Shown: piece after piece, positions 1 to 64,000 of the stretch
Numbering within the stretch: the first letter of the stretch is position 1
Layout of the letters: every line of letters begins with the position of its first letter
Made by a program: the position numbers and the translations under genes
Assembly (NCBI GenBank): GCA_016219965.1
Contig: JACRJM010000007.1
Coordinates: forward strand, 1 to 64,000
DNA: 64,000 nucleotides
Source of the DNA: Candidatus Schekmanbacteria bacterium
Lineage (GTDB): Bacteria; Schekmanbacteria; GWA2-38-11; J061
Direction: 5' to 3'
Notes under the pieces: generated by a model
What the model was told of the DNA's origin: nothing
The model's database searches: none
Seen by the model: only the letters and a program-made list of their open reading frames with translations

Positions 1-916
<916 letters not shown>

Positions 917-1350
917 AAAAACTTAACCTGCATAAGCAGGTAACTACTTTTTAACGCTTTGAGTTCTCTCGCAGGCTAAAAGATCTTACAACTAGATTAT
1001 CAAAGAACAGTTCGTATATATAAATTTAGATAATCATTCTTGATTTTCAAGAGTCCAAGAACAGACAGATTTACTGTGGGGAGCTATATAGAAGTATTGG
1101 ATGTAATTGTCAAGAAAAAAAAACCAACAACTGATTTTTTTTCACAAATATTAATTATACTTAAAAATTAATGAGTTTCCTGTCTGTCTCTGCCAGAAAA
1201 CTTTTGGAATAAAAGAAATGTTATGAGTAATATCAGCGAGTGAAATCCAATAGTCGTCTATGGTGTCAGCTAGAGCACATAATACAACAATAAAAACATT
1301 ACATATTGAGAATTTCTCAGTTACTACTTAGAGAGCTTCAACAATAAAAG
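917..1350 (-). other. 16S leader and spacer to tRNA-Asn
   Basis: This stretch of over 400 nt has no credible gene. It contains the rRNA promoter at 1085-1113 and the transcribed 16S leader below it. Between 1150 and 1350 I see only AT-rich sequence, with no clear terminator after the tRNA. Whether the tRNA is co-transcribed with 16S is therefore open. Confidence 0.6.
1085..1113 (-). promoter_or_regulatory. Sigma-70-type promoter of the rRNA operon
   Basis: On the minus strand a perfect -35 TTGACA (1113-1108) is followed by exactly 17 nt and a TATATA -10 (1090-1085). Upstream of the -35 (1114-1145) lie long A and T tracts that would suit an rRNA UP element. Predicted start is about 1078, giving a leader of about 160 nt before the 16S 5' end. 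Confidence 0.75.
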
Positions 1351-1422
1351 CTCCCCGGGCCGGACTTGAACCAGCGACGGGGTGGTTAACAGCCACCTGC
1401 TCTACCACTGAGCTACCGGGGA
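1351..1422 (-). tRNA. tRNA-Asn (anticodon GTT)
   Basis: The reverse complement folds as a complete 72-nt cloverleaf: acceptor stem TCCCCGG/CCGGGGA, D arm GCTC/GAGC, anticodon stem GGTGG/CCACC with loop CTGTTAA (anticodon GTT), T arm GCTGG/CCGGC with loop TTCAAGT, and discriminator G. The CCA end is not encoded. It lies 434 nt upstream of the 16S gene and in the same direction. Confidence 0.95.
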
Positions 1423-1439
1423 TTGAAAAACAGGCGACA

Positions 1440-1468
1440 TATTTATATTCAAAAAAAGATGTTGTCAA
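1440..1468 (-). promoter_or_regulatory. Promoter of tRNA-Asn
   Basis: The minus strand shows a perfect TTGACA -35 (1468-1463), 17 nt, then TAAATA (1445-1440). A TATAAA also sits at 1447-1442 with a shorter spacer. The predicted start is 10-15 nt upstream of the tRNA 5' end at 1422, as expected for a tRNA gene. Confidence 0.65.
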
Positions 1469-1536
1469 GTTGATAATTTCCAGCTACTTAATTCACTATC
1501 TAGTATATTAAATCTGAAATAAAGGAGGGGCTCGTA

Positions 1537-2262
1537 ATGGAAAAGGGAAATTCTCATTTCAAGAAATTCTGTTATTGGATGGATCCTGAGGCTGTCGAAA
1601 CTTTGAAAAAAAGTCTTTCTGCTAAAGGAATAAATCCATTAATAGCAGAAAAACTTCCCTGTGAAGCTTTGAAAGTTGACATTGGCATAGTTGCCCCGGA
1701 AGTCTGGGGAAGAAATTGCCAATATGACGCGGCTCCATGGTATAATTCTTCCGAATTCAATGGAAAATTCTTAATTGTTTCAAATTCTGCTCTGTCAGAA
1801 AATTTTGAGAAATACCTTGAGACGACAATAAGCTCTTCTGACTTCCAGCCTCAGAACTACCCTGGAAAAAATGAAATAAAAAAACTTGCATTATCAGCAA
1901 AATTCAAGAGCTGCGAACCACACGGTTGGCTTGGATTCCCTGTCGAAACAAAAGAACGTCTTGCGCAGGCTTTTAAAAACAACGTGGGAATTCCTGACAC
2001 GATTGAAGAGATATTTGAGTCATGGGATGCAATTCATGCTAATTTTATGGAAGGGAAAATAGCTTTAACTGATGAAGGTAAAACTATACCTTACACTATA
2101 GCTGAAACAAACCGCACAGGCACATGTTGTGTGGAACTTTTCAATATCATCGGGGCAGAATTCAGGGAGAAACTTGTCAAGCCATGCCTTGGCGCTAAGA
2201 TAATGCAAGCGCTCGAAGCTGACAGGTATTACAAAGTGGAAAGCATAAAAGGGACTAAATAG
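1537..2262 (+). CDS. Hypothetical protein, 241 aa
   Basis: I do not recognise this protein. The start is well supported by a strong AAGGAGGGG ribosome binding site 8 nt upstream. No signal peptide or membrane segment is visible, so it is probably cytoplasmic. Cysteines are scattered, with one adjacent pair near residue 198 (GTCCVEL). Residues 120-180 look mainly helical with a mixed charge pattern. It stands alone: the tRNA upstream is on the other strand, and the peroxiredoxin gene downstream converges on it. Codon use looks like that of its neighbours, so it is probably a real lineage-specific gene. Confidence 0.75.
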   Translation: MEKGNSHFKKFCYWMDPEAVETLKKSLSAKGINPLIAEKLPCEALKVDIGIVAPEVWGRNCQYDAAPWYNSSEFNGKFLIVSNSALSENFEKYLETTISSSDFQPQNYPGKNEIKKLALSAKFKSCEPHGWLGFPVETKERLAQAFKNNVGIPDTIEEIFESWDAIHANFMEGKIALTDEGKTIPYTIAETNRTGTCCVELFNIIGAEFREKLVKPCLGAKIMQALEADRYYKVESIKGTK

Positions 2263-2336
2263 TTCATCTGACGGCTTATACTTCATCTTTTTGTAATCTC
2301 CTGGAATCTATTACCTATATTATTATCATCCATTTA

Positions 2337-2891
2337 TCATTTGACTCCTTCTTTTTCTAACGCCTTCAATTCAGTCTTAATTTCATCCGCATGTTTTGAA
2401 ACATCTACTTTATTGAATATCTTCCTAATGATACCTTTTTCATCTATAAGGAATGTTACTCTATCTGCTAATTTGAGTATCCCCGGAACATACTCTTTAT
2501 AAACTCCGTATTTTTTTGAAATTTCTCCATTGTTATCCACCAGCAAAGTAAATGGCAGATTGTACTTTTCCTTGAATTTTTGATGAGATTCCTTGTTATC
2601 CAGACTTACTCCGAGAATAGTTGCTCCAGCTTTTTCAATTTCACTAAATCCATCCCTAAAGCTGCATGCTTCCTTAGTGCAACCCGGAGTATCATCTTTT
2701 GGGTAAAAATAGAGCACAACCTTTTTGCCGATAAAATCTTTAAGCGATATTATTTCTCCCGTGTCACTAACCGCACTGAATTCAGGAGCCTTATCGCCCT
2801 CCTTCAAAATAACTGCTTCATCCGCCTTACAACCCATGGGAACTGCAAATAAAAGCAGCATAAACATTGATACAATAATTAAACTTTTCAT
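2337..2891 (-). CDS. bcp: Exported PrxQ/Bcp-type thiol peroxidase
   Basis: An AhpC/TSA-family peroxiredoxin of the PrxQ (Bcp) class, which reduces H2O2 and organic peroxides with thioredoxin-like donors. The motif DDTPGCTKEACSF carries the peroxidatic Cys71 and, five residues on, Cys76, the resolving position of PrxQ proteins. The ~160-aa catalytic domain is full length. Unlike cytoplasmic Bcp, this copy has an N-terminal hydrophobic segment (residues 3-19) ending in MGC at 19-21, so it is probably exported, perhaps as a lipoprotein with an imperfect lipobox. It is transcribed divergently from cysS. Confidence 0.92.
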   Translation of the reverse strand: MKSLIIVSMFMLLLFAVPMGCKADEAVILKEGDKAPEFSAVSDTGEIISLKDFIGKKVVLYFYPKDDTPGCTKEACSFRDGFSEIEKAGATILGVSLDNKESHQKFKEKYNLPFTLLVDNNGEISKKYGVYKEYVPGILKLADRVTFLIDEKGIIRKIFNKVDVSKHADEIKTELKALEKEGVK

Positions 2892-3024
2892 TTTTTCCCC
2901 TCCAAATAAGTCTACCTATAAATTATTTTATTTAATATTTATATCAAGTAGCTTAAGGACTGGAATCTTGACATTTGATGGCTTTTAACTTACTGATTCC
3001 CTGTTTTCTTTGGAGGAGTTTTTA

Positions 3025-4461
3025 ATGTCCATAACGATTTACAATACATTTGCTGGAGACAAAGAGCTTTTTGTCCCTTTAAGTGAGAAAAAGGTAGGGA
3101 TGTATGTGTGCGGAGTCACTGTTTATGATCTTTGCCACATAGGGCATGCAAGAAGCGCTGTAGCATTCGATATTATAAGAAGATACATGGAATACAAGGG
3201 ATATGAAGTGACCTTTGTAAAAAATTTTACTGATATAGATGACAAAATAATAAATAAAGCAAAAACTGAAGGCAAAGATTACAGAGAGATATCTGAGTAT
3301 TACATTGAAGAATATTATAAAGACATGAGAGCATTGGGAGTAAGAGATGCCACAGTAGAACCAAGGGCGACGAAATACATCGCAGGTATGATCCAAATGG
3401 TAGCGGGGCTCATAAATAAGGGTGCCGCTTATGAACTGGATGGCAGTGTCTACTTCGAAGTTTCCAAATGCGAAGGTTACGGGAAGCTTTCAGGTAAGCA
3501 GATAGCTGATTTAAAAGCTGGTGCAAGAGTTGACATTAATGAAATGAAAAAAGATCCTCTTGATTTTGCCCTCTGGAAGAAATCTGGAGATGATGAACCT
3601 GGATGGGAATCCCCATGGGGAAAAGGAAGGCCTGGCTGGCATATAGAATGTTCTGTAATGGCTATGGATCTTTTAGGAGAATCCATAGACATACATGGAG
3701 GGGGGAAAGATTTAGTATTCCCGCATCACGAAAATGAAATAGCACAGTCTGAAACTTTCAGCGGAAAGCCATTTGTGCATTATTGGATGCACAATGGATT
3801 CGTAAATATAAATGATGAGAAGATGTCAAAATCTCTCGGAAATTTTTTTACCATCAGAGAAATACTTGCCAAATATCATCCTGAAGCAGTAAGACTTTTT
3901 CTGCTTACAACACATTACAGGAGTCCCATAAGTTTTTCAGAAGAAAACATAATAAATGCCTCCATAAGCTTGGACAGGATTTATAATACGCTCAAACTTC
4001 TTAAAGAGATTGGAATAAATAGTGAAAGTCAGCCTGACAGGAGTAAACATCCTGCCATACAGGAATTTAGGAAAGAATTTGATGAAGCCATGGATGATGA
4101 TTTCAACACAGCTATGGCATCAGGACGATTTTTTGAGTTTATTAAAGAAGTTAATAAAGTAGCGACAAATTTTGATACCAGGGGAAAATATTTCCTTGAA
4201 GATGCGTTTAAGGAAATACTGTTCGTTAGCAGCATATTCGGTATCTGTTGCAATGACCCTTTCGAATGGTTTAAACACAAACGCATAGCAACATCTGATA
4301 GCTCTATATCCGAAGATGAAGTTGAACAACTAATATCAGAAAGAAACAAAGCTCGTTCATTAAAAGACTGGGCAGCTTCAGACAAGATAAGAGATGAACT
4401 TAAAGAAAAAGGAATAATACTACAAGATGGACCGCAAGGAACAACGTGGAAAAGGGCTTAA
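3025..4461 (+). CDS. cysS: Cysteinyl-tRNA synthetase
   Basis: Class I synthetase that charges tRNA-Cys with cysteine in the cytoplasm. Visible signatures are the HIGH-type motif in DLCHIGHA near residue 37, a zinc-site cysteine at CGV (residue 29) with later partners (HIECSVMAM, HHENE), the KMSKS motif (EKMSKSLGN), and a C-terminal DALR-type helical domain. At 478 aa the length is typical. I start it at ATG 3025 rather than an in-frame TTG at 3010, because the ribosome binding site TGGAGGAG (3011-3018) lies just before that ATG and inside the longer reading. Its 3' end overlaps the next gene by 35 nt. Confidence 0.97.
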   Translation: MSITIYNTFAGDKELFVPLSEKKVGMYVCGVTVYDLCHIGHARSAVAFDIIRRYMEYKGYEVTFVKNFTDIDDKIINKAKTEGKDYREISEYYIEEYYKDMRALGVRDATVEPRATKYIAGMIQMVAGLINKGAAYELDGSVYFEVSKCEGYGKLSGKQIADLKAGARVDINEMKKDPLDFALWKKSGDDEPGWESPWGKGRPGWHIECSVMAMDLLGESIDIHGGGKDLVFPHHENEIAQSETFSGKPFVHYWMHNGFVNINDEKMSKSLGNFFTIREILAKYHPEAVRLFLLTTHYRSPISFSEENIINASISLDRIYNTLKLLKEIGINSESQPDRSKHPAIQEFRKEFDEAMDDDFNTAMASGRFFEFIKEVNKVATNFDTRGKYFLEDAFKEILFVSSIFGICCNDPFEWFKHKRIATSDSSISEDEVEQLISERNKARSLKDWAASDKIRDELKEKGIILQDGPQGTTWKRA

Positions 4462-5224
4462 AGCATCTATAAGGGATGCAGAGGTCATTTATGGCACAAA
4501 CCCTGTAAAAGAGATTCTAAAGGCAGGGCGGCGTGAGATTAAATGTATCTATTTACTTGAAAACAGACGCGATCTAATAAAAGAAATCCAAAATCTTTCC
4601 AGCAATTTCAGAGTAAAGATAATACATGCTGACAGGGCAACGCTTGACAGGGTCTGTTCAACATCTTTACACCAGGGGATAGCAGCAGTAGTCGCACCTT
4701 ATACATTTTTCCATATCGATTCACTCATATCTAATTGCAAGCATAAAAAAAACTCTATACTTCTTATGCTTGATGAAATTACGGACCCAATGAATTTTGG
4801 ATCTATAATCAGAAGCTCTCTTCTTTTTGGTGTTGATGGAATAATAGTTCAGGAAAAACATAGCTGTCCTGTTTCTGCTGTTGTATGCCGGGCTTCGGCT
4901 GGTGCAGTAGAGCATACAGATATAGTTAGAACTGTAAATCTGGTAAATACAGTTAAGAAATTAAAGGAGGATGGATTTTGGATTTATGGGGCAGAGTCAA
5001 CAGCCTCAGATAGTTTTAGCAATATCGATTTTTCGGAAAAAGCAGTCATAGTTATGGGAAGCGAGGGGAAGGGAATAAGTAGGCTCTTAAGAGAAAACTG
5101 CGATGTCTTAATTAAAATTCCGACTACAGACATAATAGACTCACTTAACGTATCAGTCGCAACAGGGATAATCCTGTTCAATTGCTTTATGAAAGTCAAA
5201 TCTACATCATCATTATCAAACTAA
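4427..5224 (+). CDS. rlmB: 23S rRNA 2'-O-methyltransferase RlmB (TrmH/SpoU family)
   Basis: SPOUT-class RNA ribose methyltransferase; RlmB acts on G2251 of 23S rRNA. An N-terminal substrate-binding domain (about residues 15-90, beginning near IYGTNPVKEIL) is followed by the knotted catalytic domain. That domain shows the three family motifs: DEITDPMNFGSIIRS (115-129), VMGSEGKGIS (about 207-216) and IPTTDIIDSLNVSVA (about 227-241). Length 265 aa is normal. The ATG lies 35 nt inside cysS in another frame, so translation is probably coupled. Exact target specificity within the TrmH family is inferred. Confidence 0.9.
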   Translation: MDRKEQRGKGLKASIRDAEVIYGTNPVKEILKAGRREIKCIYLLENRRDLIKEIQNLSSNFRVKIIHADRATLDRVCSTSLHQGIAAVVAPYTFFHIDSLISNCKHKKNSILLMLDEITDPMNFGSIIRSSLLFGVDGIIVQEKHSCPVSAVVCRASAGAVEHTDIVRTVNLVNTVKKLKEDGFWIYGAESTASDSFSNIDFSEKAVIVMGSEGKGISRLLRENCDVLIKIPTTDIIDSLNVSVATGIILFNCFMKVKSTSSLSN

Positions 5225-5360
5225 TTTTTTATTTTTCCCGATCTAAACATGTAGCGTCAAAAATCCTTCTAAATGATTTTGCACTTATAACGAATAACAT
5301 AATGCACATATTTGATTAAATGAACTTTAATAGCACTTTTCTAAACAATCTTTGAGAGAA

Positions 5361-6641
5361 ATGATAAAAAAAGTAAGAGTTGAAGAACTTGAAACAGGGA
5401 TGTTCATAGTAGATATAAACGCCCCATGGTGCTATCATCCTTTTTTTACAAACAAAATAAGGGTCAAGGGCACAAAGGAAATAGACAAATTAAAAAAATA
5501 TCAAATCAATGAAGTTTATATTGATACTGATTTAGGAAAGGATAGTAAGCAAACTGTTCCAATAGAAAAAGCAAACAAAACTATAGAGACTAAAATAAAA
5601 CTTACTTTTTCTGCGCTATCAGAAAAACCTGCAACAATAGAAAAAGCCATAACAAAAGAAAAAGCACATCCCAATAATGATGAATTGGAATTTGCAAAAG
5701 AAACTTATGAAAAAACAAAAAAAACAATAACAGATGAATTACAAAAAATAAGATTAGAGAAATTAGTAACTCCAGAGCATATTGAGCAATCAATTACATT
5801 GATCGTTGATTCAATAACACAAAATCCTGAGCCAATGCTTATCATGACGAATTTACAAACAAATGATGAATACACTTTCAAGCATTCAATAAATGTTGCA
5901 GTTCTATCAATTCTTTTTGGTACCCACCTGAATTTTTCAAAAAAAGATCTCGAAATAATTGGGATTGGCGGACTTCTTCATGACTGCGGGAAAATGAAAA
6001 TTCCTCAGGAAATATTGAATAAACCGGGATTGCTCAGCCCTGATGAATTCCTAGAAATAAAGAAACACCCTGATTTTGGGGCCGACTTTCTTGAATCAAC
6101 CGGTCTTTTTGATAGAAGGTCTGTTTTAGTAGCACTTCAACACCATGAAAAATATTCTGGTGGTGGATATCCTACCGGCAACAGCGGGGACAGAATAAGT
6201 ATATTTGGCATGATGGTCGCTATTGCCGACGTCTACGACGCACTAACAAGCGATAAGCCATATAAAAAATCCATTTTGCCATTTGAAGCATTAAAAAAAT
6301 TGTATGAATGGAAAGATGATCATTTTAACCCATCATTGGTTGAACATTTCATCAAAGCTCTAGGAATATATCCTATAGGAAGTCTTGTTAAGCTGAATAA
6401 CAGATATATGGGGATAGTAATTTCTAACAAAAAGACACCTCTTTTGCAGCCTGAAATACTTTTAGTTTCTGATAACAACAACAGGTTTCTTTCTAATAAA
6501 AAAATTATCAATAGAGAAGAACAGGCAAATGATCAACCTGATAACTGGGAAATCTCAGAAGTGTTAAACCCGAATGATTATGGAATAGATATAGATTACT
6601 TTTTGAACAACTTAAAAAATATTTTAGGAACTGCTGTTTGA
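5361..6641 (+). CDS. HD-GYP domain protein, probable c-di-GMP phosphodiesterase
   Basis: Residues 1-60 match the DUF3391 module that often precedes HD-GYP domains. A charged helical linker follows, and the HD-GYP domain covers about residues 170-345. The HD pair is in GGLLHDCGKMKIP, and the GYP motif reads HHEKYSGGGYP, followed by IADVYDALTSDKPYKK. The family degrades cyclic di-GMP. The family D in the HHEKxDG position is S here, a common variant. No receiver domain or membrane segment is seen. I prefer ATG 5361 over an upstream TTG at 5352; neither has a strong ribosome binding site. A GGDEF cyclase with an opposing role is encoded at 40.5 kb. Confidence 0.9.
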   Translation: MIKKVRVEELETGMFIVDINAPWCYHPFFTNKIRVKGTKEIDKLKKYQINEVYIDTDLGKDSKQTVPIEKANKTIETKIKLTFSALSEKPATIEKAITKEKAHPNNDELEFAKETYEKTKKTITDELQKIRLEKLVTPEHIEQSITLIVDSITQNPEPMLIMTNLQTNDEYTFKHSINVAVLSILFGTHLNFSKKDLEIIGIGGLLHDCGKMKIPQEILNKPGLLSPDEFLEIKKHPDFGADFLESTGLFDRRSVLVALQHHEKYSGGGYPTGNSGDRISIFGMMVAIADVYDALTSDKPYKKSILPFEALKKLYEWKDDHFNPSLVEHFIKALGIYPIGSLVKLNNRYMGIVISNKKTPLLQPEILLVSDNNNRFLSNKKIINREEQANDQPDNWEISEVLNPNDYGIDIDYFLNNLKNILGTAV

Positions 6642-6740
6642 CAGAAATTTAATCACTTTAAAATCTTCAAACATTTTAATCTTTTTAAGAGCAATATGCA
6701 TTGTATTGACACGCATAGGCAAATCAAATAAAAAAGAAAA

Positions 6741-7739
6741 ATGGTTCTTTATTTCTTACTTACCTTCGTTCTCTCGTTTCTACTTTCCATTTATGGCACC
6801 CCGGTAGCAATGAAGGCTGCCACAAAATTTGGGATTATAGACAAACCTGATGGGAAGCTAAAAACCCAGGGCAAACCAGTGCCATATTTGGGAGGGTTAT
6901 CCGTTTACCTTTCTTTTCTCCTTTCCATTGGAATGACACTTGGATTTTCACGAGAGGTGCTTGGGATGGTTCTTTCAGGGACGATAGTTCTGCTGCTGGG
7001 ATTGATCGACGACTTAGGCGCTCTAAGTCCCGGAGTAAAATTCATTGGCCAGCTCATAGCAATCTTTGTGTTAATTAAATCAGGAGTCATGATATCCGTT
7101 GTTATTCTTCCTTATTGGCTTTGTGTTTTGTTTACAATCCTATGGATAGTAGGGATAACAAATGGATTTAATTTAATTGATATTATGGATGGTTTATCAG
7201 CAGGAACAGCATTCTTCGCATCGATCTTTTTTTTCATAATCTCAATCATCAATAACAATCTTTCGACTGCAACCATCAGTGCAGCGCTTGCCGGAAGCCT
7301 TCTTGGATTTCTTTATTTCAACTTTGAACCCGCAAGAATTTATCTCGGAGACACGGGAAGTATGTTTATAGGATTAACTTTAGGAACTCTGGCAATGACA
7401 GGAAAATACAGCACTCACAATCAAGTGGGATTTCTTGCTCCTCTAATTGCACTGGGAGTTCCAATTTTCGACACCTTCTTAGTCAGCTATATCAGAGCAC
7501 TCAGGAGAAGATCTATTTTTATAGGGAGCAGAGACCATTTTGCTATAAGGCTAAGACACTGGGCATTATCAGTTAAATCTACGGTCCTACTGAGCTATGG
7601 CGTAGCCGTAATCCTTGGGATCATTGGGATTTTGATTACATACACTGACAACATGACATCACTGTCCATAGTTTCAGTTATTTTGCTTGCATTTATCCTA
7701 ATAACTTACTGGTTAAAAAAAATAGATGTCGAAAATTGA
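6741..7739 (+). CDS. WecA/MraY-family undecaprenyl-phosphate glycosyl-1-phosphate transferase
   Basis: Polytopic membrane enzyme with about 10-11 hydrophobic segments, 332 aa. Family motifs are the DDLGALSPGVKF metal/substrate loop (about residues 90-102), FNLIDIMDGLSAG (about 143-155), ARIYLGDTGSMFIG (about 198-211) and the cytoplasmic histidine loop SRDHFAIRLRH. Enzymes of this family transfer a UDP-sugar phosphate (usually GlcNAc-1-P) to undecaprenyl phosphate, starting O-antigen, teichoic acid or other envelope glycans. The DTGSM/histidine-loop pattern fits WecA/TagO better than MraY. It overlaps the downstream GT4 gene by 14 nt, suggesting a shared pathway. A TTGACA lies at 6706-6711, but the matching -10 is weak. 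Confidence 0.9.
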   Translation: MVLYFLLTFVLSFLLSIYGTPVAMKAATKFGIIDKPDGKLKTQGKPVPYLGGLSVYLSFLLSIGMTLGFSREVLGMVLSGTIVLLLGLIDDLGALSPGVKFIGQLIAIFVLIKSGVMISVVILPYWLCVLFTILWIVGITNGFNLIDIMDGLSAGTAFFASIFFFIISIINNNLSTATISAALAGSLLGFLYFNFEPARIYLGDTGSMFIGLTLGTLAMTGKYSTHNQVGFLAPLIALGVPIFDTFLVSYIRALRRRSIFIGSRDHFAIRLRHWALSVKSTVLLSYGVAVILGIIGILITYTDNMTSLSIVSVILLAFILITYWLKKIDVEN

Positions 7740-8892
7740 CCAGAGAATAAAGATAATTCATATAATAACCAAACTCGAATTAGGCGGTGCTCAATTAAAT
7801 ACCATATATACACTTCAGCATTTAGATAGGGGATTGTTCGAACCTATACTGATAACAGGAGCTGAAGGGAAGCTCCTGCCCGAAGCTTTTAACATTAATG
7901 CACTTAATATTCACATTATTGATGATCTTGTCAGGGAATTAAAGCCTGTTAAAGATTTCAAGGCCTTCATTAGTATAATGAAGATATTAAGAAATATTGT
8001 AAAAACATCTGATGGAAAGAAAGTCATTGTCCATACACACAGTTCAAAAGCCGGTATTATAGGAAGATGGGCTGCTTGTTTTTCCGCAGCAACAATTATT
8101 ATTCATACTTTTCACGGCTTTGGCTTCAATGATTACCAAAATTATTGTAAAAGAAAATTATTCATATATCTCGAAAGAATTTCTGCTAAAATTTCAGACA
8201 AACTTATTGTAGTAAGCAAAGCAAATATGATTAAAGCTCTAAAGCTTAGGATAGGAATGGAAAATCAATATACTCTAATAAGGAGCGGGATAAAAATTAT
8301 AGATTTTTCAGAAGCTAAAGTGAGCAAGCAAGAAGCCAGAAAAAGTATTAATGTGACTGATGAATCACCATTGATTGGATGTATTTCATGCTTCAAACCT
8401 CAAAAGAACCTTATAAGCTTCATTCAAATAGCAAAAGAAGTTAATAAAAAACTCCCGGACACTAAATTTGTTCTTGTCGGTGATGGAGAACAACGTGGAC
8501 AAATTGAATATGAAATAAAAAAACTTGGACTCGAAAATTCATTTCTTCTTCTTGGGTGGAGAAAGGATATTCCAATGATAATGCGCGCAATAGATATGCT
8601 TGTGCATACTTCTTTATGGGAAGGACTACCTAGGGTTTTCCCTGAAGCTATGGCGAGCGGTGTGCCTATAATAGCAACCAGAGTTGACGGCGCTGAAGAA
8701 GCTATAGAAAATGGGAAAAACGGATATCTTTTCTTACCAGAAGAAAAAATAATAATGGCAGAAAAAATTGTTGAACTAATTAATCATCCTGAACTGCTTC
8801 ATGAACTTGGCAATGCAGGTAGAAACATGGTACATAAGTTTTGCATCGATGCTATGGTTAGAGAACAGGAACAGCTGTACCTTTCTTTTTAA
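7726..8892 (+). CDS. GT4-family glycosyltransferase
   Basis: Two Rossmann-like halves of a GT-B enzyme in 388 aa. The N-terminal acceptor domain begins IIHIITKLELGGAQLNT, typical of GT4 proteins. The C-terminal nucleotide-sugar domain contains CISCFKPQKN, FVLVGDGEQR and the E-x7-E donor motif in EGLPRVFPEAMASGVPII. No membrane segment is seen. Its start lies inside the WecA-like gene (14-nt overlap), so it probably adds the next sugar to the lipid-linked product of that enzyme. The sugar is unknown. It converges with smc, whose stop is 8 nt away. Confidence 0.92.
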   Translation: MSKIDQRIKIIHIITKLELGGAQLNTIYTLQHLDRGLFEPILITGAEGKLLPEAFNINALNIHIIDDLVRELKPVKDFKAFISIMKILRNIVKTSDGKKVIVHTHSSKAGIIGRWAACFSAATIIIHTFHGFGFNDYQNYCKRKLFIYLERISAKISDKLIVVSKANMIKALKLRIGMENQYTLIRSGIKIIDFSEAKVSKQEARKSINVTDESPLIGCISCFKPQKNLISFIQIAKEVNKKLPDTKFVLVGDGEQRGQIEYEIKKLGLENSFLLLGWRKDIPMIMRAIDMLVHTSLWEGLPRVFPEAMASGVPIIATRVDGAEEAIENGKNGYLFLPEEKIIMAEKIVELINHPELLHELGNAGRNMVHKFCIDAMVREQEQLYLSF

Positions 8893-8899
8893 ACCCAAA

Positions 8900-11800
8900 T
8901 CAAGCTAATGCCCCTTCTGTTGTCCCGTAGTTCATATCCATAGTTGTATCAATATCTTCTTCTATTTTATTCAAGTTTGTTTCTGCTCCTTTCAGTTTGA
9001 CAGAAACCAATCTTGATACACCAGCCTCTTCCATAGTCACACCATAAAGAATGTCAGCAACTTCCATAGTTCTTGTTGCATGAGTGATAACCAAGAATTG
9101 TGTATTGTTAGACATCTTTTTTAGGAATTTCCCTAATCTCATGACATTTGCTTCATCAAGAGGAGCATCAACTTCATCAAGAAGGCAGAACGGGCTGGGT
9201 TTAACAAGAAAAACCGCAAAAAGAAGTGAAATAAATGTCATAGCCTTTTCTCCGCCAGACAACAGATTTACATTCTGCAGCCTTCTTCCAGGGGGTCTCG
9301 CAATTATCTCAATCCCAGCTTCAAGAGATTCTGTTTCATCAACCATTCTCATTTCAGCGTGACCACCGGAAAAGAACTCGTTGAATACTTCGTTGAATTT
9401 TTCATTGACCTTGTCAAAGGTCTCCTTAAATTTTTCTCTCGAAACTTTATTTAATTTTTTGAGATTATTGGATAATGACTCAATTGAATCAACAATATCC
9501 TTCTTCTGTTTTTCAAGAAACTCAAGTCTTTCACTCTCTTTCTGATAAGCATCCAATGCTTCAAGATTAACAAGGCCAATCTTCTCAACCTTTACCCTGG
9601 TTTTCTCAAGTTCTGCTTTCAAATCATCAACTTCAGCTTCTGCAATCGTGTCAAGCAGTTCCATTAATGGGATATTACATCTGCTATTGAAATTAGTTAT
9701 CTGATTTTCGTATCTGGCATCAAGTTCTGTCTTACGTCTGTCAAGCAGTGTAACCTTTTCGCTAACATTTTCAAAAACAGCTTTTATTTCTTTTCTCTTA
9801 TGGTCTGACTCGGTTATGATGTAATTCTTATCATTGATTTCCTTGTTTTTTCTCTCTACAAGCTCTTGCTGATAAACTTTCTTTTCATCAAGAGATTTTA
9901 TTTTTTCAACAGTTTCTTCTATCTCTTTTTTTCTCTCATCAAGCAAGGCTGATGACTTAGCAACGATATTTTTTTCTGAATCCAACCTGGATAGAAGTTC
10001 ACTTATTGTAGCCCGGTGACTTTCGGCCTGAAATTCAAGTCGTTTTTTCTCCTCCTGTCGTTTGGCAAATTCTATTTTTCTTTCAGTCAACACAGCCTGA
10101 GTCTCATTGAGAATTTCCTCAAGCCCTCCCATTTCTTCTCTATATAAAAGTATTGCATGTTCTATTTCAGCTTGGATTTTGCTCATTTCTGCAACCTTTT
10201 GCTCATATTGCTCCATCTTCCCGGCTATTTCTTGACTCTCATATTCAAGTTGTTCAATTTCAAACTTAACTTCTTCAACTTTCTCTGCCATTCTCTTCAT
10301 TTCTTCAACTTTTATGGCAAATTCTTTGTCAAGATTGATTTCCCTTTCTTTTGCCTCGGACTCAGATGCAATAAGAATGTCTATGTCTGATTTTTTATTA
10401 GAAATATTTTTTAAAATATCATCTATCTGCTGTTTTTTGGCATCTATCTTATTCTCTATATCCTTAATCTCTTCTTTAAGTTCCTTTATACGTGTTTTCT
10501 TTAGAAGAAGACCACTACCTGATTGAGAGGAAGATCCACCTCTTACAATACCTTCCGGTGTTATAATATCCCCGTCCAGATCCACCAATGTAAACTTATG
10601 ACCATTTTCTCTATGAATCTGTATTCCACGTTGAAAATTATCCACAAGAATTACATCTTTAAGCAAGTAAGACAAAAGAACCTTATACTGCTCGTCAAAA
10701 GAAACAAAATCAACTGCTCTTCCAAGGACTCCATCTTTTGACAGGATATTTTCTACCATACTTTCTGATTCATCCCTGTATTCTTTAATATGAATTGGGA
10801 GAAATACACATCTACCTGAATTTTCTAACTTTAAATATTCAACACCTTCAATCGTAGCTTCTATAGAAGGAACCACAACAGCATCAATATTTTCTTTCAG
10901 AACAGACTCTATTGCAGTCTCGTAACCCGGTCTCGCATCAAGGGTTTCTGATAAAGACAGAAAAGCCGGGGTATAGCTTTCCTGTTCGCTTCCTCTGCGG
11001 AGAATATTTCTCGGACCATCTGTCAGGCCTTCATGATTTTTATAAAAATCCTCAAGAGAGGTAAATTCAGACTTTGCATATGCAAGTTTTTCCTTAAGGT
11101 TTTTTTGCTCTTCACCTTCTATCTCAAATTCTTTTTCAAGATTTTTGAGCTCTTCATTTTTCCTGCCTCTTTCTCCTCTTAATACATTTATTTTTTCTCT
11201 GATTTCAGAAAGCAACAATTCAAGCTCTTCTACTCTCTTTCCCAAATTGTCTTTTCTGCTTAAAGCTTCTTCCTTCTCTGCATTTAACCCTTCAATCTTC
11301 TTCTGCATCCAATCTAATCTAATTTTCCCTTCCTGTATTAGGTTATTAAGAGTCAGAAGCTCTGATTGGCAGGATTTAAGTTTTGAATTTTGTTCATCAA
11401 TACGAAACATCTTTCCGGAAAGTTCATCTTTCAGGCGTTCAACTTCTTTTTCTTTCTCCAACATTTCCACGTGCATATTATCTATGGAATTATCAAAACT
11501 ATGGATTTCTGCTATTGCCTCACTTAATCTTTTTTCACACTCCTGTTTCTGTACCTCTATGATTGTAAGATTCTGAAATGATCTTTCCTTTGAACCTGTA
11601 ATATGACTTATTTCATTCTCCAATAATTCAACACGGCTATGCAGGTTGTTTACGTCATTTTCTATACCGTAAAGCTCATTCCTCTCATCTTTTAACACAC
11701 TTTCTTCACTTGACACCGCAAACCGTAGGTTTTCTAGATCGCTTTCTATGGTAGCAAGCTCTGCAGTCACTTTAAGTTTTTCATCAATTGCTAAAGTCAA

Positions 11801-12550
11801 TTCTTCCTGAAGAGGTTCTTTTTCACTCTTTATATTTTTTATTTCTAAAGCAAGAATTTTGCCTTCAAGATCATTAAATAATTGCTTAAGTTTATTGTAA
11901 ACTTTGGTTTTGGCAGCTTGTCTTTTTAATGAATTTACCTGTTTTCTTACTTCACCAATAATATCTTCAACTCTCTCAAGATTGAGTTGAGTATTCTCCA
12001 ATTTTTTTTCTATATCTTTTTTCTGTACCTGGAATTTTTCAATACCGGCGGCTTCCTCAATAAGCCGTCTTCTTTGCTCTGGCTGCGATGTCAGCAGTTC
12101 GTTTACCTCTCCCTGTTTAATAATAGAACATGCTTTCACCCCCAGGCCTGTATCCAAAAACAGATCGTATATATCCTTTAGTCTGCAGGGAACTTTATTT
12201 ATAAAGTATTCACTCTCACCTGAACGGAATAACCTGCGTGTTATCATTAGCTGCTTCACATCTCTATAATGTTCACTCAATGATCCATTGTCATTTGAAA
12301 TAAGGAGATTAACTTCTGCCATTCCCAATGGCTTCCTCTCATCGCTACCATTGAAAATCATGTCTTCCATTTTCTTGCCGCGCAGATGTTTGGAGCTTTG
12401 TTCACCCAATACCCAGCTAATTGCATCAGAAATATTGCTTTTCCCGCACCCATTTGGTCCTACTACAGCTGTAATACCGGGTTGAAAAACAACTTCTGCT
12501 CTTTCGGCAAATGATTTAAAGCCTATGGCTTCAAGCCTTTCGATCCTCAA
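8900..12550 (-). CDS. smc: Chromosome segregation protein SMC
   Basis: Condensin-type ATPase that organises and segregates the chromosome with ScpA/ScpB. From a TTG start it is 1216 aa. Walker A is at 31-38 (GPNGCGKS). Two long coiled coils flank a hinge around residues 505-660 (conserved glycines near GIVRGGSSSQ). The C-terminal head has the ABC signature LLSGGEKAM and Walker B CLLDEVDAPLDEANV. I choose TTG 12550, which gives (M)RIERLEAIGFKSF like other SMCs and has AAGGAG 7-8 nt upstream. The longer ATG start at 12586 would lie next to the -10 box, at or before the transcription start. Confidence 0.96.
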   Translation of the reverse strand: MRIERLEAIGFKSFAERAEVVFQPGITAVVGPNGCGKSNISDAISWVLGEQSSKHLRGKKMEDMIFNGSDERKPLGMAEVNLLISNDNGSLSEHYRDVKQLMITRRLFRSGESEYFINKVPCRLKDIYDLFLDTGLGVKACSIIKQGEVNELLTSQPEQRRRLIEEAAGIEKFQVQKKDIEKKLENTQLNLERVEDIIGEVRKQVNSLKRQAAKTKVYNKLKQLFNDLEGKILALEIKNIKSEKEPLQEELTLAIDEKLKVTAELATIESDLENLRFAVSSEESVLKDERNELYGIENDVNNLHSRVELLENEISHITGSKERSFQNLTIIEVQKQECEKRLSEAIAEIHSFDNSIDNMHVEMLEKEKEVERLKDELSGKMFRIDEQNSKLKSCQSELLTLNNLIQEGKIRLDWMQKKIEGLNAEKEEALSRKDNLGKRVEELELLLSEIREKINVLRGERGRKNEELKNLEKEFEIEGEEQKNLKEKLAYAKSEFTSLEDFYKNHEGLTDGPRNILRRGSEQESYTPAFLSLSETLDARPGYETAIESVLKENIDAVVVPSIEATIEGVEYLKLENSGRCVFLPIHIKEYRDESESMVENILSKDGVLGRAVDFVSFDEQYKVLLSYLLKDVILVDNFQRGIQIHRENGHKFTLVDLDGDIITPEGIVRGGSSSQSGSGLLLKKTRIKELKEEIKDIENKIDAKKQQIDDILKNISNKKSDIDILIASESEAKEREINLDKEFAIKVEEMKRMAEKVEEVKFEIEQLEYESQEIAGKMEQYEQKVAEMSKIQAEIEHAILLYREEMGGLEEILNETQAVLTERKIEFAKRQEEKKRLEFQAESHRATISELLSRLDSEKNIVAKSSALLDERKKEIEETVEKIKSLDEKKVYQQELVERKNKEINDKNYIITESDHKRKEIKAVFENVSEKVTLLDRRKTELDARYENQITNFNSRCNIPLMELLDTIAEAEVDDLKAELEKTRVKVEKIGLVNLEALDAYQKESERLEFLEKQKKDIVDSIESLSNNLKKLNKVSREKFKETFDKVNEKFNEVFNEFFSGGHAEMRMVDETESLEAGIEIIARPPGRRLQNVNLLSGGEKAMTFISLLFAVFLVKPSPFCLLDEVDAPLDEANVMRLGKFLKKMSNNTQFLVITHATRTMEVADILYGVTMEEAGVSRLVSVKLKGAETNLNKIEEDIDTTMDMNYGTTEGALA

Positions 12551-12587
12551 TTTTAGTCTCCTTATTATAATTACGAGATATGGCAAT

Positions 12588-12617
12588 AGTATAAACAGGT
12601 AAAATGGATCGTGTCAA
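12588..12617 (-). promoter_or_regulatory. smc: smc promoter
   Basis: On the minus strand TTGACA (12617-12612) and TATACT (12593-12588) are separated by 18 nt. The predicted start is near 12581, about 30 nt upstream of the TTG start codon at 12550. This promoter makes smc independent of nadB, which lies upstream on the same strand. Confidence 0.65.
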
Positions 12618-12722
12618 GAAAGAAAACTATATATTGATATTAATTAAGCAGTCGTATACTTTATATTGTGGTTCTAAGGCAAAAGATGAGATGTGAGGTT
12701 TCTCTTAAAAAAAGCAGCAATC

Positions 12723-14276
12723 TCAATCAGTCCGATAATGGCAACCTCTGCTTTTACGGTTAGATCTTGCTGCTGAAAGTATAACCATGGCAGACTGTAT
12801 CCCATTGCGTAGACCGATAAGTTCATCTGAAAGTATGGCATATCTGTAAAATTCTTCTATTTCGTTGTTGAGTTCAGAAAGAATTTTTTCAGCACGAGCT
12901 AATCGTTTACTTGACCTTACAAGGCCAACATAATTCCACATTGTATGCCTTATAGTAAGCCAGTCCTGCATGACAAGAGCAGGATCTACCTGTTCATTTT
13001 CATATTTCCATCCCTCCACTCGCGGGAAATCATATTTTTCTTTTTTGCCAGCAATTTTAGTAGATGTATCTTTTCCCGCTAAATAGCCCCATACAAGCCC
13101 CTCAAGGAGAGAACTGCTTGCAAGCCTGTTAGCACCATGAATACCAGTACATGAAACTTCTCCCACTGCCTTGAGTCTCCGGATCGATGTCTGGGCATTT
13201 TCATCCACAACTATTCCGCCACATAAATAATGAGCAGCTGGGACAACAGGAATAGGCTGTTTGCTTATATCAATATTAAAGGATGCACATTTTTCATAAA
13301 TGTTGGGAAACCTTTTTTTAATCCAGTCAGGGTTTTTATTTGAAATGTCAAGATACACACACTCGCTGTCATCACGAATCATCTGCTCGTGTATTGCTCG
13401 TGCCACAATGTCCCGTGGTGCAAGGGAACCAAGCTTGTGGTACTTATGCATAAAAGGTTCACCTTTCTTGTTTATAAGCTCCGCCCCCTCACCTCGCAGA
13501 GACTCTGAAATCAGAAAACGCTCCCCTTCAGGATGATAGAGGGCTGTGGGATGAAATTGAACATACTCCATATTTAAAATTAGGGCTCCAGCCCTGCGCG
13601 CCATAGCAATTCCGTCTCCCCTGGCTCCCTTCGGATTTGTAGTATGGAGATACAAAGCACCTATACCACCTGTTGCAATAACAGTTTCCTTTGCTATTAA
13701 GGGAATGACTTTTCGCTGTTTCTGGTCAAAGGCATAAGCACCAAAACACTCTGGAGATCTGTAAATATCGAGCGGATCCTTTGAATGATGCGAAAAAGTA
13801 AGAAGATCAGTAGCAGTACATCCTGTTTTAACTGTAATATTCTTGCAATCTTTTAGTTTGGCAAGAAGTGCAAGCTCTATGCTTCTTCCTGTCAGGTCTC
13901 TTGAATGGATTATTCTTTTTACAGAATGTGCTGCTTCATCAGTTATATGGTACTTTCCAGATTCAGTCTTATCAAACTCTACGTGGAGCTCGTTCATTAA
14001 AATATTCTCAATACACCATGGCCCAAGCTTTGAAATAACATCAAGCGCCTTTAAGTTTGAAAGCCCTGCACCTGCTCTGAAAAGATCTTTTTTTAATTTT
14101 TCAGGAGAATCACCATTCCCTTTATAAATGATTCCTCCCTGCGCATAGTAGGTATTGCTTTCACGAACTTCCTGACCGTTAGTAATTACTGTAACATTTA
14201 TACCTTTTTTTGAGGCCACTATGGCAGTAGTTAACCCTGCTATGCCACTGCCAATAACAAGTAAATCTGTCTGCAT
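12723..14276 (-). CDS. nadB: L-aspartate oxidase
   Basis: Flavoenzyme that oxidises L-aspartate to iminoaspartate, the first step of de novo NAD synthesis. The N-terminal FAD-binding motif is GSGIAG (8-13). Typical fumarate reductase/succinate dehydrogenase-flavoprotein motifs follow: TYYAQGGI, RIIHSRDLTGRSIE, VQFHPTALYHPEG, RGEGAELIN, APRDIVARAI, and the C-terminal EVSCTGIHGANRLASSSLLEGLV. Length 517 aa is normal. Its ATG overlaps the ribD stop by one nucleotide (TAATG), indicating translational coupling. nadA and nadC are not in the window. Fumarate can serve as oxidant for this family, which suits anaerobic growth. Confidence 0.95.
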   Translation of the reverse strand: MQTDLLVIGSGIAGLTTAIVASKKGINVTVITNGQEVRESNTYYAQGGIIYKGNGDSPEKLKKDLFRAGAGLSNLKALDVISKLGPWCIENILMNELHVEFDKTESGKYHITDEAAHSVKRIIHSRDLTGRSIELALLAKLKDCKNITVKTGCTATDLLTFSHHSKDPLDIYRSPECFGAYAFDQKQRKVIPLIAKETVIATGGIGALYLHTTNPKGARGDGIAMARRAGALILNMEYVQFHPTALYHPEGERFLISESLRGEGAELINKKGEPFMHKYHKLGSLAPRDIVARAIHEQMIRDDSECVYLDISNKNPDWIKKRFPNIYEKCASFNIDISKQPIPVVPAAHYLCGGIVVDENAQTSIRRLKAVGEVSCTGIHGANRLASSSLLEGLVWGYLAGKDTSTKIAGKKEKYDFPRVEGWKYENEQVDPALVMQDWLTIRHTMWNYVGLVRSSKRLARAEKILSELNNEIEEFYRYAILSDELIGLRNGIQSAMVILSAARSNRKSRGCHYRTD

Positions 14277-15409
14277 TACATTCCTCTCTTTTTGGGTTTT
14301 CTGCCTATTAAGAGAATATCCCTATTAACCCTTCTAACATTTTCAATTTCGATTTGATAAGCTGATTTAATATTTTCGATCCCCTCTCCTCCAATAATCC
14401 CCTTTGCCTTTTCTCCACCAAATAACATTGGAGCGAAAAAGAAATAAAACTTATCTACTATGTCACTTTTTATAGCATCTGCATTTATACTCGACCCACC
14501 TTCAATTAGAACAGATGTTATCTCTCTTTTGCCCAACACCCGCATCAATTGGAAAAGACTGACATGTTTGCGGTCATCACCTTTAAAAAAAAGCAATTCA
14601 GCACCAAGGTTTTCAAAAAGAATCCCTTTCCTTCTGTTATCACTATTATCAATAGTGGCAATTATAACTTTTCTTTTTCCTTTAGTTTTAAAAATTTCAG
14701 ATTCAGTGGGAACCGACAGTTTGTTATCTACTATTATTACAGCAGGGTCGCGTTTAGCTGAAACAAGTCTGCAGGTAAGTTGCGGATTATCTTTAATAAC
14801 AGTATTTGAACCGACAAGGACTGCATCAAAAGTTGCTCTTAATCTGTGGACTATTTTTCTGGAATTTTCAGAAGTAATCCACTTCGATTCTCCATTGTTT
14901 GTTGCTATCCTGCCATCAAGGCTTGCAGCTGTTTTTAATACGGTAAAAGGCAACCTCGTAGTGATATATTTAAAAAAAATCTCATTTAAAACCTGTGCTT
15001 CTTCTTCTAAAACGCCTTCAGTAACTTTAAGTCCCGATTCTTTCAGTTTCTTGAATCCTTTTCCGCGTACAAGAGGATTTGGATCTTTGGTAGCTGCAAC
15101 AACTCTAGTTATTCCTGCGTCTTTAATAACATCACAGCATGGTCCTGTTCGTCCACGATGAACGCAAGGCTCAAGATTCACATAAAGAGTTGAACCTTTC
15201 GCTCGTTCCCCCGCTTTTTTAATCGCAATAATCTCAGCGTGGTAACTACCAGCCATCTTATGATAGCCAGATGATATTATTTTCCTGTCTTTAACCAGAA
15301 TAGCACCTACCATAGGATTAGGACTTACTGTCCCGGCCCCTTTTTTAGCAATAGAAAGGACTTTCTTCATGAAATGAATATCATCTTCATTAATAGGCTT
15401 TTTCTGCAT
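14276..15409 (-). CDS. ribD: Bifunctional riboflavin deaminase/reductase RibD
   Basis: Riboflavin pathway enzyme with two fused domains. The N-terminal cytidine-deaminase fold (1-145) has the zinc site H57-A-E59 and the PCVHRGRTGPC motif with C82 and C91. The C-terminal RibD_C reductase (about 150-365) has TAASLDGRIA and SVLIEGGSSINA. Together they deaminate and reduce the pyrimidine intermediate after GTP cyclohydrolase II. Full length at 377 aa. It is the first gene of a ribD-nadB pair on the minus strand. No FMN riboswitch fold is recognisable upstream. Confidence 0.95.
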   Translation of the reverse strand: MQKKPINEDDIHFMKKVLSIAKKGAGTVSPNPMVGAILVKDRKIISSGYHKMAGSYHAEIIAIKKAGERAKGSTLYVNLEPCVHRGRTGPCCDVIKDAGITRVVAATKDPNPLVRGKGFKKLKESGLKVTEGVLEEEAQVLNEIFFKYITTRLPFTVLKTAASLDGRIATNNGESKWITSENSRKIVHRLRATFDAVLVGSNTVIKDNPQLTCRLVSAKRDPAVIIVDNKLSVPTESEIFKTKGKRKVIIATIDNSDNRRKGILFENLGAELLFFKGDDRKHVSLFQLMRVLGKREITSVLIEGGSSINADAIKSDIVDKFYFFFAPMLFGGEKAKGIIGGEGIENIKSAYQIEIENVRRVNRDILLIGRKPKKRGM

Positions 15410-15439
15410 ATATTCTTATGGTAAATAAATGCAATTTTC

Positions 15440-15466
15440 TCTATACGTAAAAACATTAAAAGTCAA
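15440..15466 (-). promoter_or_regulatory. Possible ribD-nadB promoter
   Basis: On the minus strand TTGACT (15466-15461) is followed after 15 nt by TATAGA (15445-15440), with a predicted start about 25 nt before the ribD ATG. Both hexamers are good, but the spacer is short, so this is tentative. Confidence 0.35.
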
Positions 15467-15640
15467 TCCAATGAAGCTTGTAGAAATCACATTGAAGTTC
15501 TTTCCGGCAGGAGTTGGGGGATTTCAATATATAATTTTTATCATTTTATTATATTTGCTCGCTAATCACTATAGAGGACTCTACGGATTGACTGACTGAT
15601 TGTATTTACTTTCTATGATGGATTGTAATCATATTTTCCG

Positions 15641-15669
15641 TTGACATCAATGTGTGATAAACATATGAA
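15641..15669 (+). promoter_or_regulatory. sppA operon promoter
   Basis: Perfect TTGACA (15641-15646), 17-nt spacer and TATGAA (15664-15669), with a predicted start near 15676, about 30 nt before the sppA ATG. It serves the four-gene plus-strand run ending at 18920. The rest of the 298-nt divergent gap shows nothing else clear. Confidence 0.6.
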
Positions 15670-15707
15670 TATGTCTACAAAACATTGGAGAGGAAATCCT
15701 AATAATA

Positions 15708-16703
15708 ATGAACCGTGAGAAATTTATAGCAATTATAATTGTGCTGTTATGCATAATCTCTATTATTATTGGTATATTTCTTCTTACAAAAGAGAAGGTA
15801 TTGACAAAACCTTGGGATTCGCCGGGTGTTACATCAATTATGGCAGAAGCCAGCGATGCAATAGGAGTTGTCGATCTATATGGGGAGATAGACTTCCAAC
15901 CTTCTTCATTAGCTTTCGGAGCAAGTTCGGGAGCAGACAGTATAGTTGAAAAAATAAACCGTTTTGTGAAAAACTCCAGAGTTAAGGCAATAATTATAAG
16001 GATTAACAGCCCCGGAGGAACTGTCGGTGCGACTCAGGAAATATACGACTCAATTATTCGAGCAAGAAAAAAAGGGATAAAAGTAGTAGCCTCTTTAGGC
16101 GACATTGCAGCATCAGGAGGTTATTATGTTGCCTCAGCAAGCGATAAAATTGTAGCCAACCGCGGAACAATTACGGGTAGCATTGGTGTTCTTATAACTT
16201 CTCCTAATTTAAAAGATCTATTTGAAAAATATGGGATAAAATACAATGTTATTAAAAGTGGGAAACATAAAGACATACTAGCTTTTTGGAGGGACCTTTC
16301 AACAGAAGAACAAGAACTTCTTCAAATTACAATAAACAATGTTTATGAACAATTTGTAAAAGCTGTTTCTGAGGGAAGAAAAATTAAGGTGGAAAAGATT
16401 AAGGAAATTGCTGACGGAAGAATTTTCAGTGGAGAACAGGCTTTTGAAATAGGTCTTATTGATGATCTTGGAGGTTTCGAAGAAGCAAAAGACTTAGCCG
16501 CACGATTAGCACATATTAAAGGAGAACCTGTAATTTTAAAGGATATCCCCTCACCTTTTGAGAAAATATTTAAGTTGTTAAATACAGAAACAGGAAACAA
16601 AATTAGGAATGTCGATATTTTAGATAAAACTCCTTTAAAGTATCTTTATCCTGGAAGTTTAAAACTTGTTGAAAGTTTGATTAATAACAATATTGGGAAT
16701 TAA
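15708..16703 (+). CDS. sppA: Signal peptide peptidase SppA (S49 family)
   Basis: Membrane-anchored serine protease that cleaves leftover signal peptides. One N-terminal transmembrane segment (about residues 7-27) precedes a single S49 protease domain, so this is the short 'half-size' form (331 aa). The nucleophile is Ser136 in GDIAASGGYYVA. The general-base lysine is probably Lys188 in KSGKHKD, 52 residues later, the same spacing as in Bacillus SppA. RINSPGG and TGSIGV are also family hallmarks. It heads a tight plus-strand cluster (15 nt to the next gene). Confidence 0.95.
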   Translation: MNREKFIAIIIVLLCIISIIIGIFLLTKEKVLTKPWDSPGVTSIMAEASDAIGVVDLYGEIDFQPSSLAFGASSGADSIVEKINRFVKNSRVKAIIIRINSPGGTVGATQEIYDSIIRARKKGIKVVASLGDIAASGGYYVASASDKIVANRGTITGSIGVLITSPNLKDLFEKYGIKYNVIKSGKHKDILAFWRDLSTEEQELLQITINNVYEQFVKAVSEGRKIKVEKIKEIADGRIFSGEQAFEIGLIDDLGGFEEAKDLAARLAHIKGEPVILKDIPSPFEKIFKLLNTETGNKIRNVDILDKTPLKYLYPGSLKLVESLINNNIGN

Positions 16704-16718
16704 GGAAAAGAGAAACTG

Positions 16719-17288
16719 ATGGAGTTGTTTTATAATTTTATCTTTCATCCGCAAAGAGCAGTTAACCAGGGAAAAGAAGATGGTAATATTTTAACTTCTA
16801 TTTTTCTTCTAATATTTTCAATTTTAAGTCTGGAGATTTCTAATTCATTAATTTTTTCTGCTCAGTCAGGGCTGAGAGAAATACTTTTCTCAACAATATT
16901 TTTATTATTATTTACTTTATTTACCATTATTCTTTCTTCCATAGTCATAAACTTTTCAGCTGAAATATTCGGCAAAAGGAAAACAGCTACAAAGCTAATT
17001 AAATTAATGATTTTAAGCACCATACCATTGGTATTCCTAACTCCAACAGCAATAATATTAACTGCAATTGGAGGAAATAAAATTTATTTCTTAGTTAAAA
17101 TGATAATAACAATATGGACCGTTTCGTTACAAGTATACATTTTGAGGGAATATTATGATACGTCATTGATTAAAGCATTCTTAATGTACATATCACCAGT
17201 AGCTGCAGGATTTTTTCTAATCGCTCTCATTGGGATACTATTCACATTTTTTATATTTACACAATTAGGTTTTAATTTTTTTATATAA
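16719..17288 (+). CDS. Yip1-like integral membrane protein
   Basis: A 189-aa protein with about five hydrophobic segments. The opening FYNFIFHPQRAVNQ resembles the start of bacterial Yip1-domain proteins (PF04893), which often begin with a P-x2-F/A-type motif before the first membrane helix. The molecular role of bacterial Yip1 proteins is unknown. It sits 15 nt after sppA and 11 nt before the kinase gene, so it is probably co-transcribed. The sequence is very rich in Ile, Leu and Phe and in A+T, like its neighbours. Confidence 0.75.
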   Translation: MELFYNFIFHPQRAVNQGKEDGNILTSIFLLIFSILSLEISNSLIFSAQSGLREILFSTIFLLLFTLFTIILSSIVINFSAEIFGKRKTATKLIKLMILSTIPLVFLTPTAIILTAIGGNKIYFLVKMIITIWTVSLQVYILREYYDTSLIKAFLMYISPVAAGFFLIALIGILFTFFIFTQLGFNFFI

Positions 17289-17299
17289 GGGATGAGAAA

Positions 17300-18223
17300 G
17301 TGAATATATTAACTGTAGGCTCAGTAGCACTAGATTCAATAGAAACTCCGGCAGGGACAGTTACAGATGTTTTAGGTGGAAGTGCAGTATATTTTTCAAT
17401 AGCGGCATCCTATTTTACAAAAGTCAACTTGGTTGCCGTTGCCGGAAAAGATTTTCCAGACAAACATATAAATCTTTTAAGAGACAAGCAGATAGGAATT
17501 GAAGGACTTGAAATAGACAACAGAGGAGAAACTTTTAGATGGAAAGGGAAATACGGGGAAAATCTTAATGAAGCATTAACATTAGAAACAAATCTAAACG
17601 TTTTTGAAAATTTCATTCCTAAAATTCCATCTTCATATAATGATGCAAAGAATCTTTTTTTAGGGAATATTGACCCTGACTTACAGCTTCATGTCCTTGA
17701 ACAAGTGAAATCACCAGCAGTAATTGGACTAGACACAATGAATTTCTGGATCAATGGTAAAAACAATGCATTAAAAAAAGTAATACGTAAGGTACATATA
17801 GTTCTATTAAACGATAAAGAATCAAAGCTCCTCGCAGAAAGAAACAACATACTTGAAGCAGCAAAAGAAATACTTTCCATGGGGCCGCAATACGTTGTAA
17901 TAAAAAGGGGAGAATATGGTGCTGTTTTAATTTCAAAAAATAGTCGTTTCTGGGCACCTGCTTACCCAGTCGATATAGTAATTGATCCCACTGGAGCGGG
18001 AGACAGCTTTGCAGGAGGATTTATGGGCTGCATAGCATGGAAAAACAAACTTGAAGACGAAATATTAAGACAGGCAGTTATATGTGGAACAGTTATGGCT
18101 TCATTTGCTGTCGAAGATTTCAGTATAAGAAAAACTTCTCAACTGAAAAATGAAGATATAAGAAAAAGATACAGAGAGATCAGAACTATTACAGATTTTA
18201 AAACTCCTGATGAATTTGCATGA
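17300..18223 (+). CDS. PfkB-family sugar/nucleoside kinase
   Basis: Ribokinase-fold kinase, 307 aa. The N-terminal glycine motif is LGGSAVYFSIAAS (about 29-41), and the C-terminal ATP/anion-hole motif is DPTGAGDSFAGGF, which holds the catalytic aspartate. The substrate cannot be deduced. The start codon is GTG at 17300, preceded by AAGGGATGAG as ribosome binding site. The gene overlaps rsmI by 14 nt. The same pairing of a PfkB kinase with unrelated housekeeping genes occurs in several delta-type genomes as I recall them, but this does not reveal its substrate. Confidence 0.88.
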   Translation: MNILTVGSVALDSIETPAGTVTDVLGGSAVYFSIAASYFTKVNLVAVAGKDFPDKHINLLRDKQIGIEGLEIDNRGETFRWKGKYGENLNEALTLETNLNVFENFIPKIPSSYNDAKNLFLGNIDPDLQLHVLEQVKSPAVIGLDTMNFWINGKNNALKKVIRKVHIVLLNDKESKLLAERNNILEAAKEILSMGPQYVVIKRGEYGAVLISKNSRFWAPAYPVDIVIDPTGAGDSFAGGFMGCIAWKNKLEDEILRQAVICGTVMASFAVEDFSIRKTSQLKNEDIRKRYREIRTITDFKTPDEFA

Positions 18224-18920
18224 TTTCAAAGACCATCAGCAAGAGGGAATTCTATATATTGTATCAACGCCAATCGGGAATCTTGAGGACATTACAATAC
18301 GAGCTCTTAAAGTTCTTCGAAAAGTTGACATGATTGCCTGTGAAGACACTCGAAAATCATTACGTCTTTTAAATCATTTTAAGATAAAAAAACCGCTTAC
18401 AAGTTTTTTTTCAGGCAACCAAAGTTACAAGGGCACAAAAATTATAAAATTATTAAAAGAAGGTAAAAATATTGCCCTTGTGTCTGAAGCAGGAACTCCA
18501 GGTATTTCCGATCCGGGAACCTCTTTAATAGCAGAAGCTATTCGTAACGATATAAAAATATTCCCTATTGGAGGTGTTTCAGCAGCAATAATAGCACTTT
18601 CAAACAGCGGATTTGACACATCAAAGTTTTGTTTTATAGGATTTCTACCCAGGAAAAAAGGTAAAAAAAAGAAAATATTATTAAACTTCAAAGACCGAGA
18701 TGAAACACTTATTCTTTTTGAATCTCCTCACAGAATTATAGAATTACTTCAGGATTTGCTTGCACTATTTGGTAATCGCGAAATTACTCTTTGTCGTGAA
18801 ATGACTAAACTTCACGAACAAACCATTCACTCTTCCCTTGAAGATATATTAAAATCAACTGATTCTATCAATTTTCGCGGAGAAATAACTCTCGTTGTTC
18901 GAGGCAACAATCAACCATAA
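18210..18920 (+). CDS. rsmI: 16S rRNA (cytidine-1402-2'-O)-methyltransferase RsmI
   Basis: SAM-dependent methyltransferase of the tetrapyrrole-methylase fold that modifies C1402 in the decoding centre of 16S rRNA. Family signatures are LYIVSTPIGNLEDITIRAL near the N-terminus, CEDTRKS, EAGTPGISDPG and ESPHRI. Length 236 aa lacks the extra C-terminal tail found in E. coli RsmI, as in many other bacteria. The start overlaps the kinase gene by 14 nt. It converges with the small zinc-ribbon gene. Confidence 0.95.
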   Translation: MNLHDFKDHQQEGILYIVSTPIGNLEDITIRALKVLRKVDMIACEDTRKSLRLLNHFKIKKPLTSFFSGNQSYKGTKIIKLLKEGKNIALVSEAGTPGISDPGTSLIAEAIRNDIKIFPIGGVSAAIIALSNSGFDTSKFCFIGFLPRKKGKKKKILLNFKDRDETLILFESPHRIIELLQDLLALFGNREITLCREMTKLHEQTIHSSLEDILKSTDSINFRGEITLVVRGNNQP

Positions 18921-18934
18921 AAAAAATATAACAT

Positions 18935-19087
18935 TTAAGCGGCTTGAGAGTTTGCCTTCTTTCTGTTTTCTAAAATAATACCATCAATTATTGTCCCGCA
19001 GTTAACACATCTCCACCCTTCAAAACTATAATACCTGTCAAAGAAACGTTGGAGTACCATGATTCCACTACATTTTGGACACCTCAT
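18935..19087 (-). CDS. Small zinc-ribbon protein, 50 aa
   Basis: A short protein with two Cys pairs, CPKC near the N-terminus and CVNC about 25 residues later, the pattern of a rubredoxin-like zinc ribbon. I start it at ATG 19087 because AAGGAGG lies 5 nt upstream. A longer reading to 19177 would put this site inside the gene. The tail (KKANSQAA) is hydrophilic. Such mini-ribbons are common in delta-type bacteria and have no assigned role. It is monocistronic. Confidence 0.75.
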   Translation of the reverse strand: MRCPKCSGIMVLQRFFDRYYSFEGWRCVNCGTIIDGIILENRKKANSQAA

Positions 19088-19564
19088 TGGCACCTCCTTT
19101 TTTAAAAAGGCTAAATAAATCATACACATAAAAAGATTACGCAAAAATTGTACCAACTTAGAACACATATTATTCAAAACCTATAACATATTGAATTATA
19201 TTAATATAATAGAAGTGAAAATTAGTTGACAAATGCAATATTTAGGAAATTGGCTTTATAACTTATTAAAAAAACAAGAATTGTTTGTTTGATAAATTTT
19301 TTACACTTATTATTCAATATGTTACAATAATAAGGTGAGTCATTAAAATGACATATTTAATGTCGAAAATATGACACATATCCTATTAACATACTGATCT
19401 TAAAGTAAATATTACAGCTATTTATTTTAGGAAACACTGCTAGCATTTTTTTCCATATTAATCACCCCGAATTTACATTGTATTAAAAATGCCGATAGAC
19501 TTTTATAGTAATAATCAATAGAATCAAAATATCAAAACTATAAAAACTTCAAAAAAATCAGTCA
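19088..19564. other. AT-rich intergenic stretch with inverted repeats
   Basis: No gene is supported in this ~480-nt gap. A 12-nt sequence taacatattgaa (19184-19195) recurs inverted as ttcaatatgtta (19313-19324). A second small palindrome is GACAT-ATTTA-ATGTC around 19350-19365. A minus-strand promoter for the zinc-ribbon gene is expected but not clear. In such AT-rich DNA the repeats may be chance. Confidence 0.4.
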
Positions 19565-20266
19565 GTGAATCTATTAAGTTATGATTTGATGTTAAAGGCT
19601 ATCAAGCCACGGGCTTTCTGCGTAAGCTATTTTATTTTATATTTTTTCTTAACTTCCTTATTTGAGTTTACAGTTTCTAATCCTAAAGGTTTTCATGCTT
19701 GGGGAATAACTTCTTTCGCATCTCTTTTGTTTTTTGCTTTTATATTAATATTTTTTTTACATATAGAAAAACCTGGGAATAAAAAGTTTCTTTCCCTTTT
19801 TCTTTCTTTTATTCCTAATTCAACAATTGTATTAATTTTTCTACTTTTAGAAAAGATGCAGGTTGTAAGCCAAACAGATGTAATGTGGCCTTTAGGAACG
19901 CTCGGAGGAGCATTTTTTTTAAAATCCGATGATATTTACATACCAATTATATTGATTTTAATATTTTGGGCTCAACAGGAGTTCAATTTTAAAATATCAG
20001 AAAAAAACCTCTTACTCCCCCAGATGGCATTTTGGTCATTTTGCTCTTATTGGTTTACAACAGACCTAATGCGTTTCGGAGTACTTAATTACGGGGTAAA
20101 ATCTGATGGAAGCTGGGCTGTTTCTATATTATTATTTTTTCTAACATCTGTTGCATTTGGAGGAATGCTCTCCTCTAAATATAAAGAAAATGGTATTTTC
20201 TGGTCTATAACACTTGCGCATTCTGCATATAGCACCTTTCATTTGATTTACCTGAATACTCAATAA
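19565..20266 (+). CDS. Hypothetical polytopic membrane protein
   Basis: Not recognised. The 233 residues form about seven hydrophobic segments with short loops. Distinct loop sequences include QTDVMWPLGTLGG and NYGVKSDGSWAVS. It has no signal peptide beyond the first membrane helix. The ORF begins with an alternative start (GTG) whose ribosome binding site is poor, so the true start could be the ATG at residue 9. No operon partner: upstream is a large gap, and yifB downstream converges on it. The very AT-rich codon use matches this part of the window. Confidence 0.65.
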   Translation: MNLLSYDLMLKAIKPRAFCVSYFILYFFLTSLFEFTVSNPKGFHAWGITSFASLLFFAFILIFFLHIEKPGNKKFLSLFLSFIPNSTIVLIFLLLEKMQVVSQTDVMWPLGTLGGAFFLKSDDIYIPIILILIFWAQQEFNFKISEKNLLLPQMAFWSFCSYWFTTDLMRFGVLNYGVKSDGSWAVSILLFFLTSVAFGGMLSSKYKENGIFWSITLAHSAYSTFHLIYLNTQ

Positions 20267-20303
20267 GAAGTTAGCAACTATCTGTAAAAAATATTTTTAG
20301 AAA

Positions 20304-21824
20304 TTATTTATCAAGATATCTGTATTGAATGGCTTCAGAAACATGCTCTACCATTATTTTTGGTGAACATTCAAGATCTGCTATTGTTCTTGAAATTTTA
20401 AGAATTCGATCATATGAACGTGCTGAAAGAGAAAATTTCTTTATTGCACTACCTAACAAAGTTTTTGAGTCTTCATCAAGCCTGCAAAATTTTTTTATCT
20501 CCGATTGTCCCATCATTGCATTAAAATAAATGTTACTACTTGAAAATCTTTCACTTTGAACTTGCCTTGCTTTGTCTACTCTTTTTTTTATCGTATGAGA
20601 ACTCTCATTCTCAGTATCACTAGTCAACGTGTTAAAGTTTAAGGCAGGAACTTCCATATGAATATCTATCCTGTCGAGAAGAGGACCTGATAACCGAGAT
20701 AGATATCGCTGAACCTGAAAAGATGAACATACGCATTGTTTTGCTTCGTCGAAGCGGTAACCACATGGACATGGATTCATGGCTGCAACAAGCATAAAAC
20801 TGGCAGGAAATGCAATTGATCCCGTTACCCTTGATATTATGATTTTCCCATCTTCAATCGGTTGGCGTAGTGTTTCTATAACATTCCTTTTGAATTCTGG
20901 TAACTCATCTAAAAATAGAACTCCGTTATGAGCAAGACTAACCTCTCCTGGCATGGGAATTGTACCTCCTCCAATTAGTCCTGCATCAGAGATGGAATGA
21001 TGTGGATTTCTGAAAGGTCTTTCTGAAATAAAAGGAACTGAGGAATTAACAAATCCCATTACCGAATGAATACGTGTCGTTTCAATTTTTTCATCAAAGC
21101 TCATTTCAGGTAAAATAGATGGAAGCCTCTTCGCAAGCATTGTTTTCCCTGCTCCAGGGGAACCAACCATAAGTATATTGTGCCTGCCGGCAGCTGCTAT
21201 CTCAAGAGCTCTTTTTGCATGCTCTTGACCCTTTACTTCTGAGAAGTCCAATCTATGTAGTTTATTGTTTTCTACAGATGTCGCAATTTCTTCTTTATAT
21301 GGAGTTATTGTTATATTACCACTTAGAAAAGATGTAGCATCTGAAAGTTTAAAAACAGGGATTATGTCAATTTCACCAACTAGCGAGGCTTCTAAACTGT
21401 TTTGAAAGGGGACAATAAATCCCTTCTTCCCAGCTTTTTTACCAGCAATAACCATCGGTAGAATTCCCCTTACCGGACGAACAGTTCCGTCGAGTGAGAG
21501 CTCCCCAACTGTAATGTAATCGCTAGATTTTTGAAGTGAACACGCACCGATAGCAGAAATGATACCAAGAGCTATAGGAAGGTCAAAAATAGGTCCCTCT
21601 TTCTTCATGTCTGCTGGGGCAAGGTTAACTGTAATCCTGCTAGGAGGGAATGTAAAACCTGAATTAACTATCGCAGCTTTAACCCTTTCTCTGCTCTCCC
21701 GAACCGCAGTGTCAGGAAGTCCAACGGTATTATATGATGGCAACCCTCGAGCTACATGCACTTCAACATCGATTATGTGACCATCAATTCCGACAGTCGT
21801 GCAACTCGTTATTCTAGAAAGCAT
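20304..21824 (-). CDS. YifB/ComM-family AAA+ ATPase
   Basis: Magnesium-chelatase-like AAA+ protein, 506 aa. ComM of this family promotes branch migration during natural transformation. An N-terminal Lon-protease/S5-like fold (1-165, with RESRERVKAAI and NLAPADMKKEG) precedes the AAA+ domain: Walker A GSPGAGKT (221-228), GVLFLDELPEF as Walker B, and MNPCPCGYR with the cysteine cluster. A C-terminal helical Mg_chelatase_C domain follows. Despite its Pfam name it is not a metal chelatase and is unrelated in context to the chelatase operon at 42-55 kb. Monocistronic on the minus strand. Confidence 0.93.
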   Translation of the reverse strand: MLSRITSCTTVGIDGHIIDVEVHVARGLPSYNTVGLPDTAVRESRERVKAAIVNSGFTFPPSRITVNLAPADMKKEGPIFDLPIALGIISAIGACSLQKSSDYITVGELSLDGTVRPVRGILPMVIAGKKAGKKGFIVPFQNSLEASLVGEIDIIPVFKLSDATSFLSGNITITPYKEEIATSVENNKLHRLDFSEVKGQEHAKRALEIAAAGRHNILMVGSPGAGKTMLAKRLPSILPEMSFDEKIETTRIHSVMGFVNSSVPFISERPFRNPHHSISDAGLIGGGTIPMPGEVSLAHNGVLFLDELPEFKRNVIETLRQPIEDGKIIISRVTGSIAFPASFMLVAAMNPCPCGYRFDEAKQCVCSSFQVQRYLSRLSGPLLDRIDIHMEVPALNFNTLTSDTENESSHTIKKRVDKARQVQSERFSSSNIYFNAMMGQSEIKKFCRLDEDSKTLLGSAIKKFSLSARSYDRILKISRTIADLECSPKIMVEHVSEAIQYRYLDK

Positions 21825-21968
21825 TTACAGATCCTGCCATTACTTATTAATATATTTTATTTGCTATTTTTAAATTTATTTATAACTATTGTCAACAAAC
21901 TTAAGCGAACCCTTCTCATAATTTTTCAATAAGTTAATTGAACAAAAAACTTCATCTTTAGAAACACC

Positions 21969-21996
21969 TTGACAAACGTTCAACCACATGTATAAA
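21969..21996 (+). promoter_or_regulatory. feoB: feoB promoter
   Basis: TTGACA (21969-21974) and TATAAA (21991-21996) with a 16-nt spacer lie directly upstream of, and abutting, the Fur palindrome. Predicted transcription start is near 22003. Confidence 0.6.
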
Positions 21997-22011
21997 TGAG
22001 AATGATTCTCA
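21997..22011 (+). promoter_or_regulatory. Fur box (perfect 7-1-7 palindrome)
   Basis: TGAGAAT-G-ATTCTCA is a perfect 7-1-7 inverted repeat and matches the classical Fur half-site pattern TGATAAT closely. It lies immediately after the -10 box and about 26 nt before the feoB start codon, so iron-loaded Fur should block transcription of feoB. No fur gene is in the window. Confidence 0.8.
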
Positions 22012-22037
22012 ATTTTATTTAATAAGGAAACACCTCC

Positions 22038-24026
22038 ATGACGTCAAACGCCATTTTAAAGTCAAAAGAAGAGACTCCTTGTATTATTCTTGTTGGAAAT
22101 GCCAATGTTGGAAAGAGTGTTATATTTGGTTCACTAACAGGAACTTATGCTGATGTTTCAAATTATCCTGGAACAACGATTGATATAACTGAAGGAGAAA
22201 TTCGTTTTACCAATTTGAGTAAGACAGGTTTTGATAAAGCAAGATTAATAGATAGCCCTGGGATAAACAGTCTTATTCCCAAATCAGAAGATGAAAGAGT
22301 GACACGTGATCTCCTTATGGAAGAAAATCCCACAGGGATAATTCAGGTAGCTGATGCCAAGAATCTAAAGAGGTCGCTTTTAATAACTTCCCAGCTTGCT
22401 GAAATGGGACTTCCCATTCTTCTGGTTTTAAATATGTTTGACGAAGCCATGGAACGCGGAGTTTTAATAGATATCGAAAAACTTTCTTCAATTCTTGGCA
22501 TCAAAGCTATTCCATCAGTCGCAACTGAAAAAGTAGGAATTACGGAATTAAAAAAAGGTCTTACAGAGTTTTCCGTCCCAGCAATATCGATCATCTATGA
22601 TAAAGAAATAGAAAGAGGAATAGAAGAAATAATCACATATCTGCCAATAGATATATCAATCTCAAAGCGTTCCATAGCAATAATGCTCATCGCCGGCGAC
22701 ACAATGTTATTGTCCAAATTAACAAAGTTAATGCCATCTTTAAATCAGGAAGCAATAAAAAAAATAATTGAAAAAACAGCTCATAAATTCAGAGCCCCAT
22801 TAAATTTTGTAATAAACAGGGAACGATACAGGATTGTAAATGAAATATATGACCGCTGTGTAACTACACAAAAAACTTCTGCGGAACATTTCAGAGATAA
22901 AATAGGCAATGTAATGATTCATCCTCTTCTCGGACTACCCATTGTAGTGTTTGTTTTATTTATAATGTATGAACTTGTTGGTGTCTTGGGAGCAGGAGTT
23001 GTAGTAAATTTCTTAGAAAAAACTGTCTTCGGAAAATATATAATACCATGGTTCCATAACATTCTGCAAACAATAGGCACTCCTGAAATAGTAATGCAGA
23101 TGCTTACAGGACCCTATGGATTATTCAGCATGGGATTAACCTATGCAGTAGCTATTGTTTTTCCTATTGTAGGTTTCTTCTTTATATTTTTTGGGATATT
23201 GGAAGATTCAGGTTATTTACCAAGACTTACAATAATATCAAACAAGCTCTTTAAAAAAATAGGCCTTCAGGGACGAGCTGTATTGCCAATGGTTTTAGGC
23301 CTTGGATGCGATACCATGGCAACACTCACTACCAGGATACTCGAAACAAAAAGGGAAAGGATAATAGCTACCTTGCTTCTTGCGCTCGGAGTACCATGCT
23401 CAGCACAACTTGGAGTAATTATGGGAATTCTTGGCGGAATTTCAATTAAAGCCCTACTCATTGTGGTCGTAACGGTTATCCTTCAGCTAATCATAGTCGG
23501 CTATCTGGCAGCAAAAGTTATACCTGGTAAATCTTCAGATTTCTTAAGCGAAATCCCACCAATAAGAATTCCAAAAATTTACAATATACTCATTAAAACC
23601 TATAACCGGGTTATATGGTTTATGAAAGAAGCTGTCCCGCTTTTTATGCTTGGCACATTTTGCCTTTTCCTGCTCGATAAAAGTGGTTTTTTGGTACACA
23701 TTGAAAATGCTGCAAAACCCATTCTCACCGGAATTCTTAGCCTTCCTCCTGAAACAGCTGAAGCATTTATAGTTGGCTTCTTAAGAAGGGATTTCGGAGC
23801 AGCAGGGTTGTTCAGACTCGCAAATAAAGGATATCTGAACATCACCCAGATTACAGTAGCAGTAACTGTAATGGTCCTTTTTATTCCATGTATAGCTCAT
23901 CTATTTGTTATGATAAAAGAACATGGAATTAAGGTAGCTATGGCAATAGCAGTTTTTGTAATAGTTTATGCTACACTTACAGGAGCAGTTTTAAACATTA
24001 TATTGAGTGAATTAAATGTGTTTTAA
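22038..24026 (+). CDS. feoB: Ferrous iron transporter FeoB
   Basis: GTP-gated Fe(II) uptake channel of the inner membrane, 662 aa. The N-terminal G domain shows G1 GNANVGKS (20-27), G2 region SNYPGTT, G3 DSPG and G4 NMFD. A helical GDI-like spacer and two Gate domains follow in about 8-11 membrane helices, with the cysteine-containing motif GVPCSAQLG and GFLRRDFGAAGLF. It is slightly shorter than the ~700-770 aa of many homologues. Fur box and promoter lie just upstream, and a DtxR-FeoA fusion follows 74 nt downstream, supplying the FeoA module. Confidence 0.97.
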   Translation: MTSNAILKSKEETPCIILVGNANVGKSVIFGSLTGTYADVSNYPGTTIDITEGEIRFTNLSKTGFDKARLIDSPGINSLIPKSEDERVTRDLLMEENPTGIIQVADAKNLKRSLLITSQLAEMGLPILLVLNMFDEAMERGVLIDIEKLSSILGIKAIPSVATEKVGITELKKGLTEFSVPAISIIYDKEIERGIEEIITYLPIDISISKRSIAIMLIAGDTMLLSKLTKLMPSLNQEAIKKIIEKTAHKFRAPLNFVINRERYRIVNEIYDRCVTTQKTSAEHFRDKIGNVMIHPLLGLPIVVFVLFIMYELVGVLGAGVVVNFLEKTVFGKYIIPWFHNILQTIGTPEIVMQMLTGPYGLFSMGLTYAVAIVFPIVGFFFIFFGILEDSGYLPRLTIISNKLFKKIGLQGRAVLPMVLGLGCDTMATLTTRILETKRERIIATLLLALGVPCSAQLGVIMGILGGISIKALLIVVVTVILQLIIVGYLAAKVIPGKSSDFLSEIPPIRIPKIYNILIKTYNRVIWFMKEAVPLFMLGTFCLFLLDKSGFLVHIENAAKPILTGILSLPPETAEAFIVGFLRRDFGAAGLFRLANKGYLNITQITVAVTVMVLFIPCIAHLFVMIKEHGIKVAMAIAVFVIVYATLTGAVLNIILSELNVF

Positions 24027-24100
24027 TCAATTCATTTGCTGTCATTCCAAGTGATGAACAAAATAAAGTATTTATTACTTTCTAAAATAATGAGGGATTT

Positions 24101-24757
24101 ATGACAAACAATCAGTACGTGGAAGAGATATTACAATTAATTGAAACAATCTCAGAGAGCGCAAAAGTAAAGATTGAAGACCTGAAGAAATATCTTGGAG
24201 ATACAGAAATAGATGACATATTAAAACAACTGATCGAAGATGAAACAATTCTTATTGATTCAACTAACAATATTTCTCTTACTGTAAAAGGGAAAAAGGA
24301 AGCTAGCGAAATAATTAGACGTCACAGACTTGCAGAACGACTCCTCTTTGATGTTCTTGACGTTAAGAATGAAGAGAAAGCAGAAAAACAAGCCTGTGAT
24401 TTTGAGCATATACTTGACAAAGAAGTAACTGACAACATTTGCACTCTTTTAGGGCACCCAAAATTTTGCCCAGACGGCAAGCCGATTCCACCAGGCGAAT
24501 GCTGTTCTCAGGGAAGAAAACATATTAGTAGGATAGTTTCACCTCTAAGCGCTTTGTCGGTAGGCGAAAAGGGAAAGATAGCATATATGCTATCAGGCGA
24601 ACATCAACGTCTTGACAGACTTTTTTCCATGGGATTATTGCCAGGAACAACAGTTCGGATTCACCAAAAAACCCCAAGCTTAGTTATTTGTTTTGAAGAA
24701 ACAACTCTCGCTATGGATGACGAAATTGCCCATGATATATTTGTGAGGAAAATATAA
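24101..24757 (+). CDS. DtxR-family metal-dependent regulator with FeoA (SH3) domain
   Basis: 218 aa in three parts: an N-terminal winged helix (about 5-65), the DtxR metal-binding/dimerisation region (about 70-145, with RRHRLAERLLFDVL and DFEHILDKEVTDN), and a C-terminal FeoA/SH3-like domain (about 150-218, LDRLFSMGLLPGTTVRI). A cysteine cluster FCPDG-x-PIPPGECC sits between the domains. It may act as an Fe/Mn-responsive repressor, and its FeoA part may also help FeoB. The position directly after feoB in the same direction supports an iron role. A complete DtxR-FeoA architecture is common in anaerobes. Confidence 0.88.
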   Translation: MTNNQYVEEILQLIETISESAKVKIEDLKKYLGDTEIDDILKQLIEDETILIDSTNNISLTVKGKKEASEIIRRHRLAERLLFDVLDVKNEEKAEKQACDFEHILDKEVTDNICTLLGHPKFCPDGKPIPPGECCSQGRKHISRIVSPLSALSVGEKGKIAYMLSGEHQRLDRLFSMGLLPGTTVRIHQKTPSLVICFEETTLAMDDEIAHDIFVRKI

Positions 24758-24776
24758 ACATAAAAGAATTTATATT

Positions 24777-25217
24777 TTAGTTTTTTTGAACCCCCTTATT
24801 TTCTTTTATAATCTCATCCAATATAATCGCTGCCTCACCAATTATACTAGAACAAAGTTCCTTATGCCCAGCGCTTTTCCATTCTACTCCTGAAGTTATG
24901 TCGCGGCAAATGGCAGTGTTAATTTTTTTTTCAAAACGTTCATAAAATGTTTTTGCCATTTTATATACTTCCGTTGAATTTTCTTCTGGAGTTTCTCTTC
25001 CGAATAGTGCGCCCAATACGAGTATCGCACCATTTAGTGCACCACACAAACTTTTGGAACCTCCAATACCACCACCCATGGCTGTTGCCATTCTTTGATT
25101 AATATTTAAAGAATACTTCCAGCTAAAAAGAGTAACAATAGCTTCTGCACAGTTGTACCCTTTAAAATAAGTAGAACGCGCTAATTCTCTTAAATTCGAA
25201 GAACCTGTGTCATCCAT
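24777..25217 (-). CDS. C_GCAxxG_C_C family probable redox protein
   Basis: 146 aa with the family's cysteine pattern: Cys23 in YNCAEA, the GGGIGGSKSLCGALNGA box with Cys58, and two later cysteines (ICRDI, about 104, and ELCSS, about 121). The family (PF09719) is thought to be redox-active or to bind a metal cluster, but has no proven function. It is mostly helical and soluble. It converges with the DtxR-FeoA gene (19 nt between stops). On the minus strand a TTGACA (25327-25322) with a weak TATTTT 18 nt away may be its promoter. Confidence 0.88.
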   Translation of the reverse strand: MDDTGSSNLRELARSTYFKGYNCAEAIVTLFSWKYSLNINQRMATAMGGGIGGSKSLCGALNGAILVLGALFGRETPEENSTEVYKMAKTFYERFEKKINTAICRDITSGVEWKSAGHKELCSSIIGEAAIILDEIIKENKGVQKN

Positions 25218-25427
25218 AGCATTACTCCTTAAATCTTCAAAAATTATTTGACGTTGTTTGTCTTCCGGATTTGCAAAAAATCAGGAATTAAGGTAGTAAA
25301 ATAATATGAAGATTTAAATTATGTCAAGGAGTTAGAGTATTAAAAGTTAATATTGACATTTGTGCTTTTTATACATTAAGTAGTTCAAAAAAAAGAAATA
25401 GATTCCTTCAGTATAAGGAGAATAAGC

Positions 25428-25895
25428 ATGAAAGAAGTAAAATCAGTTCTCGTTGTAGATGATGATGAGGTTGCGAGAGAGACGATATGTAATTCACTGG
25501 AAGATACCGAATATGAAATAACGACAGCATGTAATGGTACTGAAGCACTGGAAAAGATAGCAACGCATGAGTTTGCTGCAGTTGTATGTGATATCAAAAT
25601 GCCAGGTATTGATGGGTTTACAGTACTTAGGAAAGCCCGTAAAACTAGGAATATACCATTTATATTCGTAACAGGTTATCCTGGAGATACAGATGAGAAC
25701 GTTATAATCAATGAGTTGAGGCCATTTGGTTTCCTCAGCAAACCCTTTGATCACAAAGAATTAATTTTGTTAGTAAAAAATGCTGTTGATCATTATAATC
25801 TGACAAAGAAAAGAGAATCGTTCATGAAAGAAATGGAAAAGATCTCTGACGCACATATAAAAGAGCTTACCGAGAAGTTGAAATATATTATATAA
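25428..25895 (+). CDS. Stand-alone response regulator (CheY-like receiver)
   Basis: Receiver domain over residues 5-120: the acidic pair in VVDDDEVA, the phospho-acceptor aspartate in VVCDIKMPGIDG, the switch threonine in FVTGYPG, and the lysine in LSKPFDHKEL. A C-terminal helical, charged tail (about 120-155) has no DNA-binding fold. It therefore acts through protein contacts, or passes the phosphate on. No histidine kinase is nearby. A ribosome binding site AAGGAG precedes the ATG. Downstream a short hairpin ctcaccGCGAaggtgaag spans the convergent gene ends, without a T tract. Confidence 0.9.
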   Translation: MKEVKSVLVVDDDEVARETICNSLEDTEYEITTACNGTEALEKIATHEFAAVVCDIKMPGIDGFTVLRKARKTRNIPFIFVTGYPGDTDENVIINELRPFGFLSKPFDHKELILLVKNAVDHYNLTKKRESFMKEMEKISDAHIKELTEKLKYII

Positions 25896-25904
25896 TTAAT
25901 ATCC

Positions 25905-27665
25905 TCACCGCGAAGGTGAAGTAAGAATATTCGAATTATTATTTAATTCGTAAATTTGCAGTAAAGGCCCGGGATTGGCTATACCTTCAAATCCTTCAAA
26001 AGGCAAATAAAATGCATCAAGAGGGTCAAAATAGGACTCCTTTGCCACCTTATTGTAATTGTTGTACGGGCTAAACTCCTTAACAAGATGGAACTTCTTT
26101 TTAAGCAGTGGCCTGATCATAAAATTCTGTCCGGAATAATAATCCACAAAATAATCTCCGGTCACAATGTACTTAATATTTTGTTTATCAATATAATTAT
26201 TGGTAACATCTGTACCAATAAAAACATCAAATGATTTAGTCATTGGGATAATTCTCTTTTCTAAAAGATAGCTATAACTCATAAAATACAGGCTTGAATG
26301 GCTTGAAGGAGCATATGCCATAGATTTTTTTAAATATTCCATATCATTGTCAATGGATACTCTCGAGAAATTAAGCTCGGGAAAATAGTATTTGTAGTAC
26401 CCGAAAAGATATATTGCTGTGCCCGGAGCGACATTTGTTTCAATCCATCTTTTAGCAATAAGCCTGGTATCTTCTTTTGAAATAAGACTATCAAACTTCA
26501 AACTTTTCCACAAAGATGGCATAACAATAAAAATAATTACCACAACATAAAGAAATTTTTTATAACTCATTCCTTCGCTGAATTTTGAAAAAAACTTTGC
26601 TGCGATTCTCCCCGCAAAAATACAAAAGAAAGGTATTACGGGTATTGCATAGCGCACGAATACACCATAGTTATCCCACATATGGAAATAATAACAGAGA
26701 GGAAAACTTAAAATTAGTACATCATCATCAGTATGCTTAATGCAGGCATAGAAAACTCCTATAATTGATAAACAAAAAAGAGGAAACCCCATTCCTATAG
26801 GAAGAAGAATCTTAAGAAAATAAGTACGTCCAGGTTCAGGGTTAAAACCATTATATTCTCTTAAGAAATTACTCATAAATATTAATCTTTTCATAAAAGT
26901 AGCAAACTCCAAAAAAAGACCTGGAGATGTGATTATAAATGCAAAAATCATAATTACTCCGGAAAGGAGAAGTTTCTTTATATTTATTATTCCCTTCATC
27001 CATCCATTTTTTCTGATATTGTAGATAACATGCGCAACTATTATTGGAATGACAAGTATGGCACCATTATATTTTATGCCGGTTGCCAGTCCTGCTAACA
27101 GTCCAGAGAGTATGTAACCATTCCCCTCTTTCATTATCTTTCTTATGGCAATTAATGATATTATAACTGCCATTGTAAGAATAATGTCTGTGGTGCCAAA
27201 ATGCGAATCCCTTACATGGAGGTAGGAAACAGATATGAAAAGCGCTGAGAACAACCCTGCATTTTTCCCATAACAACGAGTGCCAAGCAGATAGACTGCC
27301 AATATTGTCAATGTTCCTGCAATAGCAGATAGCACCCTCGGGACAATAAAAAAAATTGAAGGATCAAGAAGATAGTTTTGAATAAAATCAAACGTATTCC
27401 CGTAAATTCCTCCAATCCTTCCTGCACAGTAGATCATGAGGTAAACAAAGTAATTCAAATATATAAAAGCATGTGGATAGTAATAAAAATGAGGGTTAAA
27501 ATCACCTGTAAAAAAATACAAAGCTGCCTCAACAATGCCTTCCTCATCAGGTCTTGCATATTTTAAAGGAAGTCCGAAATCTATCCCCCATAAACGGATG
27601 AGAAGACCCCCTACAAAAAGAATAACAAGATAGACTTTTTGATAATTGGTTCTCTCATTATTCAT
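25905..27665 (-). CDS. GT39-like (GT-C) membrane glycosyltransferase
   Basis: 586 aa with about 11-12 membrane helices and a periplasmic C-terminal part. The first outer loop contains the acidic GT-C motif ARPDEEG (about residues 38-44), used in this fold to bind metal and lipid-phosphate sugar donors. DSHFGTTD later is typical of PMT_2/ArnT-like proteins. It probably transfers a sugar from polyprenyl phosphate to an envelope acceptor. It lies 7 nt after the methyltransferase gene on the minus strand, and an MFS gene stands before that, so the three may be an operon. Confidence 0.85.
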   Translation of the reverse strand: MNNERTNYQKVYLVILFVGGLLIRLWGIDFGLPLKYARPDEEGIVEAALYFFTGDFNPHFYYYPHAFIYLNYFVYLMIYCAGRIGGIYGNTFDFIQNYLLDPSIFFIVPRVLSAIAGTLTILAVYLLGTRCYGKNAGLFSALFISVSYLHVRDSHFGTTDIILTMAVIISLIAIRKIMKEGNGYILSGLLAGLATGIKYNGAILVIPIIVAHVIYNIRKNGWMKGIINIKKLLLSGVIMIFAFIITSPGLFLEFATFMKRLIFMSNFLREYNGFNPEPGRTYFLKILLPIGMGFPLFCLSIIGVFYACIKHTDDDVLILSFPLCYYFHMWDNYGVFVRYAIPVIPFFCIFAGRIAAKFFSKFSEGMSYKKFLYVVVIIFIVMPSLWKSLKFDSLISKEDTRLIAKRWIETNVAPGTAIYLFGYYKYYFPELNFSRVSIDNDMEYLKKSMAYAPSSHSSLYFMSYSYLLEKRIIPMTKSFDVFIGTDVTNNYIDKQNIKYIVTGDYFVDYYSGQNFMIRPLLKKKFHLVKEFSPYNNYNKVAKESYFDPLDAFYLPFEGFEGIANPGPLLQIYELNNNSNILTSPSR

Positions 27666-27672
27666 CGCATCA

Positions 27673-28422
27673 TCATTCCTCTTTATGTGCTATAAGGACA
27701 TAATGAATTGACAGATAATTCATGATACTCTCAGGGAATATATCAAGGATATTTATTATGAAGTTAGAGAAATAGCCTGTAAAGGTCACCTGAAATGTTG
27801 TAGGATAATAATCAACTCCATTGAATTTCCCTTTAAGCTTCGACTGTAGCTTCTTTCTAGTGAGTTTCAGGATACCCCGCTCATGTTTCTTCCACGACAG
27901 GAAAAGAAACATCGCAGGGTTTAGAATATTAGGCTCAACTACTATGCACCTCCCACCTGGCTTTAATACTCTATATATCTCGTCTATGGATCCTTCTATG
28001 TCATCAATATGGTGGAATACTGCAAAAACAAGAACGGAATCAAAAGATGATTCTTTGAAAGGGATCTGACCTGAGAGACTGAGATTGAAATATACGTTTT
28101 CAAGTTTTTCTTCCCGCACAAGCTCTACTGCTTTTTTAAGATAAAGCTCGCTTATCTCCGTCGCAAAGATCTTTTGAACGTAGTTCTTTAGTATTTTAAA
28201 ATAAAATCCGGTCCCGCAGCCTATATCAAGAATGGAATGGCATTTTTTATCAAATATGAGGTTGAAGAGGGACGTAAAACGTTCTCTTACTATCTTCTTC
28301 TGGGCTATGAGGCTAGGATGATAACGCTTTGAGAATTCTCCCGTTGCTTCAGAGAACATTTGCTCAAAACATTTTCTTTGAAACTGCCACGAAGTATAGC
28401 GGTTTTCTTTTTTTTTAGCCAA
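27673..28422 (-). CDS. Class I SAM-dependent methyltransferase
   Basis: 249 aa. SAM-binding motif I is ILDIGCGTGFYFKIL (about 62-76), the acidic end of strand 2 lies near IFATEISELYLKKA, and SFDSVLVFAVFHHIDD with RVLKPGGRCIVVEPN marks the Methyltransf_11 family. The substrate is not identifiable. The C-terminal third (after residue 190) is aromatic-rich with a hydrophobic stretch, possibly membrane-associated. Placed between an MFS gene (59 nt upstream) and a GT-C glycosyltransferase (7 nt downstream), it may act on a glycan or lipid. Start ATG 28422. Confidence 0.88.
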   Translation of the reverse strand: MAKKKENRYTSWQFQRKCFEQMFSEATGEFSKRYHPSLIAQKKIVRERFTSLFNLIFDKKCHSILDIGCGTGFYFKILKNYVQKIFATEISELYLKKAVELVREEKLENVYFNLSLSGQIPFKESSFDSVLVFAVFHHIDDIEGSIDEIYRVLKPGGRCIVVEPNILNPAMFLFLSWKKHERGILKLTRKKLQSKLKGKFNGVDYYPTTFQVTFTGYFSNFIINILDIFPESIMNYLSIHYVLIAHKEE

Positions 28423-28481
28423 AATTATTTATGAAGGCATTTATCTTTGTTATTTTCGTAAAAAGCAATTTGGATATCCAC

Positions 28482-29810
28482 TTATGCAACTCTCTTTTCT
28501 CCATACTTAAAGTAAACAACCAGACACCACACCGTTACCACAATATTAACCAAACCTGCAATCAGGAATGGACTTGTATGTCCAAAAGCATCAAAAACTA
28601 TTCCACCCACTGATGTAAGAACAAAAATACCCAAAGCACCGAATGTGTTAAAACCGCCAAGCACAGAACCAAGAACTTTTTTTGGAGAAAGGTCGGTGGC
28701 TAGTGTCATTGATGCAGTCATTGCACCAAACTGCCCTGCACCAATAAAGATAATAAATATTTTCATCAGGCCTCCAAATGGATTGATAATCAGTGTTAAC
28801 AGCAGGTACCCAATCCCTGTAAAGGCAAGACTCAAAGCAGTGGTCCTCATTCTCCCCCATCTGTCGGTCAATATACCCCAAAGCGGAGCAGTAATCATTC
28901 CAAAAATACCTGACAATCCGACTGCCATTCCCCCCAAGGCCAGAGCTTCTCCTGTAGTATGTCCATACTCTTGGGCAACTTTTGCTGTCCATATCATCAT
29001 CATAGTACCAAGTACGCCAACATTAGCACGGGAAATAAATGCCGCACCATAGCACATCTTTAGAGGTGCGCTGTCTTTCACTATCTGCCATGCTTCCATA
29101 AGCAGTTCAAGTTCTCCCTTGCTGTGCTCGCTTTTTTCCCTAACCTTCATCCTGTCAACCACTCCAAAATGTGAAACAGCAGCACTGATGAGTATAATAA
29201 TACCGCATGTAACAAATGCCGCTAGTACACCGAACTTCTTTGGTATCTGAGATATTACTCCAAAAGCCAACAAAGCTCCAATGGCAGAAGTAAGTCCAAT
29301 AGCAGCCATTCCCTTCCCACGGCTTGATGCATAAGTATAGTCGCCAATTATAGTAAAAACATGGGGCCATGCGAACTGCAGAAAAATCACAAACAGAGCC
29401 CGAAGAATAAAAACAGCGATAATAGGTTCAATACCGGAAAAGTCTGCAATGCTTTTTGAATAGCCAAATATTATATATGTTATACCGCTTGTAACTAACC
29501 CAAAAGTCATGATCTTCCGTCTGCCGTATCTGTCAGAAAGAACCCCTACGTATCCTATAAGAAGTATTGATGCCACTTCATTTATCACAACAAGAGCCGT
29601 GCTAATTTTCCCGAAGTTCTGCGGAGCTATTCCAATAACATCCTTTAAAAATATTGGTTGTATAACGCTTCCCGATGTAATGGCCATAAGCATAACCATT
29701 GAACACCAGAAAAGAGCATAGAAATTATATTTTTTCAGGTCAGGTGGGATCTCAATTCCTGCAATTTTTCCCTTAATCTCATGTTTTTCTTCTGTTACTA
29801 TCTCTGTCAT
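28482..29810 (-). CDS. MFS transporter, 12 TM
   Basis: 442 aa with twelve predicted membrane helices. Loop 2-3 carries the MFS A-motif (GVLSDRYGRRK) and its repeat in the second half (GILTDRWGRMR). A soluble N-terminal tail of about 28 residues (MTEIVTEEKHEIKGK) precedes helix 1, and a charged loop (KVREKSEHSKGELE) separates the two halves. The substrate is unknown. An AAAGGAT ribosome binding site stands 9-10 nt before ATG 29810. It is the first gene of a possible minus-strand operon and diverges from ndk. Confidence 0.9.
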   Translation of the reverse strand: MTEIVTEEKHEIKGKIAGIEIPPDLKKYNFYALFWCSMVMLMAITSGSVIQPIFLKDVIGIAPQNFGKISTALVVINEVASILLIGYVGVLSDRYGRRKIMTFGLVTSGITYIIFGYSKSIADFSGIEPIIAVFILRALFVIFLQFAWPHVFTIIGDYTYASSRGKGMAAIGLTSAIGALLAFGVISQIPKKFGVLAAFVTCGIIILISAAVSHFGVVDRMKVREKSEHSKGELELLMEAWQIVKDSAPLKMCYGAAFISRANVGVLGTMMMIWTAKVAQEYGHTTGEALALGGMAVGLSGIFGMITAPLWGILTDRWGRMRTTALSLAFTGIGYLLLTLIINPFGGLMKIFIIFIGAGQFGAMTASMTLATDLSPKKVLGSVLGGFNTFGALGIFVLTSVGGIVFDAFGHTSPFLIAGLVNIVVTVWCLVVYFKYGEKRVA

Positions 29811-29961
29811 ATCTATTATCCTTTTTTATTGAAAATGCTTTATTACTTTTATAATGCGGCCAAGGAGGAAATCCCCAATTAACAGCATCCTAATAGCAAT
29901 CACCTTTTTTAATTATGGAATAGATGTAAAACTTTTGTAAAAAACAATAAAGTATTGTAGC

Positions 29962-29990
29962 TTGACAATGAATAATTAATCAAGTATTGA
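29962..29990 (+). promoter_or_regulatory. ndk: ndk promoter
   Basis: Perfect TTGACA (29962-29967), 17-nt spacer and TATTGA (29985-29990). The predicted start is near 29998, about 24 nt before the ndk ATG, which has an AGGGAGGA ribosome binding site. The -10 matches only its first three positions. Confidence 0.5.
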
Positions 29991-30021
29991 ATGCCGTTTT
30001 CAAAAATTAGGGAGGATAAAG

Positions 30022-30444
30022 ATGCCGATTGAAAGAACACTTGTTATGATAAAACCTGACGCTGTGTCTAAAAATGCCATAGGCAACATTGTTGGAAGAT
30101 TTGAAAAAGCAGGGTTTACTATTCTTGCCCTGAAAGTTAAAAAGCTTTCTATTGACGAGGCAAAGAACTTTTATTTTGTACACCGCGAACGACCATTTTA
30201 TGACAGCCTTACAAAATTCATGTCATCTGGAAAGATGGTAGCAATCGCTCTTGAAGGGGAGAATGCAATCCCAAGAGTACGGGATATGATGGGGCCAACT
30301 GATTCAAAGAAAGCCGCACCCGGTTCAATACGAGGAGATCTTGGAACAGATATCGAGAAGAATGCTGTCCACGGTTCCGATTCTCCTGAATCAGCAAATA
30401 TAGAGCTGCCATTCTTTTTCAGCGGATTGGAACTTGTAAAATAA
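30022..30444 (+). CDS. ndk: Nucleoside diphosphate kinase
   Basis: Balances nucleoside triphosphate pools by moving the gamma-phosphate through a phosphohistidine. The catalytic His117 lies in the signature NAVHGSDSPESA. The N-terminal ERTLVMIKPDAV and the Kpn-like loop are intact. At 140 aa it is the standard bacterial length. Monocistronic, diverging from the MFS gene and converging with mqnA. Confidence 0.97.
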   Translation: MPIERTLVMIKPDAVSKNAIGNIVGRFEKAGFTILALKVKKLSIDEAKNFYFVHRERPFYDSLTKFMSSGKMVAIALEGENAIPRVRDMMGPTDSKKAAPGSIRGDLGTDIEKNAVHGSDSPESANIELPFFFSGLELVK

Positions 30445-30472
30445 AAAGCTTAAAGCCACAAAGTGCTTTGAG
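30441..30472 (-). terminator. Terminator after the mqnA operon
   Basis: On the minus strand an 8-bp stem (CTCAAAGC/GCTTTAAG, one mismatch) with an 8-nt loop is followed by CTTTTTAT. It begins 9 nt after the mqnA stop and touches the ndk stop. On the plus strand the same stem forms with a G-U pair but lacks a U tract, so it chiefly serves the mqnA side. Confidence 0.5.
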
Positions 30473-30480
30473 AAGAAAAA

Positions 30481-31299
30481 TCAACCCATTGCACCCTGTG
30501 GCTTAATATAAATTAATTCTCTTTTTTCCTTTAACCCGCCAATCTCAACAGCTAATTGCTGGAATTTTTGGAACCCCTGAAGTTCTTTTTTCCTAAGACT
30601 ATAAATTATTTTCTTGCTAAGATAATCATAAGCTTCGCTTTCTCTTATCGCGCAAGATTTATGTTCTTTTCCCGCTATTTCACCTATCAGTTTCATCCCT
30701 TTTTTTTTCGACTCATCAAGAAAGTCTAATACTTCCTTAGGCACGATCTTTCCCCTTGAAGCAATTACGGCAAACACAAAAGGAAGCTTTGTCAGCTTGT
30801 ACCATTCGTAGGACAGGTCAAGATAATATTTATTATCCTCTTCTCTTTTACCGTAGCTTATATGGAGCGCTTCATCTCCTATAAGAAGCCGCGCATCTGC
30901 AATAGAGTTTTTTTTCACAGCATCAACAAGCTTTGGTTTTATTCCATATTGCTTTTCAAGGATAATCCTTAAGAGAATAACAGATGTTCTTGAACGCTCA
31001 TCTACCTGCACAGTTTTAATTTTTTCAATTTTTTTGTCAGTAAGCAAGAGGACACTCATTACTTCTTTGAAGGATGAAATTGAAAATCCGGGAAGCAGAA
31101 AAAGATTTTGATTACGTAAAAACTCTATAGAAGGGATAAATCCTATATCAATTTTACCTTTTGAAAGTTCCCCCGCTATTTCAGCCGGTGTACCAAGTAC
31201 TATTTCAAAGGGAAGATTTTCCGGTTTGATGTTGAGGAGATGTTGAATAAGCGGCCTTGCATTCAAGAATGAATGACAGCCGAATTTCAGCTTTTTCAT
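30481..31299 (-). CDS. mqnA: Chorismate dehydratase MqnA (futalosine menaquinone pathway)
   Basis: Periplasmic-binding-protein-like fold enzyme, 272 aa, without a signal peptide. MqnA removes water from chorismate to form 3-enolpyruvylbenzoate, the entry step of the futalosine route to menaquinone. Family features are FLNARPL near residue 12, the IDIGFIPSIEFLR stretch, VDERSRTSV and LLIGDEAL. The ATG overlaps the upstream UbiD-type gene by 4 nt, so the two are translated together. The pair implies a respiratory menaquinone made by the non-classical pathway. mqnB, mqnC, mqnD and mqnE are elsewhere. Confidence 0.92.
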   Translation of the reverse strand: MKKLKFGCHSFLNARPLIQHLLNIKPENLPFEIVLGTPAEIAGELSKGKIDIGFIPSIEFLRNQNLFLLPGFSISSFKEVMSVLLLTDKKIEKIKTVQVDERSRTSVILLRIILEKQYGIKPKLVDAVKKNSIADARLLIGDEALHISYGKREEDNKYYLDLSYEWYKLTKLPFVFAVIASRGKIVPKEVLDFLDESKKKGMKLIGEIAGKEHKSCAIRESEAYDYLSKKIIYSLRKKELQGFQKFQQLAVEIGGLKEKRELIYIKPQGAMG

Positions 31300-32741
31300 C
31301 TGAAGCCATATTCCTTCCAGCGCTTCGTTACTTTTTCAATGATATCAGCAGACATAATACATTCTTCTGGCCATTCTCTGTCAAAACCTTCTTCCTTCCA
31401 TTTTCGTGTTGCATCTATCCCCATTTTGGAGCCAAAGGTATGAGCTTCGGAAGCATGATCCAGCGTCTCTGTAGGACCTATAACAAATTCAACATCCCTT
31501 TTAGGCGCCATGTTGCTTAATACTTTCCATATTACTTCTTTCGGGTCACGCAGATTCACATTATCTTCAGTTACGACAATAACCTTTGTGTACATCATCT
31601 GTCCAAGCCCCCAGAGCCCATGCATAATCTTTCTCGCATGACCGGGATACTTTTTCTTTATTGATACAAGGAGCAGGTTGTGAAAAACTCCCTCAAAAGG
31701 AAGGTGCATATCAATGATCTCAGGGAACTGTTTTTTTATCAGAGGAAGGAAAAGACGTTCTATAGCTGTACCCATGTAACAGTCCTCCATAGGAGGCCGA
31801 CCTACAACTATCGTGCTGTATATGGGATCTTTCCTCATCGTAATAGCAGTAAGATGAAACACCGGATAATCTCCTGCAAGGGAATAAAAACCAGTATGGT
31901 CGCCGAATGGTCCCTCTCTCCTTATCTCAGAAGGATCAACATAACCTTCAAGGACTATTTCAGAGCACGCAGGCACCTCAACATTTATTGTCTCGCACTT
32001 TACCATCTCAACCGGCGATTTCCTTATGAACCCAGCAAGGATCATCTCATCTATCCCTTCAGGGAGTGGTGTAGTAGCGGCAAATGTCACAGCCGGGTCA
32101 GTACCTATACTCACTGCAACCTCCATCTTCTCTCCCCTATCCTTGTATTTCCTGTAAACCGACGCACCATCTTTATGAACATGTATATGCATACCGGTTG
32201 TTTTACTGTCATAGACCTGCATTCTGTACATACCGCAATTTCTTCTGCCATTATCAGGGTCACGGACAAATACACAGGGAAGAGTAATAAATTTCCCTGC
32301 ATCTTCAGGCCAGCATTTAAGAACCGGAAGTTTATCAAGAGATGGACTGTCTTTTATAATTATCTCTTTGCACGGTGCACTGCTCACAGTGCGCGGAAAG
32401 AAATCAGCAATTTGCTTCAGCTTGGGAATCATCTTTATTTTTTCAAAAAAACTTTCCGGGGTTTTTATCTCAAGGATATCCGTTATCTCAGAGGCAAGTG
32501 AATCTATGGAATCGGTCTCAAGAGCAAGGTTCATCCTATGCTCTGAACTGAAAGCATTAATAAATACTGGCATGTCATAACCTGGCACATTTTCAAATAA
32601 AAGTGCCTTTCCTCCGCTCTTACAAACACGGTCTGCTATTTCGCATATTTCAAGTTCAGGAGAAACAGGAGCTGTTATACTGTGAAGTTCCCCTTCCCTT
32701 TTCAATCGTGCTATAAATTCTCTTAAGTCTTTGTATGCCAT
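31296..32741 (-). CDS. UbiD-family decarboxylase (menaquinone pathway, MqnL-like)
   Basis: 481 aa, full-length prenylated-FMN-dependent decarboxylase of the UbiD family. It opens with DLREFIARLKREGEL; family motifs include EGPFGDHTGFYS with the E/D region that forms the active site, and VVGRPPMEDCYMGTA. In futalosine-pathway genomes a UbiD paralogue (MqnL) decarboxylates the 1,4-dihydroxy-6-naphthoate-type product. The 4-nt overlap with mqnA makes that assignment likely here rather than ubiquinone synthesis. The prenyl-FMN synthase partner (UbiX type) is not in the window. Confidence 0.9.
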   Translation of the reverse strand: MAYKDLREFIARLKREGELHSITAPVSPELEICEIADRVCKSGGKALLFENVPGYDMPVFINAFSSEHRMNLALETDSIDSLASEITDILEIKTPESFFEKIKMIPKLKQIADFFPRTVSSAPCKEIIIKDSPSLDKLPVLKCWPEDAGKFITLPCVFVRDPDNGRRNCGMYRMQVYDSKTTGMHIHVHKDGASVYRKYKDRGEKMEVAVSIGTDPAVTFAATTPLPEGIDEMILAGFIRKSPVEMVKCETINVEVPACSEIVLEGYVDPSEIRREGPFGDHTGFYSLAGDYPVFHLTAITMRKDPIYSTIVVGRPPMEDCYMGTAIERLFLPLIKKQFPEIIDMHLPFEGVFHNLLLVSIKKKYPGHARKIMHGLWGLGQMMYTKVIVVTEDNVNLRDPKEVIWKVLSNMAPKRDVEFVIGPTETLDHASEAHTFGSKMGIDATRKWKEEGFDREWPEECIMSADIIEKVTKRWKEYGFR

Positions 32742-32858
32742 TAGTTATCCTATCTCTCAAATTAGAAATTTTAAATCAATATCAAAATAAATAATGCAAA
32801 CATACATATTGTTGATAAACTTAGATTACTATTTATCATTAAAATAATCTTATCATTC

Positions 32859-33641
32859 ATGGAAAAGAACGAAAAGTTAAAAAACGTTAAGTCCATCTGG
32901 GAAAAAATATCTGAAGATTTGTCTCCGGATGAGTATTTTGCAAGAACGAAAACGAGAAGTTGTGAACTTATAAGCCAATTTATTGAGCAGATTCCGCCTG
33001 GCAATTCACCTATTCTCGAGATCGGCTCATATACGGGTTATAATGTGATTGTCCTTAAAGAATTGGGTTATCAAATTCATGCTATTGATTTGCCAGAAGT
33101 TGTAGCAAAAGCATCAATAAAAAAAAATTACGATCGCTATCATATTCCTTTTAACCCCTATAGGGTTTCAAAGGAAGAAAAAATCCCTTATCCTGATGGT
33201 TTCTTTTCTGCGATCCTCCTTATCGAAGTACTGGAGCACCTTACAGTCAATCCCATTTATCTGCTGAGCGAAATGAAACGGGTACTAAAACCCGGAGGGA
33301 AAATCCTGCTTACAACCCCAAACCAGCTAAGATTAAGAGGCCGTATTAAGGTTTTTTTGGGTAAAAGCATGAATGATGATCCTGCGAGGTTTGTACAAAG
33401 TTTTCAAAAACAGGGTGACACCGACGATAGCGGCTATCACTGGAAACTTTATACTGCCAAAGAAATAAAGGTTCTCTCATCTGCAACCGGACTTTTACTT
33501 AACAATATGAGTTACCGCTGGGTATCCTGTCCTGCACCTGACAACTTTATGGAAAAGATTTGCAGAACATTAGAAAGAACACTTGGGATTTTCTTTCCTT
33601 CCTGCAGGGATTGGCTCATATTTTGGTTGCAAAAAAAGTAA
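32859..33641 (+). CDS. Class I SAM-dependent methyltransferase
   Basis: 260 aa. Motif I is ILEIGSYTGYNV (about 53-64), a variant in which the usual GCGTG is GSYTG. LLIEVLEHL and RVLKPGGKILLTTPNQ identify a Methyltransf_11/23-type fold. The C-terminal part includes HWKLYTAKEIKVL and ends in an aromatic patch, as in methyltransferases near glycan genes. The substrate is unknown. No clear ribosome binding site precedes the ATG. It stands alone, divergent from the menaquinone pair. Confidence 0.85.
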   Translation: MEKNEKLKNVKSIWEKISEDLSPDEYFARTKTRSCELISQFIEQIPPGNSPILEIGSYTGYNVIVLKELGYQIHAIDLPEVVAKASIKKNYDRYHIPFNPYRVSKEEKIPYPDGFFSAILLIEVLEHLTVNPIYLLSEMKRVLKPGGKILLTTPNQLRLRGRIKVFLGKSMNDDPARFVQSFQKQGDTDDSGYHWKLYTAKEIKVLSSATGLLLNNMSYRWVSCPAPDNFMEKICRTLERTLGIFFPSCRDWLIFWLQKK

Positions 33642-33813
33642 AAATGCTTCAACTAAGCTAACAAAATGGGAAAGTATAAGATACTTCTCATATGCTTATT
33701 AACTCGAATTGAAGGCTTTTAGTGAATCATTATCAGAAATCGATTAAAGATCCCCTCAGCAGGAGTTTAGAATATTCAGTAAAATATATTTACTAACAAT
33801 TGAAGGAGAAAAG

Positions 33814-34383
33814 ATGAAAAAAATTTGTATTTCTTTTATTGTTTTATTTTTCAGTTTTATACAAATCGTGAGGTCAGATGAAGCAAATCATCGCAAGCTT
33901 GCAGAAGAGCTTCTTGAATTAATGAATGTTAAAAAGCAGTTAACTCAGTCAGTTGAACAGATAAAACAGGTTCAAATCTCAAAAATAAACAAGATGCCTG
34001 CAGCTGAAAAATATAAAGATAAAATACCGGAACTCCAAAATCAGATTACTGATTATCTGGCAAAAGAATTAAACTGGGACAGCGTAAAAAATGATTTTCT
34101 AACACCCTGCTCTGACACCTTTACAGAAGATGAATTAAAAGAACTGATTGCGTTCTATAATACCCCGATCGGCAAAAAAGTATTAGAGAAATTTCCGGAA
34201 ATGATGAAAAAAACTTTTACTCTCAGCCAAAAACGAGTATCCGAAGTATTCCCAAAGGCCCAGCAAATGATAAAAGACTGGATTGACAAGCAGGAAAAAG
34301 CTGAGCAAAAAGAAACAGCTGCACCGGATTCAGCAGTTCCTGTTACCGGCACAGTAACACCCGAATCTCCAGCTAAGAAATAA
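33814..34383 (+). CDS. Exported DUF2059-domain protein
   Basis: 189 aa. A Sec signal peptide (residues 1-21, KKICISFIVLFFSF core) is followed by a helical DUF2059 domain, whose hallmark is FTEDELKELIAFYNTPIGKKVLEKFP (about residues 108-133). The tail after residue 160 is low-complexity, rich in Lys, Glu, Pro and Thr. The role of the family is unknown; it is presumed periplasmic. Strong ribosome binding site (TGAAGGAG). It converges with rnz, with only 5 nt between stops. Confidence 0.88.
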   Translation: MKKICISFIVLFFSFIQIVRSDEANHRKLAEELLELMNVKKQLTQSVEQIKQVQISKINKMPAAEKYKDKIPELQNQITDYLAKELNWDSVKNDFLTPCSDTFTEDELKELIAFYNTPIGKKVLEKFPEMMKKTFTLSQKRVSEVFPKAQQMIKDWIDKQEKAEQKETAAPDSAVPVTGTVTPESPAKK

Positions 34384-34388
34384 GAAAC

Positions 34389-35315
34389 CTAAAACAAAGG
34401 AATATCTCTGCTGGAAGGCACATCAACTTCCATCAGGTCGTGTGCGACAATTGTTTTTTCAAATATAGATTTTGCTTCTAAAGCCAATGGTTCGCTTGAG
34501 GTATAGCGAGGGCTTATATGGGTCAGAATAAGATTTTTCACCCCAGCTTTGACTCCTACCTGTGCTGCCATTGCTGCGGTTGAATGCCCGCGTTTTAATG
34601 CCTCTTCCTTAAGCTCGTTTGAAAACATCCCATCATGGATTAAAAGATCTGCCCCCTTTGAATACTCTGCAACACTATCCAAAGGTCTTGTGTCTATGGA
34701 ATAGATTACCTTTCTTCCCGGTGTAGGTAAACCTACTACATCATTAGACCTTACAATTTTACCATCAGAAAGCGTTATATCCTCTCCATTTTTAAGCCGT
34801 TTAAGGAGAGGCCCGACCGGAACTCCGAGAGCATTGGTTTTGTCAATATCAAGCTTCCCTGGCTTATCATCTTCCATATATCGGAAGCCGAGCGTATAAG
34901 TAGTGTGATCCAGAAGAAATGTATCTATCTTATAACCTGCTCCCGCTATGGATGCACCAGCTTCAAGCTCAATTACCTCAATCCTGTAGCCTGCATAAAA
35001 ATTAAGAATTTTCTTGTTGGAAAATACATAGCTTTTTATACCTGCCGGACCATATATCTCCAGTGGTCTTTCCCTTGATGCATGATTAAGAAGCATCAAA
35101 AGCCCGGGAAGCCCTGTTACATGGTCTCCGTGAAGATGAGAGATAAATATCCTTTCTAGTTTCCCAATTCTGATGGAAGCCTTTATTATCTGAATCTGCG
35201 TATACTCCCCACAGTCAAAAAGAAGAACACTCCCATCATGAACAAGGGCTACAGACGGAAGATTCCTGTATAGAGTGGGGATAGCACCACTTGTTCCTAG
35301 AAATATCACTTTCAT
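34389..35315 (-). CDS. rnz: Ribonuclease Z
   Basis: Zinc-dependent endonuclease that trims the 3' trailer of tRNA precursors, 308 aa of metallo-beta-lactamase fold. The first zinc site is HLHGDH (60-65). Other family pieces are FLGTSGAIPT at the N-terminus, FLLDHTTYTLGFR, the PxKxG-like stretch with PGRKVIYSIDTRP, DLLIHDGMF and the last histidine in LTHISPRY. In this AT-rich genome at least some tRNA genes lack an encoded CCA (tRNA-Asn here), consistent with need for RNase Z processing. Confidence 0.95.
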   Translation of the reverse strand: MKVIFLGTSGAIPTLYRNLPSVALVHDGSVLLFDCGEYTQIQIIKASIRIGKLERIFISHLHGDHVTGLPGLLMLLNHASRERPLEIYGPAGIKSYVFSNKKILNFYAGYRIEVIELEAGASIAGAGYKIDTFLLDHTTYTLGFRYMEDDKPGKLDIDKTNALGVPVGPLLKRLKNGEDITLSDGKIVRSNDVVGLPTPGRKVIYSIDTRPLDSVAEYSKGADLLIHDGMFSNELKEEALKRGHSTAAMAAQVGVKAGVKNLILTHISPRYTSSEPLALEAKSIFEKTIVAHDLMEVDVPSSRDIPLF

Positions 35316-35459
35316 ATTTTTCTATTTTATCCAAGTATAAGGAAATGCTGCTATTGCCATTATGAAAAATATGATTTACTTATTTGATGATGAACGGGCA
35401 AGTCAAGAAGTTTCTCCCTTATACGCCCTGAAAAGATAGACATAGTGAGATTATAAAAA

Positions 35460-36449
35460 ATGCGCAAAACGGTTACATACTCCAAATCATACACTCTTAT
35501 CTTAACCACCTACTGCTCTAACAACTGTTCCTACTGCGGTTTTAAAAATAACGACAATGGGTTGATAACTGATTCAAAAGTTAAAAAACTCCTTATCTTT
35601 GCAAAATCAACCGGTCATTGGGAAATACTAGTCATGTCAGGAGAAAATGCCGGATCTTCTCTAACAATAAAAAAACAACTGCTTGAAAGAGGATACAGTG
35701 ATTACGTTGATTTTGCTTCTTCTATGTGCAAACTCATATTGGACCATGGTCTTTTGCCGCACACAAACATAGGAGTATTAAAATACGACGAATTGGAAAG
35801 ACTTCATAATGTTAATGCGTCGATGGGACTCATGCTTGAAGATATAAATAAAGAATTAGGAAGACGTATTCATCCGGGAAAAAATATCGCGGAAAGATTA
35901 AGAGTAATTGAAGATGCCGGAAAACTCAAAATACCATTTACTTCGGGAATAATAATGGGATTGGGTGAAACACAGAAGGACAGGATGGAATCGATTAAAG
36001 CCTTATTAAGACTTCACGCCAGATACAATCATATCCAGGAAATAATACTTCAGAATTTTGTCCCTAACAGAAATTCAAAAATGAAGCAGACTGCTACTGT
36101 TTCAATTGATGATTATAATGAGTTGATAGAGCTTATCAGTAAGAATTCTGACATTGCAGTACAAATACCTCAGAATCTCAATTCATGCTTCAAAGATCTG
36201 ATGTTAAAAGGTGCAAACGATCTTGGCGGCATCAGCAAAGGCAAAGACCAGATAAACCCGCAAAAAACATGGGGAAATATTCCCTCACTTAAGAGGGAAC
36301 TGAAATCTTCCGGTATATCTTTGCAACCAAGACTTCCAATCTACTCTAAATATATAAAAATGGGATGGTATACACCGGCGATCGAACCGGTTCTGATGAA
36401 GTTACTTTCGCTAAAAATATTTTCACATAACATCATTGCCAGGAATTGA
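35460..36449 (+). CDS. cofG: FO synthase subunit 1 (CofG-like radical SAM enzyme)
   Basis: Radical SAM enzyme, 329 aa. The 4Fe-4S motif is Cx3CxxC at 19, 23 and 26 (TTYCSNNCSYCGF). Several blocks match archaeal CofG: LLPHTNIGVL, ASMGLMLE, IEDAGKLKIPFTSGI, IQEIILQNF and DLGGIS. With CofH, CofG makes the deazaflavin FO, the chromophore of F420 and of some photolyases. cofH is not beside it or anywhere in the window, which is unusual. No clear ribosome binding site is seen before ATG 35460. Its 3' end overlaps the convergent membrane gene by 17 nt. Confidence 0.85.
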   Translation: MRKTVTYSKSYTLILTTYCSNNCSYCGFKNNDNGLITDSKVKKLLIFAKSTGHWEILVMSGENAGSSLTIKKQLLERGYSDYVDFASSMCKLILDHGLLPHTNIGVLKYDELERLHNVNASMGLMLEDINKELGRRIHPGKNIAERLRVIEDAGKLKIPFTSGIIMGLGETQKDRMESIKALLRLHARYNHIQEIILQNFVPNRNSKMKQTATVSIDDYNELIELISKNSDIAVQIPQNLNSCFKDLMLKGANDLGGISKGKDQINPQKTWGNIPSLKRELKSSGISLQPRLPIYSKYIKMGWYTPAIEPVLMKLLSLKIFSHNIIARN

Positions 36450-37989
36450 GATAATGATCATACATCCCAATATTCATCTTCAAAATCTCAATCAGCCTCT
36501 TTGAATCAAAAAGCCTGCCACGTATGATGATAGATAGTTTGTCATAGAAAGCAGCAAGTTTTTCGTCTTTTATTCTATTCTCTCCTGACTCAAGTGTTTC
36601 AAGATAACCTTCAGGTATTTTTCTTTCAAAATGACCTATCCGCCAGACCGAGTCTTTTTTTATTGGGAGCCTTGACCTTAGAGGATCTGCAATGCTCCAT
36701 AAATCTACAACATACACCCTTGGGCCAGCATAAAAGCCATTAATACCTATAGTGTTCCTTTTAACAACCACCGAAGACTCTTCTCCATTCCATTTTTTCC
36801 CGGAATCCCCATAATCTTTAGATAAGCCAGATTCATCCCACCATAATTTTCTGTGAGCAACGAATAATCCTGTACTGTCATAATAATAACCTCTTTCATC
36901 TGTGATACCATTTTCATCTTCAAGATCAGTCCATCCGATCCCGTAATCAGCACCGCTGAAGGCTGGAGAATGAGGAGAAATAAAGCCTATAAGCAGTACA
37001 GTAAAAAGGACAGGCGCCCAAAATTTTTTTTCACAAATTAAAAAGTTCCTTGCAATGATTATCACTGCACAGATCAAAGGAGCGGTAATAAAACGCCCGC
37101 TCATAAAATCACCACCGATTTTGATTATATATAGAAGATACAAAACAATACCGCCTATAACAGGCATGCTTACCATGTCCTTAGCAAGTATGCTGAAGAC
37201 AATCGACTCTATAATTATTAAAATAGTCAAAGGATCGGTGACAAGGGAGTTTAACAGATAATGGAGCCCTTGCATGGCTAAATCAGATGTTTCGATTCCT
37301 GTATTTAACTTTGCATAGGCTGTATTTGGAAAGGCAAATCCATAATAAAAGAGAGAAAAACATTCCCACATGACAAAAGGAATAAACCCCAACAATACTA
37401 TAAATATTCCCTTTGTTTTATCCTGATGTTTCCACAATGCGTACGACAGAGTTGGCAAAAACAAAAGGGCGGTATCCATTCTGTTAAATACCCCCAAAGA
37501 AGCTGTCATTGAGAGTAAAAAAAGCCATTTGCAGCTTAATTGCCTCTTAAAATAGACAATAAAAAAAAGCACTAAGATTAAATGCGTAAGTGGATTTTCA
37601 AGACCGGAAGTTGAATAGTCAATAAACGCCTTTGAAAATATCAGGATAGTAATGCCAAGTATGGCAGATGCCGTAGACCTTGCAATATAAAACGAGACTA
37701 ATAATACTGTTATTAACGAAATAGCTATTGAGAGAAATATACTTGAATAATACATTTCTCTGGACAAATAATAAAGCGCAGAGAGAAGCAACATCCAGAG
37801 CGGATTGCTATAAACTTGCACCCTTTCCGCAGTATTCCAGGTCAGGCCATAGCCATTTGTAAAATTATATACTGTTCTGAAAGTTATGTATGCATCATCG
37901 CTTAACCATGCGCATCTTACCACAACAGTTGCAAATAATACGACGAAACTTAAGACAATCAACCCGTTATATTTACCTTTGACAAGCAT
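36433..37989 (-). CDS. Polytopic GT-C-type glycosyltransferase, putative
   Basis: 518 aa with about 10-11 membrane helices followed by a soluble C-terminal domain (about 340-518). The first outer loop has WLSDDAYITFR and GYGLTWNTAERVQVYSNP, a conserved signature of membrane mannosyl/arabinosyl-type GT-C proteins of many Gram-negatives, where the acidic pair DD is the presumed catalytic metal site. The donor would be a polyprenyl-phosphate sugar, the acceptor an envelope glycan. This is inference from the fold. It lies on the minus strand, 3' end overlapping cofG. Confidence 0.75.
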   Translation of the reverse strand: MLVKGKYNGLIVLSFVVLFATVVVRCAWLSDDAYITFRTVYNFTNGYGLTWNTAERVQVYSNPLWMLLLSALYYLSREMYYSSIFLSIAISLITVLLVSFYIARSTASAILGITILIFSKAFIDYSTSGLENPLTHLILVLFFIVYFKRQLSCKWLFLLSMTASLGVFNRMDTALLFLPTLSYALWKHQDKTKGIFIVLLGFIPFVMWECFSLFYYGFAFPNTAYAKLNTGIETSDLAMQGLHYLLNSLVTDPLTILIIIESIVFSILAKDMVSMPVIGGIVLYLLYIIKIGGDFMSGRFITAPLICAVIIIARNFLICEKKFWAPVLFTVLLIGFISPHSPAFSGADYGIGWTDLEDENGITDERGYYYDSTGLFVAHRKLWWDESGLSKDYGDSGKKWNGEESSVVVKRNTIGINGFYAGPRVYVVDLWSIADPLRSRLPIKKDSVWRIGHFERKIPEGYLETLESGENRIKDEKLAAFYDKLSIIIRGRLFDSKRLIEILKMNIGMYDHYLNSWQ

Positions 37990-38001
37990 TAAACTAGTTC
38001 A

Positions 38002-38625
38002 TCAATCCTTTTTTAACATTTGCGCTATTCTTTCCATTATAACTTTTGTTATCTCTTCTCCCTGTTGTTTTTTTGACCTTCCATCTTCTAAAACAAATTT
38101 CAAAGGCTCTCCAAATATAACCTTAATTTTTTTTGGTCTGGGAAAAAGGTAATGTGCCGGATAAGATTCAAAAGTGCCTTTTATAGCAGTTGGAACTACC
38201 GGTACACCGGTAATTATGGCAAGCAGGCCTGTACCACTTTTGGGCTCCATAAGTTTACCGTCTCTGGATCGTCCGCCTTCTGGAAAGATACAGAGTACAT
38301 TTCCGTTACGGAGGTATTTTATTGCTGATTTTATTCCACCCGGTCCAGTCATCTCTTCTGAAACAGGAATGCAGTAAGTTAACCCGGCAAACCAGTGTAT
38401 GAGAGGCTTATAATAAAACATATCAATTATAACATAACCTACTTTACGATTTATTGCTGCAGCAATGAGAAGAGGATCAATGAAGCTTGCATGGTTCGGA
38501 ACTATTATAACAGGACCTTGTGCGGGTATATTCTCTGAACCCGATTTCTCAAACCTGAAATATAATTTAAAAAGTAAATTACCAAAAAACTTAAAGAACC
38601 AATAAAGGGGAGAGAAGCTTTTCAT
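38002..38625 (-). CDS. plsC: 1-acyl-sn-glycerol-3-phosphate acyltransferase (PlsC)
   Basis: Acylates lysophosphatidate to phosphatidate at the inner membrane. The family motif I NHASFID (44-50) has the catalytic H45-x4-D50. Motif III is in FPEGGRSRDGKL, and later GVPVVPTAIKGT is typical. Length 207 aa is normal. One hydrophobic N-terminal stretch may anchor it. Its start overlaps the carA stop by 4 nt, so the two are translated together, an odd but tight pairing of pyrimidine/arginine and lipid synthesis. Confidence 0.93.
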   Translation of the reverse strand: MKSFSPLYWFFKFFGNLLFKLYFRFEKSGSENIPAQGPVIIVPNHASFIDPLLIAAAINRKVGYVIIDMFYYKPLIHWFAGLTYCIPVSEEMTGPGGIKSAIKYLRNGNVLCIFPEGGRSRDGKLMEPKSGTGLLAIITGVPVVPTAIKGTFESYPAHYLFPRPKKIKVIFGEPLKFVLEDGRSKKQQGEEITKVIMERIAQMLKKD

Positions 38626-39758
38626 TTCTCATTTTTTTTAAACTCGATCATCATCTTCCTGAAATCCTGAAAAAGGTAACTCGAATCATGAGGACCTGGA
38701 GAAGCCTCCGGATGATACTGCACAGAAAACACCGGGTAATTATTGCACCTGAACCCCTCAACGGTTTGATCATTAAGATTTACATGAGTAAGTGTCACAT
38801 CCTTCAGTGAATCAATATCAACCGCAAAGCCATGGTTTTGTGATGTGATTTCTACTTTCCCGCTTTCAACCTCTTTTACAGGATGATTAGCTCCATGGTG
38901 ACCAAATTTCAGCTTATATGTTTTACCACCAAGTGCCAGAGACAGTATCTGATGTCCAAGACAAATGCCAAAAATCGGCTTTTGTCCAATTAAGGTTTTT
39001 ACTGTATTTATAGCATATGGGACTCCTTCAGGATCACCGGGACCATTCGAAAGAAATATACCATCAGGTTCTTCAGCAAGAATCTCATCAGCTGTTACTG
39101 AGGCTGGAAAAACTTTTACTGCACAACCGGACTGAATAAGCATTCTAAGTATATTTGCCTTTATGCCAAAATCCAAAGCTGCCACCTTTAAAATTCCTTC
39201 CTTGATTAATGGAATCCCGTGAGAATAACCTGAGGAAAGTGTCCATTCACCTTCTTCCCACTCATAGGATTGATTGCATGTAACCCCATGAACGAGATCT
39301 CTTCCAACAAGACCCGGTGCTGACTTCAGTTTTTTCAAAAGATTTTCCACATCGAAATCTGACGTAGATATAATCCCCTGCTGAGCGCCTTTGTCTCTAA
39401 GCTTCCTTGTTAGTGCACGAGTATCTATACTGTGGATACCTACAACATTGTTGGATTTCAGATATTCCCCAAGAGTTAAACTTGAACGGAAATTACTGGG
39501 ATAATCAGAGCACTCTTTAACTATAAAACCTGAAAGGAATATTTTACGCGATTCAACATCCTCTATATTTATTCCATAATTTCCTATTAAAGGATAGGTC
39601 ATGCAAACAATCTGCCCGAAATAGGAAGGGTCTGTTAATATTTCCTGATATCCAGTCATGCTTGTATTAAAAACTACTTCCCCTACTCCTTCTCCTGCAG
39701 CACCGAAGTTTTCACCGGGAAATGATGACCCGTCTTCGAGAACTAAAATTGCCTTCAT
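38622..39758 (-). CDS. carA: Carbamoyl-phosphate synthase small subunit
   Basis: Glutaminase that supplies ammonia to CarB for carbamoyl phosphate, used for arginine and pyrimidines. An N-terminal CPSase_sm_chain domain (1-145, with GYQEILTDPSYFGQIV) is followed by a class I glutamine amidotransferase domain: the nucleophile cysteine is in IFGICLGHQ, and the His-Glu pair is in VQYHPEASPGPHD. 378 aa, full length. carB is not in the window. A strong AAGGAG ribosome binding site stands before ATG 39758. Confidence 0.97.
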   Translation of the reverse strand: MKAILVLEDGSSFPGENFGAAGEGVGEVVFNTSMTGYQEILTDPSYFGQIVCMTYPLIGNYGINIEDVESRKIFLSGFIVKECSDYPSNFRSSLTLGEYLKSNNVVGIHSIDTRALTRKLRDKGAQQGIISTSDFDVENLLKKLKSAPGLVGRDLVHGVTCNQSYEWEEGEWTLSSGYSHGIPLIKEGILKVAALDFGIKANILRMLIQSGCAVKVFPASVTADEILAEEPDGIFLSNGPGDPEGVPYAINTVKTLIGQKPIFGICLGHQILSLALGGKTYKLKFGHHGANHPVKEVESGKVEITSQNHGFAVDIDSLKDVTLTHVNLNDQTVEGFRCNNYPVFSVQYHPEASPGPHDSSYLFQDFRKMMIEFKKNEK

Positions 39759-39782
39759 TATGTTTCTCCTTTTAACTTCGAT

Positions 39783-39810
39783 TATTTACCTCATTTCAAT
39801 GGCAAGTCAA
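39783..39810 (-). promoter_or_regulatory. carA-plsC promoter
   Basis: Minus-strand TTGACT (39810-39805), 16-nt spacer, TAAATA (39788-39783). The predicted start is about 20 nt before the carA ATG. No attenuator or PyrR-type element is seen. Confidence 0.45.
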
Positions 39811-39923
39811 ATCAAAAAGCTGTTATCTATGTGCTATAATTCAAAAAAGCTTGCATGAGTTACTCTTTTATGTCAAAAAATCACATTGTTTTATTTATAA
39901 CAGCCTAATATTAGGGGAAAAAC

Positions 39924-40439
39924 TTGGAAGGGAAAATCAAGGTTTTGAAAAAAGAGCTTATAAAATTTATTGTTTTTTTTATTATTTCCATTCTTTGTGC
40001 ATGTTCCCCACATATAATGGTATATGAGAATACTGACCAGGGAGAAGTTTTTATTTCAGAAGCTTCACTTTATGATGCTGTGCCACCTTTTCAACATCCT
40101 GTAAAAATTCCAAAAGACACAATAGTAAAAATGATGCGGCAGATGAAATGTGAAAGTTACGATATATTCACAGAACCCGAAATAAAGAATTTTGCCGGTG
40201 AAATATCAGCTGGACTGAAAAAAGCACGTAAAAATTCTTTTGTAAGTTTCTACATTTCGGAGCAGATGCTTCGCTATATATCTGGTGGTGAAATATACGT
40301 TAAGGACAGTAATGTAATATGGTTCTTCTATCCGGCAAGCGAACTCTATCAGAGAAGCCCTGTGGTAAGTGACAGGGTTAAATGTCTTTCGAACAAAAAA
40401 TATACCTTCACGCTTACGGGTGAGCAAGTAATTCCTTAA
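39924..40439 (+). CDS. Hypothetical lipoprotein
   Basis: Not recognised. The 171-aa product begins with a basic N-terminus and a hydrophobic stretch (13-24) ending in LCAC (24-27), a plausible lipobox with Cys27 as the lipid-attachment site, followed by SPHIM. The mature part is soluble and mixed alpha/beta. It contains TEPEIKNFAGEISAGLKKARKNS, resembling a component that reads or assembles envelope structures, but no known domain. The TTG start at 39924 is supported by AGGGGA 6 nt upstream; a later in-frame TTG has only a weak site. It converges with the GGDEF gene. Confidence 0.65.
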   Translation: MEGKIKVLKKELIKFIVFFIISILCACSPHIMVYENTDQGEVFISEASLYDAVPPFQHPVKIPKDTIVKMMRQMKCESYDIFTEPEIKNFAGEISAGLKKARKNSFVSFYISEQMLRYISGGEIYVKDSNVIWFFYPASELYQRSPVVSDRVKCLSNKKYTFTLTGEQVIP

Positions 40440-40495
40440 TTACATTACTTCTGTATGAAATGATCATGAATTAAAGGTAAAAAGTTTACGGAAAG

Positions 40496-42106
40496 TTACT
40501 TGTCAAAAGAAAGGAATTTTTCTGCAATATATAATTGGGATTTATCTTTGCCTGTTTTTTTAGCATAATAGAGTGCCTGATCAGCTTTTTCCACCAACTC
40601 ATTACAGGACAATCCATCTTTGGGAAACTCAACAATCCCTGCACTTAGTGTGATAATAGCAGGGATATTAGCACCATTCAGAAAAAATTCTCTATTGCGT
40701 GTTACCTCCAGAATTCTGTCTGTTAAAATCAGTGCTTGGGAGCTGTCCGTCCTTGGAAGAAGAAGAGCAAATTCTTCTCCACCGTACCGTGCTACAAAGT
40801 CCGATTCTCTGCAATGTTTCTTGAGAATATTGGAAACAGCTATCAACACACGGTCACCAGCTTTATGCCCATATTTGTCATTGACGCTTTTAAAACAATC
40901 TATATCAAACATTACAATTGAAAATTTTTGATTATGCCTTTTTGAAACTGATATTTCCTGCTTTAGCCGCTGGTAAAAGAACCTGTGATTATAGGATTCG
41001 GTAAGCCCGTCAACACTGCTCATATTTCTAAGCTTCTCAACATACTTTGCATTCTGGAGCGCCACAGAAAAATGTATGGCAAGATCAGATAAAAGTTTCA
41101 AATCGTCATCAGTAAAATAATTTACAGCAGGGTCATTCGCGCTAATCACTCCCAGAATTTTGCTTTCAGAAATAATTGGAACGCATAAAAACGATTTAAT
41201 GTCACGGCATAGTCCACCATAATAAGTGAATCCATCTACTTCTGATACATCCCCTACTAATACGGGTTTACCGGTAGTTGCAACGTTGCCGGATATTCCT
41301 TCGCCAAGATTAATTATGACCTTTTTTTCTATTCCTTTAGGAAAACCAACTGCCGTCTTTATTTCCAGTTGAGAAGTCTCTTCATTAACCAAAAAAATGC
41401 AAAACCTCTTAAATCCCAGCATCCTCGATATGGTAGAATTAATTTTATTAAAAAACTCATTTAAATCTACGCCGGCACTGCCAATATTCCCTACTTCATT
41501 AAGTATTTTCAGCTCGTCCGTTTTAATGGTTAATTCTTTTTTTATTTTATTATATACATCTTTTTCCCTCTCAAGCTTTCTTTCAAGATTGTTTATGTAT
41601 TTAATGTACTTGTTCTGCCCAACAGATATTTTGCTCATGAAAAAGGGAATTGAAAGAAAAAAACCAATCCTTATGATTATATGAGGTAAATCTATTTCAC
41701 CACTTGGCTTGTACAGACAGACAGAGCCATAAAGCATCGAATCAAGCAGAGATATCAACATGGCAGTTTTAAAATCAAATGATAACGTACATAATCCAAT
41801 ATAAAAGTAATAAACAAGATATATCTGGCTATTGCCCTTCCCTGTGAAGAATACAAGCAATGTTATGAACAGGCTATCCAGAATAAGAAAAAAAATAGAT
41901 ATGATGATAATCTTTTCCTTGGACTTACAATCCTTCAACATTACGTTTAAGACACTGCTATAAAAAACAAAAGCAACAATAAGCAGTAATTGCTTAGAAT
42001 AATCACTGATAGAATCTAAAAGAGTGAGAGGCAATAAGGCTATTACTGCAAAAATACGACCTTTTAATGAAAAAATATATTTTGAGCTATTTATCGCTAT
42101 GTTCAT
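40496..42106 (-). CDS. GAF-GGDEF diguanylate cyclase, membrane-bound
   Basis: 536 aa: about 5-6 membrane helices (1-165), a coiled linker (170-205), a GAF domain (about 210-360) and a GGDEF domain (about 370-530). The active motif is GGEEF in ARYGGEEFALLL. Five residues earlier RESD forms the RxxD inhibitory (I) site, so the enzyme should make c-di-GMP and be feedback-inhibited. The ligand of the GAF domain is unknown. Together with the HD-GYP protein at 5.4 kb it shows a functional c-di-GMP system. Start ATG 42106 has no strong ribosome binding site. Confidence 0.93.
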   Translation of the reverse strand: MNIAINSSKYIFSLKGRIFAVIALLPLTLLDSISDYSKQLLLIVAFVFYSSVLNVMLKDCKSKEKIIIISIFFLILDSLFITLLVFFTGKGNSQIYLVYYFYIGLCTLSFDFKTAMLISLLDSMLYGSVCLYKPSGEIDLPHIIIRIGFFLSIPFFMSKISVGQNKYIKYINNLERKLEREKDVYNKIKKELTIKTDELKILNEVGNIGSAGVDLNEFFNKINSTISRMLGFKRFCIFLVNEETSQLEIKTAVGFPKGIEKKVIINLGEGISGNVATTGKPVLVGDVSEVDGFTYYGGLCRDIKSFLCVPIISESKILGVISANDPAVNYFTDDDLKLLSDLAIHFSVALQNAKYVEKLRNMSSVDGLTESYNHRFFYQRLKQEISVSKRHNQKFSIVMFDIDCFKSVNDKYGHKAGDRVLIAVSNILKKHCRESDFVARYGGEEFALLLPRTDSSQALILTDRILEVTRNREFFLNGANIPAIITLSAGIVEFPKDGLSCNELVEKADQALYYAKKTGKDKSQLYIAEKFLSFDK

Positions 42107-42249
42107 GGTTTTTTTCTGGCATACTTAATCAAAGAAATCAGACAGTTATATATTACTAGTGATTTATCATATCGTTGTCAACTAGGCAAGTCTTAAGAAT
42201 TACTTTTATTAACATAAACAAGAGAGTTTTAGTAACAGGTAAAAAACGC

Positions 42250-42277
42250 TTGACAATTAAATTTATAAATCTAATAT
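42250..42277 (+). promoter_or_regulatory. Promoter of the marR-chelatase operon
   Basis: Perfect TTGACA (42250-42255), then TAATAT (42272-42277) after 16 nt. The predicted start falls near 42284, about 43 nt before the marR start codon. The -10 is overlapped by the left arm of an inverted repeat. Confidence 0.5.
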
Positions 42278-42309
42278 TTAGGTTATGAAATATTTTTATA
42301 CCTAAATAT
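42274..42309 (+). promoter_or_regulatory. Inverted repeat, candidate MarR operator
   Basis: ATATTTAGGT (42274-42283) and ACCTAAATAT (42300-42309) are perfect 10-bp arms separated by 16 nt. The repeat covers the -10 box and transcription start and ends 17 nt before the marR gene. MarR regulators usually bind such palindromes and repress themselves, so this is the likely operator of the whole 13-kb unit. The 16-nt gap is wider than in a typical single MarR site. Confidence 0.55.
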
Positions 42310-42326
42310 AAGGCAATAGAAAAAAT

Positions 42327-42785
42327 ATGAAAACTGAAAAAACAGATGAACTGGGAGAACACATTCTCAAGGTTAAGGATTTTTTCATAGAGTTTACCAA
42401 GAAGGTCATTTCTCTGGATGGTGCAAAATTGAGCTTTGAACTCAATCTTTCAGAACTCAAAGCACTTACTGCATTCACAGATGATAAAAAGAAGTGCACA
42501 ATGAGCGAGCTTGCAAGAAACGCCGGTGTAACAATGCCCAGTATGACAGAAGTAATAGACAGTCTAGTTAAAGAGAACATTGTAGAAAGGCAAAGGGATG
42601 AAAATGACCGCAGAGTAGTTCTCGTTGAATTAACTGAAAAGGGTAAAAGGATGAGAAAAGAATTTATGGACAGGAGGAGGCTGGAGCTAATAAATATTTT
42701 TAACCGTCTTGATAGAAACGAGCGGAAGGAGTTTGTTGAGTCTCTTGAAAAAGTCAGATCCATACTCCAAAAATTAAATATTTAA
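42327..42785 (+). CDS. MarR-family transcriptional regulator
   Basis: 152 aa winged-helix regulator. N- and C-terminal helices flank a DNA-binding domain (about 50-115), in which MSELARNAGVTMPSMTEVIDSLVKENIV is the recognition helix-turn-helix, and RQRDENDRRVVLVELTEKGK is the wing with the conserved DxR. MarR proteins are dimeric repressors released by small molecules or oxidised cysteines. Here the only cysteine is in DDKKKCTMSEL. As first gene of a chelatase/metal-transport operon it may sense a metal or tetrapyrrole. It is 43 nt upstream of the large chelatase subunit. Confidence 0.92.
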   Translation: MKTEKTDELGEHILKVKDFFIEFTKKVISLDGAKLSFELNLSELKALTAFTDDKKKCTMSELARNAGVTMPSMTEVIDSLVKENIVERQRDENDRRVVLVELTEKGKRMRKEFMDRRRLELINIFNRLDRNERKEFVESLEKVRSILQKLNI

Positions 42786-42828
42786 CTAATCTTCTCTTTC
42801 AAACAATAAATAATGTGGAGGCGCACAA

Positions 42829-45800
42829 ATGCACTTTACCGCAATAATCGGTGATTATACCTATAGCAAATCTCTGGCCGAAGCATCAGATCTTCTCAAA
42901 AAGAAATTTGGAGGGAAGGTAACTTTAGACTATTTCTTCTGTCTTCGTCACCAGAAATTTGAGCGCCGGCAGCTCAGTGAAATTGAAGAAAACGTTAAAA
43001 AGGCAGACACCGTAATCGTCAACATGATTTTTGATGATGAAATCATAGAAATTTTGGAAAGGCATAAAAGTGACAATAAAAACTATTTAATACTGGCTTC
43101 CATGCCGCGGGGATTAGTACTTACAAAGATCGGTAAATTCAGCCTTTCAAGTATCTCCATGCCTGATAAATCATCAATGCTCGGTAAGGCATTGGGTGTA
43201 TTGCGGGGACTCATGAGTTCAAGCAAAAGCACTATGGAGGTAAGAAAGCTTCTTGTAATGGCTGATACGATATTGAAAGTATTAAGGTTCGGGAAATGGA
43301 AGGATGCAGCAAATTATATAAGAGTATGGAAATATTTTTATGCCGGAGGAATGAACAATATTAAAAACCTTTTTCTCTTCCTCCTTTCAGAATACTACGG
43401 ATTCAAAACAGAATATGATTTGCCTGAAGAAATTCCACAGGGTGCCATATATCATCCTAAGGCCGGCAAGATCTATGATGACGTAGAAGAGTACCTAAAA
43501 TGGTACAAAAATTCAGGCCTTCTAAGGACCAACGGCTTCAAGAAAACTCCATATGTGGGGATTTTGTTCTACATGCAGCGTTATCAGACGCAGGACATAA
43601 ACGATCTCCTTGCAGTTATAGAATCACTCGAAAAGCACGGCGTTGGAGCCATGCCGATTCTTACATCAGGTTCTGAAAACATGAAGAATATGGAGCGTCA
43701 TTTCACTGTAAAGGGAAAATCACGGGTTGAAGCCATTATAAGTTTCCTCTTCTTCAGGATCGAGGGCGGACCCTTAGGCGGAGACTATGAAGCGTTTATA
43801 AACCTTGCAAAGAAGATTAATGTACCGCTGATTAAATATATGAATATGGGTTATACCACTATCGAAGAATGGAAACAAAGGAGCGAAGGAATGGCTCCGC
43901 TTGAAACTACCATTACAACAATACTACCTGAGCTCGATGGGCTTATCGAAGGGGTTTTGGTTGCAGGTCATGTAGATTCTACGGAAGACAAAGGAAAAAT
44001 TATCAGGACAATGGAACCTATCCCGGACAGGGTTGAACGTGCTGTTGAGAGGACAACACGCTGGATAAAGCTGAGGCAGACGGAGAATAAAGACAAGAAG
44101 GTCGCTTTTGTACTTTTTAACTATCCTCCAGGAAAAGACAACATTGGAAACGCGGGAAACCTCGACACATTTGAAAGCATAATCCGGTTATTCGACGCCA
44201 TGAGGAAAGAAGGGTACGATGTCTCAGGCTATCCTAAAACGCGTCAGGAATTCGTAAGACTCATGGTAAAGAAAAATCTCGTTAATCTTAGCGACTGGAC
44301 AGGTATGCAGAAGATAAAGGAAAATGCTTTTAAAGTGCCTTTATCAACATATCGTAAATGGTTTGAAGAGATTCCAAAGGAAAATCAGGAAGAAGTATCC
44401 AAAATGTGGGGAGATATCCCGGGGAAAATCCTGGCTGATGACGAATCTCTCCTTGTCCCCGGCATTACATTTGGTAATATTTTTCTAGGGTTTCAGCCGC
44501 CAAGGGGATATTTTGAGGATCCTTCAAAAACCTATCATGACAGCGGGATAGTTCCCCATCACCAGTACCTTGCTTACTACATGTGGCTGCAAAATGAATT
44601 CAAGGCAGACCTCCTCGTACACTTTGGAACCCACGGCACACTTGAATTTCTTCCCGGAAAACAGGTTGCCCTCTCACAAAACTGCTATCCGAGCATCCTG
44701 ATAGGAAACATGCCACACGTTTATTACTATACCTGCTCAAATCCTTCGGAATCGTCAATAGCAAGAAGGAGAAGCCAGGCTACAATGGTCGATTACATGA
44801 CCCCTCCGATGATAGTATCAGACCTATATGGCAGGCTTGCAGAGCTTGAAAGCGAGATAAACAACTATTTCCAGCAAAAAGACCAGAGCCCTGCCCAGTT
44901 AGGAATGATAAAAGAACGCATACTGAACATGGCCAAGGATGAGAACCTTATTGATATTATGGCAGAGGATGTTGATGTAAGCACACTCTATGATTCCCTT
45001 ATTGAAATGAAGGGAAGTCTTATGACAAAAGGAATTCACGTACTTGGAAATTCCTTAAAGGGAAAAGAGCTTATTGATTATGTCATGGGCATAGTCAGAT
45101 TCGACAAAGGCGATGTTGTATCTTTATTCAGAATTGTTGCTGCCACTTACGGTATTGACTGGGAAGAAGCGAGGGAAACTCCCTCAAAGATTCATAGCGA
45201 CGGAAGACCGCTGGGAATTATCCTGAAAGAGACAGAGGAAAAGGGATACCGCATTCTCACCGATTACCTTGAATCATCTTATCCCAATGTTAAGAAGATT
45301 GCAGGTAAAGTACTCAATGGAAATCTCAGCTCAGACGACTTGAAGAATCTTGAGAAGACATTGCAGTTTGCAAAGATTGTTGCTGGCAATCTATCCAAGA
45401 ATACTGAGATAGAAAGTCTCATAGCATCATTTTCAGGAAAATATATAGAGCCTGGCGTTGGCGGCGACCCGGTTAGAAGCCCGAGCGTCATACCAACAGG
45501 CAGGAACATTTACCAGTTCAATCCTGACCTCATACCAACCCTTGCTGCTGTCCAGAGAGGTGTCACTGTGGCTGAACAGGTAATCACCGGTTATAAAGAG
45601 GAAAACGAAGGCACCACCCCTGAAACAGTCGGAGTAATCCTTTGGGGATTTGAAACAATGAAAACTCAGGGAGAAACTGTGGCGGAAATCTTTCAGTATC
45701 TTGGGGTCGAACCAAGATGGTCAGGAACCGGAGATTTTGTCGGGGTAAAGCCTATACCACTTGAAAAACTCGGAAGACCCAGGCTTGATGTAGCAGTCGA

Positions 45801-46728
45801 AATCTGCGGCATATTCCGTGACACATTCCCTCTGCTCTTGAAGCTCATTGACAGGGCATTCAACATTGTGGCAGACCTCGATGAACCGCATGACAAGAAT
45901 TACGTACGCAAACATTCAGAGGAAATTTGCAGAACATTAATTGAAAAAGAAGTCCCCAAGGATCAGGCATTGGCACTTTCAAGGGCAAGGATTTTCGGCC
46001 CTTCATCAACGAACTACGGAACTGACGTAACGCAGCTCATAGAAACATCCGGCTGGGAGAATTCTGACGAAATAGCCAACCTGCATATTGCAAAAATGTC
46101 GCACATATATGGCGACACATTTCACGCTGTTGCAAGCGCAGATACCTTTAAGGCTGTGCTCGACAAAGTTGATGTCGTAGCCCAGGTAAGAAGCAGCGAT
46201 GAATACGGCATGGCAGATCTTGATCACTATTACGAATTTCTGGGCGGCATGGCAAAGTCCGTTGAAAGTGTAAAAAAGAAAAGTGGCCCTGGCAGGAAAA
46301 AAACTAAGCCTACAATACTGGTAGCAGACACCACTAAAGATAACATCAAGACCAAAAACATAAAGACAACCCTCGAATACGAGGCAAAGACAAAGCTATT
46401 TAACCCGGAATGGATCAAGGGACAGGTTGACAGCGGCTATCGCGGAGTAAAGAACATAAGCCAGAGAGTTGAACATCTAATTGGCTGGTCGGCAACAGCA
46501 GAATCAGTTGATAACTGGGTATGGAGCCAGGTGGCAGAGAAATATCTCTTCGATGAAGCTGTACGAAAGAGCATGATGAAGGAGAACATCTGGGCAGTGG
46601 AACACCAGCTCAATCGTCTCATGGAGGCCTTTAACCGGGGAATCTGGGATGCATCAGAAGAAGAAATAGAAAAGCTAAAGAAAATCTATCTCGAGATTGA
46701 GTCTGAAATAGAAGAGATGGAAGAATAA
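42829..46728 (+). CDS. BchH/ChlH-type magnesium chelatase large subunit
   Basis: 1299 aa, the porphyrin-binding subunit of an ATP-dependent metal chelatase. The first ~170 residues resemble the ChlH/BchH N-terminal domain (DUF3479), which CobN lacks. The CobN/Mg-chelatase domain follows, with LLVHFGTHGTLEFLPGKQ (about 597-614), SGWENSDEIANLHIAKMSHIYG region, GDPVRSPSVIPTGRN, and HYYEFLGGMAKSVE near the end. Known family products carry Mg-protoporphyrin (chlorophyll) or Co-corrin (B12). No chlorophyll or B12 genes are in the window, so metal and macrocycle are unknown. A GGAGG site precedes the ATG. Confidence 0.9.
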   Translation: MHFTAIIGDYTYSKSLAEASDLLKKKFGGKVTLDYFFCLRHQKFERRQLSEIEENVKKADTVIVNMIFDDEIIEILERHKSDNKNYLILASMPRGLVLTKIGKFSLSSISMPDKSSMLGKALGVLRGLMSSSKSTMEVRKLLVMADTILKVLRFGKWKDAANYIRVWKYFYAGGMNNIKNLFLFLLSEYYGFKTEYDLPEEIPQGAIYHPKAGKIYDDVEEYLKWYKNSGLLRTNGFKKTPYVGILFYMQRYQTQDINDLLAVIESLEKHGVGAMPILTSGSENMKNMERHFTVKGKSRVEAIISFLFFRIEGGPLGGDYEAFINLAKKINVPLIKYMNMGYTTIEEWKQRSEGMAPLETTITTILPELDGLIEGVLVAGHVDSTEDKGKIIRTMEPIPDRVERAVERTTRWIKLRQTENKDKKVAFVLFNYPPGKDNIGNAGNLDTFESIIRLFDAMRKEGYDVSGYPKTRQEFVRLMVKKNLVNLSDWTGMQKIKENAFKVPLSTYRKWFEEIPKENQEEVSKMWGDIPGKILADDESLLVPGITFGNIFLGFQPPRGYFEDPSKTYHDSGIVPHHQYLAYYMWLQNEFKADLLVHFGTHGTLEFLPGKQVALSQNCYPSILIGNMPHVYYYTCSNPSESSIARRRSQATMVDYMTPPMIVSDLYGRLAELESEINNYFQQKDQSPAQLGMIKERILNMAKDENLIDIMAEDVDVSTLYDSLIEMKGSLMTKGIHVLGNSLKGKELIDYVMGIVRFDKGDVVSLFRIVAATYGIDWEEARETPSKIHSDGRPLGIILKETEEKGYRILTDYLESSYPNVKKIAGKVLNGNLSSDDLKNLEKTLQFAKIVAGNLSKNTEIESLIASFSGKYIEPGVGGDPVRSPSVIPTGRNIYQFNPDLIPTLAAVQRGVTVAEQVITGYKEENEGTTPETVGVILWGFETMKTQGETVAEIFQYLGVEPRWSGTGDFVGVKPIPLEKLGRPRLDVAVEICGIFRDTFPLLLKLIDRAFNIVADLDEPHDKNYVRKHSEEICRTLIEKEVPKDQALALSRARIFGPSSTNYGTDVTQLIETSGWENSDEIANLHIAKMSHIYGDTFHAVASADTFKAVLDKVDVVAQVRSSDEYGMADLDHYYEFLGGMAKSVESVKKKSGPGRKKTKPTILVADTTKDNIKTKNIKTTLEYEAKTKLFNPEWIKGQVDSGYRGVKNISQRVEHLIGWSATAESVDNWVWSQVAEKYLFDEAVRKSMMKENIWAVEHQLNRLMEAFNRGIWDASEEEIEKLKKIYLEIESEIEEMEE

Positions 46729-46753
46729 CATCCTGAAAGGAAACTCACAACAA

Positions 46754-48181
46754 ATGCAAGGATCAAAAAACCAGCAGGGAGAGTCAGAGAACAAAAGTCA
46801 CGGGCATAGCCACTCTCACGGTCATCCTCATGGAAAGATTTCAATAGATCTCACTGAAGGGAATATATCAAAAAATCTCTGGTCACTGGCATCACCTATG
46901 ATTATAAGCCAGATAGTACAGACCGTATTCTATATCGCTGACCTCATATTCGTTGGAATGGTCGGTTCAACCGCCATAGCATCGGTATCAATTGCAACTA
47001 TATTCATGATGACACTTTCAACCGCGGCTCATGGACTCTCTATCGGAACAACCGCCATAATCGCCAGATTAGTAGGGCAAAGAAAGGATGATGAAGCTGC
47101 ATTTATAGCCGGTCAGTCAATAATGTTATGTTTCCTGCTTGGGGCAGCAATTGGTATACCTGCATATTTCAAAGGAGAAGCCCTTTTCGGTTTTCTTGGC
47201 GCAAATGAAGAACTTGTAAAGGTAGGAGTAGGCTATTTCAAGATATCACTGCTTGGCATATTTGCCCTTTTTCTGCAGTTTATAACAAGCTCTATATTCA
47301 GGGCAACCGGGGAGGCAAGGATATCCATGCTTCTTACCCTCATGGCAACAGCACTTCACTTTATCTTTGATCCGCTTCTCATATTCGGCATAGGTCCTTT
47401 CCCCAAACTTGGCGTGAACGGTGCTGCGTACGCATCAATAATAGCACTGGTCATATCTTCAGCCACCGGTACCATAATGCTTCTTAGCGGATCATACAGG
47501 ATTAAGGTTGTTGCCAAAGACTTTACTATAAATCTCTCCGCACTATGGAGGATATTTAAAATAGCCATACCTGCAGCTTCAAGAAGACTGATACGCGATG
47601 CAGCCAGAATGGTAATGATGAAAATAGTGGCCATCTATGGAACAAGCGCAATCGCCGCCTATGGCATAGGGATGAGACTTGACATGATAGCAATGCTCCC
47701 CGGGATGGGTCTCTCTGCTGCAACGTCAACACTGGTAGGACAAAACCTTGGCGCAGGGAAACCGGAAAACTCCGAAAAAAGCACATGGATATCAGTAAAA
47801 CATCTTAGCCTCATTATGTCAGTGTTCGCGGTGATATTTTTTGTATTTGCTCCTTATATTATTTCAATGTTTGACAGGGCTTCCAATGTAATCTCTGCAG
47901 GTACTGAATATATGCATTATATTTCGATATCATACATTTTCGTTGCAATAATAATGGTTATTGGAGGAGCATTTAATGGTGCAGGCGACGCCATGTCCCC
48001 TCTTGTGATTTCAGGATCAGCAGCATGGATATTGCAACTTCCTCTGGCAGGTTTACTTGCAACAAAAATGAGTTTCGGCCCTGCGGGAATATGGGGAGCG
48101 ATCCTGCTCAGTGCAATAATAGAGTCAGCCGCCTTTCTCATCTGGTTTAAGCAGGGCAACTGGAAATTAAAAAAAGTTTAA
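46754..48181 (+). CDS. MATE-family exporter with His-rich N-terminus
   Basis: 475 aa with twelve membrane helices, two homologous MatE halves (GNISKNLWSLASPMI at the start of the first). Unusually, a cytosolic extension contains six alternating histidines at 16-26 (HGHSHSHGHPH), a metal-binding tail not usual in MATE drug exporters. Inserted between the large and small chelatase subunits with gaps of 25 and 35 nt, it may export the metal chelate, its macrocycle or a toxic metal complex. That is inference. The family normally uses Na+ or H+ gradients. Confidence 0.9.
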   Translation: MQGSKNQQGESENKSHGHSHSHGHPHGKISIDLTEGNISKNLWSLASPMIISQIVQTVFYIADLIFVGMVGSTAIASVSIATIFMMTLSTAAHGLSIGTTAIIARLVGQRKDDEAAFIAGQSIMLCFLLGAAIGIPAYFKGEALFGFLGANEELVKVGVGYFKISLLGIFALFLQFITSSIFRATGEARISMLLTLMATALHFIFDPLLIFGIGPFPKLGVNGAAYASIIALVISSATGTIMLLSGSYRIKVVAKDFTINLSALWRIFKIAIPAASRRLIRDAARMVMMKIVAIYGTSAIAAYGIGMRLDMIAMLPGMGLSAATSTLVGQNLGAGKPENSEKSTWISVKHLSLIMSVFAVIFFVFAPYIISMFDRASNVISAGTEYMHYISISYIFVAIIMVIGGAFNGAGDAMSPLVISGSAAWILQLPLAGLLATKMSFGPAGIWGAILLSAIIESAAFLIWFKQGNWKLKKV

Positions 48182-48216
48182 TATCTATTAATATCTAACA
48201 GAGCCTGGAGAGATAT

Positions 48217-49302
48217 ATGAGTGAAAAAAAGGAAAAAGTAAAAAGGACTCTCTATCCATTTATTTCAATAGTGGGACAGGAGGAAATGAAGCTTGCCCTT
48301 GAGCTTAATGCCGTTAATCCTTCTATAGGCGGAGTGCTTATCAGAGGAGAAAAAGGGACTGGAAAATCAACAGCAGTAAGAGCACTTGCCGAGATTCTTC
48401 CAGACGTAGCAGTTATAAAGGGATGCCCCTTCAACTGTTCTCCCGACAGCGGAGCATCGCTATGCCCCTATTGCAGGGAAAACTTAGATAAAGCGGATGG
48501 GGACATGACAAAGCTTCCGGTTGAACACAGGAAGATGAAGGTTGTTGACCTTCCCCTGGGAGTAACGGAAGACAGATTGCTTGGAAGCCTTGATATAGAA
48601 AAGGCAATAAAGGAAGGAAAGAGAGAACTCGAGCCCGGGATACTCGCTGAGGTTAACGGCGGTATTCTTTACGTTGACGAGATAAACCTCCTTGATGACC
48701 ATGTTGTTGACGTTCTCCTCGATGCTGCAACCTCAGGTGTAAATGTCGTGGAAAGGGAGGGGATATCATTCTCCCATCCTTCAAAATTCATACTCGTAGG
48801 AACAATGAACCCGGAAGAAGGGGAACTTCGCCCGCAGCTTCTTGACAGGATTGCAATACACGTCAACGTTGAAGGGCTTCAAAACGTAGATGACAGGGTG
48901 AACATAACCCTGCTCAGGAATGAATTTGAAATGGACCCGGTCAAGTTCAACGATAAATACAGGAAGGAGAGCGAAAATCTCTGTAAAAAAATAATTAACG
49001 CCGGCAAGCTCATCGACAGCGTGGAAATATCAGAAAAAGCGCTTGGACTTATATGCCGCATATGCCAGGAGCTTTCCGTTGAAGGACACAGGCCTGACTC
49101 AATGGTCGCAAAAGCCGCAACAACTCTTGCTGCTTTCAGGGGAAGAAAAAAAGTAACCATTGCAGACATTAAAACAGCTGTTAAATACATCCTCACATTC
49201 CGTATCAAACGGGTACCATTCAAATCTGAAGAACATCACGTAACATTCCTTGACGAAGTTGTGGTGAGACTGTCTAAGGAAAAGGGGCTGGAGGTAAACT
49301 AA
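48217..49302 (+). CDS. BchI-type chelatase AAA+ subunit, copy 1
   Basis: 361 aa AAA+ ATPase. Walker A GEKGTGKS (44-51), Walker B LYVDEIN with D154-E155, sensor I in [13 protein letters not shown], and a C-terminal lid. Between Walker A and the helical insert lies a four-cysteine cluster, Cx3C-x8-CxxC (C70, C74, C83, C86), likely a structural zinc site. BchI hexamers drive metal insertion together with the D and H subunits. ATPase motifs look intact. The stop is separated by only 1 nt from the next gene. Confidence 0.9.
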
Positions 49303-49303
49303 T

Positions 49304-51355
49304 ATGGCTATGAACAAGCAAATTAAAGCCTCCCGAGTTCTCTATCCTTTTTCTGCCATGGTCGGGCAGGAAAACATGAAGCTTGCCCTCATCCTGAATG
49401 CAATCAACCCCCAGATAGGCGGGGTACTGATAAGAGGTGAGAAAGGGACCGGGAAATCAACCCTGGTCAGAGCCCTTGCAGAAATACTGCCATCCATTGA
49501 TGTAGTCGAAGGATGCGCCTTTAACTGTAATCCTCACATCTTCACTGAGCTATGCCCCAAATGCCGTACAGATGTTCTCGAGGGGAAAGGCCTCAGGATA
49601 AAAAAAACGCAGGTCAAAGTTGTTGACCTTCCACTGGGCTCTACTGAGGACAGGCTCGTAGGCTCCCTCGACATAGAGCAGGCGGTAAAATTCGGCAAAA
49701 AAGTTCTTGAACCCGGTATACTTGCAGATGCAAACCAGGGAATACTCTACGTTGACGAGATAAACCTGCTCGACGATCATGTGATAGATGTTCTGCTTGA
49801 TGTAGCAGCTTCCGGAGTTAACACAGTTGAAAGGGAGGGGATATCATTTTCCCATCCATCAAGATTTATTCTCGTGGGCACCATGAATCCAGAGGAAGGG
49901 GAGTTGAGGCACCAGCTCTTAGACCGGATCGCTCTGCATGTTGAGGTTAAAGCCCTTGACTCAATAGATGACCGTGTTTCAGTGACACAGCTCCGCAACC
50001 AGTTCGAGAGTACCCCAGATGCTTTCAGGAAAAAATATTCAGTCAAAAGCAGCGATCTTAAAAAGAAAATTGTAGATTCACAGGATTTACTGAAAGAGAT
50101 AGATATCCCGGACAGGACAATGATGCTTGTATGTAAAATGTGCAGAGAGCTTGACGTTGAAGGCCACAGACCTGATGTGATGATTCTTAAGACGGCTTCT
50201 ACCATAGCAGCTTACGAAGGACGAAAGGAAATGACGCAGGAGGACGTGAAGAAAGCAGGCGAGCTTATACTCCCCTGCCGTATCCGTTCCCTTCCTTATG
50301 GTGAAGAATCTTCAACTGATGAGTTGATAGACCAGCTTGTTGACGAGCTCTCACAAGAGATGGAAGAATTCATGCCTCCCTCTGATAGTGACGCAGAGCT
50401 TGAATCAACTGACGAACAGGAAGAAAAAATTGAAGGGCAGATACACCGGATCGGGACCCCTGTTGAAATACCCAAGCAGATGACAAAGAAAAAGGCTGAC
50501 CGCAAAATGCGTTCAGGCTCAGGAAAAAGAATAAAGTCTATTTCGTCCGGAAGAAAGGGAAGATACATTAAACACAGCATCCCCCAGGATGACATCATTG
50601 ACATAGCCTTTGATGCGACAGTCCGCGCTGCTGCACCTCACCAGAGAAGCAGAAGGGAAAAGGAACCATCCAAACATGCCCTGTTAATAAAAAAAGATGA
50701 CATCAGGAGAAAGATACGCCAGAGCAAGGTTTCATCCCTTATCGTTCTTCTTGTTGATGCAAGCGGGACAATGGGAGCACTTGACAGGATGGAATGCGCA
50801 AAGGGAGCAGTATTCTCGCTCCTCATGGATGCTTACCAGAGCAGGGACAAGGTAGCAATGGTTGCATTCAGAGGAAATGACGCGCAGGTAATACTTCCGC
50901 CGACTAACGGGGTCGAGCTTGCAAGGAAACTCCTCACTGACCTCCCCACAGGAGGGAAAACCCCTCTCGCGCTGGGGATGATGAAGGCATTAAACCTTAT
51001 AAAAACTGAGAAGAAAAAGGATGACACAATTGTACCGCTCCTCGTTCTTCTCACAGACGGAAGAGCGAACATATCCATAGTAGCGGATGCAGACCCGATG
51101 GAGGAGATAAAAAAGTTATCAGAGATGATCGCCTCTGAAGACATATACACAGTAATGATTGACACTGAAGTGACAAAGAAAATGAGGTTCCTGAATTTCT
51201 CCTACGGATTTGCAAAGGATATCGCTGAAGCATTGGGAGCAAAATACTACCGAATAGACCAGCTCGACTACCAGAGTCTTGGCTCACTTATTACGATGGA
51301 AAAGAAGATGGCATTCGACCAGGTGGAAAGACAACCAACAGTCTCTTTAAGATAA
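49304..51355 (+). CDS. BchI-BchD fusion: AAA+ and VWA chelatase subunit
   Basis: 683 aa. An N-terminal AAA+ domain (to ~340) with Walker A GEKGTGKS (45-52), cysteine cluster C71, C75, C84, C87 and Walker B D151-E152 is nearly a copy of the gene before. A charged linker (about 355-465) runs from acidic to basic, as in BchD. A VWA domain (about 470-683) has the MIDAS motif DASGTMG at about 485-491. BchD-type subunits dock I-type rings to the H subunit. Classical BchD has a degenerate ATPase, while here Walker A and B are intact. Confidence 0.9.
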
Positions 51356-51368
51356 AGGATGATGTGAA

Positions 51369-52520
51369 ATGGCAAAAAAACAAAAACAGACCAAAACAGA
51401 AAGCAGTGCCTTTACAACCGGAAGGACTAACTTTCCCTTTGCAGCAATAGTTGGACAGGAAAAGATGAAGATGGCATTAATCCTCAATGCAATCAATCCG
51501 CAGATAGGAGGAGTGCTCATAAGGGGAGAAAGAGGGACCGCAAAGACTACCGCAGTAAGAGGACTGGCAGAGATACTCCCCGGAATAGATGTAGTTGACG
51601 GGTGCAAGTTCCGCTGTAATCCCTTTGAACCGGGAAAGATGTGTTCCTCCTGCCGTGACGAATACGACAAAAAGAAAAAACTTCCCCATGTAAAACAGAA
51701 GATGCACATAGCGGAGCTTCCTGTGGGAGCAACCGAGGACAGGGTCGTAGGAACGCTCAACCTTGAAACAGCAATAAAGGAAGGAATAAAAGCCCTTGAA
51801 ACAGGAATCCTCGCAGATGCAAACCGTGGGATACTTTACATAGACAACATCAATCTCCTTGATGACCATATTATGGATGTACTTCTTGATTCTGCTGCCA
51901 TGGGGGTAAACGTGATTGAAAGAGAAGGTGTGTCTGTCTCTCATCCCGCACACTTCATTCTTGTAGGCACAATGAATCCGGAAGAAGGAGAGTTACGGCC
52001 GCAGCTTCACGACAGACTCGCCTTCCATGTGGAAGTAAAAGGGATGTCAGACCTTAACTCAAGGGTGCAGATAGCAAAAAGGATAAGGGAGTTTGAAAAA
52101 GATCCAATCCTTTTCAAGTCACGCTTTGAAGCACAGAGCAGGGAAATTACTGAAAAGATAATCAGGGCAAGGGACATGATTAACAATGTTAAAATATCAG
52201 AATATTTCCTACGAATAATCGCCCGCATGTGCATTGAGCTTGATGTCGACGGCCATCGTCCTGATATTATTATCGCAAGGGGTGCAAAGACCAAAGCAGC
52301 ATATGATGGAAGACATGAAGTGGTGGAAGAAGATGTAAGGCTTGCAAGCGAATTGACTTTAGGCTTCAGGATGAGGAGAACGCCATTCGAGGATGCAGCC
52401 CTTGCTACAGGGAAGTTCCAGCAGGTTCTTGACTATGCAAAACAGATGGAAGATAACGCAGCCAAAGAAAAGAAAAAAGGAAAAAGTAAACAAAAGGCTG
52501 ACACAGCACCTGCATCCTAA
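51369..52520 (+). CDS. BchI-type chelatase AAA+ subunit, copy 3, with altered Walker B
   Basis: 383 aa, third I-type AAA+ protein in a row. Walker A GERGTAKT (53-60) is intact, and the cysteine cluster C79, C83, C92, C95 is conserved. Walker B, however, reads ILYIDNIN: the catalytic glutamate is Asn160 (codon AAC), whereas both sister genes have DEIN. The protein should bind ATP but hydrolyse it poorly, so it may regulate the ring or act as a non-hydrolysing partner. A lysine-rich tail (about 350-383) is unique to this copy. It is 13 nt from the VWA fusion gene. Confidence 0.9.
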
Positions 52521-52554
52521 GTACAATAAATCAGTTTTTTAAGGAGCGATTCCA

Positions 52555-53409
52555 ATGCACGACATTAACCGTGATAAATTCTTCGAAAAGATTTCAGCGG
52601 AAAAGAAAAAGGGACGCAGCAAACCACAGGGTGGCGAATCCCATACATCATCTCACGGGCACAGCCATGATGATCATGATGAAGAAAAAAATCATACACA
52701 CGGCAAACATGAACATAGGCACAACGAGCACGAAACAAAGCATTCTCACCAGCATGATGAAGATAATCACCATGAACATGACAAAGACAATGAACATGAT
52801 CATCACGAACACGATGAACACAAGCACGACGAGCATGACCATGACAAAGCTCACGGGCACCGCCACGACCATGATGAACATGATGAAGACAATGACGAAC
52901 ATTACGGGCATGAACACGACCACGACGAAGATGACCTTGAAGGCCATTCTCATGACGACCACACACATGGCCATGATCACGGCTCATTCGTAGACCGCGC
53001 CTATGTGCATGTCCATGGCCATTCCCACAGGATAAAGCATGATCACACCCATGCGCATAGCCCTGAAGGAGAAAGTGTAATACACAAGATTTTCAACAAT
53101 CCGTTGAGAGACTGGTTTGCACTGATTTTCATGTGTGCACTTTTAGCGGCAAGCCAGCAGTTTGCCATGAGCGACACTCTAAAAGATGGACTATTGATAA
53201 TAGTAACCGTAACAGGGCTTTTCCCTCTTGTAAAAAACGCATTGCTTCAGGGTCTGATGAAGAAAAAGCTGACCCCTGAATTGCCGGCAGCCCTGTTGCT
53301 GATTTTGCTTCTTGCAAATGAAAGATTTTTCATCGCAGCCTTAGCGGCTCTTCTCTTATTTCTGGGAAGTTTCCTTAACCTTGATTTCTCATGGGGAGAA
53401 AAGGACTAA
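52555..53409 (+). CDS. His-rich protein with partial P1B-ATPase membrane domain
   Basis: 284 aa. Residues 30-175 are composed almost entirely of His, Asp, Glu, Lys and Gly, with about 48 histidines, a high-capacity site for Zn, Ni, Co or similar ions. The C-terminal part (about 190-284) has four hydrophobic segments. It aligns by eye with the first membrane helices of the P1B ATPase encoded 3 nt downstream: GLFPLVKNALLQGLM against GLPIVKNSIRAIF. Both proteins also begin MHDI-x-R. The ATPase catalytic domains are missing. I infer a metal-buffering or delivery partner that arose by duplication and truncation. Confidence 0.8.
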   Translation: MHDINRDKFFEKISAEKKKGRSKPQGGESHTSSHGHSHDDHDEEKNHTHGKHEHRHNEHETKHSHQHDEDNHHEHDKDNEHDHHEHDEHKHDEHDHDKAHGHRHDHDEHDEDNDEHYGHEHDHDEDDLEGHSHDDHTHGHDHGSFVDRAYVHVHGHSHRIKHDHTHAHSPEGESVIHKIFNNPLRDWFALIFMCALLAASQQFAMSDTLKDGLLIIVTVTGLFPLVKNALLQGLMKKKLTPELPAALLLILLLANERFFIAALAALLLFLGSFLNLDFSWGEKD

Positions 53410-53412
53410 AAC

Positions 53413-55350
53413 ATGCATGATATAAGCAGAGAATCTATACTACCGGGAAGTGTCGCCGCATCAGTTGGTGAGCACGATCATCATCTGTCAACATTCAATA
53501 TAGAAAAGGTTGAGACTTTTTTTTCTCCTGTTGTCTCCATAATTCTTATTCTTTCTTCTTTCTTTTCAGGCGGGGATAAAACAAGGCTCGGCATTTACCT
53601 TTCCCTTTCAGCATGTGTTTTAAGCGGTTTGCCAATAGTAAAAAATTCGATTCGGGCAATATTTGTGGACGTAAGACTTAACGCCGAGTTCTTAGTCACC
53701 TGCGCGCTCACAGCCTCAATATGGGTCGGAGAATACATGGCAGGCGCCATCGTAGTCCTTATGATGAATGTTGGAGAGCTCCTTGAAGACCTGACCATTG
53801 CAAAGACCGGCGAGGCAATAAGGAAGTTAATTGCCATCACTCCCCAATCTGCGACAGTCATAAGATACGGAATGGAAGAAAGGGTTGACATAGAAGATGT
53901 TATGAAGAACGACCGTGTCCTTGTAAAGCCCGGGGAAAAGATACCTGTTGATGGTTACATCGAGACAGGAAAAGCAGAAATCGAAGAGGCGACTATTACT
54001 GGCGAGCCTCTTCCAGTAACAAAAGAGGAAGGGGATAGCGTTTTTGGCGGAACAATAAACAGGAACGGCGTACTTATAATAAGAGCAACAAGGGTCGGCA
54101 GGGAAACAACTCTTTCAAAGATAGTGGAAATGGTAAAAAAGGCTCAGGCTGAAAAGCCTCCCATAGAAAGAATAGCAGACCGTTTTTCAAGCTGGTTCAC
54201 CCCGGCAATTCTGATTTTCAGCGGCGCTGTTTATTTTTTTACAGGCGAGATAATCCGCTCTGTATCCGTACTCGTTGTTGCATGCCCATGTGCTTTAGTA
54301 ATCGCCACACCAACAGCGGTAGTTGCCGGTATAGGCAACGCTGCCCGGAAAGGGATACTGATTAAAGGTGGGGCTGTCTTAGAAACAATGGGACGTATCA
54401 CGTCATTCGTATTTGATAAGACAGGCACTCTAACATTCGGAAAACCTATGGTAGAGGAGATTCTCCCTCTCGAAGGTTTTAGCGACAAAGCTGTAATAGA
54501 ACTCGCCGCAATGGCTGAGAAAAGGTCAATCCATTCCCTTGCGCATGCCATTCTTGAAAAAGCTCAGGAAATGGGGCTTACAATACCGGCACCGGACAAT
54601 AGTGAAACCATTGTGGGCAGAGGAATCAAGGCAGAGATAGGCGGGGACAAGATAATCTTAGGGAATAAGAAAATATTCACGGATGAGGGAATCCATATCC
54701 CTGAGGATTGCCATATTTTCATAGACGGTCATTCCCGGAACGGGAACACTTCAATAATAGTAGGGCTTAATGGAAAGATTGCAGGCATTGTGGCAGTGTC
54801 AGACAGGATAAGGGAAGAAGTTGGAGAAACTATCAGTGATCTCAGAAAACTTGGGGCAAAAAACATAGTCATGCTTACAGGTGACAGAAAGGAATCTGCA
54901 ACAAAGGCTACAGAGGGAATAGACTTTGACAGGATAGAAGCTGAACTTCTCCCCGAAGACAAGGTCATCCATATAACTAGGATGAAGAATTCTGGTGAAA
55001 AAGTTGCAATGGTGGGAGACGGGATAAATGATGCCCCTGCCCTTGCCCTTGCTGATGTGGGCATTGCAATGGGAGGAGGCGGAACGGACATAGCCATAGA
55101 GTCGGCTGATATCGCCCTAATCTCCGATGATATTTCAAAAATCCCTGAAGGGATTGCCCTTGGAAAGAAAACGATTCAGATCATAAAACAAAGCTTGTTG
55201 ATGTCTGTGATAATAAATGCGGGAGCGCTGTTCTTTGCCTCCACAGGATATCTAGGTCCTATAGGCGGAGCCATAGTCCACAACATCGGTTCCATATTAG
55301 TCGTCGGCAACTCCTCAAGGCTCATCACATACGGGTACAGGAAGAGGTAA
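53413..55350 (+). CDS. P1B-type heavy-metal ATPase
   Basis: 645 aa P-type ATPase. The CPC metal site is at 291-293 (VACPCALV), the phosphorylation site at D335 (DKTGT), the actuator TGEP is in ATITGEPLPV, and the hinge is MVGDGINDAPALA. No N-terminal CxxC HMA domain is present; a short EHDHH stretch (about 19-23) may bind metal. The last helices carry HNIGSILVVGNS, with a histidine where the Zn/Cd subtype has D-x-G and the Co subtype HEGS. The ion is therefore uncertain. It closes the operon; AGGACT precedes the ATG. Confidence 0.93.
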   Translation: MHDISRESILPGSVAASVGEHDHHLSTFNIEKVETFFSPVVSIILILSSFFSGGDKTRLGIYLSLSACVLSGLPIVKNSIRAIFVDVRLNAEFLVTCALTASIWVGEYMAGAIVVLMMNVGELLEDLTIAKTGEAIRKLIAITPQSATVIRYGMEERVDIEDVMKNDRVLVKPGEKIPVDGYIETGKAEIEEATITGEPLPVTKEEGDSVFGGTINRNGVLIIRATRVGRETTLSKIVEMVKKAQAEKPPIERIADRFSSWFTPAILIFSGAVYFFTGEIIRSVSVLVVACPCALVIATPTAVVAGIGNAARKGILIKGGAVLETMGRITSFVFDKTGTLTFGKPMVEEILPLEGFSDKAVIELAAMAEKRSIHSLAHAILEKAQEMGLTIPAPDNSETIVGRGIKAEIGGDKIILGNKKIFTDEGIHIPEDCHIFIDGHSRNGNTSIIVGLNGKIAGIVAVSDRIREEVGETISDLRKLGAKNIVMLTGDRKESATKATEGIDFDRIEAELLPEDKVIHITRMKNSGEKVAMVGDGINDAPALALADVGIAMGGGGTDIAIESADIALISDDISKIPEGIALGKKTIQIIKQSLLMSVIINAGALFFASTGYLGPIGGAIVHNIGSILVVGNSSRLITYGYRKR

Positions 55351-55369
55351 TTGTATTATTTTTTTTTAT

Positions 55370-57841
55370 CTATGGAGAAGCGGTGGCAGCGGCTTTGCAA
55401 TCTTTACCGTAAACTACACCTGTCAGGTTGAGTGCGCCGCCGGCCTCAATATCTCCGCTATCATTGCCGCACACATCTCCCTGATTTGCTGTAAGGTCGC
55501 CTGAGATTTTTAATCCCTTCCCCTGATTCTTGTTAATCTGGATGTTTGCGAGCACAGCTACCTCACCTTCGCCTGTCACAGTAATACCATGTCTCCCATT
55601 TCTACTAACCTCAAGAGAGTCAACGCTGCCTGCAAGAACACTGCTTTCACACCAGATACCTTCTTTTTTGTTATTATTGATTTTAGCCTGCTTGTTAATA
55701 ACAACCGATGCCGTCGTATAGATTCCCCGTCCTTTGTTATTAAGCATCTCAATGCCGTCAATCTCAATACCACGTCCATCAGTAACTGCGCCGATATTGG
55801 AAATTCCTGTTCCTCTATTGGAGCTTATTTCATTCGATATACCGTAGATTGTGAGGCTGCCATCCATCGTGATACCATTTCCTTTGTTCTTATTTACCTT
55901 GGCATTCTCCAAAGTAACAACACTGCCTTTAGACTGAACCTTAATACCTATACCTTTATTCCCAATGACCTCAAGAAAATCAACGCCTCCGGCAAGAACA
56001 CTGCTACCGCACCAGATACCCTCCTTTTTGTTCTCGTTGATTTTAGCTTGTTTGTTGATGACAACCGAAGCTGTTGAATAGATTCCTCTGCCTTTGTTGT
56101 TAAGCATCTCAATTCCGTAAATCTCTATTCCACGCCCATCAGTGACTGCACCTATATTGGAAATTCCTGTCCCGCCATTATTGCTGACCTGATTTGCCGT
56201 TCCATAAATTGTGAGGGCACCATCCATAGTAATCCCATTCCCTTTGTTCTTGTTAATCTTCACATTCTCAAGAGTAACAACACTCCCCTTATTTTTGGAC
56301 CAAATACCTGCGCCACCGTTCTTCACTACCTCAAGAGACTGGATTGAGGCTGCAAGGATGCTCCCATGTTGCGTGAAAATGCCTCCATCTTCGTTATGGT
56401 TGATCTTGGCACTCGTGAAAATATCTATTGTATTCACTGCATTGATACCAAAACCATTGTTATCAAGTATCTCCACATCTTCAACAGTTATTTCACCTGC
56501 ACTATATATGCCGTCACCGGAAAAGTTTTTTATTATCATTCCTTTTACTGCTCCATCTATCCCGGAAAAACTTACACCGGTGGCGATCCCTGCATTTATG
56601 CCGTCCAGTTCCACTTTACCGCCGGGTTGCATGGTAGCATCTATTGTCTCTGCCTCTTTAAGTACAGGAAGTTTCTTTTTCGGACGAATAACAGGTGCGA
56701 TAGAACTTGCTTTAGAAGTAGTTCCTCCGCTTATAAAGAAAGTAATTGTATCCTCTCCAACTCGGGCATTTGCTTCCTCCATTGCCGCACGAAGAGTACA
56801 TTCCGGATCACCACCGGCAGTTGTCTTGCCTGTGTTGCAAGCGCCATCTGTTACATCAGTATCAGAACTATCACCTGTGGAATTGACCACCAATCCGGTT
56901 TTCGTCTCTGCCGTGACTGATATATGCACCGGTATCAAATCTATCAGCGGCACACATGCCGAAGGGTTTTCATTGCTGTAATTAGTGACTAGTGGGTTTT
57001 GAATCGTAAGATAATAATCACCGTTACTGCCTAAAGACATTGCAAAGTCTTCATATCCCGCATAGGAGTCAGAAATTATTTCTACAGTGCCGTTGTCTTT
57101 GTAATTGATTTTCCCAAGAGAGATTCTAGGATTATAATATATCTGTCCTGAATAGTTTTCCGGATTGGTTATTGATGCCTTTACGGTAACCTTGTCCCCT
57201 TTTTTTCCGGAAAACTTATAACGAACTATGTCTTTGTCCAAACTTACTGAATAAAAATTCACATCTTTTTCCAGCCCCTTTGACAGCAAAAATTCTTCAT
57301 CGTATGAATTCAGCATATCATATATTCTGTATTTTATATTTGCGGGAAGAGAATTACATATAGGGCAATATTGCGAAGAGCCGGCGTTATAGTTAACCTC
57401 AGGATAGACTTTTAAAATCAATGAAAAATCATTAATATCGTTGGAAGTTGAAGATACCGTCCAATCATAACCACCCGCTTGTGACACGGTAGAAAAATAC
57501 CCACCGTAATCTAATGTGCAATCAGTACAATCATTTGCCGGCTCTATATATCCATAAATATTTGTTGGTTGTTCAGCGGACAGGAAAATTCCGTATCTTC
57601 CTTCAGATTTGTTATCAAGCAGACTTTTAATCCCTACCTCAATGGTAAATGGCACTGTTGCAACAGGCAGGCTGCTCTCTCCATTATAAACATCAGAAGG
57701 GATGCAATCAAAGTTTGATATAGTTATCGTCCCGGTTATTGGCACATCACCGTAAGATAAAGAAACCGGCATGAAAAAGCTTAAGATGCCCCCAAACACA
57801 AAAAAAACAGCCAGGAATAATTTACTAAATAATCTCTTCAT
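55370..57841 (-). CDS. Secreted right-handed beta-helix protein (CSLREA type) with internal duplication
   Basis: About 823 aa from ATG 57841, chosen because CGGAG lies 7 nt upstream; an upstream ATG at 57880 lacks a site. A Sec signal peptide is followed by an unassigned beta-rich N-terminal half (to ~330). A CSLREA-like segment (CTLRAAMEEANARVGEDTI) then leads into parallel beta-helix repeats ending near the C-terminus. Repeats have ~23-residue rungs with NKGNGI-type motifs. Two 120-residue blocks are nearly identical. Such proteins are secreted or surface-exposed, with adhesion or glycan-binding roles in general. Confidence 0.8.
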   Translation of the reverse strand: MKRLFSKLFLAVFFVFGGILSFFMPVSLSYGDVPITGTITISNFDCIPSDVYNGESSLPVATVPFTIEVGIKSLLDNKSEGRYGIFLSAEQPTNIYGYIEPANDCTDCTLDYGGYFSTVSQAGGYDWTVSSTSNDINDFSLILKVYPEVNYNAGSSQYCPICNSLPANIKYRIYDMLNSYDEEFLLSKGLEKDVNFYSVSLDKDIVRYKFSGKKGDKVTVKASITNPENYSGQIYYNPRISLGKINYKDNGTVEIISDSYAGYEDFAMSLGSNGDYYLTIQNPLVTNYSNENPSACVPLIDLIPVHISVTAETKTGLVVNSTGDSSDTDVTDGACNTGKTTAGGDPECTLRAAMEEANARVGEDTITFFISGGTTSKASSIAPVIRPKKKLPVLKEAETIDATMQPGGKVELDGINAGIATGVSFSGIDGAVKGMIIKNFSGDGIYSAGEITVEDVEILDNNGFGINAVNTIDIFTSAKINHNEDGGIFTQHGSILAASIQSLEVVKNGGAGIWSKNKGSVVTLENVKINKNKGNGITMDGALTIYGTANQVSNNGGTGISNIGAVTDGRGIEIYGIEMLNNKGRGIYSTASVVINKQAKINENKKEGIWCGSSVLAGGVDFLEVIGNKGIGIKVQSKGSVVTLENAKVNKNKGNGITMDGSLTIYGISNEISSNRGTGISNIGAVTDGRGIEIDGIEMLNNKGRGIYTTASVVINKQAKINNNKKEGIWCESSVLAGSVDSLEVSRNGRHGITVTGEGEVAVLANIQINKNQGKGLKISGDLTANQGDVCGNDSGDIEAGGALNLTGVVYGKDCKAAATASP
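55600..56319. repeat. Tandem 360-bp duplication inside the beta-helix gene
   Basis: Matching landmarks on the plus strand recur exactly 360 nt apart: tcaacgc...gcaagaacactgct at 55621 and 55981, and ccatccat...gtgat/gtaat at 55861 and 56221. The unit encodes 120 residues and keeps the reading frame. The two copies differ at scattered positions, so the duplication is not very recent. Exact borders are estimates. Confidence 0.8.
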
Positions 57842-58162
57842 ATTGTCTCCGAAAAGTAAGCTAATATATTGTTTTTTCAATGCTCTTATTTACCAAAACG
57901 TCTGCTTTTGCTTTACTATATTATATTTTATTAACACATATCAACATCAAATCCTTTCTTTCTCTGCACTCTCTGCAAAGGATAGTTAAGGATAGTTTCA
58001 GAATGTAAAAAAGCAATAATCTATTTGACATTTATCTCTTTTTTATTTAGTTTCAGAGTTCTGCGGAAAACAGAAAGATGCTGAAATATAAGACCACAAT
58101 CTGAAAACCGGTTTTTCCCAGGAAAAATTATATAACATTAACCTTTGGCGCTTTGAGGGAGT
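57842..58162. other. Intergenic region with short tandem repeat and possible ilvE promoter
   Basis: No gene is supported in these 321 nt. A 10-nt unit aaggatagtt occurs twice in tandem at 57978-57997, preceded by ctctgca repeated twice. TTGACA at 58025-58030 with a weak TAGTTT 17 nt away might start ilvE transcription, leaving a leader of about 100 nt. The ilvE ribosome binding site GAGGGAG lies at 58153-58159. Confidence 0.4.
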
Positions 58163-59074
58163 ATGGAAAAGTCTGATAAAATATGGATGGATGGGAAATT
58201 AGTTGACTGGGATGATGCTAAAATCCATATCCTCACCAATACATTCAACTATGGACTCGGCGTTTTTGAAGGAATAAGGTGCTATAACACAGCAAAAGGT
58301 CCTGCTATATTCCGACTCGAAGAGCATCTCGACAGACTTTACAACTCTGCAAAGATAGCGTCCATAAAGCCCAACTTCTCAAAAGATGAACTAAGAAAAG
58401 CGCTTATCAAAACCATAAAAGTCAATAAACTCAAAGAATGCTATATAAAACCAATCATCTATTATGGCTACGGCGAGATCGGTCTATATCCAAAGAACAA
58501 CCCTGTAAACAGCGCTATATCGGTTTATCCATGGGGCGCATATCTTGGGGCAGAGGGATTGTCAAACGGTATAAGTGTTAAAATCTCATCATTCTCAAGA
58601 CATTATATCAACGCTGCCATGACAAAGGCAAAGATATGTGGTTTCTATGCCAATTCTCAGCTTGCCAAGATGGAAGCCATTGAAAACGGATATGACGAGG
58701 CATTGCTTCTTGACACCGAGGGACGGGTTGCTGAAGGCTCAGGGGAAAACCTTTTTATAATAAAAAACGGAAAGTTAATGACGCCTCCGGTGCTTACCGT
58801 ACTTGACGGAATCACTCGGGACAGCGCCATCCAGATAGCCCGCTATAAGAAATATGTGGTTGAAGAAGCATCTCTTACAAGGGATATGGTCTATATAGCA
58901 GACGAAGCATTCTTTACAGGAACTGCCGCCGAGTTGACACCTATCAGGGAAATAGATAAAAGACCTATAGGGATCGGTAAGACCGGTCCGGTGACAAAAC
59001 AGCTTCAGGAGGAATTCTTTAAAGCTGCAAAAGGAAAGAATAAGGATTTTCTCCACTGGCTTACATTTATATGA
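58163..59074 (+). CDS. ilvE: Branched-chain amino acid aminotransferase
   Basis: PLP-dependent class IV aminotransferase, 303 aa, that interconverts Val, Leu and Ile with their oxo acids. N-terminal blocks WMDGKLVDWDDA and FNYGLGVFEGIRCY, the catalytic-lysine region AAMTKAKICGFYANSQLAKMEA (lysine about residue 156), DEALLLDTEGRVAEGSGENLF and the C-terminal DEAFFTGTAAELTPI are typical. Specificity among class IV enzymes (D-amino acid or 4-amino-4-deoxychorismate types) is judged from these blocks. It is followed closely (22 nt) by the zinc-ribbon gene. Confidence 0.93.
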   Translation: MEKSDKIWMDGKLVDWDDAKIHILTNTFNYGLGVFEGIRCYNTAKGPAIFRLEEHLDRLYNSAKIASIKPNFSKDELRKALIKTIKVNKLKECYIKPIIYYGYGEIGLYPKNNPVNSAISVYPWGAYLGAEGLSNGISVKISSFSRHYINAAMTKAKICGFYANSQLAKMEAIENGYDEALLLDTEGRVAEGSGENLFIIKNGKLMTPPVLTVLDGITRDSAIQIARYKKYVVEEASLTRDMVYIADEAFFTGTAAELTPIREIDKRPIGIGKTGPVTKQLQEEFFKAAKGKNKDFLHWLTFI

Positions 59075-59096
59075 AATAAGAAGGAGGCTTAAGGGT

Positions 59097-59408
59097 ATGC
59101 CGATTTACGAATACGAATGCAATGATTGCCAGAATAAATTTGAAGTATTTAAAAACATTACAGACAATAATGGGAGCAAATGCCCAAAATGCTCATCTGA
59201 AAAAGTTCAGCGCTTAATATCCCATTCAGGATTCATACTTAAAGGTTCAGGCTGGTATGTAACAGATTATCCCTCAGAATCGCGCAAAAAAGGCATGGCA
59301 TCAGAAGGAACAACATCAAAAAGCTCTACTATAAAACCCTCGGTCACTTCGACCACGTCAACTTCAACAACATCAACTGCCGATTCAAAACCAAAAACTG
59401 CAGCATAG
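59097..59408 (+). CDS. FmdB-type zinc-ribbon protein
   Basis: 103 aa. It begins MPIYEYEC, the hallmark of the FmdB regulatory family (TIGR02605), with CxxC pairs CNDC (9-12) and CPKC (about 33-36). After residue 60 the chain becomes a low-complexity Ser/Thr/Lys tail. The name comes from a formylmethanofuran dehydrogenase regulator, but the bacterial role is undefined. AAGGAGGC precedes the ATG. Confidence 0.93.
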   Translation: MPIYEYECNDCQNKFEVFKNITDNNGSKCPKCSSEKVQRLISHSGFILKGSGWYVTDYPSESRKKGMASEGTTSKSSTIKPSVTSTTSTSTTSTADSKPKTAA

Positions 59409-59499
59409 AAGACAAGACTTTAAATTCTGCAATGATATTCTCTTAGGACATCAAAAAATAGATTTGCATTTTTCCGGTTGATGATATTAATTCCTACAC

Positions 59500-59682
59500 A
59501 TGGAAACTCATTGCGATCTTAAAGTCGGAATGTTCGTAACCCATGACAAATTCGGCAGAGGACGGATATTGAAAATCCACTGCAAGGAAAATGATACTGT
59601 CATAGAAGTAAGCTTTGTAAACTATGGGACAAGAAAGTTATCTCTCAATAACACCAAGTTTCTGAAGGTTGAAGAAGAATAA
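59500..59682 (+). CDS. Small Tudor/SH3-like protein
   Basis: 60 aa. The pattern VGMFVTHDKFGRGRILKI...VEVSFVNYGTRKLSLNNTKFLKV matches the small beta-barrel found at the C-terminus of UvrD/PcrA helicases and in stand-alone DUF3553-type proteins, which bind nucleic acid or RNA polymerase. No helicase is fused. The ATG is 2 nt before the next gene region and 91 nt after fmdB; it ends 2 nt before the oxidase gene. Likely real, role unknown. Confidence 0.7.
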   Translation: METHCDLKVGMFVTHDKFGRGRILKIHCKENDTVIEVSFVNYGTRKLSLNNTKFLKVEEE

Positions 59683-59684
59683 AA

Positions 59685-61091
59685 ATGATTGATGTTGAAG
59701 CTCAAAAGCAATTTAGAGACATAGTCGGGAAAGAACGCTTTTCAACTGCAAGAGAAGACCTTGTCTGCTACTCCTATGATGCTGCAAACCTTCCCTATCT
59801 GCCCGATGCAGTTATTTTTCCTCTAAGTGAAGCGGAAGTTGTGGAAATTATAAAAACAGCTTTCAGATATAATATCCCTGTTTTTCCGCGCGGAGCAGGC
59901 TCAGGATTTACGGGGGGAAGTTTACCTGTCAAAGGCGGCCTCGTTGTCTGTATGGCTAAGATGGACAGGATAATAAACATAGACGAAGATAACCTCACTG
60001 TTGAGGTTGAGCCCGGAGTGATAACTGAAAAACTCCAGCAGGCTGTAGAGAAAAAAGGGCTTTTCTATCCTCCTGATCCGGCAAGTTTGAAGTTTTCAAC
60101 TATTGGCGGAAATATCGCAGAATGTTCCGGAGGCCCGAGAGCGGCGAAATATGGAGTCACAAGGGACTATTTGCTAAGCGTTAATATTGTCACTCCTCCG
60201 GGAATAGTAATAAAAAGCGGCGCAAAAACAGCAAAGAGCGTTGTTGGCTTTGATTTGACCCGTCTTATAGCGGGCTCTGAAGGAACATTGGGTATAATCA
60301 CAAAGGCAACACTTAAACTCATCCCTATGCCTGAGCAAAGGCAGTGCATACTCGCGCTTTTCAAATCGATAAGGGATGCAGCTACGACAGTCTCCGAGCT
60401 TACTGCAGCCCGCATAATCCCATCAACGCTTGAGTTCATGGACTACACCTGTATTAAGACTGTTAGCAATTATCTTAACCTTGGCATTCCTGATGAATGC
60501 AAGGCACTCCTTCTTATTGAAGTGGATGGCTCTAAAGAAGATGTAGCTTCAAAAAGCAGAAAAGCTGAAGAAATATGCAGGAGAAAAAATCCTGTTGACA
60601 TAAGGACAGCTTCAACAAATGAAGAAATGGAAAAGCTCTGGACTGTAAGACGTGGAGTTTCCTCTGCCATCGGAAGATTATCAAAAACAAAGATAAACGA
60701 GGACATCACGGTGCCCCGCAATAAAATTCCCGATATCCTTGATGAGGTCTATAAAATCGCAGATAAATACAGGCTTTCAATAATCTGCTTTGGACACGCA
60801 GGTGACGGGAATATCCATACCAACATCATGACTGACAGGGAAAATAAAGAAGAAATGGGAAGGGTAGAAAAAGCTGTTGAAGAGATATTTGCAGCAACAC
60901 TGAAGGCAGGGGGAACCATCTCAGGAGAGCATGGGATAGGGATAACAAAATCCCCCTACATTTCAATGGAGCTAAATCAGGAATATCTAAATCTCATGTG
61001 GCGTGTAAAGAAATCCTTTGACCCTACTGAGATAATGAACCCGGGAAAGGTATTCCCTCCGGACTTTGTCTATACGCCATTTCTTGTGTGA
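59685..61091 (+). CDS. FAD-linked oxidase, GlcD/D-lactate dehydrogenase type
   Basis: 468 aa. An N-terminal FAD_binding_4 domain (about 35-215) has PVFPRGAGSGFTGGSLP and GGNIAECSGGPRAAKYG. A C-terminal FAD-oxidase domain (about 220-460) ends in GHAGDGNIHTNIM and SGEHGIGITK, which hold the substrate histidines. The family oxidises glycolate or D-lactate in the cytoplasm, feeding electrons to the quinone pool, usually with an iron-sulfur GlcF partner. No glcF is adjacent. The start codon ATG is 2 nt after the small Tudor-like gene. Confidence 0.93.
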   Translation: MIDVEAQKQFRDIVGKERFSTAREDLVCYSYDAANLPYLPDAVIFPLSEAEVVEIIKTAFRYNIPVFPRGAGSGFTGGSLPVKGGLVVCMAKMDRIINIDEDNLTVEVEPGVITEKLQQAVEKKGLFYPPDPASLKFSTIGGNIAECSGGPRAAKYGVTRDYLLSVNIVTPPGIVIKSGAKTAKSVVGFDLTRLIAGSEGTLGIITKATLKLIPMPEQRQCILALFKSIRDAATTVSELTAARIIPSTLEFMDYTCIKTVSNYLNLGIPDECKALLLIEVDGSKEDVASKSRKAEEICRRKNPVDIRTASTNEEMEKLWTVRRGVSSAIGRLSKTKINEDITVPRNKIPDILDEVYKIADKYRLSIICFGHAGDGNIHTNIMTDRENKEEMGRVEKAVEEIFAATLKAGGTISGEHGIGITKSPYISMELNQEYLNLMWRVKKSFDPTEIMNPGKVFPPDFVYTPFLV

Positions 61092-61291
61092 ATTTACCTC
61101 AGATGAACATATCTCTTTATGTCGCCATTTTGGCACCTTGAAAAGAGAACATGCTGAAATCAAGGTTGTTTTTGGCGCTATACAACAGCAGTAACGCAAA
61201 TCCAATTGATTTAATTCCTTGCTTCAGATAATAAAAAGGAATAATCCTGCTATATTATAAAACGCTTAAATAACGAGAAATAACAGGAAAG

Positions 61292-61945
61292 ATGTTGAAT
61301 ACTTTTACAGCTTTCTTTACCGTTGCTTATGATTTTTGGATTCTTTTTTTTCTCACATACTTCCCTATGATTTGGAACTTAATAAATACAAATATAGTAG
61401 GAACGTTTTTTGGAGCTTTCTTGGGATTTTTATTTGCTCTTTATCTTGAAAGATTGAGAGAGCATAAGGAATCAAACTCTGAAAAAGTAGAATCACTTCA
61501 AAATACTATAAATATGCTCAAGGTAATTGAAAATGAAATAAAGTTTAATTTTGAAAGGAAAAAACAAATTAACGAAGAAGCTTATAAGCCGCTACCCGAC
61601 GGGAAAGCAATAATCACAATGCCATATTATAATTTAGATGATTCTTCAAAAAAAGCATTATGGAGTGAGGTAGCTAACTCTTTAAAAGATGACCCTGATT
61701 TCACAATATTTATCAACGCATTATACAGGCATTTTAACTTAATAAACAGAATGCTTGATATATTGGCAAAAGATTACCAAACAGAAAAATTCGAAGTTCT
61801 TAAGGAACCATTTATTAAACTAATTGAACTAAATAAAAGATATGTTGAAAATATTACAGACCTATCAGAAATAAAGGAACTTTATCAAATCCAAGAAAAA
61901 ATATCCAAATTAGAAGACGAATTAATAAAGTTAAAATTTGAGTAA
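61292..61945 (+). CDS. Hypothetical membrane-anchored coiled-coil protein next to hsdM
   Basis: 217 aa, not recognised. Two N-terminal hydrophobic segments (about 10-30 and 35-52, the second with GTFFGAFLGFLFALYL) form a membrane anchor. A charged helical domain follows, with a coiled-coil-like final third (ISKLEDELIKLKFE). No catalytic motif is visible. AACAGGAAAG precedes the ATG. It ends 3 nt before hsdM, so it is almost certainly co-transcribed with the restriction-modification genes, though such an anchor is not a standard type I subunit. The DNA is more AT-rich than hsdM. Confidence 0.7.
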   Translation: MLNTFTAFFTVAYDFWILFFLTYFPMIWNLINTNIVGTFFGAFLGFLFALYLERLREHKESNSEKVESLQNTINMLKVIENEIKFNFERKKQINEEAYKPLPDGKAIITMPYYNLDDSSKKALWSEVANSLKDDPDFTIFINALYRHFNLINRMLDILAKDYQTEKFEVLKEPFIKLIELNKRYVENITDLSEIKELYQIQEKISKLEDELIKLKFE

Positions 61946-61948
61946 CTA

Positions 61949-63502
61949 ATGGCAGGCAATCATAACGATATTGAAAAAAAGCTCTGGGAGGCAGCAGACC
62001 AACTAAGGGCAAATTCAAAACTTAAATCCTCTGAGTATTCGGTTCCTGTTCTTGGTCTTATCTTCCTTCGTTATGCTGACTACAAGTTCACTGCTGTTGA
62101 GGAGGAGATAAAGAAGCATCAACCTGCAGGAAGCCGCAGGGCAATTTCAAAGACAGACTTTCAAGAAAAGGGAGTGATGTTTCTTCCTGAAATTTCCCGC
62201 TTTTCAACTTTGCTGAAACTCCCGGAAGGCGAAAACATAGGCAAGGCAATAAATGACGCCATGAAAGCGATTGAAGAGCAGAATGAAGAATTAAAGGATG
62301 TGCTTCCTAAAACCTACAACCGCCTTGAAAATGATGTCCTCGTTGCTCTGCTTAAACAATTTTCAAGTATAGCGATGGACATGGAAGGCGATGTCTTCGG
62401 GAAAATCTATGAATACTTCCTTGGCAAGTTTGCAATGAGCGAAGGGCAGCGTGGTGGAGAGTTCTTTACTCCTATATCTCTTGTTAAACTCATTGTAGAT
62501 GTCATTGAGCCCTACCACGGAAGAATTTATGACCCTGCCTGCGGTTCAGGTGGCATGTTTGTCCAAAGCGCAAAGTTCGTAGAACGGCACAAAAAGAGAC
62601 CAAGTTCAGAAATCATGGTCTATGGTCAAGAAAAGACCGCAGAAACTGTTCGGCTATGCAGGATGAACCTTGCCGTGCACGGTCTGTCAGGAGACATCAG
62701 ACAGGGAAACACATACTACGAAGACCTGCATAACTCCTTCGGGAAGTTCGATTTCGTTATGGCAAATCCTCCTTTCAATGTGAATGGAATTGACAAGGAG
62801 AAGATAAGCAAGGACAAAAGATTCTCTTACGGAATACCAAAACCAGACAACGGCAACTATCTCTGGATTGAGATATTCCTGAGCGCCCTGAATGATAACG
62901 GCAGGGCAGGTTTCGTAATGGCTAACTCGGCAAGCGATGCAAGGCAGTCTGAGCTTGAGATACGGCAGAATATGATTGAAGGAAATACTGTTGATGTGAT
63001 GATTTCCATAGGTTCAAACTTCTTTTACACAGTTACGCTGCCCTGCACTCTCTGGTTCTTTGACAAAGGCAAAGTAAAGACAGACCGCAAATATAAAGTT
63101 CTTTTTATAGATGCCCGCCACATCTTTAACCAGATAGACCGTGCCCACAGGGATTTCCTGCCAGAGCAGATTGAGTTTATATCTAACATTGTTAGGCTCT
63201 ATCGGGGAGAAGGTGTTGAAACGGACAACGGAAGCCAAAAGCTTATGAAAGAGAACTTTCCCAAGGGGAAGTATCAGGACATTGCAGGGCTTTGCAAGGT
63301 TGTTCCCATTAAAGAAATAAAAGAACATGGCTACTCGCTTAATCCCGGACGGCATGTAGGGTTTACTGAGAAAGAAGCGGATGATTTTGATTTCTATGAG
63401 AGGCTTGAGGAGCTAAACGAAGAATTGGAGTTGTTGAATGTTGAGGCGAGAGAGTTAGAGGAAAGGATAGCAAATAACCTACTTGAATTGTTGGAAAAAT
63501 AA
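61949..63502 (+). CDS. hsdM: Type I restriction-modification DNA methyltransferase HsdM
   Basis: N6-adenine methyltransferase subunit, 517 aa. An HsdM_N helical domain (about 8-140) is followed by the MTase domain (about 150-440): [15 protein letters not shown], motif [11 protein letters not shown], and the catalytic motif IV NPPF. The C-terminal part (to 517) has coiled-coil segments for contact with HsdS. In a type I complex (HsdM2-S, plus HsdR) it protects host DNA. hsdS follows 11 nt later; hsdR is not in the window. Confidence 0.96.
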
Positions 63503-63513
63503 CATTGAATAAA

Positions 63514-64000
63514 ATGGAAAAAATACGTTCAACTTTAAGTGATGCATGTTTTCTGGTTACTGATGGCACGCATGATACTCCCAAAACTTTGGAGAGCGGT
63601 ATTCCATTTATAAAAGCAAAGGAAATAGTTGGTGAAATTATCGACTTTGAAAATTGTGAATATATTAGTTATGAAGACCATTTAAAAGTAATTGCTCGCT
63701 CGAAACCAGAGAAAGGAGATACTCTATTTGCTCATATAGGTGCTTCATTAGGTGAAGCTGCCTTTATAAAAACAAACATAGAATTTAGTATAAAAAACAT
63801 CGCATTATTTAAACCAAACTCTTCTAAAATTGATAACAGATATTTATTCTATTATATTATTAGCCCAAAATTTCAAGGCGAAATAAAAAGCCGCCGAACT
63901 GGTTCGGCACAGCCTTTCGTTAGCCTTGAATTCTTAAGGAATCATCCAATTGAGTATCATCATAATGTTAATACCCAACGCAAAATTGCTACTATCCTTT
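63514..64000 (+). CDS. hsdS: HsdS specificity subunit, N-terminal part (cut by window end)
   Basis: Open from ATG 63514 to the window end (162 codons visible). Features of a first target-recognition domain of HsdS are clear: LVTDGTHDTPKTLESGIPFIKAKEI, RSKPEKGDTLFAHIGASLGEAAF, then SGSAQPF-like TGSAQPFVSLEFLRNHPI and NTQRKIATIL, the conserved central region. It would set the DNA sequence recognised by this system. The gene follows hsdM by 11 nt. AT-rich codon use is normal for HsdS. Confidence 0.88.
   Translation, partial: MEKIRSTLSDACFLVTDGTHDTPKTLESGIPFIKAKEIVGEIIDFENCEYISYEDHLKVIARSKPEKGDTLFAHIGASLGEAAFIKTNIEFSIKNIALFKPNSSKIDNRYLFYYIISPKFQGEIKSRRTGSAQPFVSLEFLRNHPIEYHHNVNTQRKIATIL

Follow-up and report, generated by a model that had tools for sequence, protein, structure and literature searches.

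A conserved asparagine at the Walker B glutamate position of a third I-type chelatase subunit suggests an ATP-holding partner in a BchH-type motor ring

A change of the Walker B glutamate usually stops ATP hydrolysis while ATP binding and assembly stay intact; the precedents are mostly Glu-to-Gln replacements, and Asn is one methylene shorter. The E108Q form of PspF has <1% of the ATPase activity and binds ATP 30-fold more tightly (PMC4132715), ChlD E152Q assembles like the wild type but has its kcat/K0.5 for MgATP reduced to 16% (PMC3789969), and linking Msp1 E193Q subunits to wild-type ones has no dominant-negative effect on ATP hydrolysis (PMC12793716). In hexamers of ChlI, the arginine finger and sensor 2 are contributed across the interface by the neighbouring subunit (PMC10653834), and I-subunit mutants are described as semi-dominant (PMC11439855). 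An I subunit serving as a placeholder that completes the ring and lowers its ATPase has been proposed for the algal paralogue CHLI2 of Chlamydomonas (PMC4915523). Activity outside chlorophyll and B12 synthesis is known for the H homologue HmuS, a heme de-chelatase (PMC12583661), and in B. theta the conversion of heme by this system was linked to a membrane fraction and NADH. Bacteria with chlI/chlD genes and neither a chlorophyll nor a B12 pathway also exist, the described cases being without the large subunit (PMC9227772).

The locus described here lies in the window, the whole 64,000-nucleotide stretch of Candidatus Schekmanbacteria DNA that was analysed, and consists of eight forward-strand genes separated by gaps of 1–43 bases. 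A MarR-family regulator (42327–42785) heads the cluster and is followed by H, a BchH-type chelatase catalytic subunit of 1299 aa (42829–46728), a MATE-family transporter (46754–48181), the stand-alone I-type AAA+ subunit I1 (48217–49302), the D-type subunit ID2, in which an AAA+ domain is fused to a VWA domain (49304–51355), the third chelatase AAA+ gene I3, again a stand-alone I-type protein (51369–52520, 383 aa), a His/Asp/Glu-rich protein with a membrane segment (52555–53409), and a P1B-type heavy-metal ATPase (53413–55350). The nearest genomes among 60 sampled relatives, G001 (same family, another genus) and G002 (same order, another family), keep the identical order, MarR gene included, minus the MATE gene, which is missing at this position in both.

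H scored 1043.9 bits against the BchH/ChlH equivalog model TIGR02025 (cut-off 829). In searches of solved structures it was nearest to ChlH (E 1.9e-202), with HmuS (PDB 9d26) also matched; it thus shares homology with HmuS but differs from it in being closest to ChlH and in having I and D motor genes in its operon. Genome G000 contains another BchH-like gene (G000:C3:420669-424007; L059 8610–12512, reverse strand), with 49% identity to the operon H and no I or D genes nearby; its product may be served by the I1/ID2/I3 motor as well. Only one H each occurs in G001 and G002. ID2 scored 505.9 bits against the BchD/ChlD profile (cut-off 499.55). Its MIDAS motif is DASGT throughout the clade (three genomes), and DASGS is found in most aligned D-type homologues.

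I3 matched only ChlI/BchI structures (8osf, E 2e-101), with which it shares full-length homology, the Walker A lysine, sensor 1, arginine finger, sensor 2 and AAA lid, as well as being encoded together with H and D-type subunits. Its score against the BchI/ChlI model TIGR02030 (409.0 bits) falls under the curated cut-off of 466.95, as do those of I1 (403.9 bits) and the AAA part of ID2, so that I3 is not singled out by this measure. No VWA domain was matched in the 383 residues of I3, the combination of VWA and MIDAS being what marks BchD/ChlD. An AlphaFold model computed from a 4-sequence alignment had a mean pLDDT of 42.8 and a pTM of 0.26, values too low for it to be used. The C-terminus carries a Lys-rich tail (window ~52460–52517) which is present in all four I3 copies, varies in length and is missing from I1.

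I3 is unlike BchI/ChlI in its Walker B motif. Positions 51840–51848 read ATA GAC AAC, encoding Ile158-Asp159-Asn160 within the motif YIDNIN, and the equivalent site of both neighbours, I1 and ID2, reads LYVDEIN. Re-reading of the codons agreed exactly with the initial annotation, which had described VDEIN in the first two copies, the VWA-fused one included, and IDNIN with Asn160 (AAC) in the third. Asn160 (codon 51846–51848) aligns to the Walker B glutamate of the ChlI/BchI structures 8osf, 6l8d and 1g8p. In an alignment of 43 sequences (3 I3, 21 other I-type and 19 D/ID-type), glutamate occupied this position in 40/40 of the sequences other than I3.

The substitution is conserved. The I3 orthologues of G001 and G002, 81% and 73% identical to that of the window, both read YIDNINLL with the same AAC codon, so that Asn160 is present in 3/3 complete I3 orthologues from two families, all of them within one order; G003 carries I3 too, on a contig that begins downstream of the Walker B motif. 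Orthologues with DE at this position, which the initial annotation had named as the sign of a private mutation or read error, were not found, both relatives carrying DN. A DNA pattern specific for DN matched 3/386 genomes, exactly the three I3 genomes, and an open pattern allowing any residue after the Asp gave 42 matches in 28 of the 386 genomes (38 Glu, 3 Asn and 1 Asp), the three Asn matches being exactly the three I3 copies; both patterns need the surrounding motif to be intact, and more diverged proteins escape them. Two Janthinobacterium loci from a scan of named genomes had DE in both cases. The single Asp match belongs to a D-type gene of genome G263 (L084 1195–3027, forward strand), which has DD in Walker B and MLDN, with Asn, at the arginine-finger site, and which adjoins a stand-alone I copy with intact DE. 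By these motifs it is a D subunit with the classical type of degeneration.

The remainder of the ATP site of I3 is largely preserved. Lys59 of the Walker A motif (GERGTAKT, residues 53–60, 51525–51548), Asp159, the sensor-1 residue Asn203 (51975–51977), the arginine finger Arg216 (52014–52016, aligned with R210 of Nostoc ChlI) and the sensor-2 arginine Arg297 (52257–52259, aligned with Nostoc R291) are invariant in all 43 sequences, I3 included. I3 departs from the family at few near-constant positions (Thr60, Ala115, Asn160, Met169, His214, Phe219 and Ile260). Two of these accompany Asn160 at normally constant ATP-site positions: Thr60, the last Walker A residue, which replaces the usual Ser, and His214, two residues before the arginine finger (52008–52010), where 39/40 of the other sequences have Leu and all four I3 genomes have His. 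The change in I3 thus looks aimed at the ATP site and does not resemble the decay of a whole gene.

With Asn160 conserved and the other catalytic residues kept, ATP binding with poor hydrolysis is the natural prediction for I3. We consider it fairly probable that I3 is an ATP-holding, hydrolysis-deficient I-type subunit which mixes with I1 and ID2 in the ring that drives a metal chelatase of the BchH type. In such a ring I3 would bind ATP and hydrolyse it very slowly or not at all, would offer its arginine finger to the neighbouring subunit, and would take its place next to I1 and the ID2 AAA domain as an ATP-holding allosteric or brake subunit and not as an engine. Because arginine finger and sensor 2 are both retained, I3 should still be able to activate its neighbour while its own site keeps ATP. 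Its effect would be regulatory and tied to the metal supply. For I3 itself, then, we infer ATP binding, loss of hydrolysis, entry into the shared ring and regulation linked to metal supply.

The role so proposed resembles that suggested for ChlD/BchD and the fused putative cobaltochelatase subunit (TIGR02031, TIGR02442), namely an allosteric partner that binds nucleotide, hydrolyses it weakly or not at all and works with an active I subunit (PMC3789969). However, I3 cannot replace D because it lacks the VWA/MIDAS domain, which ID2 of the same operon has. Like CHLI2, I3 is an I-type paralogue that would make the ring complete while reducing its ATPase (PMC4915523), but CHLI2 is eukaryotic and its P-loop domain is incomplete, whereas in I3 the site is complete apart from a conserved substitution of a catalytic residue. 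The initial annotation had gone further and read the locus as a reversal of the usual division of labour between I and D. That part does not hold as worded: an intact Walker B glutamate in a VWA-containing copy is normal, being found in 19/19 aligned D/ID-type sequences, with the D-type protein of G263, found by pattern, as the exception. Synechocystis ChlD has E152, yet no ATPase activity was observed for it (PMC3789969). What stands is that a silenced stand-alone I copy is unusual; as far as the sequences indicate, the unusual element is only this additional, putatively silent I copy beside the intact I1.

The same cluster of substitutions can be read differently. Asn160, Thr60 and His214 change together, only in I3 and at almost constant sites, and the arginine finger of ChlI acts on the nucleotide of the neighbour (PMC10653834), so a site compensated in trans is conceivable: in rings where I3 adjoins I3, His214 might reach across the interface, partly replace the glutamate and restore some catalysis, I3 still hydrolysing ATP. 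I3 might also form a ring of its own, apart from I1 and ID2. An AAA+ protein in which a His serves as general base in this way did not turn up in the analysis, and we regard the compensated site as improbable.

Slightly less probable still is that I3 works outside the chelatase ring, serving the His-rich protein and the P1B metal ATPase as an adaptor under ATP control. The genes for these two proteins directly follow I3 in all four genomes, and the Lys-rich tail, a feature of I3 and not of I1, would face a strongly acidic partner. Yet I3 also lies directly behind ID2 in three genomes, it retains the arginine finger and sensor 2 that are needed to act on a neighbouring subunit, and the tail differs in length among the copies. 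The His-rich protein has 50 His in 284 aa and is kept in all four genomes; the membrane part at its C-terminus is similar to the membrane helices with which the P1B ATPase begins (hhalign probability 92, E 6.5e-7, from shallow profiles), and the protein may derive from half of a P1B ATPase, the catalytic domains being absent. As for a private mutation, a read or assembly error or a decaying gene, nothing speaks in favour and the AAC codon in three independent genomes of two families, the open reading frames and the strong conservation speak against, leaving it hardly any probability.

Selection and phylogeny were compared among the operon genes. Identities between the window and G001/G002 were 81%/73% for I3, 78%/68% for I1, 80%/72% for ID2 and 77%/66% for H; conservation of I3 thus equals that of its operon partners. 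The pairwise dN/dS of I3 between the window and G002 was ~0.06, a value which points to purifying selection and is indicative only, as dS is near or beyond saturation. In a maximum-likelihood tree, I1, ID2 and I3 were each monophyletic and jointly formed one lineage-specific clade (supports 98–100), within which I1 and ID2 were nearer each other than I3 (labels read after rerooting). Duplication within this lineage is therefore the most likely origin of the three motor genes, with the Glu-to-Asn change most likely placed on the I3 branch.

Family searches were made for markers of the known chelatase pathways in four genomes of the phylum. Neither BchL nor BchM was found above cut-offs in these genomes, and the corrin-ring amidase CobB/CbiA gave no match in any of the four, with 10/14 control genomes matching. 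Chlorophyll and B12 synthesis are therefore unlikely, and a role of the operon in photosynthesis or B12 synthesis was rejected. ALAD is clearly present in three of the four genomes; ferrochelatase matches were weak. Two adjacent NifH/BchL-like genes, under the BchL cut-off, make up a nitrogenase-like cluster together with a gene of ~441 aa, which was seen at two sites (L060 7988–11023, reverse strand, G000:C10; L061 7160–10210, forward strand, G001:C20).

For this BchH-type chelatase the operon suggests a function that lies outside chlorophyll and B12 synthesis. Tentatively, and with rather low confidence, we envisage a three-motor chelatase made of an active I1, an active ID2 and an ATP-locked I3, which would move a metal into or out of a tetrapyrrole, would be coupled to metal handling through the His-rich membrane protein and the P1B ATPase, and in which I3 would be a switch linking the ATP level or the metal supply to the ring. 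The idea of a low-ATPase placeholder has a precedent in CHLI2 (PMC4915523), but the literature searched contained no description of the sequence solution seen in I3 for a bacterial operon with three motors. I3 bears on how I and D share one ring in magnesium chelatase and why a non-hydrolysing AAA+ partner is needed (PMC10653834, PMC3789969). It appears to be a natural counterpart of the laboratory-made Walker B mutants, and its operon has kept an intact I copy next to it, so that what a silent subunit does becomes testable in a natural system.

What the first reader, a model, noticed from the sequence alone, without database searches (positions are those of the whole stretch)
52555..53409. 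His-rich protein carries a truncated copy of the neighbouring P1B ATPase membrane domain
Beyond its ~48-histidine domain, the C-terminal hydrophobic part aligns with the first helices of the ATPase next door, and both start MHDI-x-R. It lacks the TGEP, DKTGT and GDGINDAP modules. This looks like duplication followed by loss of the catalytic part, leaving a membrane-bound metal sponge that may dock on the pump.
Basis: partly seen in the sequence, partly recalled or inferred. Interest (0 to 1): 0.75.

Follow-up and report, generated by a model that had tools for sequence, protein, structure and literature searches.

The report
His-rich partner built from pump fragment
Next to a metal pump gene lies a small gene whose protein joins a long histidine-rich, probably metal-binding tail to a copy of the pump's first four membrane helices without the motor; it is kept in all four known genomes of this bacterial group and probably gathers metal for the pump, though that function is untested.

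Summary
ORF 52555-53409 (284 aa, 50 His) ends in about 100 residues homologous to the MA-MB-M1-M2 module of P1B ATPases. A profile built only from these C-termini finds P1B ATPases in whole genomes, including the neighbouring pump in all four genomes of the phylum (E 2e-8 to 2e-3). The reversed profile finds none. The protein stops at the end of M2, so every catalytic domain is absent, and the conserved M2 glutamate of the metal-entry site is Asn or Arg.

Both genes start MHD[IV]xR in all four genomes. That pattern occurs ten times in the four genomes; eight are these starts. The gene pair closes a conserved operon with a MarR regulator and class I chelatase genes (BchH, BchI, BchD, a second BchI). 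No such pair appeared in about 780 other genomes.

The pump has CPC in M4 and HN in M6, the 'P1B6-like' signature of mycobacterial CtpC, which works with a membrane metal-binding partner, PacL1. The His-rich protein is not a PacL by Pfam.

Duplication of a P1B module is well supported. Origin from this very pump is likely, but the tree does not resolve it. Pump docking and metal donation are inferred. New variant of a known kind.

The parts
52555..53409 (+). His-rich membrane protein, 284 aa: MHDINR start, variable His/Asp/Glu-rich region, invariant juxtamembrane His cassette, P1B-type MA-MB-M1-M2 module, stop
52636..52986 (+). variable His-rich region (about residues 28-144); length differs strongly among the four orthologues
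52987..53058 (+). juxtamembrane cassette, residues 145-168, FxxRAxxHxHxHxHxxxHxHxHxH, present in all four orthologues
53074..53406 (+). C-terminal module homologous to MA-MB-M1-M2 of P1B ATPases; M2 entry glutamate replaced by Asn (Arg in two orthologues)
53413..55350 (+). P1B ATPase, 645 aa, MHDISR start, CPC in M4 (291-293), HN in M6 (623-624), TGEP, DKTGT, GDGINDAP; no HMA-type metal-binding domain found
53518..53787 (+). part of the ATPase matched by the C-terminus profile (MA-MB-M1-M2)
   Evidence: E 1.4e-4
42327..42785 (+). MarR-family regulator, first gene of the conserved cluster
42829..46728 (+). class I chelatase large subunit (BchH/CobN family)
46754..48181 (+). MATE-family transporter with short His-rich N-terminus; at this position only in the window genome
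48217..49302 (+). BchI-type AAA+ subunit
49304..51355 (+). BchD-type subunit (AAA+ plus VWA)
51369..52520 (+). second BchI-like subunit with Walker B glutamate changed to Asn (LYIDNINLL)

Best explanation
The gene encodes a catalytically dead relative of a P1B metal pump: a duplicated N-terminal membrane module (MA-MB-M1-M2) in which the usual N-terminal metal-binding domain is replaced by a long His-rich tail. By homology with P1B topology the tail faces the cytoplasm (inferred). I propose it sits in the membrane with the neighbouring P1B6-like ATPase, binds divalent metal through the His tail and the invariant juxtamembrane His cassette, and passes it to the pump, serving in trans as the metal-binding domain that this pump lacks. 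Shown: homology, absence of catalytic parts, loss of the M2 glutamate, shared N-terminal motif, conserved gene pair and operon. Inferred: topology, metal binding, docking and direction of transfer. The metal is unknown (Zn, Ni, Co, Mn, Fe and Cd are all possible).
For: Module homology with a reversed-profile control. The gene stops right after M2 and the conserved M2 Glu is Asn/Asn/Arg/Arg; Glu205 of LpCopA is one of the three residues given for the Cu(I) entry site (PMC7558416). Same order and adjacency in all four genomes. MHD[IV]xR start shared by the pair and by no other gene found in the four genomes. The pump has no HMA domain by Pfam. Invariant His cassette. Precedent: the P1B6-like pump CtpC needs the operon-encoded membrane metal-binding protein PacL1 (PMC9374683), and PacL proteins cluster P-ATPases (PMC13043812).
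Against: No test of metal binding or interaction was possible. The pair also adjoins chelatase genes, so the His-rich protein could serve the chelatase. The module tree does not place it with the neighbouring pump. The structure model is low confidence (pLDDT 58).
Confidence: 0.55

Rival explanations
1. Metal store or donor for the chelatase: the His-rich protein holds metal at the membrane for the BchH-BchI-BchD complex, as His-rich CobW proteins are thought to for cobaltochelatase (own knowledge), and the P1B module is only an anchor.
For: The pair lies directly downstream of BchI-BchD-BchI' in all four genomes where visible. His-rich stretches also occur in the MATE protein here and in the NicO/RcnA-like protein of two relatives.
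Against: The pair-specific N-terminal motif and the use of a pump module point to the pump. A plain anchor would not need four conserved helices.
Confidence: 0.25
2. Regulatory or structural subunit: the dead module forms a mixed complex with the pump and controls its stability or activity, with the His tail as a metal sensor rather than a donor.
For: Loss of the entry glutamate with retention of the helix module. PacL precedent for stabilising and clustering pumps.
Against: No interface data; hard to separate from the best explanation by sequence.
Confidence: 0.15
3. Chance resemblance between hydrophobic helices, with no common origin.
For: Pairwise identity is only about 20%, and 10 of 2000 shuffles match the single-pair score.
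Against: Profile hits go almost only to the same part of P1B ATPases, and the reversed profile gives none.
Confidence: 0.03
4. Decaying pseudogene fragment of a duplicated pump.
For: Catalytic part missing.
Against: Intact in four genomes of two families with conserved start, His cassette and module.
Confidence: 0.02

Closest known systems
PacL1-CtpC and related PacL/P1B pairs of mycobacteria (DUF1490; DUF6110 relatives)
   Same: Membrane protein with a metal-binding segment encoded directly before a P1B ATPase that has CPC in M4 and HN in M6 (PMC9374683).
   Different: PacL has one TM helix, Glu/Ala repeats and a short C-terminal metal motif. This protein has a four-helix P1B module and a long N-terminal His region, and no DUF1490 or DUF6110 match.
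P1B ATPases, ZntA type and P1B6-like
   Same: The C-terminal module aligns with MA-MB-M1-M2.
   Different: No A, P or N domain, no M3-M6, M2 entry glutamate lost.
E. coli copA frameshift product, a free N-terminal metal-binding domain (PMC5009743)
   Same: The N-terminal part of a P1B pump made as a separate putative metal-binding protein.
   Different: Soluble 70-residue product of one gene by frameshifting; here a separate membrane gene with a His-rich tail.
Class I chelatases (BchH/CobN with BchI, BchD) and HmuS
   Same: The upstream genes belong to the chelatase families; HmuS is a CobN relative shown to remove iron from heme (PMC12583661).
   Different: HmuS comes from hmuYRSTUV operons; here I and D subunits are present with a metal pump.

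Membership tests
P1B ATPase (His-rich protein) | N-terminal membrane module MA-MB-M1-M2 | tested here: met
P1B ATPase (His-rich protein) | TGE, DKTGT and GDGxNDxP modules and M4 CPC/SPC motif | tested here: not met
   sequence ends after M2
P1B6-like ATPase (neighbouring pump) | CPC in M4 and HN in M6 | tested here: met
   CPC 291-293, HN 623-624, invariant in four genomes; criteria from PMC9374683
P1B6-like ATPase (neighbouring pump) | transported metal | not testable with these tools
   needs transport or tolerance assay
PacL (DUF1490/DUF6110) | match to the Pfam domain | tested here: not met
   no such Pfam hit
PacL (DUF1490/DUF6110) | co-encoded with a P1B6-like ATPase | tested here: met
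PacL (DUF1490/DUF6110) | complex with the pump and metal binding | not testable with these tools
   needs biochemistry
Cobaltochelatase for cobalamin (upstream genes) | corrin ring-contraction gene cobJ/cbiH in the genome | tested here: not met
   no match over the cut-off in four genomes
Magnesium chelatase for bacteriochlorophyll (upstream genes) | DPOR subunit BchL in the genome | tested here: not met
   no match over the cut-off in four genomes; the large subunit itself passes the BchH cut-off

The most novel reading that the evidence does not exclude
The operon is a chelatase-coupled metal export machine: an ATP-driven BchH-BchI-BchD complex loads or strips metal from a tetrapyrrole, and the dead pump paralogue with its His tail carries the metal to or from a P1B pump in one membrane assembly.
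Probability: 0.12. Interest if true: 0.85.

Novelty: new variant of a known kind. Interest (0 to 1): 0.55.

Why it matters
Metal-binding partners of P1B pumps are known as soluble chaperones or small one-helix scaffolds. A partner built from the pump's own membrane module would show how accessory subunits of these pumps can arise by partial duplication, and offers a natural test of what the MA-MB-M1-M2 module does apart from catalysis. The link to a class I chelatase operon in genomes without detectable cobJ or bchL also raises the open question of which tetrapyrrole and metal are handled.

Tried and rejected
Chance similarity: rejected by the reversed-profile control. Pseudogene: rejected by conservation. 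PacL membership: no Pfam match. Riboswitch naming the metal: no Rfam match in 39000-58500. Tree of the module: unresolved. PDB profile search with A3: no match at E up to 1. Structure: pLDDT 58; helices at 10-29, 34-63, 69-81 and 83-100 fit the P1B module, and the top PDB fold match is a zinc P1B ATPase (4umv, prob 0.84) but with E 1.4, so not counted; the alignment also held the pump row, which may bias it. A search with the whole pump in genome contigs gave only distant P1B ATPases. The NCBIfam sigma-factor hit of the His-rich protein is a low-complexity match far below cut-off. Literature searches for a P1B pump with an accessory protein made from its own membrane module found none, but only open-licence papers are held.

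Full report
What is there. The ORF at 52555-53409 (+) encodes 284 aa with 50 His, 49 of them in residues 28-178. Three bases after its stop begins a 645-aa P1B ATPase at 53413-55350. Both sit at the end of a same-strand run with gaps of 1-43 bases: MarR regulator, BchH/CobN-type chelatase subunit, MATE transporter, BchI, BchD, a second BchI-like protein, the His-rich protein and the pump.

The C-terminal part is a P1B module. By single sequences the similarity is weak: score 49 against a shuffle mean of 27.8, reached by 10 of 2000 shuffles. Orthologues were found in the three other genomes held of this phylum, with 40-54% identity over the C-terminal module. The four-sequence profile aligned to the four pump N-termini with probability 95%, E 2.6e-8; that E-value is for a single comparison, not a database search. 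Three orthologue C-termini hit the NCBIfam PRK11033 (zinc/cadmium/mercury/lead-transporting ATPase) model at about positions 122-211, the best at E 3.8e-5; the window's own C-terminus did not hit it.

Whole-genome test. The profile A3 was run over 386 genomes. Apart from the orthologues it matched the neighbouring pump in all four phylum genomes (E 2.0e-8, 6.9e-8, 1.4e-4, 2.4e-3) and frames of 620-1052 aa in 13 others; three further weak hits, in two genomes, lie in short or broken frames, about what chance gives at this threshold. The ten loci that I read among the 13 are P1B ATPases, and none has a His-rich membrane gene in the flanks shown. In 396 genomes of another phylum all 20 hits at E 0.001 lie in frames of 395-763 aa; the two read are P1B ATPases. 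The reversed profile, with the same composition, found 2 chance hits and none in P1B-sized open frames. The homology is therefore specific, and the split pair was seen only in this phylum.

What was kept and lost. The module covers ATPase residues about 36-125, that is MA, MB, M1 and M2, and stops where the A domain would begin. In the alignment of 19 sequences the M2 glutamate of most pumps (LLE/VLE/MLE) is Asn in two and Arg in two of the His-rich proteins. In LpCopA, Glu205 is one of three residues given for the metal entry site, next to the Gly-Gly kink platform where CopZ docks (PMC7558416); that the aligned residue is the equivalent one is my reading of the alignment. The His region varies in length among species, but residues 145-168 keep FxxRAxxHxHxHxHxxxHxHxHxH in all four.

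The shared start. MHD[IV]xR opens both proteins in all four genomes. The corresponding DNA pattern is expected 0.02 times in the window and occurs twice. In the four whole genomes it occurs ten times; eight are these starts and the other two are not starts of listed ORFs.

Origin. The pair is present in two families of the order, so the duplication is old. A tree of the module keeps the His-rich copies together but does not place them with the neighbouring pump; forcing that grouping is not rejected (p-AU 0.145). Adjacency and the shared start favour the neighbour as source.

The pump. It has CPC in M4 and HN in M6, invariant in the four genomes. [quoted passage not shown] PMC13043812 reports that PacL proteins cluster P-ATPases. 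No HMA-type domain was found in the present pump.

The operon context. The order is kept in the relatives, except that the MATE gene is absent from that position in G003 and G001, and a NicO/RcnA-like gene with a His-rich loop follows the pump in G001 and G002. In G002 the contig ends inside BchI', so the upstream part is unseen. No cobJ/cbiH or bchL match over the cut-off was found in the four genomes, so neither cobalamin nor bacteriochlorophyll synthesis readily explains the chelatase; these are single-gene tests.

Verdict. Observation confirmed; interpretation partly supported. The His-rich protein is best read as a non-catalytic P1B-module paralogue acting as metal-binding partner of the adjacent P1B6-like pump. 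Homology is near certain; function is inference.

Noticed in passing
42327-55350: Class I chelatase genes (BchH, BchI, BchD, BchI') in an operon with metal-handling genes, in four genomes with no cobJ/cbiH or bchL match over the cut-off; substrate unknown.
   Followed up: partly
51369-52520: Second BchI-like subunit has Walker [10 protein letters not shown] (Glu to Asn), also in G003 and G001: another paralogue in this operon that has probably lost catalysis.
   Followed up: partly
46754-48181: MATE transporter with a His-rich N-terminus (HGHSHSHGHPHG) in the operon only in the window genome.
   Followed up: no
L016 8083-8868 and L017 7394-8176: NicO/RcnA-like transporter with a His-rich loop directly after the pump in two relatives.
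   Followed up: partly
L023 4706-8611 (G000:C3:420669-424007): Second, stand-alone BchH/CobN homologue in the same genome, without I or D genes nearby.
   Followed up: partly
L043 6985-10023 (G000:C10): Two adjacent NifH-like genes and a 442-aa protein that by eye may be NifD/K-like; below the BchL cut-off; a similar NifH-like pair in G003:C20.
   Followed up: no
L024 6826-9687 (G000:C3): A ZntA-like P1B ATPase (ADTGTS in the last helix) with a His/Cys-rich C-terminal tail in the same genome.
   Followed up: no
55370-57880: Minus-strand 836-aa protein with near-identical internal repeats, probably a beta-helix surface protein.
   Followed up: no
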